Source: a virus
Length of the DNA stretch: 28,233 nucleotides
IMG/VR virus record: IMGVR_UViG_3300031950_000011
Location: 1-28,233 of that record
Reading direction: 5' to 3' (one strand)
How positions within the stretch are numbered: position 1 is the stretch's first letter; the number at the start of each line of letters is the position of its first letter. The notes under the pieces were generated by a model, which saw only the letters and a list, made by a program, of their open reading frames with translations, was not told where the DNA came from and made no database searches. Position numbers and translations under genes: made by a program. Shown one piece after another: positions 1 through 28,233 of this stretch.

Positions 1-33
1 CGGCGGGGCGGGGGGATAGAGGGGATGGGGCGA

Positions 34-333
34 TCAGTCCTCGGGGAACGGCTCGTAGCCGTTGTCGTGCAGCAGTTGGTTCACGTGACCGACGGTGACC
101 GCCTTCCACCGTCGGTTACGGGGGGACCCGTTCCAATATGCCCCGTCGTCATGACGGAGCGGTTTCGAGACGTGGAAGGTGCGGCGGCCATCCGCCGCAT
201 CGTAGGTGAGCCGCACCAGGACGGGCCTGTTTCGATCATGCAGCAGCGCGAACGAGTGTGACACGATCTGCCCCCCCTCCTCGGGGGGGACGATGAACGG
301 GTCCGCGTAGGTGGTGGTGGTGGTAGCGATCAT
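34..333 (-). CDS. Small hypothetical phage protein under regulated promoter
   Basis: This 99-residue protein is not recognised. It starts with a Thr-rich stretch (MIATTTTTYADPF) and has a compact, mixed alpha/beta-looking body ending in NGYEPFPED. No membrane segment or signal peptide is visible. I chose the ATG at 333 because AGGAGA lies eight bases upstream. An in-frame ATG at 363 would add ten residues (MTATEQETRP) and cannot be excluded, because the same ATGACCGCCAC string is conserved in the second copy of this leader near 1236. It is the only gene downstream of the promoter at 416-444, so its expression probably follows the palindrome in that promoter. It may be an early or lysogeny-related accessory protein, but nothing in the sequence shows its function. 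Confidence 0.6.
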   Translation of the reverse strand: MIATTTTTYADPFIVPPEEGGQIVSHSFALLHDRNRPVLVRLTYDAADGRRTFHVSKPLRHDDGAYWNGSPRNRRWKAVTVGHVNQLLHDNGYEPFPED

Positions 334-415
334 CGGTCTCGTCTCCTGTTCGGTGGCGGTCATCCCGCCGGGGTCATGGTCTCGCGTCCGACACCGTGTC
401 GTCCGCGTCTACTAC

Positions 416-444
416 AGCATACGTCACAAGTGACTGACCGTCAA
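416..444 (-). promoter_or_regulatory. Sigma70-type promoter P1 with palindromic operator
   Basis: On the minus strand TTGACG (444-439) is followed by a 17-base spacer and TATGCT (421-416). The spacer carries the perfect 12-base palindrome GTCACTTGTGAC (434-423), placed where a bound repressor would block polymerase. A second perfect odd palindrome, GACACCGTGTC (390-400), lies just downstream of the expected start, and a small hairpin (GGCGG/CCGCC, 355-369) precedes the ribosome binding site of the 99-aa gene. The whole arrangement is repeated at 1228-1317. Confidence 0.75.
423..434. promoter_or_regulatory. Candidate repressor operator in P1
   Basis: GTCACAAGTGAC is a perfect 12-base palindrome between the -35 and -10 hexamers of P1. 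The neighbouring XRE-type protein (705-487) is the natural candidate to bind it. This is inference from position and symmetry. Confidence 0.55.
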
Positions 445-486
445 GAGTGACGCACGAAATTTTTTTGGGGGGGGGCCGGGTCGGGC

Positions 487-705
487 TCACACGCGCCCGG
501 CTAACAGGTCGTCGAGGCTGGCCCCGACCGCGGCGGCCAGCCGGCGCGCCGCGTCGAGGCGGGGTCGGTAGCGGCCTCGCTCGACCCGTTGGATTAGGCT
601 GAGCGAAACCTGCGCTGCGGTGGCCAACTGGGCCTGCGTTAGGCCGCGGCGCTGGCGGGCGAGGCGCAGCGCCAGGCCGAAGGTGAGTGCTTGGGACTCG
701 TCCAT
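487..705 (-). CDS. XRE-family HTH transcriptional regulator (Cro/CI-like)
   Basis: This 72-residue protein is almost entirely one helix-turn-helix domain of the XRE/Cro type. LARQRRGLTQAQLATAAQVS (about residues 15-34) carries the first helices and turn, followed by the recognition-helix region LSLIQRVERGRYRP and a closing AARRLAAAVGASLDDLL helix. There is no dimerisation or cleavage domain, so it resembles Cro-size repressors rather than LexA-like CI. The start is supported by AGGAG six bases upstream of ATG 705. It is second in a two-gene unit after the Ala-rich gene ending at 727, read from P2. It probably represses P1 and its own promoter P2, since both carry the same palindrome. Family call is firm; targets are inferred. 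Confidence 0.88.
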   Translation of the reverse strand: MDESQALTFGLALRLARQRRGLTQAQLATAAQVSLSLIQRVERGRYRPRLDAARRLAAAVGASLDDLLAGRV

Positions 706-726
706 CGCGTTCTCCTTTGCCGCCGG

Positions 727-1209
727 TCACGACCGGCGGCGCGAGACGTAGATCAAGAGCGTCCCCATTTCCGGTATGCCGGATTCGCGCTCCTCGGGAG
801 AGATCTGGACATGGAGCCCCTCGTGGGCCTCCAAAGAGAACTCCCACTGGCGGCGAAGTTGGTTCAGCCCCGCGTCGAACGTCGCGCGGTCGAACTGCGG
901 CAGAGCTTGCCGCAATTCAAGCAGCCGCACAAAGTTGTTGCCTCCGTTGCGCCGATCCAGCCGCTCGAACGCTTGGCGGAACGCCTCGGCGAAGCCCGCC
1001 GCCGTGGTCTGCGCTGCGGTCCGGGAGGCCTGCGCCGCCTGGGCGGCCTGTAGGGCCGCTTCGGCCGCCTGGGCCGCCTCCGCCGCACGGGCGGCCACTT
1101 CCGCCGCCGCTTGGGCCGCGCGGGCGGCGTCCATCGCTCGGGCCGCCGCCAGGGCCGCGTCCCGCGCGGCCAATTCGGCTTTGATCCGCAGCCTCGTGAT
1201 CTCGGTCAT
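727..1209 (-). CDS. Ala-rich coiled-coil protein with C-terminal winged-helix-like domain
   Basis: This 160-residue protein has two parts. Residues about 5-75 are almost only Ala, Arg, Glu, Gln and Asp (repeated AAEAAQAAEAAL-type segments) and should form a long helix or coiled coil. Residues about 85-160 (NNFVRLLELRQALPQFDRATFDAGLNQLRR and later ISPEERESGIPEMGTLLIYVSRR) resemble a small winged-helix-type domain that I have seen at the end of other bacterial and phage proteins, without being able to name it. It is first gene after promoter P2 and precedes the XRE regulator by 21 bases. AGGAG precedes ATG 1209, and the stop of a seven-residue upstream ORF overlaps this ribosome binding site. 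Function unknown; a DNA-binding or partner role for the regulator is possible. Confidence 0.7.
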   Translation of the reverse strand: MTEITRLRIKAELAARDAALAAARAMDAARAAQAAAEVAARAAEAAQAAEAALQAAQAAQASRTAAQTTAAGFAEAFRQAFERLDRRNGGNNFVRLLELRQALPQFDRATFDAGLNQLRRQWEFSLEAHEGLHVQISPEERESGIPEMGTLLIYVSRRRS

Positions 1210-1212
1210 GGG

Positions 1213-1236
1213 TCATCTCCTGCGTGTGGCGGTCAT
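1213..1236 (-). other. Possible leader peptide / upstream ORF (7 aa)
   Basis: ATG at 1236 opens a short frame (MTATRRR, stop at 1213-1215) whose last codons are AGG AGA TGA. These codons form the Shine-Dalgarno sequence of the gene starting at 1209. Its first eleven bases (ATGACCGCCAC) are conserved in the duplicate leader near 363. Translation of it could couple to or tune the downstream gene. Its two AGG/AGA codons are rare in high-GC genomes. Confidence 0.35.
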
Positions 1237-1288
1237 CCCGCCGTGTCAGTGCGCCGCGTCCGACCCTGTGTCGCCCGCGTCTACATAC

Positions 1289-1317
1289 AGTATACGTCAC
1301 AAGTGCCGTGTCGTCAA
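1289..1317 (-). promoter_or_regulatory. Sigma70-type promoter P2 with near-palindromic operator
   Basis: On the minus strand TTGACG (1317-1312), 17-base spacer and TATACT (1294-1289). The spacer holds GGCACTTGTGAC (1307-1296), one mismatch from the perfect operator in P1. A degenerate copy of the second palindrome (GACCCTGTGTC, 1262-1272) sits at the matching distance downstream. It should drive the Ala-rich protein and XRE regulator genes. Confidence 0.78.
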
Positions 1318-1416
1318 GTCGGCAAGTCAAAAAAATGCAAAACCGCCGGGTCGTGCCGATGTGGGTCGGCGCGACGCGGCGGCGAGGGTGGATCGGGCGT
1401 GGCGGCGGCGGCGGCG

Positions 1417-1857
1417 TTAGGGCGCGGGTAAGGACGAGGCAGCGGCGTCAGGCAGCGTACCGACGCACGCCATGCAGTGGGTGAGCGAGGCCCGCTGGCC
1501 CTGGCTCAGGTCGCCGCGGCCCGCTGAACAAACAGCAATCTGTGAACAATTGCACCGCTGCGGGTCGATCCGGTGCGGGCAGGCGCGCGCCCGGCGCACC
1601 CGCGCGATCGCGTCCCGCACGCGCGCGAGCGCGGCATCGTCCCGCACGACTCCAGTTGCCGCTGCCGCCGCCGCTGCCGCTGCCGCGGGCGCACCACTGC
1701 CGGTGGACGCGGGCATTGCCGCGGCGTGGCCCGTGCTGGCCCGCGCGGCCAAGTACGTCTCGCAGAACGTCCGCCCGTCGTGGTGCCGCAGCCCGGCGCG
1801 CCCGCACCGGTCCGGGATCGGGCAGGCCGCGCAATGGGTCACTCGCTCAATGTCCAT
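1417..1857 (-). CDS. Cys-rich putative metal-binding protein
   Basis: This 146-residue protein has two Cys-rich ends joined by a poly-Ala linker. The N-terminal part has HCAACPIPDRC followed by a further Cys. The C-terminal part has ACPHRIDPQRCNCSQIAVC and ends in HCMACVG. The spacing suggests two zinc-binding knuckles, but I do not recognise the family. The middle carries an uninterrupted run of ten alanines (about residues 60-69). It is the last gene of the tail block and overlaps the end of the preceding gene. I chose ATG 1857 to keep the overlap small (19 bases); ATGs at 1875 and 1977 are also in frame and no strong ribosome binding site settles it. It could be a tail accessory or a small DNA/RNA-binding protein. 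Confidence 0.6.
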   Translation of the reverse strand: MDIERVTHCAACPIPDRCGRAGLRHHDGRTFCETYLAARASTGHAAAMPASTGSGAPAAAAAAAAAATGVVRDDAALARVRDAIARVRRARACPHRIDPQRCNCSQIAVCSAGRGDLSQGQRASLTHCMACVGTLPDAAASSLPAP

Positions 1858-3113
1858 GTGATCGGCAGGACGCATGATGAAATGAATGGTGGGTAGGTTG
1901 AAGAAAAACTCGTCGCTGAGCCGGGGGTCCCCGTCCCGCCCGCCGGTAGATTTGCGAGCCACGGGGCAAATGTCCATAGGTAGCTTTTGTTACCAGATAA
2001 ATAGTTGACACGCACTGTGTTTAGGTTAGTCAATTCACTCACTGGATACGTAAACAAATTTGACCCAATGCCGAGGCGGCACGGCAGATTAAGCGTCGTC
2101 CTTTGACCAGTCGAAGTCTCCGTCGGGCACGCAACAACTTCATATGTTGTTGGGTTCATAACTCCAACGCGAAGATACTCAGTGAATGGATGGCCAAGCC
2201 AGACGTAGTCGCGCCGGATGTCGGTATGGTAGACATGGAGATAACCGAAACAAGGCGAGTACACCACGCGCACCTGCGCGCGGTACGCGGTCGGTGTGAT
2301 CGATCCAGGACGACACGGAAGCGACCAGGGTGCGTATGCATCTGCGCCAGGATCAATATAATAATACGGCACCGGTAGCTCCACCGGCGCGCTGACGTAG
2401 ACGTTCAGTAAATCCGGGCGGTACATGCCAGGGATACCCCCGGTCCCGGCGGTGAAGTTAAAATCAGCGGGTAGCGTGTCATGATACGTCAATGCGACCG
2501 ACCCAATGAGCGAGTCGGTATAATAGAGGGTCTGCGGGATCGGATGGACCCCGAGGCACTCGGCGTTTTCAAGGCCCGGAAAAACATAACCCGGCGCAGG
2601 TGTGGTCAAGTCAAACTCCTGGTCGGGCGCAGGGCATTCCAGGGTGATCGTGCGCGTCGCGGACTGGTACCGCGGGTGGCTCACGGTGATTGTCCATTCG
2701 CCCTCGGTGATGTCCGGAAACTCGACGACACCTGTACTATCTGTCGTTAGAGTGAATGATTGGTCATCTTTCTGGATCGTGACCGTTGCGCCAGAAAGTG
2801 GCACCGATCGGCCACGTACAATGACGCGCAGGGGGCACGTAACAATACATGTCCGGCAGGCGATGATGAGGATCTCGCGCCCGTCCGTGTGTATTAGGCC
2901 GGTCCGCATTGCCACGTGCCGTGTGTCGGCCTGGGGCGCGTCGGTGCGACACCGCGAGACCTCCACGATCTCGCGCCCGTCCGTGTGGACGCGACCTGTC
3001 CGCAGCGCGACGTGACGGCCCTCGATCGGCGCACAGGGATCGGCAACGACGACAATCTCACGCCCGTCCGAGTGCGTCAGCCCGGTGCGCATCGCCACGT
3101 GCCGACCGATCAT
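1839..3113 (-). CDS. Putative tail fibre / receptor-binding protein with triple repeat and Ig-like domain
   Basis: This 424-residue protein begins with three copies of a motif of about 19 residues, GRHVAMRTGLTHSDGREIV (residues about 3-21, 32-50 and 65-82), separated by short Cys-containing linkers. Residues about 93-160 look like a carboxypeptidase-regulatory or Cna-B-type beta-sandwich (PLSGATVTIQ, STGVVEFPDITEGEWTITV). The remaining 260 residues are rich in Tyr, Pro, Thr and beta-prone segments, as in tail tip or fibre domains. It starts at ATG 3113, overlapping the preceding stop as ATGA. Its place, third gene after the tape measure protein, fits a distal tail role. The function as receptor-binding protein is inferred from position and composition, not from a recognised family. 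Confidence 0.6.
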   Translation of the reverse strand: MIGRHVAMRTGLTHSDGREIVVVADPCAPIEGRHVALRTGRVHTDGREIVEVSRCRTDAPQADTRHVAMRTGLIHTDGREILIIACRTCIVTCPLRVIVRGRSVPLSGATVTIQKDDQSFTLTTDSTGVVEFPDITEGEWTITVSHPRYQSATRTITLECPAPDQEFDLTTPAPGYVFPGLENAECLGVHPIPQTLYYTDSLIGSVALTYHDTLPADFNFTAGTGGIPGMYRPDLLNVYVSAPVELPVPYYYIDPGADAYAPWSLPCRPGSITPTAYRAQVRVVYSPCFGYLHVYHTDIRRDYVWLGHPFTEYLRVGVMNPTTYEVVACPTETSTGQRTTLNLPCRLGIGSNLFTYPVSELTNLNTVRVNYLSGNKSYLWTFAPWLANLPAGGTGTPGSATSFSSTYPPFISSCVLPITWTLSE

Positions 3114-3397
3114 CCCAGCACCCTCACCCAGACCTCGGGACCATCCACCCACGCCGTGCCGTCCCAGCGCTGGATGCGGCCCGGATAGAGGCCATTCGAC
3201 GCGGTGCCGGTAATTCGCACGACCGCTGTATCATTGACATCGGCATCAACAAATTGCCCGACGGGTGTCTGAGTGACCCGGATTTTGCCGCCCTGAACAG
3301 GCACGACCTGCCCCTGCTCGACGGCATCTACGAGGCGATTCAGGTCACGCGCGGCCAATACTTGACCGGGCTGAAATCGTGGCAGTCGTTCATTCAT
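3110..3397 (-). CDS. Small distal tail-region protein
   Basis: This 95-residue protein begins MNERLPRFQPGQVLAARDLNRLVDAVEQ, a motif of the type 'F.PGqvl.A.dlN.l..aV' that I have seen at the start of phage proteins encoded near tail fibre genes. The rest is beta-rich (VVRITGTASNGLYPGRIQRWDGTAWVDG), consistent with a small virion domain. It lies three bases after the preceding stop and overlaps the next gene by ATGA, so it is translated with its neighbours. It is probably a minor tail or fibre-attachment protein; no enzymatic motif is present. Confidence 0.6.
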   Translation of the reverse strand: MNERLPRFQPGQVLAARDLNRLVDAVEQGQVVPVQGGKIRVTQTPVGQFVDADVNDTAVVRITGTASNGLYPGRIQRWDGTAWVDGPEVWVRVLG

Positions 3398-3400
3398 CTG

Positions 3401-4273
3401 TCAGAGACCAATCACACGAAAAATGTCGCGTAAATCAGCGGTGCGGTAGAGCGGGTCGGCCGTGCCAACGATCTCGACCTGCTCGGGCAGCCCGTCCTCG
3501 GGCCGAATCACCTCATCCCACGGCAGCTCACGCCAGAGGAATCGCAGCTCAGCCCGCTTTTGCACCGTCCCATCCGTCATCGCAATACTTGATGTGCGAA
3601 ATGAATCAAACATCACCGTTCGTTCAGGTTCACCAAGGAATCGTCGATCATTGATGTGTTTGATATAGCGACGCCAAATAGGCCACGGCATGAAAGGCAG
3701 CTGCGGGATGCGCACCATCCAGGTTGCCACGCCGATGCGTCGGAAACTCCTGAACGGAACAACTTTCTTTGATACTTTGTAGACAAGTGTCCCCTCGGCG
3801 TAGGTAATCACCTCGCCGTCGTGTTCGATGTCCATTTCGACCCACGGGATCGGGTCCTGCGGGTCGATCTGGATACGCCACCCCGGGTCCTGGTCGGGGA
3901 CGCGGATTTCCTGCACTGAGGGTACGCCGAACTCCACCTCAACCCGCGCGTGGGTGTAATACTCACCGGGGCGGAGGCCGTACTGGTCGCGCACACCAGC
4001 CACCGCAACGCCTTGGGGCGCACCGATCGGGACAATCTGCACCGATCGACAAAACACGGCGGGTAGGTCGGGGTACTGCCACGGCAGCACCCGGACGATC
4101 GTCGTACCGCCCGGCGAGATGACGTATCCCATTGCCTCATTCGCAAATCTGAATGCATCATCCCAACTGACCAAAAAATTGGCGCGCACAACCGGTCCGT
4201 CGCGGTCGAGGCGGGCTTGCGGGGCCGGGTCGCGCAGGACCCGGAATGGCACGGTTGGTTTTGGCATGCTCAT
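3401..4273 (-). CDS. Putative minor tail protein following the tape measure
   Basis: This 290-residue protein starts MSMPKPTVPFRVLRDPAPQ at ATG 4273, one base after the tape measure stop, with GGGGTGA upstream. The sequence is beta-rich with many Trp, Pro and Tyr residues (PWQYPDLPAVF, MPWPIWRRYIKHIN, FLWRELPWDEVI). The slot directly after the tape measure gene usually holds the distal tail protein or a tail hub protein, and the length is close to that of many distal tail proteins. I cannot identify a conserved family motif, so the assignment rests on gene order. No transmembrane segment or catalytic motif is visible. Confidence 0.6.
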   Translation of the reverse strand: MSMPKPTVPFRVLRDPAPQARLDRDGPVVRANFLVSWDDAFRFANEAMGYVISPGGTTIVRVLPWQYPDLPAVFCRSVQIVPIGAPQGVAVAGVRDQYGLRPGEYYTHARVEVEFGVPSVQEIRVPDQDPGWRIQIDPQDPIPWVEMDIEHDGEVITYAEGTLVYKVSKKVVPFRSFRRIGVATWMVRIPQLPFMPWPIWRRYIKHINDRRFLGEPERTVMFDSFRTSSIAMTDGTVQKRAELRFLWRELPWDEVIRPEDGLPEQVEIVGTADPLYRTADLRDIFRVIGL

Positions 4274-4274
4274 A

Positions 4275-6419
4275 TCACCCCAGTACGGCCTTGGCGAAGC
4301 CCTGTGCCAGCCGCGACGAGATATCGCGCAGCGTGCGTCCGATCGAGCGCAGCTCGCCGATCTGCTGATGCTGGGCGGCCAGCTGGCGCTCGGCGATGCG
4401 CTGTGTCTCCTCGCCGATTGCGGCCTGCACGGCGCGTGCAAGCTCTGCGCCGCCGCCCAGTGTGCGGCCCGGCGCGCCCATGATGGCTAGCCGATCCTGC
4501 GCCGTGTGCAGGATCGCCGTAATGCCCTGCACCGCGACCGACGCGACCGCGTGGGCCCGCGCCTCGACCCGCGACGTCACGTGCTGGAGGACGTCGCCCA
4601 CCTCGTGTGCGACACGTGTCATGCCGTCGCGGATGCCCGCAATCCACGCCTGCGTCCGCTCGCGGTCGGCCTGGGCGGCCTCCTGCTGGGCCACTTTGGC
4701 GCGCTCAGCGGCGACCTGCGCCGCCCGCGCGTCTGCCTGCGCCTGCGCGTCACGGGAGGCTTTGGCCGCGATCGACGCCTGGTCCGTGCCGTTCGCGTCC
4801 GGCTCACCACTGGTCCGCCGCATCGCTGCCTGCGCCGCCGCCGCCGTCTGGTGCATCCCGCTGCCGCCGCTCAGTAGGTTGCCGACGCTCTCGCCCAGTG
4901 CAATCATCGACACCCGTAGGGATGTCGGGGCCTCGCGGACGAAATCCGCGACGCCTGCGCCGAGCCGGTACACCGCGTCCGCCGCCTGATTGATTGCGCC
5001 GGCGAGCGAAACGAACGGCGAGGCGACCATGAGCGCCACTTGTCCGAGCCGCTCCATCACGGCGATGGCCCGCTCGGCCCACTCCGCCAGCGTCGGCCCG
5101 TCACCAGTCGATGCCCTGATCATGTCCAGGATCGCCGCCTGCACCTCGACCGCACGGGCTTTGACGCGCGTCGTGAGATCGGAGAATTCCGCTCCAATCC
5201 TTTGCATTTCAATGGTTGCGCGGTTCATTATCTGCTGCCGGCGCGCGAGTGCGGTTTCGTCCACGAGCGAGGCCGATTCAAACGCTTGGGTGGGCTGACG
5301 GAACTGCTCCTCGGCCAGCCGCGTCGCCTCACGGATACGCCCTACGACCGCGGTCAGTTTGTCCACGATCGCCCGCTCCTCGACGCCGGTCAGCTTGAGT
5401 GTTTCCAGGGCCGCGGAGCGCTGGACAACTGTCATTTTCTCGAATGCCTCGATGAGCATCAGGAGCGTTTCGTAGGGCCGCTCTAGCTGCCGCTGGAGCG
5501 ATTCGCCGTCGAGCTGGACAATGTCGCCGATCGCCTTCCGCGTCTCGGCTGACGTCAGAAGTTGCATAAACCGATTTAAACCTGACGCAGTGGCTTCGGG
5601 AAGCGCGCCAGTTTCCAGTAGCGCGGTCACCATCCCTAACAGCTGCTCAGTTGACACGCCAACAGTTTTCGCGGTGCCGATTGCCCGCGCCGCCGTCGCG
5701 CTGATCCGGTCGAATGAACTAATGCCGGTATCTGCGAGCTTGTCGATCGCGGCCCCAAGCTGCAAAAGCCCGGTTTCACCCAGCTGGGCGACCGAATTGA
5801 TGCTGCCCAGTCGGATAATAAGATCATCAATTGGTACATCATCGGCAGCTTTTGCGACCATAATCATCTGGGCGACCTGATCGCGGAGTGCTTCCGCGGC
5901 CACGCCGGTTTTGGCGAGCGATGTCGCAATCGAAATGACGTCATCGAGTGATACGCCACGTGTCGTCGCCGCGAGCTCCTCCAGCTCCCGGCGCAGCCCC
6001 TGAAATTCTTGACCGGTCAAGTTTGATGCCTTCATTAATTTGACCAGCGATGCCTCATACGCTGCGGCGCTCTGCTCGGCGGCGCGGATACCGAGCATCA
6101 GCCCGCCGCCGGCCAACAGCCCGTGCAGCGGCTGAAGCCCTAACGAATGCCTGGCTGCTGATGCGACACCCTCGATCGCGTTGCCCATCAGGCCGAATGC
6201 GGCCTGGGCGAGGCCCGCGGCCCGCGCCGCCGCGCCGATCGGGCCCGGCAGAAAGCGTGCCGCAAACATCATCGCCTGGAGGCCGTGCGCGCCCTCGCGG
6301 CCCGCCTGCGCCGCGGCGGCCCCCAGTGACGCCAGTCGGACCTTGTTTTGGTCAATTGCGCGCGCAAACTCGGTGTCGCGCAACCCGAGCGTCGCAAAAA
6401 TACCCCCAAGATGGATCAT
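4275..6419 (-). CDS. Phage tail tape measure protein
   Basis: This 714-residue protein is the tail length ruler and helps DNA passage. The N-terminal third (LRDTEFARAIDQNKVRLASLGAAAAQAG, then VSLDDVISIATSLAKTGVAAEALRDQV and the 'LGETGLLQLGAAIDKLADTGISSFDRISATAARAIGT' region in residues about 150-260) matches the TP901-type tape measure domain with its alternating helical pattern. The middle contains a hydrophobic stretch (QVALMVASPFVSLAGAI) and the end is an Ala/Gln/Arg-rich coiled coil. By the usual rule of about 0.15 nm per residue the tail would be about 110 nm. It begins one base after the chaperone frame ends at 6421, and its own stop is one base before the next ATG. Confidence 0.92.
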   Translation of the reverse strand: MIHLGGIFATLGLRDTEFARAIDQNKVRLASLGAAAAQAGREGAHGLQAMMFAARFLPGPIGAAARAAGLAQAAFGLMGNAIEGVASAARHSLGLQPLHGLLAGGGLMLGIRAAEQSAAAYEASLVKLMKASNLTGQEFQGLRRELEELAATTRGVSLDDVISIATSLAKTGVAAEALRDQVAQMIMVAKAADDVPIDDLIIRLGSINSVAQLGETGLLQLGAAIDKLADTGISSFDRISATAARAIGTAKTVGVSTEQLLGMVTALLETGALPEATASGLNRFMQLLTSAETRKAIGDIVQLDGESLQRQLERPYETLLMLIEAFEKMTVVQRSAALETLKLTGVEERAIVDKLTAVVGRIREATRLAEEQFRQPTQAFESASLVDETALARRQQIMNRATIEMQRIGAEFSDLTTRVKARAVEVQAAILDMIRASTGDGPTLAEWAERAIAVMERLGQVALMVASPFVSLAGAINQAADAVYRLGAGVADFVREAPTSLRVSMIALGESVGNLLSGGSGMHQTAAAAQAAMRRTSGEPDANGTDQASIAAKASRDAQAQADARAAQVAAERAKVAQQEAAQADRERTQAWIAGIRDGMTRVAHEVGDVLQHVTSRVEARAHAVASVAVQGITAILHTAQDRLAIMGAPGRTLGGGAELARAVQAAIGEETQRIAERQLAAQHQQIGELRSIGRTLRDISSRLAQGFAKAVLG

Positions 6420-6420
6420 A

Positions 6421-7214
6421 TCATCCGCGCTCCAGCGTCTCGATGATTGCGTCGGGGTCGAGCCGCACGCCCTCGGTTGGCCCCGGCGGCGATTCCTTGC
6501 GCCGCTTTTCGCGCATCATCGCGCGGAAAACCTCGGCGGGGATCGGCTCCGGAAACGCACCCGGTGCGGACGTCCGGTCCGGCGTGTCAGGGTCCGAGAG
6601 CAGATAGATCAGCTCGTCGCGCGAGTATCGCATGATGTCTGACACCTGCCAGCCGAACTCACGCACGGCGTGTCGGATGAGACGCGCGTCAGTGAGTGGG
6701 TCTGGCTCCGGCGACGGCGGCCCCGTTACGCTGTCGCCGTCGCCGCCGTCAGTTTTCCCAGCGCCTCCCGGAAAATCTTGCGCTCGATCCCGAAAGCAAC
6801 CGCAAAGATGTCGTAAATTTCATCTACGGAGGCCCGATCGCCCAGCGCAATCGCGTCGTCCTCGGTGATGTCGGGCTGATCGGTGATGAGCGCGTGCTGA
6901 ATGACGACGGCCAGCACGTCTACGCTCGCCATCGCGCGCAGGCGGCCTAGCGGAGAGTCAAGCGTCACCGGCCAGCCTGAGCCGTCCCAGAGGGCTAATG
7001 CTCGATCCATCACCTTTTGGCGCGTCGCCTCATCCTCGATCCCCGCTTCTCGGATGAGTGTCTGAGCCTGCACGACCGGGTGCGGCCACGCCCGCTTGAG
7101 CGCCTCGTTGACCTTGTGGCGACCACCGAGCGTCAGCGGCCGCGCGAGAAATTCCGAGCCCGCGAGTGTGACCACCTGCGCGGGCCGGTGCAGAGCGTGC
7201 GGATCGCCTGCCAT
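6421..7214 (-). CDS. Tail assembly chaperone, -1 frameshift product (lambda gpG-T equivalent)
   Basis: The frame downstream of the 7214-6726 gene is open from the GGGAAAA heptamer to the stop at 6421, with no stop between. A -1 slip at 6753-6759 joins 154 residues of the upstream frame to about 110 residues that run TDGGDGDSVTGPP and on through VREFGWQVSDIMRYSRDELIYLL, giving about 264 residues. In lambda the analogous gpGT recruits the tape measure and major tail proteins during tail assembly, and the gene here directly precedes the tape measure gene, as expected. The T-like part could alternatively start at a GTG at 6666, but no good ribosome binding site is seen there and the slippery site with hairpin makes frameshifting the better explanation. 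Confidence 0.85.
6709..6759 (-). promoter_or_regulatory. Programmed -1 ribosomal frameshift signal (GGGAAAA plus hairpin)
   Basis: The heptamer G GGA AAA (6759-6753) is in the correct phase of the 7214-6726 frame and differs by one base from the lambda G-T site GGGAAAG. After a seven-base spacer comes CGGCGACGGCG (6745-6735), which pairs perfectly over 11 bases with CGCCGTCGCCG (6719-6709) around a 15-base loop. The zero-frame TAA stop (6728-6726) lies in the loop. Confidence 0.88.
6726..7214 (-). CDS. Tail assembly chaperone, short form (lambda gpG equivalent)
   Basis: This 162-residue protein (MAGDPHALHRPAQVVTLAGSEFLARPLTLGGRHKVNEALKRAW and on) has the features of the first tail assembly chaperone: an N-terminal beta segment describing '...l.G.ef.vrplt...' followed by an alpha-helical body (ASVDVLAVVIQHALI, ASVDEIYDIFAVAFGI). 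It sits between major tail protein and tape measure. The slippery site lies nine codons before its stop, so most ribosomes make this short form and a fraction make the extended form. AAGGA precedes ATG 7214. Confidence 0.82.
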   Translation of the reverse strand: MAGDPHALHRPAQVVTLAGSEFLARPLTLGGRHKVNEALKRAWPHPVVQAQTLIREAGIEDEATRQKVMDRALALWDGSGWPVTLDSPLGRLRAMASVDVLAVVIQHALITDQPDITEDDAIALGDRASVDEIYDIFAVAFGIERKIFREALGKLTAATATA

Positions 7215-7226
7215 GTCAATGATCCT

Positions 7227-7589
7227 TTAGCCGATGGTCCACGGGCCTTTCGATTTAAAATTCGCCACTCCTTTGACCGTTTGTTTAACCTGACTGGTCA
7301 CCTGGACACTAGTCAGCGTCGCTGGGCCGCTGGCCGTGCCGCCAGGCAGCGTCAGCACGAGTGTCACTGTCTCGCCGGCCATCAGGCCCTCGTGTTTGTC
7401 GGGGTCGTAGTGATACGAGAACGACCCCTGAATATTTCTCGATGTCACGATTTGGTCGTCCCATCCTGCATCGCAGGTGGACGTGGTGTCCTCGTCCGTG
7501 TTGGTCTTCGTAAATTGAAATTGTGTGACGCACATATTTGTTCCGTCAACAGTGACGGTGCCATTATTTCCCGTGTAGGCGACGGCCAT
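7227..7589 (-). CDS. Major tail (tube) protein
   Basis: This 120-residue beta-rich protein (MAVAYTGNNGTVTVDGTNMCVTQFQFTKT) has the pattern of small siphovirus tail tube proteins: an opening 'G..G.v.v.g' strand, a 'T.DEDTTSTCDAGWDDQIVTSRNIQGSFSYHYD' loop and strand, then alternating strands (ETVTLVLTLPGGTASGPATLTSVQVTSQVK) and a final NFKSKGPWTIG. It would form the tail tube in hexameric rings. GGAGGG precedes ATG 7589, a strong site as expected for a highly expressed protein. It lies immediately before the tail assembly chaperone, the standard position. It is shorter than lambda gpV, which has an added Ig domain absent here. Confidence 0.8.
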   Translation of the reverse strand: MAVAYTGNNGTVTVDGTNMCVTQFQFTKTNTDEDTTSTCDAGWDDQIVTSRNIQGSFSYHYDPDKHEGLMAGETVTLVLTLPGGTASGPATLTSVQVTSQVKQTVKGVANFKSKGPWTIG

Positions 7590-7605
7590 GACTTACCCTC
7601 CGTTA

Positions 7606-8100
7606 TCAGATGCGTCCGATAATAACGATGTCGTACTGCTGTCCCACGGTCCCGCTGATCCGCAGGATGTCGCCCGTGGCGGCGACGACGGCGTAGCCCG
7701 TGGCGTCCGCGCCGTACAGCACCACGAATCCACCGGGCCGTAGCACGACGGTCGAAGTGCCAGGCAGGATCGTCGTCACGGTATTGGTACCGCCACCAAT
7801 CGTCAGCGTGGCGGTTGCTGATCGGTTTTTGATGGCGACGCTAATAATTGACGTGAATGTAATTGCGCCGCCGGTTTGGAGGTCGGTCAGCCCGCCGGCC
7901 AAGTCGAGGTCGTCATTGCCCCCCGTGGGGATCGTGCGGACGGCGTGCCAAGTCCGATTGGCCTGATTGGCGCCGGTGCCATTAGTGATCTGGCCCGCGA
8001 CCGAAAAGGTAGGACCGACACTCACGGGCACGTCGTTGACACCGATCGTGCGCTGGTCGCGCACATTAATGGCCGCAGAAACGCTTCCGTTGACGCTCAT
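7606..8100 (-). CDS. Beta-rich virion-type protein of unknown role
   Basis: This 164-residue protein is dominated by beta-prone Thr, Val, Gly and Ala segments, for example SATATLTIGGGTNTVTTILP, VVLRPGGFVVLYGADATG and ILRISGTVGQQYDIVIIGRI. The order of its parts resembles small structural proteins I have seen between head-tail connector and major tail genes in uncultured phages, but I know no assigned function. AGGAG lies six bases before ATG 8100. It could be a second tail tube or tail-decoration protein, because it directly precedes the major tail protein gene. Confidence 0.6.
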   Translation of the reverse strand: MSVNGSVSAAINVRDQRTIGVNDVPVSVGPTFSVAGQITNGTGANQANRTWHAVRTIPTGGNDDLDLAGGLTDLQTGGAITFTSIISVAIKNRSATATLTIGGGTNTVTTILPGTSTVVLRPGGFVVLYGADATGYAVVAATGDILRISGTVGQQYDIVIIGRI

Positions 8101-8109
8101 ACGTTGCTC

Positions 8110-8541
8110 CTAGATGCGCAAATCATTGAAAGAGATGGTAAACTGGAGAACGACGACGTAGAGAGTAGCCCCGTCCGGGCCGGATCGGGCGGCGTCGGGC
8201 GGGTCGGGATAGGGACCGATTTCCAGGTCGAGGCAGACGTGAATTGTTGCCTCGTCAATGATGGCCCGGTCGAGGCAAGCGAGTGCGTCGGCAGCGGAGG
8301 CGGCGGCGGCGGCAGAGGCGGCGACGACGCGGGTTTGCAGTGTCTGCGATCGGATGCGTGTTTGATCGGGCCGCGTGCCGGTCGAGCGGTCAATCGAGCC
8401 GTCAAGTGGGTCAATGATGGCCCGTGGCAGGCCCGCGGTGACGGGCGCATGTCCGAGATAGACGCCGCCCGGCAGAGCGTCAGCGATATCCTGCCGCCGC
8501 CGGCAAAACTCGACGAACGCCGCGATCGGGTGAGTCGTCAT
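8110..8541 (-). CDS. Putative tail terminator / completion protein
   Basis: This 143-residue protein starts MTTHPIAAFVEFCRRRQDIADALPGGVYLG with a helix followed by 'lpGgv..g.ap', as in the tail completion proteins of siphoviruses. The C-terminal half has LACLDRAIIDEATIHVCLDLEIGPYPDPPD and ends with the strand LYVVVLQFTISFNDL, also typical of that fold. It lies between the HK97 gp10-like gene and the tail tube genes, where the terminator gene is found in HK97-like and SPP1-like phages. An Ala/Ser-rich segment (VVAASAAAAASAADALA) in the middle should be a helix. The call depends on order and fold pattern. Confidence 0.6.
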   Translation of the reverse strand: MTTHPIAAFVEFCRRRQDIADALPGGVYLGHAPVTAGLPRAIIDPLDGSIDRSTGTRPDQTRIRSQTLQTRVVAASAAAAASAADALACLDRAIIDEATIHVCLDLEIGPYPDPPDAARSGPDGATLYVVVLQFTISFNDLRI

Positions 8542-8544
8542 GCG

Positions 8545-8994
8545 TCAGGATGTCTCCAGGCCCGAATCCGCCTCACCCCGCAGCACGCGCAGGACACGCT
8601 CGCGCGTCTCGCGCAGCGACCGCCGGAGCCACGGGCGCGGCTCGATCCGCGACGTGCCCAGCTCCAGATAGACCATATGATCCACCGATGAGCCGACCTG
8701 CACGGATAGCCCCTCGTCCGACTCAAAAACTTCGGGAAACAAACTAATCCCGCGGAACGAATCGGTCGAACGAAAGCCGATCGAGGCGCGGCCCTGCCCA
8801 GTGCGCAGCGCAGGCGGGTCACCGGGCGACGACGCCGGCGGGTAGCGCCGCGAGACAAGCCGCTTGGCGTGATTCCCCACCAGTAACGCGGCGCGAATCA
8901 ATCGCTGACGCATCACTTGTCGCGCTACCGTCATCGCTGACAGCTTATCCCAGACCAGCTCTGTTTCGATGATCAGGTCGAGGCCGTCACTCAT
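8545..8994 (-). CDS. HK97 gp10-like head-tail joining protein
   Basis: This 149-residue protein belongs to the HK97 gp10 / minor head-tail protein family. The key pattern is PPALRTGQGRASIGFR in the middle and VGSSVDHMVYLELGTSRIEPRPWLRRSLRE near the end, matching the family's 'p..rTG.L..si' and 'Ya.fqEfGT.....pFl.pal'. It probably joins the neck to the tail. I place the start at ATG 8994, which overlaps the preceding stop as ATGA; a start at 9027 would overlap that gene by more than 30 bases. Confidence 0.85.
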   Translation of the reverse strand: MSDGLDLIIETELVWDKLSAMTVARQVMRQRLIRAALLVGNHAKRLVSRRYPPASSPGDPPALRTGQGRASIGFRSTDSFRGISLFPEVFESDEGLSVQVGSSVDHMVYLELGTSRIEPRPWLRRSLRETRERVLRVLRGEADSGLETS

Positions 8995-10430
8995 ATCGAT
9001 GTATCCAAATCGCAATCGACGGTCCACATTTCGCTGAGCAGGTCGAGGTCACGGGGCACGCGGACGATGAGCCGGCGGGGTGCGCCGTGGGCTGTGATGG
9101 TGATGCGGTCGCCCACGCCGATAACCGTACCAGCCGCAACCAGCGGGGCGGGGTCAATATAGACGCGGTGTGTGATCCGCACGCCGTCGCGCTCATCGCT
9201 GGCGGGCCGGGCGCGGCTCCCGATCGGCTGCACATCCATCGGGACGTGGGAGGCGATGATCGACCACTCCGGCACGAGACCGCCATAGTCGCCCGGCTGG
9301 ACCGCGTGGCTGGGGCGCTCGATCGTGCCGAGTGCGAGTAGGTCCAGGCCCAGCAGCAGCGAGCCCGGAAACGATCCCGGCGGCGCGGGCAGCGGCACGG
9401 GCTCGGCTGTGACGACCAGCTCAGCCCCGAGGTCCAGCGACGCCGACGCACCAGCTTCTGGGGCCGCCGCCACGACCAGCGTCGGAGGCAGCGACAGCGT
9501 GGCCGCCGCATCGATGAGCGGCTCCGCCGTTACGACGAGCGTCGGCGCAAGCGAGAGACTTGCGCTGGCATCCGCGGGGGCCTCCGCTATGACCGTCAGC
9601 GTCGGCGACAGCGAGAAACTCGCGCTGGCGTCGGCGAGAGCCTCCGCCGCCACCGTCAGCGTCGGCGCGAGCGAGAGATTAACATTGGCATTCGCGGGGG
9701 CTAGTGCGTCAAAAACACGGATAAATAAGCGTGGACTAATGAGCCCAAATTCGCTCATCCAGTCGCGCGATAAATCAATCAGCTCCTGCTCATCCATCGC
9801 GCGCGGCCACGCCGCAAATCGCGCAATCCTTCGCGTGCCGGTCGATAGGCCAGAAAGGTCGCCCAATTTAGCAATCGTTCCGCTGGGGGGCCCAGGAACT
9901 CGCGCGACAAATGACGACGGAACACGTCCATTGATGACCAAGTTGGCGTCGCTGGCCGACATCGACGCCGCAATGACGCCCCATCGGGTGCCAGTCATGC
10001 CATGCGCGGCCACGACGCGCGGCGATCCGCCGTAGCCGGCGAATCCGACCCAGATATTGGGCGGCGTCATTTCGCCGCGATAGCCGCCTCCGTTGCGTAT
10101 AGCGAATAATCCCGACGACGCTGAATTTTCATCACAAATATCATCGCGCGTCGATGCATCCCAAGTGAGACGCACAACGAATGCCACTGTGATCGCCGAC
10201 GGCATTGCCACATTGACGTTGTGATGGCGATTAGCACCAACATATTCGACGGCACGGAATCCATTGGGACCGGCCTGGATCGTCGGAGTCCCCGCCCCGA
10301 CCGGTGCGGCCGGTCCATAGGGGGCACGCCAAGTCCCCGCGGAATCGCCCGCTTGGGCGGTCCGCGAGAGGCCCTCGCCGTCGTACCAGACGAGCGGTGT
10401 GCCGTAGGCGAGTGGACTGGACGGACGCAT
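8991..10430 (-). CDS. Fusion: lectin-like domain + five 20-aa repeats + head-closure-like domain
   Basis: This 479-residue protein has three parts. Residues about 10-235 resemble a LamG/concanavalin-type jelly roll (LVWYDGEG, FRAVEYVGANRHHNVNV, ITVAFVVRLTW, ANLVINGRV, RRIARFAAWPRAMDEQELIDLSRDWMSEFGL). Residues about 246-345 are five tandem 20-residue repeats of the form ADASASLSLAPTLVVTAEP. Residues about 370-479 resemble a head-closure/head-tail adaptor domain (SPP1 gp16 type): HAVQPGDYGGLVPEWSII, ITHRVYIDP, VIGVGDRITI and a final LSEMWTVDCDLD. Between the connector genes and gp10, a head-closure protein is exactly what is expected, but that protein is normally near 110 residues. The extra lectin and repeat region would project from the neck. 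Confidence 0.72.
   Translation of the reverse strand: MRPSSPLAYGTPLVWYDGEGLSRTAQAGDSAGTWRAPYGPAAPVGAGTPTIQAGPNGFRAVEYVGANRHHNVNVAMPSAITVAFVVRLTWDASTRDDICDENSASSGLFAIRNGGGYRGEMTPPNIWVGFAGYGGSPRVVAAHGMTGTRWGVIAASMSASDANLVINGRVPSSFVARVPGPPSGTIAKLGDLSGLSTGTRRIARFAAWPRAMDEQELIDLSRDWMSEFGLISPRLFIRVFDALAPANANVNLSLAPTLTVAAEALADASASFSLSPTLTVIAEAPADASASLSLAPTLVVTAEPLIDAAATLSLPPTLVVAAAPEAGASASLDLGAELVVTAEPVPLPAPPGSFPGSLLLGLDLLALGTIERPSHAVQPGDYGGLVPEWSIIASHVPMDVQPIGSRARPASDERDGVRITHRVYIDPAPLVAAGTVIGVGDRITITAHGAPRRLIVRVPRDLDLLSEMWTVDCDLDTSI
9396..9695. repeat. Five tandem 60-bp coding repeats
   Basis: Five head-to-tail 60-bp units inside the gene at 10430-8991 encode 20-residue repeats (core SLSLAPTLVVTAEP). 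The unit AGCGTCGGCG...AGCGAGA is visible at about 60-base intervals. Units are diverged at third positions but keep protein periodicity, so selection is on the protein. Confidence 0.85.
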
Positions 10431-10807
10431 CAGGAGAGGGCCGAGCGCGTCAGGATGTACGAGAGCGTGATCGCCTGACCGGTCGGCGACGCCTCGATGG
10501 CATATCGCCGGTGGTCACCGTAAGCCCCGCGAGCTAATGTCACGGGGAAATCGGTCGATTGATTCGCAGCTGCCGGGGTGACGATGTAACGGGCGAGCTC
10601 AAAGGTATCTGCCGCCGGCGGTGTCCCGGTCGTTGTGTTGGTTGCCAAAACCCGCACTGAGATGGACGTGGGCGCGGTCGCACCACTCGTGAGTTTCAGC
10701 GTGCAGGTCAAACTATCCTGCGCGTCGAACCAGCCGGTGCCGCCCCAGGTCGAGGCCGCGACCGACCCGACCGAGATCGTCCCGCTGTGCGTGACGGTGT
10801 ATGGCAT
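10430..10807 (-). CDS. Small beta-rich putative virion protein
   Basis: This 125-residue protein (MPYTVTHSGTISVGSVAASTWGGTGWFDAQD) is rich in Thr, Ser and Ala with alternating strands, ending AITLSYILTRSALS. It is not recognised. It lies between the head-tail connector and the head-closure fusion, overlapping the latter by the shared base of TGATG. Its composition suggests a capsid or neck decoration protein or a small baseplate-like jelly roll. There is no signal peptide or membrane segment. Confidence 0.55.
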   Translation of the reverse strand: MPYTVTHSGTISVGSVAASTWGGTGWFDAQDSLTCTLKLTSGATAPTSISVRVLATNTTTGTPPAADTFELARYIVTPAAANQSTDFPVTLARGAYGDHRRYAIEASPTGQAITLSYILTRSALS

Positions 10808-10809
10808 GA

Positions 10810-11154
10810 TTAGATCCTCGTCTGAGTTTGGGCCGCGGGCGCGGTCGCACTGGCCGCCCGCACGCGTGCCAGCGCCAGGCCCATCGCTGGCACGGCGGCC
10901 TGCACGGCCGCGCGGACGTCGGCATCACTGGCGTCGCGCGTCAGGTCGGACGTCGCCAGTACGAGCGCGTAGGCCCGCACACGCGTCGGAGCGTCGAGCA
11001 GGGCGACCGCGACCGCTACGGCGTCCGGACTGGCCGCTGGATCGATCAGGGTGGTCGCGGCCCACTCGATCAGCGCGGCCTCCACCTGCGACCAAAGCCG
11101 CGACGAGGGAGCGACCAGCAGCGCGTGTAGGTCAGCGAGTGGTGTCTGAGTCAT
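10810..11154 (-). CDS. Small alpha-helical protein of unknown function in head module
   Basis: This 114-residue protein (MTQTPLADLHALLVAPSSRLWSQVEAALIEWAATTL) looks entirely helical and Ala-rich, with no recognised motif. It sits in a run of small genes between the head-tail connector and the neck genes, two bases upstream of the next start. Conserved position rather than sequence suggests a virion assembly role. A chaperone-like role is equally possible. Confidence 0.5.
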   Translation of the reverse strand: MTQTPLADLHALLVAPSSRLWSQVEAALIEWAATTLIDPAASPDAVAVAVALLDAPTRVRAYALVLATSDLTRDASDADVRAAVQAAVPAMGLALARVRAASATAPAAQTQTRI

Positions 11155-11168
11155 TGCTGTATCACCTA

Positions 11169-11558
11169 TTACGGGTTAGGTAGCGCAACGCTGAATCCGG
11201 TCAGCTGGACGGTTTGCGACGCGGTGACAGTCGTCGGGACAACTGTGAATCCGTCGCCCTCGTTCCAGTCGGCGACGACATTGCCACTGGAATCGACCAG
11301 CACGGCGCATCCAATCGTACCAGAGGCCGAGGCGGTCGCGGTGCGTGGTAGCCCGGTCAGCGTGATTGTCCCGTTACTCGCCGCCGCAAAAGGTGACGTG
11401 CCCAGCGAATAGGTCACCAGCAGCGTGCCGGCCGGTAGCTGGCCGAGCGTCGCATTGCGCGGGCCCGAATACATGCGCAGCTGCGCACTATTTCCGAGAT
11501 AGGTATTCGTCGTGTCAAGCATCGCATTGCGGTACCCGACGACGGCACGACCAGGCAT
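11169..11558 (-). CDS. Small virion-type protein of unknown role
   Basis: This 129-residue protein begins MPGRAVVGYRNAMLDTTNTYLGNSAQLRMYSGPRNATLGQLPAG, a pattern ('ml......g..a.lriYsGprPat') that I recall from small phage proteins near capsid and connector genes, usually unannotated. The rest alternates strands and Ser/Thr/Ala loops (ATASASGTIGCAVLVDSSGNVVADWNEGDGFTVV). GGAG lies before ATG 11558, eleven bases after the upstream stop. A minor capsid or decoration role is likely but unproven. Confidence 0.6.
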   Translation of the reverse strand: MPGRAVVGYRNAMLDTTNTYLGNSAQLRMYSGPRNATLGQLPAGTLLVTYSLGTSPFAAASNGTITLTGLPRTATASASGTIGCAVLVDSSGNVVADWNEGDGFTVVPTTVTASQTVQLTGFSVALPNP

Positions 11559-11569
11559 GGATCAGCTCC

Positions 11570-12439
11570 CTAGTAGACGATGGTTGATGTCTCAGTGAGC
11601 CGCCACGGGGCGGCGAGAGCGGCGGCGGCGGGCGAAATCAGGCCGGGCGGCGTCCCGCCACTGGACGACGATTGGGACGCCGACGACGGCGGGAAAAACT
11701 CGATCTCGCGGTCGCCCAGTCTTCGGCGGCGGATGCCAGCCGCGACGCTTATCTGCGCTTCAGCGACCGCAAAGCGAGCGATTGCTTCCAGCAACAGCGC
11801 CTCACGCAGTGCGGCGGGGATGAGCGCCGCTGGCCAGCCGTGCGTGGCGATGACGTGGCCGATCCACGACGCTTGACCTAGCGTGATCATGCCCGTCTCG
11901 TGATCGACCTGGCAGTCGAGCGGCTCGCCAAACAGGTCCAGGTCAAGACCGGTGTCGGTGTCGAGCCATTGGGCGGGCATTGAGGCCCACTCGGGCGGCG
12001 GCGGCGGGCATTGCCACCCCGGCTGAGCGGCAATCACCGCAGCCATCGCGCCGACGGTCGGGTGCGTCGCTACGGGCAGCGTCACCTCGGTCAGTGCGCC
12101 GCCGATGTAGCGTGCGAGCCGGACCGCGGTGATCCGGCGCGGTCGCCACGGCTCCGCCACGGGCGGATCGCGGACGACCTCCACCCAGCCGGCTGCCGAC
12201 GTCTCCCGGACGCCTAGCGATCCAGTCCAGCTCAGCACGCGGACGCCCGTCAGAGGCGGCGACGGGATGACCAGCAGCTCGCCACCACGCACCAGCCACA
12301 CGCCCTGCGCCTGTTCGAGCGTGCGGCGCAAGTAGCCCTCCATGGCCGCTTGCGCCGCCGCAATGACCGCGGACGCCTGCGCTTGCTGCGCCGCGGTCAG
12401 CGTCGTTCGTGCGAGGATGTCAGCGAGCGTGAGAATCAT
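11570..12439 (-). CDS. Head-tail connector (adaptor) protein, gp6/gp15-like with insertion
   Basis: This 289-residue protein starts with the helical pattern of head-tail connectors: LADILARTTLTAAQQAQASAVIAAAQAAMEGYLRRTL. Further on come a strand-rich segment (GGELLVIPSPPLTGVRVLSW) and C-terminal helices (LIPAALREALLLEAIARFAVAEAQISVAAGI). The helices would dock on the portal ring. It is longer than the family norm (about 100-200 residues); the extra length lies in the central part (PPPPPEWASMPAQWLDTDTGLDLD) and in a Ser-rich tail (SASQSSSSGG). Start ATG 12439 shares one base with the preceding stop (TGATG). Confidence 0.7.
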   Translation of the reverse strand: MILTLADILARTTLTAAQQAQASAVIAAAQAAMEGYLRRTLEQAQGVWLVRGGELLVIPSPPLTGVRVLSWTGSLGVRETSAAGWVEVVRDPPVAEPWRPRRITAVRLARYIGGALTEVTLPVATHPTVGAMAAVIAAQPGWQCPPPPPEWASMPAQWLDTDTGLDLDLFGEPLDCQVDHETGMITLGQASWIGHVIATHGWPAALIPAALREALLLEAIARFAVAEAQISVAAGIRRRRLGDREIEFFPPSSASQSSSSGGTPPGLISPAAAALAAPWRLTETSTIVY

Positions 12440-12885
12440 CAGGTGTGTTGGATAATCTCGGCCACATCAGCCAGGTCCACGTGGGCGGCTGGGTAGTACC
12501 CAATGATGCCGGCCAGTGCCACGAGCGACAGCGGGGCGGCGGCCCCACCAACCGTCACGGTAGCGCGGATTTGGTCGTATCCCGCGGCCAGCGAATCGAT
12601 CCGCGGCGTGGACACCTCCATCACCACGATCCGGTTATCGCCGTTCGCCTTGGTCAACTGCGTGATGGTCGCGCCGGGCACATCGACGGGCGAGCCCGTG
12701 CCGACGCGCGCTTGGATTTTCAGATCGATCGTTGACGTCGCGGCCAGCGTGCCCGTTTGGAGGACAAACAGGACACGCTGAATGCGCGACAGCGCGATCC
12801 AGTCGCTATTCGTCGAGCCGACGTTGTAGCTGGCGGGATCGATCGTGGCGACGACCGCGAGCGTCTCAGATAGATGGCGATTCAT
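12439..12885 (-). CDS. Putative capsid decoration protein
   Basis: This 148-residue protein directly follows the major capsid gene (two-base gap). It is beta-rich and contains RVLFVLQTGTLAATSTIDLKIQARVG and YDQIRATVTVGGAAAPLSLVALAGI, a pattern seen in many small proteins encoded just after HK97-type capsid genes ('v.vlv..G...ts.tld.kiq'). Those are generally taken as cement or decoration proteins. No lambda gpD motif is clear, so the role is inferred from position and pattern. Confidence 0.65.
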   Translation of the reverse strand: MNRHLSETLAVVATIDPASYNVGSTNSDWIALSRIQRVLFVLQTGTLAATSTIDLKIQARVGTGSPVDVPGATITQLTKANGDNRIVVMEVSTPRIDSLAAGYDQIRATVTVGGAAAPLSLVALAGIIGYYPAAHVDLADVAEIIQHT

Positions 12886-12887
12886 AA

Positions 12888-14261
12888 TTACACCTTTGGC
12901 CCAAGAACGATGAATGGGGAGACCTCAGTGTTGCCGGTGGTGCGGCCCTCATGCAGCTTGACCGTGGCGCGCAGGGCCGGCTTGCCACCCCAGCGCAGTT
13001 TGAATCGAAACGCAATCAGGTCTTCATCGAACTTAAAGTCTTCACTCACTCCGACCTCAAGCGATTGCATGAAGCCGAGATAGTAGAAGCGTGGATTGAC
13101 CAAACACACATCGCCGGTCGTGCCGAGGGCCGGCAGCTTCTCGGTGAAACGAATCGGCAGCCCCAGCAGCGTGGATGGCAGGCCGCCCTGAGCGCCGCCG
13201 GTATTGGCGATCCAGATAGGCGTTGAGCCGACCGAGAGCGTGCCGAGCTGCGGGATGACCGTCTGCGACATCAGCCAGTACGCACCCGGCGCAGACGGCA
13301 TATGCAGCCGCGAGTACATCGCCAGTGCATCAGCGTAGGTAAATTTGTTGTTGTCGGCGCGGTTGACGACCAGGCGGCAGGGATTGCCGCTGTGCAGCGC
13401 GCCGAGTGCCTTGTTGATACCATCTCCAAACATCGACACATAATCGACGTTATAGGCGATCGCCTCGCGGAACATCGCCTGAATTTCGGACTCGTGGCCG
13501 GGAGCGTCAGCCAGCAGGTCGCGGGATGCCTCCGTGTAGCCGGTCGCGTCGTGCGCCACTAGATCGATTTGCTCATACACCGGCTGCGAGGCGGTTCGTT
13601 TTGCTGTCTCGCTCTTGTAGTAGATGCGAATCCCCGCATACATCGGGGACGAATCCTCGCTCACGGGCGCGCCAGTCTGAGCTAGTGCCGGCCTGAATTG
13701 CTCGCGCGACACCATGTTGACCTGGCGGGTAAAGGGCGCAAAAACCGCGGTTTCGGCGCTCAGCCGGAAAAGATCCTGCACATATTCAGGCGCGATGAGA
13801 AAACCGCCCGCAGCTCCCGTGGCTCCCGACGAGGCTTTGATTGACGCGTCGGCCAGTGACCGCACCGGCTCAATCTCGCCGTCGGGGCCGTAACGCCGTG
13901 CGCCGTAGACCTTGGCCAAACGCTCGAACGCCTCCGGGTCACGGTAGCGCTGAGCCGCGACAATGCAGCGGATGTTGTCGGCGAAGGATTTGCGGCGATC
14001 CGCCTCGGATTCACCGGGGCTAATCTGATACACCCCTTGAGCGGGGCGAATATGGCTCACCGCCTTAACAATCGACGCTTGAACCATCTCACTGATGCGC
14101 GATTCGAGCGCCTGCGCGGCGGCGTCGAGATTTGGCGTAGGCGGCGTGGTCGCCTGCGTGGCGAGGCCCGCCTGGACCAGAGTTTGGGCGGCGGTGTCAG
14201 GCAGGTCGAACGACTCGCCTGCCCGACGACCGTCGTAGTCTTTGGTCAGTGTCACAATCAT
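12888..14261 (-). CDS. HK97-fold major capsid protein
   Basis: This 457-residue protein has the layout of HK97-family capsid precursors. Residues about 1-125 are a charged, helix-prone region (IVTLTKDYDGRRAGESFDLPDTAAQTL, then LDAAAQALESRISEMVQASI) likely acting as scaffold and removed by the protease encoded upstream. The mature part begins near SSGATGAAGGFLIAPEYVQDLFRL (the N-arm 'G.lvP....'), followed by the peripheral and axial domain motifs: VSREQFRPALAQTGAPVSED, ASRDLLADAPGHESEIQAMFREAIAYNVDYVSMFGDG, AYWLMSQTVIPQL, LLGLPIRFTEKLPALG and a final strand region. A 152-base gap separates it from the protease gene; I see no gene in it. Confidence 0.93.
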   Translation of the reverse strand: MIVTLTKDYDGRRAGESFDLPDTAAQTLVQAGLATQATTPPTPNLDAAAQALESRISEMVQASIVKAVSHIRPAQGVYQISPGESEADRRKSFADNIRCIVAAQRYRDPEAFERLAKVYGARRYGPDGEIEPVRSLADASIKASSGATGAAGGFLIAPEYVQDLFRLSAETAVFAPFTRQVNMVSREQFRPALAQTGAPVSEDSSPMYAGIRIYYKSETAKRTASQPVYEQIDLVAHDATGYTEASRDLLADAPGHESEIQAMFREAIAYNVDYVSMFGDGINKALGALHSGNPCRLVVNRADNNKFTYADALAMYSRLHMPSAPGAYWLMSQTVIPQLGTLSVGSTPIWIANTGGAQGGLPSTLLGLPIRFTEKLPALGTTGDVCLVNPRFYYLGFMQSLEVGVSEDFKFDEDLIAFRFKLRWGGKPALRATVKLHEGRTTGNTEVSPFIVLGPKV

Positions 14262-14413
14262 CTCAGATCAAACTCCGCTGATGGAATGAAAGGGGTAGGG
14301 AACAAACACCGTCGTCAGCGTCTCCCTAGGGCCGCCGGGGTCGCGTGCGCCACGGTCGGTGGGGCGGGGACGGATCGAGCGGAGTGGCTCGGTGTGGGGA
14401 GGCCGGGGCAGCA

Positions 14414-15187
14414 TCAGATACGGCCCATGAGGCGGTCGAGCTGGTCGCGGACAGCCTGCGCAATCACCGCGTCCCAGTCCCGCATCAGTAGTTGTTGGGT
14501 CATCTCGGCGTCGAGCTGCGCTGTGGTTTTCGCGCCGCGCAGTGACGGCATCGCGGCGACATCACGCAGCGAGGGCAGCACGAGTGTCTCCGCCGGCGGA
14601 GGCGGTTCGGGCGCGTCGCTGGGCGGCGGCGGCAACGGCGGAATCCAGGCCGGCAGCGTCAATCCTTTCGCCACAGCGAGCGTGAGCGCCTCTGGGTTAC
14701 TCGGCACGGCGACAGCGGAATACTCGATTAGTTCGGCTCGCCGGACGATTGAGCGAGCCTGACGCCAGTCAGGCCGCGCTTTTAACTCATCCGCCGTTGG
14801 TCGGCCCGACTCGATCGGAATAAAGCCGATCGACCACGCCGAGAGGATGCCGTCGCGGTAGAGCTGGTAGGTCGCCTCGCCGTCCTCCGTCCGCGCAAAT
14901 TGAGTTTTGGCGACAAGCGCCCGGCCCATCTTACCCGGCTTAACCCATAACGATTTGCCGATGGGATACCGATCCCCAGCGTGCCCGGCCAGCACCACGG
15001 GATTGCGGCGAAATCGCTCCAGATCCAGGCCGCGCGGCAGCACCACCTCGCGGTCCCGATCGACGGCGTCGGTCGTAATCACATGCACGACCGAGCGCTC
15101 ACCTTCGGCGACGTCATCGAGCTCGGCGGTGTAGGTGATCGTCTTGACGCACGGCTCGTCGGTCGCGTCAACAATCGGCTCGCTCAT
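14414..15187 (-). CDS. Prohead protease (HK97 gp4-like, peptidase U35/S78)
   Basis: This 257-residue protein cleaves scaffold and capsid precursor inside the prohead. The conserved blocks are seen in order: VVLAGHAGDRYPIG (His 69 as the catalytic base), LSAWSIGFIP (Ser 119 as the nucleophile), and AELIEYSAVAVPSNPEAL (family block with a conserved Glu). The catalytic domain occupies residues about 20-170. The rest is Pro-rich (PPLPPPPSDAPEPPPPAE) followed by a helical tail that may act as a built-in scaffold. The gene lies before the capsid gene and its ATG overlaps the preceding small ORF as ATGA. Confidence 0.92.
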   Translation of the reverse strand: MSEPIVDATDEPCVKTITYTAELDDVAEGERSVVHVITTDAVDRDREVVLPRGLDLERFRRNPVVLAGHAGDRYPIGKSLWVKPGKMGRALVAKTQFARTEDGEATYQLYRDGILSAWSIGFIPIESGRPTADELKARPDWRQARSIVRRAELIEYSAVAVPSNPEALTLAVAKGLTLPAWIPPLPPPPSDAPEPPPPAETLVLPSLRDVAAMPSLRGAKTTAQLDAEMTQQLLMRDWDAVIAQAVRDQLDRLMGRI

Positions 15188-15291
15188 GACTCATCCTCCG
15201 ACGGGCGGTCGGCGTCAGCGTCGGTGTCGGCATCGGCGCGGTCCCAGGCCGCGACAGCCGCTGCGATGTCATCATCCGTCACGTCATCCAT
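15184..15291 (-). CDS. 35-aa acidic small protein between MuF and protease
   Basis: A 36-codon frame starts at ATG 15291, overlapping the MuF stop by eight bases (ATGGATGA), and ends at 15184 overlapping the protease ATG as ATGA. The product (MDDVTDDDIAAAVAAWDRAD then DTDADADRPSEDES) is very acidic with one predicted helix. The exact fit between two genes, with coupling overlaps at both ends, supports translation. Function unknown; it could be a small scaffold-associated or coupling peptide. Confidence 0.5.
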   Translation of the reverse strand: MDDVTDDDIAAAVAAWDRADADTDADADRPSEDES

Positions 15292-17152
15292 TGCCTAGCC
15301 TCTTGAGCCGCTCCTCCTGATACCGCTGGAGTTGACGCATCGACTCAGACTCGTCGGCTAAATCAAAGGCGCAGCGCACCATGACCCCATTGTTTTTCCA
15401 CCACGCTCGCCCAACCTCGGTACGCATCAAGTCAGACAGCCGTGAGACATTGCCCAGCGCGGCCCGCGCCGCGTCAAGCACGCGGTCCGGAATCGGCGCG
15501 TCGAAGCCAAAGAGGGGCCAGGTGTAGTAGCCGTTCTCCGAGCCGACCCCAGCGCGGCCCGTCGCACGCCCCTCCGCCGAGCCTGCCGCGGTCAGCGTAA
15601 TCCGCTCCAGTCCCGCTTTGCGGGCCGATTCGACCATGCCCAGGAATGTTTTGATCCCAAAACCATTACCAATCTTTGAATAAAATTGGTCAATCTCCAA
15701 TCGTTTATTTTTCAGCTGGCAGCGCAGTGTCAGTCGGTCATCGTCGGTCAGCGCCTGGATCTGGTCGTCGATGTCGTCGTGGTAGACGACTGCGATACGT
15801 CCGCGCGGGATGCCGCAGATATCGAGCGCCTGGTCGAGCGTGATCGGGCGGCCCGTGACGCGCTGGATGATCGCTTCGATGCCCCGCTTGGCGGTGTCGT
15901 AGCCCTCGGTATTGGCGTAATAAGTCCGCTCGTCGGTCCGGATGCGGACGGCGCGTCCGTTACGCTCGTCGTAGGGCTCACCGGGGACGCGCGGTAGCTC
16001 CGGCTGGCGGAGCCGCGGATCGACCCGGAATGTCTGCGCCGTGCGTACCGCATCTACGACAGCCGAAACGGTGCTGGGCGCGCCGGTATCGCCCGTGGCC
16101 AGCCCACCGACCGTCTCGCGGGCACCACTGACCGTGTCCGCGACCTGCCGCCCTAGGTCGAACAGGTCAGCGACCGTCACGGATTCGCCGGCCTGGATGC
16201 GACCGATCGTCTGGCGCGCCGTCCCGACCACCTGGCTCACGTCGCCGGCGAGATCGACCACATCGGCGACCGAGGAAACGACCTGACGCGCGTCAGGCTT
16301 TGGCTCCGGTGCGGGCGCGGGCGAGGGGACGGAGGCAAGCGCAGGGACGGGGCCGACCGCGTAGCTGCGGGGGACGAGTACGGCCACGACGGTACAGGTG
16401 CAGTTAGGGTGCGCCGGCGGGTGCCGGATGATCGAGTAGGTCGGGTGGTCGCCGATTTGGCCAAAGACACCGCCCAGCGGAATTTCCGGCATCGACCGCT
16501 GGATATCCATGCAGACCTCGCACGCACCCGCTGAGAGTAGCCAGCGCCAGCCGTAGACCACGCCGGACGCCTCGCCTGCGAGCACGAGGCCCTGATTGCT
16601 CGCCCGCATCGCCTCGGTCCGGGCAATTGTCCGAGCGCGTGACCGAGAGGCGTGGTCGAAGATCGCCTCGACCCGCTTCGTCAGCCGTGCGATTGCTTCG
16701 CCGCGCTGCATGCCAGTGGACATCTCCTGGCGCAGGGCCGCTAGCGCCTCGTCAAGCTGGCGTGATGTTGTCGCATTGGTCGTCGCGCTGAAGTCGTAGG
16801 CGGCGCGCTCGGCGGCCTGAATGACATGCTCATTGGTCACCCGCTGGATGGGTCGAGTCCCGACCGCAGCGGCCAGCCGGCGTTCCCCAGAGCGGATGAT
16901 CTCAGTCAGGACGGGCATTGCGCGGCGGGCCAAATCGGGCGTGTCCGCCTCGACTGAGGGTGGGGGGGCTGCCCCCTTGCTGATCGCTCGCTCACCGCGT
17001 GCCAGCTGGCGGAGATAGCGCCGCCACACACGGCGCTGACGCAGAAATGTCTCCTCCAGGATCGCACGCAACGCCGGCCCCGTCGGGAGCCGGTAGGTAT
17101 TCGGCTCACCGTGCCCGCGAGGCCGGGCGGCTTTGCACACGTGGCTAGGCAT
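15284..17152 (-). CDS. MuF-like minor head protein with C-terminal GNAT-like extension
   Basis: The 622-residue product from ATG 17152 has a SPP1 gp7/Mu gpF core. RARTIARTEAMRASNQGLVL (about residues 172-191) is followed by CEVC (211-214) and HPNCTCT (248-254), the Cys/His cluster of this family. It then has a Pro-rich linker (about 275-290), a helical Val/Asp-rich region, and from about residue 400 a separate domain. That domain contains VVYHDDIDDQIQAL, EIDQFYSKIGNGFGIKTFLGMVESARKAGLERITL and NGYYTWPLFGFDAP, which resembles a degenerate GNAT acetyltransferase fold (GxGxG-like loop then helix). MuF proteins with variable C-terminal domains, some toxic, are known in temperate phages. The start overlaps the portal stop by eight bases. 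The core is firm; the tail domain identity is inference. Confidence 0.85.
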   Translation of the reverse strand: MPSHVCKAARPRGHGEPNTYRLPTGPALRAILEETFLRQRRVWRRYLRQLARGERAISKGAAPPPSVEADTPDLARRAMPVLTEIIRSGERRLAAAVGTRPIQRVTNEHVIQAAERAAYDFSATTNATTSRQLDEALAALRQEMSTGMQRGEAIARLTKRVEAIFDHASRSRARTIARTEAMRASNQGLVLAGEASGVVYGWRWLLSAGACEVCMDIQRSMPEIPLGGVFGQIGDHPTYSIIRHPPAHPNCTCTVVAVLVPRSYAVGPVPALASVPSPAPAPEPKPDARQVVSSVADVVDLAGDVSQVVGTARQTIGRIQAGESVTVADLFDLGRQVADTVSGARETVGGLATGDTGAPSTVSAVVDAVRTAQTFRVDPRLRQPELPRVPGEPYDERNGRAVRIRTDERTYYANTEGYDTAKRGIEAIIQRVTGRPITLDQALDICGIPRGRIAVVYHDDIDDQIQALTDDDRLTLRCQLKNKRLEIDQFYSKIGNGFGIKTFLGMVESARKAGLERITLTAAGSAEGRATGRAGVGSENGYYTWPLFGFDAPIPDRVLDAARAALGNVSRLSDLMRTEVGRAWWKNNGVMVRCAFDLADESESMRQLQRYQEERLKRLGNG

Positions 17153-18569
17153 CCACATCGATATCGATGTCAGGCTCATCGGCGGGCATCGCATAGGGGT
17201 CGCTGAGCGGCGGCGACGGGTCGACCAGCCGACTGAGCGGCTCACGCTGGGAGGGTACGAGCAGCTCGTCAGCTCCGGCGACCGGGCTCCAGCCCTCCTC
17301 TGTGCGCACTTCGTTGATGCTGAGCACGCCGTGATCGAGCCACATGCCGTAGACTCGCGCCCTCGTCTCGGCGTCGTCCGGCACCGGGTCGTCAAAGGCA
17401 AAAAACAGACGCTCGTCATAGCGTGCCGCGAGCCCGCGCGTCAGCGCCGCGTCGATCCGCCGGCAGCGGGGACGGATCGCCAGCCGACCATGCGCGACGT
17501 GCGCAGCCTCCGCATTGGCCCGATTCACATCTTTGGATTCGAGTAGAGCAATCGGCACCTGAAAAGCATTGCAGATTTCGACTTTGGCGCTGCGCCGAAT
17601 GTCCAAATCAGCCATGTCGCGCGGGGGGAATGCGAGCGGCGTGACGCTGAGCGCGCCGCGAGCGACGAGCGGGCGACCTGACGCGCTGCGGCCGAATCGC
17701 TGGACAAGTGACGCCTCGATCCGCCGGGCCTCCTCTTCGCCCAGCGGCATCGCAGCATCCGCGGGCGTAATCAGGTAGTCCGGGCGTGCCCGATTGGTCA
17801 CGATTGCCTGTTCATAGGCCAAATATTCATCGTGGATCAGAACTGACTCCCACGCGGCCCGAAATGGCGACCACGGCCGCAGGTAGGGATCGGTCAGGGC
17901 GCGCATCCGAATGACGATGAGCTCGTCGGCGGTGTAGGTGCGTGTGATGCGGTCGCCGACATAGTCGTAGCGTGCGACGCGGGTCAGTGCGGGATCATCG
18001 CGGGTGTCGAGGTCGCGTGTCGGTGTCACCTGATGCGACGGCAGAACCCAGAGCCGATCCGCGGGCAGCATCACCGCGACGCCTGTCTGACCGGATTGCT
18101 CGGGCCAGAGATAGGTGACGCCTGAAATATCGAGGTAGAGCGAAATAAGCTCAATGAGGGCGCATCGGTCCAGGTCGGCGCAGGGGTGATCCAGTAGGTC
18201 AAGCAGCGGGTGCTCGGTGATCTCGTCCACGGCCTCCGCGCCTGCGACGCGCTTTGTGATATCAGGCCGGGTCGCGCTCCAGGCGGCCTTCGTGCGCCGG
18301 CTAACGGGCCGATGCGGCACGCGAGGCCGCTTCTGGCCGGCGGAGGTCGTCGCATACAGGCGAAGCGGTGTTGATGCGATCGCCTGAGCGTTGAGCTGGG
18401 CGCACGTGTAGGCGATGTTTGTACAGCGTCGCACGAGGTCCGCAATCGTTGGCTCGCGGCGCAAGCCAAACAGGTCCACGAGGCCGGCGGATCGGTAGCT
18501 GGCGGTATCATGAGGCCTGCCGCGGAGGCTGGCTTTGATGTCGCGCCACCAGTCGGTCAGACGTCCCAT
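17145..18569 (-). CDS. Phage portal protein (HK97/lambda-like)
   Basis: This 474-residue protein forms the dodecameric portal ring. Family features include an N-terminal helix (MGRLTDWWRDIKASLRG), the LVRRCTNIAYTCAQLNAQAIASTPLRLY segment, HPLLDLLDHPC, and the typical 'ellGnaYlw...g' region seen as LYLDISGVTYLWPEQ. The C-terminal half holds MADLDIRRSAKVEICNAFQVPIALLESKDVNRANAEAAH, matching 'I...fgVPp.llg' of the portal family. The start at ATG 18569 overlaps the terminase stop by 13 bases. A His/Arg-rich insertion (KRPRVPHRPVSRRTKAAW) is unusual and may reflect adaptation. Confidence 0.9.
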   Translation of the reverse strand: MGRLTDWWRDIKASLRGRPHDTASYRSAGLVDLFGLRREPTIADLVRRCTNIAYTCAQLNAQAIASTPLRLYATTSAGQKRPRVPHRPVSRRTKAAWSATRPDITKRVAGAEAVDEITEHPLLDLLDHPCADLDRCALIELISLYLDISGVTYLWPEQSGQTGVAVMLPADRLWVLPSHQVTPTRDLDTRDDPALTRVARYDYVGDRITRTYTADELIVIRMRALTDPYLRPWSPFRAAWESVLIHDEYLAYEQAIVTNRARPDYLITPADAAMPLGEEEARRIEASLVQRFGRSASGRPLVARGALSVTPLAFPPRDMADLDIRRSAKVEICNAFQVPIALLESKDVNRANAEAAHVAHGRLAIRPRCRRIDAALTRGLAARYDERLFFAFDDPVPDDAETRARVYGMWLDHGVLSINEVRTEEGWSPVAGADELLVPSQREPLSRLVDPSPPLSDPYAMPADEPDIDIDVDA

Positions 18570-20035
18570 GCGTCGATCCAGTCGTACTCGGGCGGCGGGG
18601 GTGCATCTACCGGCGGAGGTGATGCGGCGGCCTCGCTGAGCGGCGGCGGCGATGCGGCAGCGGTCAGAGAGGGAGTGTGGTCGATACCCAGCATCCGATC
18701 CAGGCCGACACAGAGGTAGCGCAGCGCGTCGAGGGCGTGGTCCTCGCACGCGACCGGCTCCTCGGCGCGTGCTCCCGTGCTGCCCTGCGGGTAGACGTAG
18801 TTTGCCGCCTCCTCGATGAGCGGGCCAAGGTCGCCGCGGATTTTGAGTTTGTTTGCGGCTAGCCGCTGGGACACGCGTCCGATACCCTCCATGCGCGGGC
18901 GCGCGCCGAGGTGAGTGCAGGGCACCACGGGCAGGTCAGCACGCCGGCACTCCGCGATCGACTCGGGCCGCGACGGGTCCGCCCACCACTGACGGCAGTC
19001 GGACCACGGCGGCTGGCGCAGCGCCTCGATATGCTCAGGGATCAGCCGGTGGCTTGCGTAGCGGCACGCATCGACCCAGAGCACGCCGTCGCCGTCGAGT
19101 ACGCCAGACACGGCGGCAAAGGGGTTGTGGTAGCCCCAGTCGATACCGCCGTAGCGTGGCAGCGTCGGATCGAGGGCTGGCCATGCGTCCGGCTCGACGA
19201 TGGCGCGGCGAAAGTCGGGGTAGACGAGCCCCTCCTGCGTTACGTCCCAGTCACCCTCGAGTAGCCGCGCCCTCTCGACCGGGGGCAGCGCCCTCAGCGT
19301 GGCGAGATACTCCGGGTTCGACGCCAGCAGCGCGCGATTGTCATAGATTGACGCCCTAATGAATGTCACGGATTTTCCAGGCTGACCGTCCTCGTCGCGC
19401 CAGTCGGGCTCGACCCAGGTGATCTGGCCGTCGATGCGCGTCATGTAGCGCAGCGCACCGGGCGGCGTCGGATAGAGCGGGTGCCGACGATCGACCCACG
19501 GACCGAGCAGCGCCCGCACCCAGCCGGGGTGCGGATTGCACGTCGCCCTTACGTAGGGCATGACGCCGCATGTCGAGCGCGACCGCGAAATGATCGTAAA
19601 AAATTGTCGATCGGTAAAGTGTGTGAGCTCATCAAAGGCAATCAGCGGCACTTCGGTGCCCTGCCACGCTTCCGCCGATCGCTCATGGATCAAGTGTCGG
19701 AACGTGATTTTTGCGCCTGACGGAAATCGCCACGTCAGCAGGCCGCGCACACCCTCTGCACCCGGAATCTGGCCGTAGATGCGCTCGGAGGCGTCCCAGA
19801 GGCCTCCTTCATTGGTGATTTGCGGCGACTCGCGACGAAACACGACCGCGCCAAAGCGGGGGTTGTTGATGTGGCGCAAACACTCGAGCAGCAGTGCATA
19901 CGTTTTGCCGCCGCCGGCTGCGCCGCCGTAGACGGCGATATCCGCGGCCGACGCCAAAAACGCCTCCTGCGGCCCCGGCTGCGGTCTGATGACGCGCCTA
20001 CTTGTTTTCGTCGCCGTCGTCATCGCCGTCGTCAT
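18557..20035 (-). CDS. terL: Terminase large subunit
   Basis: This protein of about 492 residues packages DNA. The ATPase domain has a Walker A loop GGAAGGGKT (residues about 37-45) and Walker B LIAFDELTHF (about 131-140), with the family coupling region 'RATCNPHPGW' (C motif). The RNase H-like nuclease domain begins GIDWGYHNPFAAV (catalytic Asp about 299), with further acidic residues in WADPSRPE and EDHALDALRY near the end. The C-terminal about 40 residues are Pro- and Ala-rich (SPPPVDAPPPPEYDW). The gene overlaps the small terminase stop; ATG at 20035 or 20023 are both possible and neither has a clear ribosome binding site. Nuclease and ATPase motifs look intact. Confidence 0.95.
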   Translation of the reverse strand: MTTAMTTATKTSRRVIRPQPGPQEAFLASAADIAVYGGAAGGGKTYALLLECLRHINNPRFGAVVFRRESPQITNEGGLWDASERIYGQIPGAEGVRGLLTWRFPSGAKITFRHLIHERSAEAWQGTEVPLIAFDELTHFTDRQFFTIISRSRSTCGVMPYVRATCNPHPGWVRALLGPWVDRRHPLYPTPPGALRYMTRIDGQITWVEPDWRDEDGQPGKSVTFIRASIYDNRALLASNPEYLATLRALPPVERARLLEGDWDVTQEGLVYPDFRRAIVEPDAWPALDPTLPRYGGIDWGYHNPFAAVSGVLDGDGVLWVDACRYASHRLIPEHIEALRQPPWSDCRQWWADPSRPESIAECRRADLPVVPCTHLGARPRMEGIGRVSQRLAANKLKIRGDLGPLIEEAANYVYPQGSTGARAEEPVACEDHALDALRYLCVGLDRMLGIDHTPSLTAAASPPPLSEAAASPPPVDAPPPPEYDWIDAWDV

Positions 20036-20408
20036 CGTCGTCGCGTGCAATCTTGACCTGCCGGCCATTCGCCGGCAGGTAAACACGCACACAATCATCC
20101 TGAGCGCGCTCCTCGTACTCTCGATTCTCGCGGTAGAGTTCGGGGAGTAGCACTTTTAGTAGAAAAATTCGCAAAACATTATGTCTTGGGTCGGGATCGA
20201 GCGCGTTGCGATACGCCACGTCCTCGATTGCACCGGCGCGGCGGTCGAGCGAGCGCTGGATCGCCTCCTCCAGCCGGGGCTCGGTGCGCCGCCAGACCCA
20301 TGCCGTCTTGCGCCCGACGCCTGCCTGACGACAGGCGTCGGAGATGGACGAGCCGCTATCGAGCAGCCGCACCAGCGTGGCGACTTTTTGCTTGCGGTTG
20401 TGGGTCAT
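19998..20408 (-). CDS. terS: Terminase small subunit
   Basis: This 136-residue protein recognises the packaging site. It opens with an HTH: KQKVATLVRLLDSGSSISDACRQAGVGRKTAWVWRR, typical of small terminases, then a helical oligomerisation region (LEEAIQRSLDRRAGAIEDVAYRNAL). The end is extremely acidic (RDDDDDGDDDGDENK) and is encoded by GAC/GAT repeats that also carry the start of the large subunit in another frame. It lies directly before the large subunit and its ATG overlaps the upstream stop as ATGA. Confidence 0.88.
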   Translation of the reverse strand: MTHNRKQKVATLVRLLDSGSSISDACRQAGVGRKTAWVWRRTEPRLEEAIQRSLDRRAGAIEDVAYRNALDPDPRHNVLRIFLLKVLLPELYRENREYEERAQDDCVRVYLPANGRQVKIARDDDDDGDDDGDENK

Positions 20409-20788
20409 TCGGCGAACTCAAGCACCGTGACCAGCCAGACGGGGATATCCTGATCGCCGCCGGGGTGAACGGGTGGCGCGGCGAGGATGGTCACTTCGGT
20501 TTCGCCCGCCTCGACCAGCTCAGACACGACCGGTGCGGCGAAATCGAGATACTGGCGCGGATCGAGCGACAGGTCGGGAGCGGCGGCGGATGTGTGGATG
20601 TAGATGAGCTCGGGGCGGAGGATGTCGGGGCCATCCTCGATCGAGAGGCGGCACCGGATGCCACCGTCGGCTTGCTCCGCCGCGAGAAACGCCACCACGG
20701 CGTCCCGCTTGGGCGGCTTGGGTCCAGGAATCGGGTGCAGCGAAACGTAGCTGGATTGCAGCGTAGGCCCGAAGACGTAACGGGGCAT
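20405..20788 (-). CDS. Hypothetical protein upstream of terminase
   Basis: This 127-residue protein (MPRYVFGPTLQSSYVSLHPIPGP) is not recognised. It has mixed strands and helices (DAVVAFLAAEQADGGIRCRLSIEDGPDIL, YLDFAAPVVSELVEAGETEVTILA). I chose ATG 20788 because CTAGGAG lies ten bases upstream; a longer in-frame start at 20890 has no such site. It overlaps the small terminase ATG as ATGA, so it is expressed with the packaging genes. A minor virion or packaging-accessory role is possible. Confidence 0.6.
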   Translation of the reverse strand: MPRYVFGPTLQSSYVSLHPIPGPKPPKRDAVVAFLAAEQADGGIRCRLSIEDGPDILRPELIYIHTSAAAPDLSLDPRQYLDFAAPVVSELVEAGETEVTILAAPPVHPGGDQDIPVWLVTVLEFAE

Positions 20789-20904
20789 AGATAGGTCGCT
20801 CCTAGGTGGGTGGGGAGGTGACGGCGCGTCGGACGCGCCAAATAAAACGGCGGATGGGCCCCCAGCCGCGCGCCTTGAGTCGGCGGCCACAGGTCGGGCA
20901 CCGG

Positions 20905-21180
20905 TCAGGGTGCGGCGATGGGGTCGGTGGGCGGTGCGGCGGGCTGACTTTTGGATTCCGCCTCGACAATCGCCCGAACGCGGCGCTCGCGGTCCAGTTC
21001 CTCGCGCACGCGCAACAGCTCACGCGCGAGAATGCTCAGGCGTTGCTCGGGCGAATGAGCCGCTGCCGTGCGGGCCTGCGCGCGACGGCGAGGCCAGCTC
21101 CGGCGGCGGTAGAGGACGCCGAGGCCCGCACCGGCGGCGAATGCCAGCGCGGCGGTCGCGAGGACATCATGGCTCAGCAT
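20905..21180 (-). CDS. Small membrane protein with coiled coil (spanin/holin-like shape)
   Basis: This 91-residue protein has one N-terminal membrane segment (VLATAALAFAAGAGLGVLY, about residues 6-24), a positively charged stretch just after it (RRRSWPRRRAQAR), and a helical coiled-coil region (EQRLSILARELLRVREELDRERRVRAIVEAES). That topology (membrane anchor plus charged coil) is like i-spanins and other lysis accessories, but no specific family is recognised. It overlaps the preceding gene's stop by 14 bases. Downstream, between its stop and 20788, a +1 frame encodes HPDRCPTCGRRLKARG with no start codon of its own; CCC TGA at its stop is a possible +1 slip site. Confidence 0.6.
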   Translation of the reverse strand: MLSHDVLATAALAFAAGAGLGVLYRRRSWPRRRAQARTAAAHSPEQRLSILARELLRVREELDRERRVRAIVEAESKSQPAAPPTDPIAAP

Positions 21181-21826
21181 CGGATGTCTCCTCGATTGAC
21201 TCTTCAGGCGATGACTCGCTTGCGCCCATGAGCAACAGGCCTAGGATGACGGCGACGAGCGCAATCAGCGCGAGGCTCAGCGCGCGGGCGGTTAGGTTAG
21301 GGGCAGGTGTCGGAGCCGGCGTGGGCGGCGCGGGTACGGGCGGCTCAGGGGCCGGGCGGCGGCGGCGCATCCGATCCCACTCCTCCGGCGTCGTCGGCCC
21401 GTTGCCCTCGGCGTCGGACGCGCCCCCCTCTTTGACTCGCATTGACTCGACGGCGGCCTGATGAACGCGCGCCGTGTCTACGCCGTAGCTCGTCACACGC
21501 ATGTCTTGGGCCGGGTGCGCCTCGACGTATCGGCGGAACTCATTCACGTCTTTGAATCGCTTGTCTAGCCAGTCTACCGACTGCCAGGTGTGGATGCCGG
21601 CGGCGTCCTCGATGACGCGCATCCCACGTCCACCCTGATTGATTGCCAGCCGCCACTGATTCGGCTGACGCGGCGACGTTCCGGGCGGGTGGGGGTAAAA
21701 TCGATGTACGTTACCCTCGATATCGGTACGGACGTAGGCCCCCGGATAGCCGGGGATAGGACGCCAGTCGTGCGGGCCAGCGGCCTGCGCGACGCAGCAG
21801 GCCAGCGCGACGAGATGGGGCAGCAC
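21167..21826 (-). CDS. Secreted or membrane-anchored protein with C-terminal TM
   Basis: From a GTG at 21826, preceded by AGGAGG at seven bases, the 219-residue product begins MLPHLVALACCVAQAAGPHDW, a short hydrophobic signal-like segment ending in AQA-AGP (or an atypical lipobox ending in Cys). The middle (GNVHRFYPHPPGTS, NQGGRGMRVIEDAAGIHTWQSVDWLDKRFKDVNEFRRYVEAHPAQDMR) is unrecognised. A Pro-rich linker (PAPEPPVPAPPTPAPTPAP) leads to a strong membrane segment (LSLALIALVAVILGLLLMG) and a Glu/Ser-rich tail. The layout (signal, periplasmic domain, proline linker, C-terminal anchor) is the same as in the preceding gene. Confidence 0.65.
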   Translation of the reverse strand: MLPHLVALACCVAQAAGPHDWRPIPGYPGAYVRTDIEGNVHRFYPHPPGTSPRQPNQWRLAINQGGRGMRVIEDAAGIHTWQSVDWLDKRFKDVNEFRRYVEAHPAQDMRVTSYGVDTARVHQAAVESMRVKEGGASDAEGNGPTTPEEWDRMRRRRPAPEPPVPAPPTPAPTPAPNLTARALSLALIALVAVILGLLLMGASESSPEESIEETSDAEP

Positions 21827-21837
21827 GAGGGGACCTC

Positions 21838-22650
21838 CTAGTAAGTGCGGTAGGCCAACAGGGCGACCACGAGCGAGAGTGAGGCGACGACCAGGGCGAT
21901 GACAGCGATGACATCCGTCGGAGTAGGCGGCGATGCGGGGCCAGGGTTTGGCGCAGGCGCAGGGGCGGGCTCCGGCTCCGGCTCTGGCTCCGGCACGCCG
22001 CGCGTCGAGAGGATCGCGGTCATCCAGGTCCGCCCGACGGGCGAGCCGATTGTCGCACGCCGCCAGTACTCCGGCGCGGGCAGTAGCACGGCCTCGCGCG
22101 GGAAATTGTTGTCCACCACCACACACCAGCCGTCGTCATACGGGCCGACATGTGCGACGGAAACCATGTGCGCGATCGGCTGACCGTAGCGCCGGCCCCA
22201 GCCGTAGGTGGTACCCAGGGGGACACCCAGCTCATTCCAGCGCCGCAGCGTCTCGTAGTCGGCGCTGGGGTCCTGCACCCAGATCACGCCCGGATGCCGG
22301 GCGACGACCTCGCGCATCTGATCGCGGTATTTCTCGGGCCAGTGCCCGCCGGGCCGCGCGGAGGAGATGCGCCGGATCGTCTCCGCGACATCGGTCGATC
22401 CCAGCACGATCGCATTATTCGCGGTGGACGCCATGACACAGCAGCCTGCGCCGTCGGTGCCGGCCCAGTTTTTTAGGGTCCGCGACAAATCAAATGTCGC
22501 GTGAGCAGGCGTTCCGTCAGGCAGGTCGGTCGTAGGCCGGGCAATCTCCACGTCGTAGGGTGGTCGAGACTGCGCGACGACCGGCAACGCGGGCGCGACC
22601 GTCGCGGCGGCGACGAGAGCCAATCGGGCAAGTGTGCGCGTCACGGACAT
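21838..22650 (-). CDS. Secreted, C-terminally anchored cysteine-peptidase-like protein
   Basis: This 270-residue protein has a signal peptide (residues 1-27, ending VVAQS), then a domain with the order expected of papain-fold enzymes: TDGAGCCVMAS (Cys 70/71 as nucleophile), IAHMVSVAHV (His 161 in HMV), and VVVDNNFP (Asp 180/Asn 181). A PEPEPEPEPAPAPAPNPGP linker (about residues 220-240) is followed by a membrane segment (VIAVIALVVASLSLVVALLAY) at the C-terminus. I recall similar Cys/His/DNN proteins from Planctomycetota, but have no search to confirm. The catalytic residues appear present, so an active envelope protease or amidase is plausible. It follows a 50-aa hydrophobic protein by three bases. 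Confidence 0.7.
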   Translation of the reverse strand: MSVTRTLARLALVAAATVAPALPVVAQSRPPYDVEIARPTTDLPDGTPAHATFDLSRTLKNWAGTDGAGCCVMASTANNAIVLGSTDVAETIRRISSARPGGHWPEKYRDQMREVVARHPGVIWVQDPSADYETLRRWNELGVPLGTTYGWGRRYGQPIAHMVSVAHVGPYDDGWCVVVDNNFPREAVLLPAPEYWRRATIGSPVGRTWMTAILSTRGVPEPEPEPEPAPAPAPNPGPASPPTPTDVIAVIALVVASLSLVVALLAYRTY

Positions 22651-22653
22651 CGG

Positions 22654-22806
22654 TCAGACCCGGTTCCGGATATCGGCGAGAATAGCGCAGATCCGCACGA
22701 GCAGCGCGACCTGCGCGACGGCCAGTGCGAGCGACCAGCCGACGAGGGCGAGCAGGGAGCCGAGCGAATCGGCGACGGCGGCGGCGAGGGCAAGCAGGTC
22801 ACGCAT
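22654..22806 (-). CDS. 50-aa hydrophobic membrane protein (holin candidate)
   Basis: From ATG 22806 (eight-base overlap with the preceding stop) the 50-residue product is nearly all hydrophobic: LLALAAAVADSLGSLLALVGWSLALAVAQVALLVRICAILADI, enough for one long or two short membrane helices, and ends in IRNRV. In this block of secreted proteins a small membrane protein is the best holin candidate, but no holin family signature is visible. Confidence 0.55.
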   Translation of the reverse strand: MRDLLALAAAVADSLGSLLALVGWSLALAVAQVALLVRICAILADIRNRV

Positions 22807-23095
22807 CGGGCGGGTACTCCCGGGCGAGGATCGTATCGACGGCGGTCGTGCCTTGCGGTGCCGCGGGCGGCGAGGGTGGAGCGTGTGGTGGCGCGGGGCG
22901 GGCACCCATGACGCGACCGGCAGAGGCGGTTCCAGCGGCAGAGTGGGCGGCGGCGGCGGCAGAGTGTGTGACAGGTGTCAGACCAGCCAAGCGATCGAGC
23001 CGGTCGAGAATCTCTGGCGGCGGGGCAACGCAGTCGGGCAGCTCGACCTCGATCGTGACGTGGTCGCGGCCCACGCGGATGACGCGATAAATCAT
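22799..23095 (-). CDS. Hypothetical protein with Ala/Pro-rich tail
   Basis: This 98-residue protein starts MIYRVIRVGRDHVTIEVELPDCVAPPPEILDRLDRLAGL, one base after the preceding stop. A short beta strand pair (YRVIRV, VTIEVEL) and a helix are followed by a low-complexity tail of Ala, Pro and Gly (SAAAAAHSAAGTASAGRV, APPHAPPSPPAAPQG). No function is recognised. It is translated between the metalloprotease-like protein and the hydrophobic protein. Confidence 0.5.
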   Translation of the reverse strand: MIYRVIRVGRDHVTIEVELPDCVAPPPEILDRLDRLAGLTPVTHSAAAAAHSAAGTASAGRVMGARPAPPHAPPSPPAAPQGTTAVDTILAREYPPDA

Positions 23096-23096
23096 C

Positions 23097-24230
23097 CTAG
23101 AGCGTTCCGAGTCGTCGGTGCGTCTCAGTGGCGACGTCCGTAGCGGGCGCGTGCCGCCAGAGGGGTAGGCGGCGCAGCTCCGCGAAAACACGCGCGTGTT
23201 CCGCGGTCCAGGGGCGCATGAGAGGGCGCGACGCGGCGAGTGGCGCGCGGCGCGGATGAATCCAGGCAACGGCGCGCTCGGAGCCGGTGGGCAGCGCTCC
23301 CTCAACGACGGCGCGGATCATCCACGACCCGCCGGGTGATTCGACCGCCAGAGAGGCCGTCCACGTCTGGCGCGGGCCTAGCTCGGGGATCGGGTAGCGC
23401 TGGCTCCCGACGGGCGTCTGGACGATGAGCGTGCCCTGACGCAGGGTGCCCGTACCGCCGGTCACGGTGATGGTGACGGGCACCATCTCGCGCGGCGCGG
23501 CGACCGCGGGGGCCTGGATGCCGACCGTGACGCGCGCGGGCTGTTCCTGCGGGGGCGGGGGCGGCGTCGGTGGCTGGGGTACGGGCGGCGATGGGATGAG
23601 CGGCGGAGGCGTGGTCCAGGCGGGCAACACGGTGGCCCAGTCGGCGTCCGAGACGCGGTACGGTGCGGCAGGGTCGATCCCGACGTCGCGGTAGCTGGCG
23701 ATCGGGTGCGCGAGCGGGTACATGATGCTGGCTGGGTCGGACACGTGTCCCGACTGGGGTGTGGTGGGGCGCTGGAGCAGATGCCCGACCTCGTGCATGA
23801 GCACGCGGCCTGGATCGATACCGTGCTGGCGGGCGACGGCGAAAGAAACAGCGGCGATGCCGCCCCGGGGCGCGGACCCTTGGGCCTGCCCGACCATGCC
23901 GGCAGGCACCATCGCATCACTAAGCCATGCATAGGCCCCGCGCGTGACATCGGCCCGAAACTCGACATCGATGACCCCCGGTCGGTCCCAGTGGTCGAGG
24001 ATTTGTTTAATTGTTTGGGCCCATCCGTCGCCCCAGTAGTCCTGGGCGGCGGCGCGGAAAGTCGAGCCGTAGTAGCCGTCCTGGACGGCCCCGACGATGA
24101 GGACGATCGTCGGAGCGACGCGGGATTCGAGCGCATTCTGACGCACGTCAGGGCGTGTGGCGTGATCCGAGCGTGCGGGCGCGACCTCTGCCGCGCGGTC
24201 CGGGGCCCCGTCTGCCGCCGATGACATCAT
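23097..24230 (-). CDS. Zinc-metalloprotease-like protein (HEVGH, Met-turn)
   Basis: This 377-residue protein has a HEVGHLLQRP motif (HExxH at about residues 146-150), a later His (SGHVSDP, 162) and a Met-turn SIMYPL (168-173). This is the pattern of metzincins such as matrixins, although the usual third His at position +10 is absent. The N-terminal domain (about 40-175) is the catalytic domain. After a Pro-rich linker (PPPLIPSPPVPQPPTPPPPP, about 206-230) there is a beta-sandwich-like domain (VTVGIQAPAVAAPREMVPVTITVTGGTG) and a positively charged tail. No signal peptide is seen. ATG 24230 shares a base with the preceding stop (TGATG). A peptidase on virion, cell envelope or lysate is possible. 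Confidence 0.65.
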   Translation of the reverse strand: MMSSAADGAPDRAAEVAPARSDHATRPDVRQNALESRVAPTIVLIVGAVQDGYYGSTFRAAAQDYWGDGWAQTIKQILDHWDRPGVIDVEFRADVTRGAYAWLSDAMVPAGMVGQAQGSAPRGGIAAVSFAVARQHGIDPGRVLMHEVGHLLQRPTTPQSGHVSDPASIMYPLAHPIASYRDVGIDPAAPYRVSDADWATVLPAWTTPPPLIPSPPVPQPPTPPPPPQEQPARVTVGIQAPAVAAPREMVPVTITVTGGTGTLRQGTLIVQTPVGSQRYPIPELGPRQTWTASLAVESPGGSWMIRAVVEGALPTGSERAVAWIHPRRAPLAASRPLMRPWTAEHARVFAELRRLPLWRHAPATDVATETHRRLGTL

Positions 24231-24436
24231 CACCCCCTCTCCGGGTCTAGGGATTCACGAATCATGCGCTCGATCCGGCGCTCATAGCGTCGCAAGGTCC
24301 GATCCGACCATCCGAGGGCCCGCGCTAGATCCTGCCGGCGCATCGCCGCCGTCTGCGGGTGCGAGAGCAGGGCGGCGACGACCACGAGACGATCGTAGCA
24401 GGTCGCGGCGGTCGATGATATGTTTGGTAGCGTCAT
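24230..24436 (-). CDS. Small HTH DNA-binding protein
   Basis: This 68-residue protein contains a helix-turn-helix-like stretch: QDLARALGWSDRTLRRYERRIERMI (about residues 36-60), preceded by a helix (CYDRLVVVAALLSHPQTAAM). It resembles DeoR/MarR-like or small phage regulators. It is the first gene of the long minus-strand run of packaging, head and tail genes, and the leader upstream carries a palindrome (24469-24479). It may regulate that run or its own promoter. AGAGGG precedes ATG 24436. Confidence 0.65.
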   Translation of the reverse strand: MTLPNISSTAATCYDRLVVVAALLSHPQTAAMRRQDLARALGWSDRTLRRYERRIERMIRESLDPERG

Positions 24437-24468
24437 ACGGACCCTCTACCATTAATAGGGCAGCACCG

Positions 24469-24479
24469 GACACGGTGTG
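24469..24479. promoter_or_regulatory. Palindrome GACACGGTGTG in divergent region
   Basis: One mismatch from the perfect palindrome at 390-400 (reverse complement CACACCGTGTC versus GACACCGTGTC). It lies in the 101-base intergenic space between the divergent genes at 24436 (minus) and 24538 (plus). A shared DNA-binding protein is plausible; no convincing -35/-10 pair is visible here. Confidence 0.4.
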
Positions 24480-24537
24480 CCGGGTTTAAGACGGATGTCC
24501 CGACGAGGAGGCGGCGCGGCGACGCGGCGCACCGGAC

Positions 24538-25206
24538 ATGGGTCATGATCAGACACGTATCGCGCGCGGTGACGCGGACCACCCCCGGTTACTTGACCCG
24601 TCCGTCATCGACCGATCCTTCGCATCGCGCGAGCCGGACCCGGCCTTGCTCGATTGGGATGCAGTGGATGGTGGCGAGAGCGAGAGTGGACCTGATCAGC
24701 TGATTGTCGGTGAGTCGGAGGCGGCGGCGGCGGGGTGCAGTGTGAGCCGGGTGTCGCTGGGGCAGGCGTACCCTCGGCCGTGGCTGGTGATGCTGGGCGC
24801 GGGCGCGTGGCCGCCGCGCGTGGCTCGGACGAGTGTCTGCCCGGTATGCGGGGGCACGGACGGCGCGGACGAGTCGGGGCCGACGCGGGGAGCATACTGC
24901 GGCTGGTGCGATCGGCTGGGCGGGGTGCGCTCATCAGGGCACCCATCGGCGCGGGCGGCGACGCAGGCGGCGCAGAGTCGGGCGCGTCAGGTGAGGCCGG
25001 GCGCTCGGCCATTCGTCCCGGTGTTGAGGCACCGCGGCCTGATCATCGTGCCGGATCGGTACGTGCCGCGTCAGCCTCGACCTCGCGCGCGACCTGGAGA
25101 GCCTCCTCGATCGAGCAGATCGTCTCGACCCGCACCCCCCGGCGGCGCAGCTCAGCATGGACCGCCTCCTGATGCCGCGTTGGGCGCGACCGAGGGGTGC
25201 GCTTGA
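24538..25206 (+). CDS. Zinc-ribbon-containing hypothetical protein
   Basis: This 222-residue frame begins MGHDQTRIARGDADHPRLLDPSVIDRSFASREPD. A two-knuckle zinc ribbon occurs in the middle: CPVCGGTDGADES and later CGWCDRLGG, separated by about 17 residues, after a Trp/Pro-rich segment (YPRPWLVMLGAGAWPPRV). It probably binds DNA, RNA or protein. The last 54 residues (from about 168) lie antisense to the nuclease gene at 25501-25043 and are Arg/Pro-rich, so the true end of functional sequence is uncertain. GGAGG lies about 21 bases upstream of ATG, too far to be a normal ribosome binding site. Confidence 0.6.
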   Translation: MGHDQTRIARGDADHPRLLDPSVIDRSFASREPDPALLDWDAVDGGESESGPDQLIVGESEAAAAGCSVSRVSLGQAYPRPWLVMLGAGAWPPRVARTSVCPVCGGTDGADESGPTRGAYCGWCDRLGGVRSSGHPSARAATQAAQSRARQVRPGARPFVPVLRHRGLIIVPDRYVPRQPRPRARPGEPPRSSRSSRPAPPGGAAQHGPPPDAALGATEGCA

Positions 25207-25501
25207 TCTCCAGGCATAGCAGCTGGCCGCGCGGTGAGACGCACGTCAGATCCGGCCAGCCGCGCGGGCCGAGTCGTACCACGCGATCGCCGATCGGGAC
25301 CTGGCCGGCGTTGGTCCGGAGGACGAGCCAGCCGCAGGCCGAGAGCGCATCGATAACGGCGCGCTGAATGGCGCGCTCTCGGGGCGGAGCGGGCGGCGAC
25401 GCTGACGGCGCGCGCGGGCTTCTGGTGCGTTTCTCCGATGCGGGCGTCGGTGGACGTCCGATCAGGCGATCGAGCTGGTCAGGCGTGAGGCGGATGGGCA
25501 T
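25043..25501 (-). CDS. VRR-NUC domain nuclease (Holliday-junction resolvase-like)
   Basis: This 152-residue protein has an N-terminal basic region followed by a VRR-NUC domain of PD-(D/E)xK type: ERAIQRAVIDALSACGWLVLRTNAG, then GPRGWPDLTCVSPRGQLLCLEIKRTPRSRP (catalytic D and ExK), RHQEAVHAELRRRGVRVE and a final helix. In phages such nucleases act in recombination or DNA junction processing. It is encoded opposite to its neighbours and lies between the zinc-ribbon gene and the Rad52-like gene. GAGGA precedes ATG 25501. The 3' part overlaps the convergent gene by about 164 bases. Confidence 0.85.
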   Translation of the reverse strand: MPIRLTPDQLDRLIGRPPTPASEKRTRSPRAPSASPPAPPRERAIQRAVIDALSACGWLVLRTNAGQVPIGDRVVRLGPRGWPDLTCVSPRGQLLCLEIKRTPRSRPTRHQEAVHAELRRRGVRVETICSIEEALQVAREVEADAARTDPAR

Positions 25502-25511
25502 GAGAAATCCT

Positions 25512-25541
25512 CTGGCATCCGGCGGGCAGATGTGCTATACT
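25512..25541 (+). promoter_or_regulatory. Extended -10 promoter for recombination/replication genes
   Basis: TGCTATACT (25533-25541) is an extended -10 with perfect TATACT hexamer. A weak -35 CTGGCA lies 18 bases upstream (25512-25517). It points to the Rad52-like gene starting at 25712, with a transcribed leader containing the twin-hairpin element. The promoter starts within the first codons of the divergent nuclease gene's leader. Confidence 0.6.
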
Positions 25542-25582
25542 ACCATTGTGCGGTGGTTGGCCGCTCAAGCCACGTGGAGTAA

Positions 25583-25659
25583 CCGCGGGGGGACGAACAC
25601 TTGCCTCCACACCCCTCGCGGGGCCAGGGATTGTTGCTCCGATCCCTGGCCGCCTTTTT
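25583..25659 (+). repeat. Twin-hairpin element, copy 1 (terminator/attenuator)
   Basis: A first hairpin pairs CCGCG+GGGG (25583-25591) with CCCC+CGCGG (25612-25621, one bulged T). It is followed directly by GGCCAGGGAT (25622-25631) / ATCCCTGGCC (25642-25651), a perfect 10-bp stem with a 10-base loop, then GCC and TTTTT (25655-25659). The second hairpin has the form of a rho-independent terminator. It lies between the promoter at 25536 and the Rad52-like gene, so it could act as an attenuator. A second copy is at 26507-26580. Confidence 0.8.
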
Positions 25660-25711
25660 CCATTCGTGATTGGCTGGTGCGTTCGCCGTCCGTACATACC
25701 CCGGAGGTATG

Positions 25712-26506
25712 ATGACACGCTTTCCTGACTTGTTCGCGGCGCTGGCCGCACCGTTCGACGCACGGGAAATCAAAACCCGTCCGCAGGGCAAGCAGCGGCT
25801 GTCCTACGTGACGGCCCGCACGGTGATGAACCGCTTGGATGAAGTGGTCGGCCCGGAAAACTGGTGGGACGACTACGAACAGAATGAAGAGTCGGTGGTG
25901 TGCCGCTTGACCTTGCGGCTGCCTGACGGCACGACCGTGACAAAGTGCGACGCTGGCGGCCACGCGGGCATGGCCGACACGGGCGACGACGAGAAGTCGG
26001 CCTACTCGGACGCCTTCAAGCGGGCCGCGGTCAAGTTCGGGGTGGGGCGTCACTTATACGGCGATGGAATCCCCCGGCTACGGGGGCACCGGGCACGATC
26101 GCCGGCGGAGGCCGCGCCCGCGGCGGAGTCAGCGGCGGCGGCGGCAGCGGCCACGCAATACACGATCGAGGAGGCGCGGCGGCTAGATGAGGCCGCCGTG
26201 GCGCGGCAGTGCGCCCAGTGGATCCAGTGGGCGGACGAGACCAATGCGCTGGTGCGCCAGCGGTTTCCGCACTTGACGCCGCTGCAAAGGTCCGCGGCGA
26301 CCGTGACGATGGAACATGCGGTCGTTTCGCTGTATGACGCATATTGCCGCTCGGGCCGCGTGCCTGATACGCCACACTGGGATGACCGTATCCGGCTCGC
26401 TACGGTTGTTGCCGCCAGCCACGACCATGCCGACTGGCTGCGCAAACTGCAGCAGCGTATGCTGGACACCATTGCCAGCGTGTATTTGCCGCCGGCCAAA
26501 AAGTAA
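25712..26506 (+). CDS. Rad52/Sak-like single-strand annealing protein
   Basis: This 264-residue protein belongs to the Rad52/22 annealing family used by phages for recombination. The hallmark block is ARTVMNRLDEVVGPENWWDDYEQ, then CDAGGHAG and DEKSAYSDAFKRAAVKFGVGRHLYGDG (about residues 82-118), which are diagnostic. The second half is helical and Ala/Glu-rich (AEAAPAAESAAAAAAATQY), with further helices (AQWIQWADETNALVRQR). I chose ATG 25712; ATG 25709 is also in frame and the GGAGG at 25703-25707 leaves four bases to 25712. It is the first gene of the plus-strand cluster with Gp157-like, sigma-like and initiator-like proteins. Confidence 0.9.
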   Translation: MTRFPDLFAALAAPFDAREIKTRPQGKQRLSYVTARTVMNRLDEVVGPENWWDDYEQNEESVVCRLTLRLPDGTTVTKCDAGGHAGMADTGDDEKSAYSDAFKRAAVKFGVGRHLYGDGIPRLRGHRARSPAEAAPAAESAAAAAAATQYTIEEARRLDEAAVARQCAQWIQWADETNALVRQRFPHLTPLQRSAATVTMEHAVVSLYDAYCRSGRVPDTPHWDDRIRLATVVAASHDHADWLRKLQQRMLDTIASVYLPPAKK

Positions 26507-26580
26507 CCGCGGGGGCACGAGCGCCAATCACACCCCGCGGGGCCAGGGATCGCCGCTCTCGATCCCTGGCCGCCCCCTTT
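26507..26580 (+). repeat. Twin-hairpin element, copy 2 (terminator)
   Basis: Starts immediately after the TAA of the Rad52-like gene. Hairpin one: CCGCGGGG (26507-26514) with CCCCGCGG (26533-26540). Hairpin two: GGCCAGGGATC (26541-26551) with GATCCCTGGCC (26561-26571), 11 bp and nine-base loop, then GCCCCC and TTT (26578-26580). Loops differ between copies but stems are conserved. It is probably a terminator after the annealing gene or an RNA structure that tunes read-through into the Gp157-like gene. The rest of the 26581-26659 interval is a short AT-richer leader with GGAGG before ATG 26660. Confidence 0.8.
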
Positions 26581-26659
26581 CATTCCGTTCCGCCCTTTTT
26601 TGACCTGTTTCATCTAGACCTTTTCACATTGGCGCTTATTCGCTTCTACGGAGGTTATT

Positions 26660-27169
26660 ATGACGCTTTACGAGGTAAGCAGCGAGATGGCGGCGATTTT
26701 GGCCGCGATCGATGAGACTGGTGGTGAGGTCACCGATGAGGTGTCGGGGCAGCTCGATCGGCTGGCGGAGTCGCTACGGGAGCGGGTCGGCGCGTGCGTG
26801 CGCGCGATTCAGGGCATCGAGGCGGCAGCGGCGGCGGCGCAGGCGGAGTCGGAGCGTCTGGCGCAGTTGGCGACGCGCCGCCTGCGGCAGGCCGAGAGCC
26901 TGCGTGAGTACGTGATGCGGTGTCTCGACGCGACCGGCACGACGCGGCTAGACACGGACATTGCGCAGGTGTCTGTCCGCACGAACCCGCCGCGGGTCGA
27001 GGTGGACCCGCAAGACGTCACGGTGTGGCCCGCGGAATACATCGTCGTGACGCCCCGCGAGCCGGACATCAGGCCAAATCGGGCCGCCCTGCTGGCGGCT
27101 CACCGTGAGGGCCGGGAGCTGCCCGTCGGGGTGCGGGTCGTCCAGGGGCGGCGACTGGTTATCCGCTAG
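26660..27169 (+). CDS. Gp157-like siphovirus protein
   Basis: This 169-residue protein matches the pattern of the siphovirus Gp157 family: MTLYEVSSEMAAILAAIDETGGEVTDEVSGQLDRLAESL with long helices (VGACVRAIQGIEAAAAAAQAESERLAQLATRRLRQAESLREYVMRCLDATGTTRL) and a C-terminal strand segment 'DIAQVSVRTNPPRVEVDPQDVTVWPAEYIV...PNRAALLAAHREGRELPVGVRVVQGRRLVIR'. The coiled-coil first half and the strand-turn 'qVsvRtNPPrV' block are typical. Members are found near recombination genes, and function is debated (resistance to other phages has been suggested in streptococcal phage). GGAGG lies five bases before ATG. Confidence 0.85.
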   Translation: MTLYEVSSEMAAILAAIDETGGEVTDEVSGQLDRLAESLRERVGACVRAIQGIEAAAAAAQAESERLAQLATRRLRQAESLREYVMRCLDATGTTRLDTDIAQVSVRTNPPRVEVDPQDVTVWPAEYIVVTPREPDIRPNRAALLAAHREGRELPVGVRVVQGRRLVIR

Positions 27170-27185
27170 CCTGCCGGAGCGATCC

Positions 27186-27791
27186 ATGAAAAGGTTTAAA
27201 TCCCTTAGGGCGCTCGATCAGTGGACGATTGAGCGCCTATCCGCTTGGCGTGCCGGCGACCGGGCCGCCGGCGATGAGGTGGTGCGCCAGTACACCCAGC
27301 TGGCGCACTATTTCTTGCTGCGCCATTTACGGTGGCCATCCGTCTTACGCCAGTATGAGGACCTATGCGTTGAGGTCGTACACGACACGCTCGCCTATGC
27401 GATGGCAAGCTACGACCCGTCGCGCGGGAGTTTTGGGTACCTACTTCTTCTTTCGGTGCAGCTGAAAGCAAGAAAAATCGTCTATGAATCAAGGCGTCAC
27501 GCCAAGCAAAAGCGGATACCGGACGGGTACGATCCGCCGTGGTCGCCCCGCGACGGCGTGTCTGACATCGGTCTCATCCACGATGCGATCCGACGTGCGG
27601 CGCGGACGCCATTTGAGCGATGGTACGCCGAGCACATCATCGCCGGCGGCGACTGGCAGCCCGCGGCGGTCGCCCGGATCGTAGGCGAGCCGCGTAAGCG
27701 TATCGCGGGACGGATCGACCGCTTTCGCTTACGCATCGCGGAAGCGTTACGCTCCAATGATCTCGGTATTGATGACTTTCTCGACGGATAA
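27186..27791 (+). CDS. Sigma-factor-like protein
   Basis: This 201-residue protein looks like a divergent sigma70-type factor. Residues about 30-95 (VVRQYTQLAHYFLLRHLRWPSVLRQYEDLCVEVVHDTLAYAMASYDPSRGSFGYLLLLSVQLKARKIVYESRRHAKQKR) follow the region 2 layout: two helices, 'dlvqE...g...a...fdp.rg.F..Y...'. Residues about 145-190 (DWQPAAVARIVGEPRKRIAGRIDRFRLRIAEAL) have the HTH layout of region 4. GGAG lies six bases before ATG 27186. It may direct late or early phage transcription, or be a DNA-binding protein that adopted the fold. The match is by pattern, without database support. Confidence 0.65.
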   Translation: MKRFKSLRALDQWTIERLSAWRAGDRAAGDEVVRQYTQLAHYFLLRHLRWPSVLRQYEDLCVEVVHDTLAYAMASYDPSRGSFGYLLLLSVQLKARKIVYESRRHAKQKRIPDGYDPPWSPRDGVSDIGLIHDAIRRAARTPFERWYAEHIIAGGDWQPAAVARIVGEPRKRIAGRIDRFRLRIAEALRSNDLGIDDFLDG

Positions 27792-27802
27792 TGGGGCGCG
27801 TC

Positions 27803-28233
27803 ATGAGCCAGAGAGGCAATGACTGGCCGGGCTGGTCGGGTGTCTGTGCCCGGCTGGCGGGGGCCAAGACAGGGGAGCGGGGCCTGCGGGTGCTGTTGGC
27901 GCTGGTCGCCACTGCCGACGCGGAGGGGCGGTCGGCAGCGACCCGCGACACGATCGCCGAGGTGACGGGCCTGGATACGCGCAACGTGCGGCGCACCATC
28001 GCGGACCTGGAGCGACGGGGGCTCCTGATGCGGCACGACGGGGCGGACCATCACATCCTCTTAGCCGCGCCGTACCGCCCTGCACCTAGTGAACAAACGC
28101 ACCCGGGCCAAATTAGCCCTCCCCCCCGGGCCAAATTGGCCCTCCCCCCCGGGTTAAATCAGCCCTCCCCTGACGTCATCAGTGCTGGGGAGGAGGGCCA
28201 AATTAGCCCTCCCTGTACAGATGCACCCGGGCT
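27803..28233 (+). CDS. Replication-initiator-like winged-helix protein (partial, runs off window)
   Basis: The frame is open to the window end. The N-terminal domain (about residues 20-85) has a winged helix: KTGERGLRVLLALVATADAEGRSAATRDTIAEVTGLDTRNVRRTIADLERRGLLMRHDG, typical of phage replication initiators that bind origin DNA (lambda O-like organisation). After that, a Pro-rich region is encoded by three exact-phased 23-bp repeats. I chose ATG 27803 with GGGGCG upstream; ATG 27791 overlaps the sigma-like stop as TAATG and is also in frame. Iterons embedded in the initiator gene are the lambda pattern. Confidence 0.7.
   Translation, partial: MSQRGNDWPGWSGVCARLAGAKTGERGLRVLLALVATADAEGRSAATRDTIAEVTGLDTRNVRRTIADLERRGLLMRHDGADHHILLAAPYRPAPSEQTHPGQISPPPRAKLALPPGLNQPSPDVISAGEEGQISPPCTDAPG
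28102..28233. repeat. Tandem 23-bp iterons, candidate replication origin
   Basis: Three exactly phased 23-bp units start at 28102, 28125 and 28148, each with CCCGGG, an A/T core and GCCCTCCCC. The core GGGCCAAATTGGCCC of unit 2 is a perfect 15-base odd palindrome. A fourth unit (GGGCCAAATTAGCCC at 28195-28209, then TCCC) follows after a 24-base gap that holds TGACGTCA (28171-28178), and a fifth may begin at 28226 (CCCGGGCT) before the window ends. Because 23 is not a multiple of three, the units are read in three different frames. Confidence 0.85.

Follow-up and report, generated by a model that had tools for sequence, protein, structure and literature searches.

A candidate neck adhesin in an uncultured siphophage-type virus: a LamG-like domain and five repeats joined to a head-closure-like domain

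We describe a gene of an uncultured bacterial virus whose product appears to combine, in a single polypeptide, a lectin-like domain, five 20-residue repeats and a head-closure-like domain. The gene lies on the minus strand of the window, by which we mean the whole stretch of 28,233 bases that was analysed (IMG/VR virus record IMGVR_UViG_3300031950_000011, positions 1 to 28,233). We propose with moderate confidence that it encodes a head-closure protein bearing a stalked N-terminal LamG-like domain, that is, a candidate accessory neck adhesin. The features on which this reading is based are the following.

8545-8994, minus strand: Neck1 / HK97 gp10-like tail-completion protein (phrog_5, E 8.5e-11; phrog_879, E 2.2e-4)
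8991-10430, minus strand: whole fusion ORF of 479 aa, lectin-like region plus five repeats plus head-closure-like region (ORF call, translation)
8994-9365, minus strand: head-closure-like (SPP1 gp16 / PF05521-like) region, residues 356-479 (weak library matches, match to a bacterial-genome protein in locus L186, profiles)
9336-9392, minus strand: Pro/Gly/Leu-rich linker, residues 347-365, leading from the repeats to the start of the head-closure region (sequence)
9393-9692, minus strand: five degenerate 20-residue repeats, residues 247-346, consensus about DASASLSLAPTLVVTAEPLA (period and identities)
9711-10430, minus strand: lectin-like (Laminin_G_3 / ConA-like jelly-roll) region, residues 1-240 (profile match)
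10430-11558, minus strand: three small genes (10430-10807, 10810-11154 and 11169-11558) between the connector and the fusion ORF
11570-12439, minus strand: head-tail connector/adaptor, first gene of the neck module (phrog_442, E 3.7e-10)
12888-14261, minus strand: HK97-type major capsid protein (PF05065, E 2.5e-27)

A single reading frame in the neck module

Profile searches of the window genes placed the fusion ORF within a siphophage-type head, neck and tail gene cluster. Along the minus strand the order is TerS, TerL (phrog_979, E 2.5e-84), portal, a Phage_Mu_F-type head protein, protease, HK97-type capsid, the gene at 12439-12885, the connector, the three small genes, the fusion ORF, the Neck1/gp10-like gene, the genes at 8110-8541 and 7606-8100, the major tail protein (phrog_1407), the gene at 6726-7214 and the tape measure (phrog_28). 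The fusion ORF is found in the head-closure slot between the connector and the Neck1 gene, with the three small genes intervening on the connector side. These were considered as possible sites of the true head-closure gene and set aside, as none had head-closure similarity in the PHROG and head-closure profile searches; one of them (11169-11558) belongs to phrog_3758, a virion structural protein. No other head-closure candidate was seen in the interval from the connector to gp10.

The ORF at 8991-10430 given in the original prediction is real, and our analysis adds its strand. It is one uninterrupted frame, laid out as an N-terminal part of about 245 aa, the five repeats and a C-terminal part of about 120 aa, and it overlaps both of its neighbours: its start codon (ATG, 10430-10428) overlaps the stop of 10430-10807 (TGATG), and its stop codon (TGA, 8993-8991) shares four bases (ATGA) with the beginning of the gp10-like gene, which starts at the ATG at 8994-8992. 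Near the repeat/head-closure junction the only common start codons in frame are GTG 345, GTG 386, ATG 398 and GTG 400 (residue numbers), and no AGGAGG-like site was found upstream of any of the four; judged from the reading frame, there is no plausible separate head-closure start inside the ORF.

GC content at 4-fold sites was 0.69 in residues 1-245 and 0.86 in residues 246-479 (p 5e-4), compared with 0.79 in the other window genes pooled. This step coincides with the lectin/repeat boundary and not with the repeat/head-closure boundary. Its position speaks for a modular origin of the protein and makes a simple chimaera from sequencing less likely at the repeat/head-closure junction. Full-length searches of phages, plasmids, viral contigs and genome contigs found no relatives of the whole protein, and scans of viral contigs found none for the C-terminal or the N-terminal part alone, so that the fusion is known from a single metagenomic contig. 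In principle, assembly or sequencing could have created the fusion artificially, a frame error or a chimaeric contig having linked an adhesin gene to a head-closure gene that is in fact separate, and the lack of a second copy of the contig together with the composition step at the lectin/repeat boundary would agree with this. We regard such an artefact as very improbable, however, since the repeat/head-closure junction lies inside one compositionally uniform stretch with the step elsewhere, the frame is open throughout and overlaps both neighbouring genes, and no start codon with a Shine-Dalgarno site is available for a separate head-closure gene.

Several other observations were made in the window. 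Inside the fusion ORF, near the lectin/repeat boundary (9732-9747, minus strand), is a terminator-like hairpin followed by a T-rich tail; seven terminator-like sites were found in 8000-13000 against 2.1 expected, and no function is claimed for them. The Phage_Mu_F/minor head protein (15284-17419, minus strand; PF04233 at residues 229-344) is extended at its C-terminus by about 350 residues that match nothing in Pfam, which makes it another structural protein with a large added domain. The ORF at 1839-3152 (minus strand), downstream of the tape measure, has in its N-terminal part a motif of about 20 residues (GRHVAMRTGLTHSDGREIV) that occurs three times, followed by a CarboxypepD_reg-like domain (PF13620, E 1.1e-10); its 4-fold-site GC of 0.65 is lower than that of other genes, and it is a tail-fibre candidate. 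Beside the terminase gene, the ORFs at 21838-22650 and 23097-24233 (minus strand) resemble, by eye only, a papain-type and an HExxH metallo-type peptidase, which would be unusual cargo at that place. The ORF at 27105-27791 (plus strand, opposite to the structural genes) resembles, also by eye, an RNA polymerase ECF-type sigma factor, and a 23-bp unit (CCCGGGCCAAATTAGCCCTCCCC) occurs three times in tandem at 28102-28170, near the right end of the record.

Sequence evidence for the three parts

No library model of Pfam, PHROGs or NCBIfam reached threshold with the whole 479-aa protein or with any of its parts, and the assignments were made with purpose-built profiles and pairwise comparisons. 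The three-part reading of the original prediction (lectin-like, repeats, head-closure) held in every sequence test run, except that the repeats are not exact.

The lectin-like fold proposed for the N-terminal part is supported at the profile level. Against a Laminin_G_3 profile built from 46 domains, nearly all of Planctomycetota, residues 1-245 scored 20.6 bits in hmmsearch (E 1.5e-5), while the best of 1000 shuffles reached 7.2 and none of the control window proteins came near this score; the match covers residues 48-225 (window 9756-10289). An earlier LamG profile that contained badly cut domains had given an unclear signal, which became clear when the profile was rebuilt from the 46 domains. 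In addition, the hhalign score of the N-terminal domain against LamG was 36.3 (shuffle maximum 18.4), and the alignment ran through residues 52-225 from end to end, taking in both the 'WhhvavtydG..lYvDG' core and the C-terminal 'alsaeEi..L' helix. The N-terminal region matched nothing in Pfam (its own LamG model included), PHROGs or NCBIfam, and AlphaFold2 run without relatives on residues 1-241 gave a pLDDT of 33.4. At the level of sequence comparison, the LamG/ConA-like assignment of this domain is well supported.

The five repeats with a 20-residue period are also real and far beyond chance, with a lag-20 self-match score of 197 against -19 +/- 18 in 2000 shuffles (maximum 48), and the 60-nt period was additionally detected at the DNA level by TRF and a second repeat search. 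The copies are, in order, NANVNLSLAPTLTVAAEALA, DASASFSLSPTLTVIAEAPA, DASASLSLAPTLVVTAEPLI, DAAATLSLPPTLVVAAAPEA and GASASLDLGAELVVTAEPVP. They had been described as exact, and this is true of their length only: the period is exactly 20 residues, whereas pairwise amino-acid identity among the five is 35-65% and, at the DNA level, the nearest copies share 69-72% identity. Differences between copies are most frequent at third codon positions (0.58, versus 0.35 and 0.31 at the others), which indicates that the repeats diverged while much of the protein pattern was kept. Hydrophobic residues alternate along the repeats, a pattern suggestive of two short beta-strands in each copy.

The C-terminal piece alone had a single match in PHROGs, head closure Hc1 (phrog_501, E 0.21), and a single match in Pfam, DUF6093 (E 0.038), both below threshold. 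DUF6093 is annotated beside the HK97 gp10 gene in phage MinS1 (PMC8876498). The best match of the C-terminal piece in 392 Planctomycetota genomes was a 114-aa protein (L186:1450-1794, E 2.9e-4 per genome), a level at which about 0.1 matches are expected by chance with this number of genomes, so that the E-value by itself is not decisive. The matched protein is a PF05521 Phage_HCP (E 1e-7) that stands alone, and its gene directly follows a connector of phrog_442 (E 1.9e-30), the same family as the window's connector (BLASTP of the connector pair, E 1e-5); chance would rarely pick a head-closure gene beside a phrog_442 connector. The C-terminal domain and the L186 protein align in BLASTP with 26% identity over 78 residues (E 4e-8), and it is through this protein, by transitivity, that the PF05521 similarity, below thresholds directly, is reached. 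Lower-ranked genome matches (L189, L190 and others) had no significant head-closure similarity and were treated as chance, and two other apparent C-terminal relatives (L102 and L103) were rejected as a chance 'DRITITAHG' match within a 686-aa protein.

Comparison with profiles pointed in the same direction. The C-terminal domain scored 6.5 against a 21-sequence head-closure profile, above all 1000 shuffles (maximum 3.1), its hhalign score against head closure was 21.7 (shuffle maximum 20.0), and two profile-profile comparisons, each weak when taken alone, gave E 0.042 and E 0.003; a smaller profile of 7 sequences, too sparse, gave no signal. Furthermore, an alignment of ten head-closure proteins that includes the L186 protein reaches PDB 2kca (SPP1 gp16, E 0.016) and PDB 2kz4, a solved head-tail adaptor (E 5e-4). 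AlphaFold2 without relatives gave a pLDDT of 35.7 for residues 338-479. The head-closure-like C-terminus of the original prediction has in this way gained support of moderate strength from the L186 match and the profiles, although it stays below library thresholds when searched directly, and residues 356-479 are very probably a head-closure domain.

Head-closure genes and their neighbours in related loci

The statement that head-closure proteins are normally about 110 residues long holds for the relatives. An iterated search of the collected phage and prophage loci gave 21 head-closure frames of 112-175 aa, measured stop to stop, and none of the 21 is fused; relatives in which the C-terminal domain stands alone, which the original prediction had proposed looking for, are found in L186 and in all 21 of these frames. 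Likewise, 57 phage or virus records, mostly TerL or capsid relatives, contained six PF05521 matches, all in frames of at most 175 aa. No lectin/head-closure fusion was found among the phage and prophage loci collected, and the only LamG domain in them comes from a Methanoculleus virus, where it is part of a 727-aa protein at another place. Compared by terminase, the window is nearest to the virus contig L012 and to L106, a contig from Planctomycetales (48% over most of TerL), and a planctomycete-type host is therefore possible.

In distant relatives, large extra proteins are encoded as separate genes just before the connector. In L010 (phage record MW202897) the head-tail connector and head-closure genes are immediately preceded by the gene of a 708-aa protein (22109-24235) that contains GDSL lipase and SASA esterase domains and also matches, in part, a neck-passage-structure PHROG; it is possibly a neck-borne esterase. 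In L188 a 603-aa protein lies just before the connector. The third case, Streptomyces phage Hiyaa (L003), which shares a phrog_22694 gene with the window, has gp13 (1110 aa, L003:9539-12871) between the capsid and head-tail adaptor genes; like the fusion protein, gp13 has repeats behind a long N-terminal part, and 20 residues is again their strongest period, but gp13 is encoded by a gene of its own, the head-closure/connector gene (gp15) being a different one, and its repeat sequence differs. Its similarity to the LamG profile was not significant (E 0.47).

Such big carbohydrate-active or fibre-like genes near the connector (L010, L003 and L188) would also fit a reading in which the C-terminal region is not head closure and the protein, there by coincidence, forms a decoration, a fibre or a tail-associated adhesin of its own. 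The single scores, which are weak (phrog_501 E 0.21, DUF6093 E 0.038, profile-profile E 0.042), and a predicted structure that is uninformative (pLDDT 36) agree with this reading as well. We nevertheless consider it unlikely because two independent libraries gave head-closure-type families as the only match, the best genome match (L186) turns out to be a head-closure gene next to a connector of the window's family, the neck module has no other head-closure candidate, and the 4-base overlap between the head-closure and gp10 genes recurs in L003 (13841-13844) and L010 (25230-25233) as in the window.

Proposed working and comparison with known neck appendages

SPP1 gp16 and HK97 gp7 form rings of 6-12. 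If the fusion protein is indeed a head-closure protein, its C-terminal domain would, like SPP1 gp16, become part of the neck ring that lies between connector and tail, and the five repeats would form a 100-residue stalk carrying the LamG/ConA-like domain. The N-terminal modules would project outward, probably in 6-12 copies per neck, and the lectin domains could serve as an accessory adhesin for surface or glycan ligands, probably of low affinity and reversible, and provide weak multivalent contact with the cell surface before or beside tail-tip binding. Regarding its origin, an adhesin module probably entered between the connector and head-closure genes and became joined in frame to the latter. 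Since the lectin would be covalently part of the DNA-channel ring, the DNA-channel gate might even sense mechanically that the lectin has bound the cell surface, neck contact in this way helping to license genome release independently of the tail tip; we think this highly unlikely.

In phages, carbohydrate-binding modules are known from the capsid, the tail, the baseplate and separate collar proteins. The T4 fibritin (wac) whiskers, trimeric coiled coils from a separate gene with no lectin and no head-closure domain, are like the fusion protein only in being a neck appendage. Lectin-type display at the neck is already known, and what would be new here is the anchor, the head-closure protein itself; display by this protein was not found among the sequences compared or in the literature searched. 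The fusion resembles PF05521/SPP1 gp16, phrog_501 and DUF6093 in the sequence trend of its C-terminal 120 aa, its slot and its 4-base overlap with the next gene, but known members have about 105-150 aa and no extra domains, whereas the fusion adds about 350 aa N-terminally.

In lactococcal 936 phages, carbohydrate-binding modules are carried by a separate neck passage protein, and the isolated neck passage structure (NPS) module bound host cells weakly (PMC6669499). The likeness lies in carbohydrate-binding-type modules at the neck, where those of the fusion would be placed. The 936 NPS is, however, a separate collar/fibre protein with a coiled-coil stalk and C-terminal modules, while the module of the fusion is N-terminal, LamG-like, set on beta-type repeats and within the head-closure polypeptide, with no stop or plausible restart between the two; searched as a whole, the fusion protein had no NPS-family PHROG match. 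Jelly-roll or carbohydrate-binding-type domains around the neck also occur in the collar protein gp13 of Agrobacterium phage Milano, which has glycan-binding-like jelly-roll domains (PMC10491603), and at the tip of the neck fibres of Anabaena phage A-1(L), whose carbohydrate-binding module did not bind its host (PMC10966104). These are separate proteins of contractile-tailed phages, seated on the neck 1 or connector ring and not fused to head closure.

The two last examples bear on a reading that accepts the same neck fusion but takes the LamG-like domain and repeats as a structural collar or decoration with no glycan binding, making protein-protein contacts that stabilise the neck or bridge it to capsid or tail. 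We judge this somewhat unlikely. It is consistent with the general observation that LamG domains often bind proteins too. Additionally, the Milano collar is built of jelly rolls, and its function is unknown, stability having been suggested (PMC10491603), and the A-1(L) module failed to bind (PMC10966104). On the other hand, the 936 NPS module did bind host cells (PMC6669499), and a flexible stalk with one distal domain would fit display better than a clamp.

Lastly, if the accessory-adhesin reading is true, the head-closure protein, an essential gate that is normally minimal, would be a display platform, which would widen the set of virion positions tolerating added domains and would provide a natural display site with a defined copy number at the neck. 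The finding further suggests that phages use the connector-to-head-closure interval as an insertion site for adhesin modules.

Follow-up and report, generated by a model that had tools for sequence, protein, structure and literature searches.

A duplicated double-hairpin RNA element flanking the annealing-protein gene of an uncultured phage, with a probable role in ordinary transcription or mRNA control

Two similar stretches of DNA, each able to form a pair of adjoining hairpins as RNA, lie on either side of a gene for a single-strand annealing protein in the genome of an uncultured phage. The question that this locus raises is whether the repeated double hairpin is a control RNA and, if so, at which step of gene expression it would act. 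The window, by which we mean the whole stretch of DNA analysed, is the IMG/VR record IMGVR_UViG_3300031950_000011 (28,233 bases; classed as linear, possibly a fragment; GC 66%, 0.659).

Family-matched genes occupy the − strand up to position 25501 and the + strand from position 25709. The first + strand gene, which an earlier sequence-only reading had called Rad52-like and placed between the two copies, is identified as of the Erf/Rad52 type by both Pfam and PHROG (Table 1); GGAGG at positions 25703–25707 stands upstream of it, and its stop codon is at positions 26504–26506. Behind the Gp157-like gene follows an ORF at 27186–27791 with no family match in Pfam or PHROG, which by appearance only may encode a sigma-factor-type protein. 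The predicted promoter in Table 1 is the sole match in 4.2 kb, where shuffled sequences lead one to expect 0.4 ± 0.6. The first copy (A) had been placed in a leader after a promoter, and its position fits this description, the basis being that single predicted promoter, from which we infer that copy A is transcribed.

Table 1. Coordinates of the double-hairpin copies and of the neighbouring features in the window.
Feature	Position	Strand	Basis
Predicted sigma-70-type promoter, CTGGCA-18-TATACT, TG before −10	25512..25541	+	consensus scan
Copy A of the double-hairpin element, from AGTAAC start to CATTC end	25578..25665	+	
Copy A, hairpin H1: 10 pairs including one G-U, 19-nt loop	25583..25621	+	fold
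Copy A, hairpin H2: 12 pairs around a 6-nt loop, then TTTTT at 25655–25659	25622..25651	+	
Erf/Rad52-type single-strand annealing protein gene	25709..26506	+	Pfam PF04098, E 8.2e-15; PHROG 1097, E 1.5e-23
Copy B of the double-hairpin element; its AGTAAC includes the stop codon of the annealing gene	26502..26585	+	
Copy B, hairpin H1: 8 pairs	26507..26540	+	fold
Copy B, hairpin H2: 12 pairs, 7-nt loop; then GCCCCCTTTC, no T-run	26541..26571	+	
Next gene, Siphovirus Gp157 / Gam-like family	26660..27169	+	PF05565, E 7.5e-26; phrog_253, E 1.2e-24

The two copies lie in the same orientation around the annealing gene and match each other at the DNA level with E 9.7e-15 and 79% identity. The element is 80–90 bases long, with a conserved stretch running from AGTAAC through H1 and H2 to CATTC in both copies. 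As had been described, AGTAACCGCGGGG opens each copy, H1 abuts H2 with zero unpaired bases between the predicted stems, and copy B follows the gene directly. H1 of copy B starts at the first base past the stop codon. When a covariance model of A and B is run on the window, these two are its sole full-length matches (102 and 97 bits), followed at 20 bits by the opposite strand of H2. Other parts of the description hold for one copy. The CCGCGGGG/CCCCGCGG stem is exact in copy B, whereas the corresponding arms of copy A, CCGCGGGGGG/CCCCTCGCGG, are predicted to form 10 pairs, one of them G-U, making the bulge said to be kept in the stems unnecessary. A T-run after H2 is present in copy A, where GCC is followed by TTTTT from the fourth base past the stem, but not in copy B. 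The H2 loops of both copies contain GCTC, which we take to resemble the boxA core of the lambda nut sites, as a lead only.

Differences between the copies are concentrated in the loops: 2 of 40 stem positions differ against 10 of 24 loop positions, gap columns excluded (Fisher p 0.0005), and 2 of 10 flanking columns. Both stem changes retain pairing as G-U wobbles, which is the case solely for the + strand RNA. Standard pairs fill all 40 stem cells, a share that falls to 39–56% when the 3' partners are shifted by 1–3 columns. The unpaired bases ACGA, CACA and GCTC are also kept in both copies. There is no compensatory double change among the stem pairs of A and B; no pair is altered on both sides, and strict covariation is thus absent. 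The proposal that the predicted structure is under selection therefore gains from the contrast between stems and loops and from the pairing-compatible changes, but our support for it is modest, because there are two sequences and the stems were picked from these same two.

The same comparison bears on a reading at the level of DNA, according to which the copies would be palindromic operators bound by a repressor of the phage, or direct repeats that remained when the annealing gene was inserted as a cassette. Conserved arms with free spacers and direct repeats around exactly one gene would suit it, as would a helix-turn-helix-like ORF at 24230–24436 (Pfam E 0.0006, under the family cut-off). 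However, the spacers vary in length, the H1 loop by 5 columns and the H2 loop by 1, and an operator would lose its phasing through such variation; the annealing gene has the GC content of the window (0.66 and 0.659), which does not suit a cassette; and the stem changes preserve pairing in the + strand RNA only. We regard an action as DNA as improbable. Integron attC sites end in RYYYAAC ... GTTRRRY. The element has AGTAAC at its 5' end, but by eye GTTRRRY is absent near its 3' end, and this class was rejected.

Calculated folds of the element are very stable. The minimum free energies are −44.7 kcal/mol for copy A and −44.1 kcal/mol for copy B (z −4.71 and −4.41), and none of 200 dinucleotide shuffles matches the fold energy of either copy; the opposite strands fold less exceptionally, with z −3.2 (A) and −2.6 (B). 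It should be noted, however, that out of 18,774 windows of 75 nt, 71 have a better fold than A and 84 a better one than B, and that the genome has seven stems of at least 12 pairs where shuffles give 2.5 ± 1.8. Stable folds are common in this genome of 66% GC; what stands out is the duplication more than the stability. A further helix, P0, could close either copy by pairing the purines ahead of H1 with the U-run; we do not claim it, since a column shuffle attains it in 13% of trials.

With regard to termination, the picture is mixed. The GC-rich 12-pair H2, its place in the leader and at the gene end, and the U-run in copy A are shared with the intrinsic (Rho-independent) terminators of phages. 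Unlike these, the element has its U-run three bases late in copy A and lacks it in copy B, so that in neither does a U-tract stand right after the stem, and it carries the additional abutting H1. A loose scan lists copy A among three terminator-like sites in 4.2 kb, where 1.5 ± 1.2 are expected by chance, and does not pick up copy B. A stricter terminator score is negative for both A and B. Taken together, these data point weakly to simple termination at the two copies.

The suggestion of attenuation by an RNA switch did not hold up in the calculations. H2 contributes −22.6 kcal/mol in copy A and −23.6 kcal/mol in copy B, and the best fold without H2 is worse by 14.8 (A) and 14.0 (B) kcal/mol. 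With the nearest competing fold about 14 kcal/mol away, a bistable attenuator is unsupported, and a classical attenuator with two exclusive folds was rejected on the same ground, a competing antiterminator fold not being found in A or B. In the lambda pR'-tR' type of arrangement, a terminator in the leader is read through by means of an antiterminator. The order of promoter, hairpin with T-run and genes resembles this plan; unlike lambda, no antiterminator gene was identified in the window.

A survey of repeated hairpins in 256 sequences (255 loci and the window, 3.15 Mb) gave 13 cases with the same stem, several of them suggestive of repetitive or coding DNA. Leaving the window aside, the case that stands out most is the phage contig L010, whose terminase is the closest to that of the phage by identity (57%). 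It has two intergenic hairpins (4238–4271 and 8634–8669) that share the upstream TTGGTTGGCTCGTGATA. Like A and B, they are two copies between genes with a near-identical stem, differing loops and wobble-type changes; unlike the window element, each is a single hairpin of unrelated sequence with a strong T-run, and both are positive in the stricter terminator score. The duplicated-hairpin pattern thus has a precedent in L010, and this pair indicates that kept stems with free loops occur in seemingly ordinary duplicated terminators too. Elsewhere in the survey material, the phage contig L060 has a repeated GGCGGGTTACGC hairpin (446–474 and 3605–3633) that resembles bacterial repetitive palindromes.

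On this basis, the explanation we favour, with a probability of roughly 0.5, is that of a duplicated terminator-like or mRNA-boundary cis element bracketing the transcription unit of the annealing gene. H2 would be the core of a terminator-like hairpin, and H1 would stack on it and keep the pair rigid. In the leader, copy A with its offset U-run would let only a fraction of transcripts pass; after the gene, copy B, which has no U-run, would serve to mark or shield the end of the mRNA and to reduce expression of the genes behind. Overall, we infer that transcripts are ended, paused or stabilised by the element. The stronger z-scores of the + strand, the kept stems with diverged loops, the leader and gene-end positions and the L010 pair all argue for a boundary element, as do gene-end hairpins without T-runs, seen also in phage loci whose annealing genes are related. 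The offset or absent T-run, the negative score and the number of sites expected by chance argue against this explanation; the stems are also nearer to identity in sequence than a terminator needs, yet this is equally so in L010.

A narrower version leaves out termination, so that the element would act in mRNA stability or processing, with hairpins at the 5' and 3' ends of the annealing gene's message that keep exonucleases out or specify a cut of the RNase III type. Stably folded copies at both ends of one gene would be expected of such an element, and copy B, with no U-run and an H1 that begins at the base past the stop codon, would serve it well, but the U-run of copy A would then be superfluous. 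We consider this version unlikely, although it comes next after the favoured explanation.

Relatives of the element were sought by several routes. None of 4227 Rfam families reached its gathering score in the window, and two sub-threshold matches within 25480–26700 (E up to 5) are regarded as chance. Model R2 gave nothing better than E 0.07 on 260 fetched loci (90 + 27 + 72 + 66 + 5), the matches in L151 (E 5.2), L205 (E 0.36) and L264 (E 0.9) being weak ones by score alone. It found no relative on 18 whole virus records (best E 0.9) and none at E 0.1 in the 392 genomes searched from a single phylum, that of a Planctomycetales MAG, the genome search having stricter filters and at most 12 candidates scored per genome among the matches shown. 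By the same route, R2 recovers both copies on the window's own record. DNA similarity searches of phages and plasmids did not find a related element, and searches of viral contigs with the annealing, terminase and Gp157-like proteins yielded no confirmable relatives. Exact patterns were also run on the viral contigs: the H2 arms hit 2 contigs with unrelated hairpins, the start and end of H1 hit 5 contigs in which the structure is not formed, and the H1/H2 junction had no match. The portions available to us of the literature on repeated or tandem phage hairpin terminators contain nothing about the element. It should be noted that the collections may omit this genome or very near records, so that absence from them is no proof of uniqueness.

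The terminase alignment comprised 80 viral and 80 genome loci, which otherwise share little with the window. The terminase has its best full-length relative in the Planctomycetales MAG (L090), for which reason a host among the Planctomycetota was considered; distant relatives of the capsid protein occur in 23 of the 392 genomes of that phylum, and the annealing protein in none of the 392. With a shorter query from the annealing protein, 75 loci were obtained. The 12 closest (L170–L181) have 45–74% identity over the full protein and 63–78% over the conserved stretch of the query, and in all 12 the double hairpin is absent beside the annealing gene, indicating that the element is not tied to this gene family. 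One candidate among them, L171 4520–4596 (23 bits, E 0.07), contains a real H2-like hairpin, but it was rejected, with two mismatches among the pairs of its H1 and a place ahead of a different ORF. A GGGCTCGGGCTTGGGCT repeat tract lies directly 3' of the annealing gene of L173 (5750–5950). The lack of H1 in relatives had been named beforehand as part of what would tell against the sequence-only reading, and this part was observed: H1 shows no conservation next to annealing genes of related loci.

A further possibility is suggested by phage HK022, whose put RNAs antiterminate in cis through the zinc-binding domain of RNA polymerase. By analogy, the element would bind RNA polymerase during elongation, or a phage factor, so as to cause read-through of downstream terminators, the leader copy acting first and the second copy re-arming the polymerase after the first gene. 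According to the published description, the put RNAs are about 70 nt long and contain two stem-loops; there are two copies, related to each other and transcribed from early promoters, of which one lies close to its promoter and the other about 270 nt down; a G separates the stems, stem I is bulged and stem II is mismatched (PMC9378689). A and B resemble putL and putR in having two adjacent stem-loops within 75–79 nt and in being two related copies, one of them near a promoter, and the kept unpaired ACGA, CACA and GCTC would also fit; they differ in that their stems abut without the G and form near-perfect helices, whereas the put stems are interrupted. Copy A precedes a U-run, and no sequence likeness was seen. 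The presumed put stretches, assigned in HK022 by their mutual similarity, are far less stable, at −0.28 and −0.24 kcal/mol per nt, where the window copies have −0.57 and −0.59. R2 does not match these stretches in HK022 24000–40751; the strongest match in that region (20 bits, E 0.016) falls between the genes for Q and holin. We therefore view a put-like antiterminator as doubtful, somewhat more so than an mRNA-stability element. The bolder form of this idea, an orphan two-hairpin RNA of new sequence and fold that lies on both sides of the gene at the head of the rightward operon and acts on RNA polymerase as put does, keeping it resistant to terminators, seems to us a long shot.

Taken together, the comparison of mechanisms places the boundary or terminator-like explanation first, followed by mRNA stability, put-like antitermination and a DNA-level role, in that order. 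We conclude that the element is real, that the searches above found no relatives of it, and that its function is probably ordinary transcription or mRNA control.

Mapped transcription-control RNAs are almost lacking for phages outside a few model systems, and this duplicated pair of hairpins, with its conserved stems, offers a compact candidate for such an RNA that can be tested. If it is an antiterminator, protein-free antitermination would extend past the put sites of lambdoid phages; as a terminator, it would be further evidence of phages reusing one terminator several times.

Follow-up and report, generated by a model that had tools for sequence, protein, structure and literature searches.

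Background

Many phages, such as lambda, have their replication start sites inside their own initiator genes. In lambda itself, ori-lambda maps within the O gene, where dimers of the O protein bind iterons that are nearly perfect inverted repeats and where an A+T-rich region of 40 bp opens (PMC5043065). In lambdoid Stx phages, the origin comprises six iterons within O, four of them strongly bound (PMC7466680). In Bacillus phage SPP1, oriL is located within gene 38, and the gp38 protein binds direct repeats inside its own gene, with an A+T-rich unwinding element adjacent to them (PMC6316719).

In the lambda genome (NC_001416), the part of O encoding the N-terminal DNA-binding domain is followed, from codon 117, by four annotated near-palindromic iterons, which have 15-bp cores such as CCCTCAAATTGGGGG, are spaced at 20/24/23 bp and are read in three frames; A+T-rich DNA comes after the iterons. 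Gene 55 of Fusobacterium phage FNU4 (OQ808964) encodes an HTH_36 winged helix (codons 18-72) and has four sites from codon 95, spaced at 22/23/24 bp and read in two frames, with A+T-rich DNA after them. In the P22-like Salmonella phage L (MW013502), the annotated origin is inside the initiator gene, gp18, which carries multi-frame repeats followed by A+T-rich DNA. Here we compare these systems with a row of repeats in the last gene of an IMG/VR virus record of 28,233 bp, which is classed as linear and was analysed as a whole (hereafter, the window).

The putative initiator gene and its neighbourhood

The features of the locus are summarized in Table 1. The putative replication initiator gene is incomplete at its 3' end, because the record stops at position 28233. 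The Erf/Rad52-like and Gp157/Gam-like genes lie upstream of the initiator gene on the same strand, which is consistent with a phage early region, and the terminase, portal, capsid and tape-measure genes are on the opposite strand.

Table 1. Positions of the putative initiator gene, its iterons and the neighbouring early genes in the window
Feature	Position	Strand	Remarks
Erf/Rad52-like single-strand annealing protein	25670..26506	+	PF04098, E=9.4e-15; phrog_1097, E=1.7e-23
Gp157 / Mu Gam-like protein	26660..27169	+	PF05565, E=7.5e-26; phrog_253, E=1.2e-24
Putative replication initiator gene	27791..28233	+	ORF of 147 codons to the record end; second possible start, ATG at 27803
Winged-helix domain (likely), codons about 33-83	27887..28039	+	PF13730 HTH_36; initiator PHROGs
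Iteron 1	28102..28124	+	Core 28105-28119, GGGCCAAATTAGCCC
Iteron 2	28125..28147	+	Core 28128-28142, GGGCCAAATTGGCCC; perfect palindrome except for the middle base
Iteron 3	28148..28170	+	Core 28151-28165, GGGTTAAATCAGCCC; CAG where the consensus gives in-frame TAG
Iteron 4	28192..28212	+	Core 28195-28209, identical to the core of iteron 1; arms reach GGAGGGC/GCCCTCC
Possible start of a fifth iteron (uncertain)	28226..28233	+	CCCGGGCT, cut by the contig end

The initial annotation had placed a winged-helix domain directly upstream of the repeats, and the profile searches bore this out. The predicted protein scored narrowly above the gathering cut-off of HTH_36 (PF13730; codons 33-79, 25.8 bits against 25), and its best PHROG was phrog_391, 'replication initiation O-like' (E=1.9e-5), followed by several other initiator families. 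A profile of 12 phage initiators also aligned, weakly, to the winged-helix stretch (45 columns, E=4.9e-4, probability 32%). The N-terminal model of the lambda O family (TIGR01610), in contrast, gave only 16.9 bits, where the cut-off is 45.5, and PF04492 was not listed for the protein at E up to 0.1. Taken together, the matches and the shortfall against TIGR01610 indicate that the gene product likely has a winged helix of the initiator type, outside the lambda O family. The proposal of a lambda-O-like origin made in the initial annotation thus stands with regard to the mechanism, given the layout and the O-like winged helix, but not with regard to family membership. A structure model from the single sequence was too poor for use (mean pLDDT 50), and a search by sequence among solved structures returned no match to lambda O.

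Between the Gp157 gene and the initiator gene there is an ORF of 201 aa (27186-27791, + strand), which has neither a Pfam nor a PHROG match. A model of an RNA polymerase sigma factor matched it very weakly (E=0.064), with a score well short of the cut-off, and it may encode a divergent sigma-like protein; a search for a phage relative of this ORF found none. The Erf-like gene is flanked by two near-identical hairpins, GGCCAGGGAT(N10-11)ATCCCTGGCC, at 25622-25651 and 26541-26571, where the chance expectation is none, and the former is followed by a T-run and has a terminator-like appearance.

The iteron array

The presence of a row of repeats in the initiator-like gene, as described in the initial annotation, was confirmed by a motif scan and by TRF. 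The motif scan found four copies of a 15-bp near-palindromic core, GGGCCAAATTAGCCC, on the + strand of the gene, with 0, 1, 3 and 0 mismatches to the motif in copies 1-4, respectively. The core starts are 23, 23 and 44 bp apart, that is, about two helical turns (23, 23) or four (44). TRF reported a 23-bp unit, CCCGGGCCAAATTAGCCCTCCCC, in 3.0 copies at 28102-28170 with 89% matches. The 23-bp unit of the initial annotation is therefore valid for copies 1-3 but not for copy 4, which follows 44 bp after copy 3; iteron 4 has the exact core of iteron 1 but lies off the 23-bp register, and its flanks differ. The arms of iteron 3 are broken. A fifth copy may begin just before the contig end (...GCACCCGGGCT, with GGG at 28229), and the contig stops 5 bases into this possible copy. 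When both strands of the window were scanned with up to 3 mismatches, 10 motif matches were found, 7 of them inside the array, whereas 100 shuffled sequences had 0.45 matches on average and never more than 3. The 24 bases between the last complete core and the contig end contain no visible A+T-rich region. The GC-skew profile from 20 to 28 kb showed no switch near the array, where the contig ends.

Relative to the codons of the initiator ORF, the cores start at offsets 2, 1, 0 and 2, and the copies are read in all three frames, giving the peptides GQISPP, AKLALPP and LNQPSP reported earlier and, in copy 4, GQISPP again. We compared the number of copies with two nulls that preserve the protein. 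When the codons were redrawn from the phage's own usage (1000 trials), at most three copies were obtained, in 18 trials, and never four. In the strictest null, in which the region's own codons were permuted among synonymous places (1000 trials), four copies were reached in 28 trials (about 0.03), owing to the many CCC proline codons of the region. A synonymous shuffle of the whole gene, which used a slightly different motif criterion, gave two copies in 39 of 40 trials and three in the other one. Since synonymous recoding rarely or never yields four copies, the repeat is probably kept at the DNA level rather than at the protein level, in agreement with the initial annotation, and it is unlikely to have arisen as a side effect of the protein sequence, although the strictest null was only moderately exceeded.

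Note that the consensus unit carries an in-frame TAG in one of the three frames (PGPN*PS). Of the complete copies, copy 3 is the one in this frame, and its CAG is what would be expected of an array maintained at the DNA level in a frame that has to remain open, although a single substitution is only suggestive. Frame crossing is common among phage initiators with intragenic iterons and is not surprising by itself; iterons in all three frames were also found in lambda O, Lactobacillus phage AB1 and Lysinibacillus phage LspM-01.

Comparison with other phage initiators

The array of the window has the same order and position as that of lambda O, although the site sequences differ and the protein is far below the score of the lambda O N-terminal model. 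FNU4 gene 55 shares with the window an early region that includes an Erf/Rad52-type gene, but the FNU4 iteron sequence (CCTATCACGAAAAA) is unlike that of the window, FNU4 is A+T rich, and the window gene is only remotely similar to gene 55. Salmonella phage L has its own Erf, which is related to that of the window, but the repeat step in gp18 is 11 bp, and gp18 has neither an HTH_36 nor a phrog_391 match. The likeness to SPP1 is by description only, and SPP1 differs from the window in having a second origin, oriR.

To place the array among phage initiators, we used FNU4 gene 55, which had been found in the early region of an Erf relative, as a tblastn query and obtained 103 phage records. Fifteen diverse records from this search, together with FNU4, lambda, phage L, bajarodcaudo virus 3 and Chenonceau, formed a scan set of 20 initiators, from which the window was excluded; this sample is not random, being mostly drawn by similarity to FNU4 gene 55. 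At least three sites 20-24 bp apart were found in 10 of the 20 initiators, with the array starting at codons 90-117. Besides FNU4 (22/23/24) and lambda (20/24/23), these were SpT252 (24/23), AB1 (23/23), R23.9 (22/23), phi39:1 (21/22), Cormatin (24/24), HU1 (22/23), LspM-01 (22/22/21/22) and Cruim01 (20/22/23). In eight of the ten, the 60 bp after the sites were richer in A+T than the gene. FNU4 and AB1 also have an Erf or Rad52-type gene close to the initiator. The codon shuffle often gave three copies in FNU4, SpT252, Cormatin and LspM-01 as well, and the single cases therefore vary in strength. The window belongs to the same architectural class, with four cores from codon 105, just after the winged helix, and its spacing of 23, 23 and 44 bp agrees with the period of about two helical turns seen as 20-24 bp in these ten initiators.

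Among the other initiators, SE-1 had a site spacing of 22/47, shorter steps were found in phage L (11 bp) and bajarodcaudo virus 3 (12 bp), and the scan did not find as many as three sites 20-24 bp apart in E72m5, B1578, CL1, P12002L, KC5a, PLgT-1 and Chenonceau. In bajarodcaudo virus 3 (locus L016, 5533-6477), the 12-bp repeats are in frame and are carried by an initiator gene that adjoins an Erf-like gene. A separate motif count found 12-bp in-frame repeats also in Flavonifractor phage Chenonceau (locus L013, 6671-7180), in the gene before the primase/helicase gene. We regard the 12-bp repeats of both phages as a shorter-period variant of intragenic iterons.

A candidate replication origin and alternative explanations

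We consider it likely, from the sequence and from the comparisons above, that an uncultured tailed phage has its replication origin in this array, within the gene for its own initiator. The N-terminal winged helix of the initiator would bind the near-palindromic iterons in the codons after the domain, probably as one dimer per site, and the bound copies would bend or wrap the DNA. An adjacent A+T-rich stretch would then melt, and the C-terminal part of the initiator would recruit the helicase or a helicase loader; both the A+T-rich region and the C-terminal domain are expected beyond the contig end, where any downstream gene for a helicase or its loader would also be located. Such an intragenic layout would be a good example of a known arrangement and not a new one.

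The near-palindromic sites would also suit a dimeric transcription regulator, and HTH_36 is close to the winged helices of such regulators, with weak matches of the protein to MarR, Crp and Rrf2 models. The sites could then be operators only, bound by a winged-helix regulator inside its own gene and having no function as an origin. We regard this as improbable, since the normal place of operators is the promoter, whereas the array is about 300 bp into the gene; moreover, the initiator PHROGs rank first, and the same layout is found in genes annotated as replication initiators, several of which have a replicative helicase gene after them.

An even smaller chance is given to a proline-rich repetitive linker, in which codon bias together with recent duplication would account for the likeness at the DNA level. 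Proline and CCC are abundant in the stretch, the permutation of its own codons did reach four copies at the frequency given above, and lambda O too has a linker after its winged helix. However, the three frames encode different peptides, so that no peptide motif is kept, four copies never arose with the phage codon usage, and the core of iteron 4 is exact in spite of its different register and flanks. Hairpins in RNA or single-stranded DNA, which might serve in attenuation or form a single-strand origin, for instance, would be in line with the somewhat better folding of the strand compared with its shuffles (z = -2.36 with DNA parameters; 3 of 200 shuffles folded equally well). Their involvement is nevertheless very improbable, because the predicted fold pairs different copies together instead of forming one hairpin per copy, there is no terminator-like site in the array, and the arms are broken in copy 3.

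As for the history of the proposed origin, it is conceivable but rather unlikely that the winged-helix initiator belongs to a lineage only distantly related to lambda O and to the HTH_36 phage initiators alike, and that this lineage reached the intragenic-iteron layout independently. If it did, the layout would be a repeated solution that keeps the initiator and the origin together in phage recombination. The phage to which this likely origin and its initiator are assigned is uncultured and G+C rich, and our searches did not recover a close relative of it. A pattern of near-palindromic sites spaced by 20-24 bp, falling in mixed frames and starting near codon 100 of a winged-helix gene, is suggested as a means of finding origins from sequence alone; the pattern was present in half of the small scanned sample, in phages of Bacillota, Fusobacteriota, Bacteroidota and Pseudomonadota.

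Searches for relatives and other features of the window

No close homologue of the initiator gene was found, and no relatives came up when related loci were searched for with the initiator, with Erf, with Gp157 or with the 201-aa ORF. The terminase search found four relatives; in the two that were scanned there was no phrog_391 match, and one of them had only a weak HTH_36 match below the cut-off. A search of genome contigs with the portal gave no match, and a plasmid search gave weak HTH matches only. The exact iteron pattern had one match in IMG/VR (locus L006), a single site amid simple repeats, which we read as chance, and the one match of the tandem pattern (locus L007) was in an unrelated gene with collagen-like repeats. 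A search with a guessed iteron pattern, GGGGGCAAAA, had no match.

Other features were observed elsewhere on the contig. An ORF on the - strand (8991-10430), whose protein has no NCBIfam match, contains a 60-bp tandem repeat in 2.8 copies (9508-9678), which encodes a 20-residue repeat (SLSPTLTV...). The protein encoded at 1839-3152 (- strand) has three near-identical N-terminal segments (RHVAMRTGLxHTDGREI), followed by a carboxypeptidase-regulatory-like domain (PF13620). At the contig end opposite to the early genes, a small protein resembling Cro/XRE-type repressors (PF13560, E=2.2e-15) is encoded at 487-705 on the - strand.
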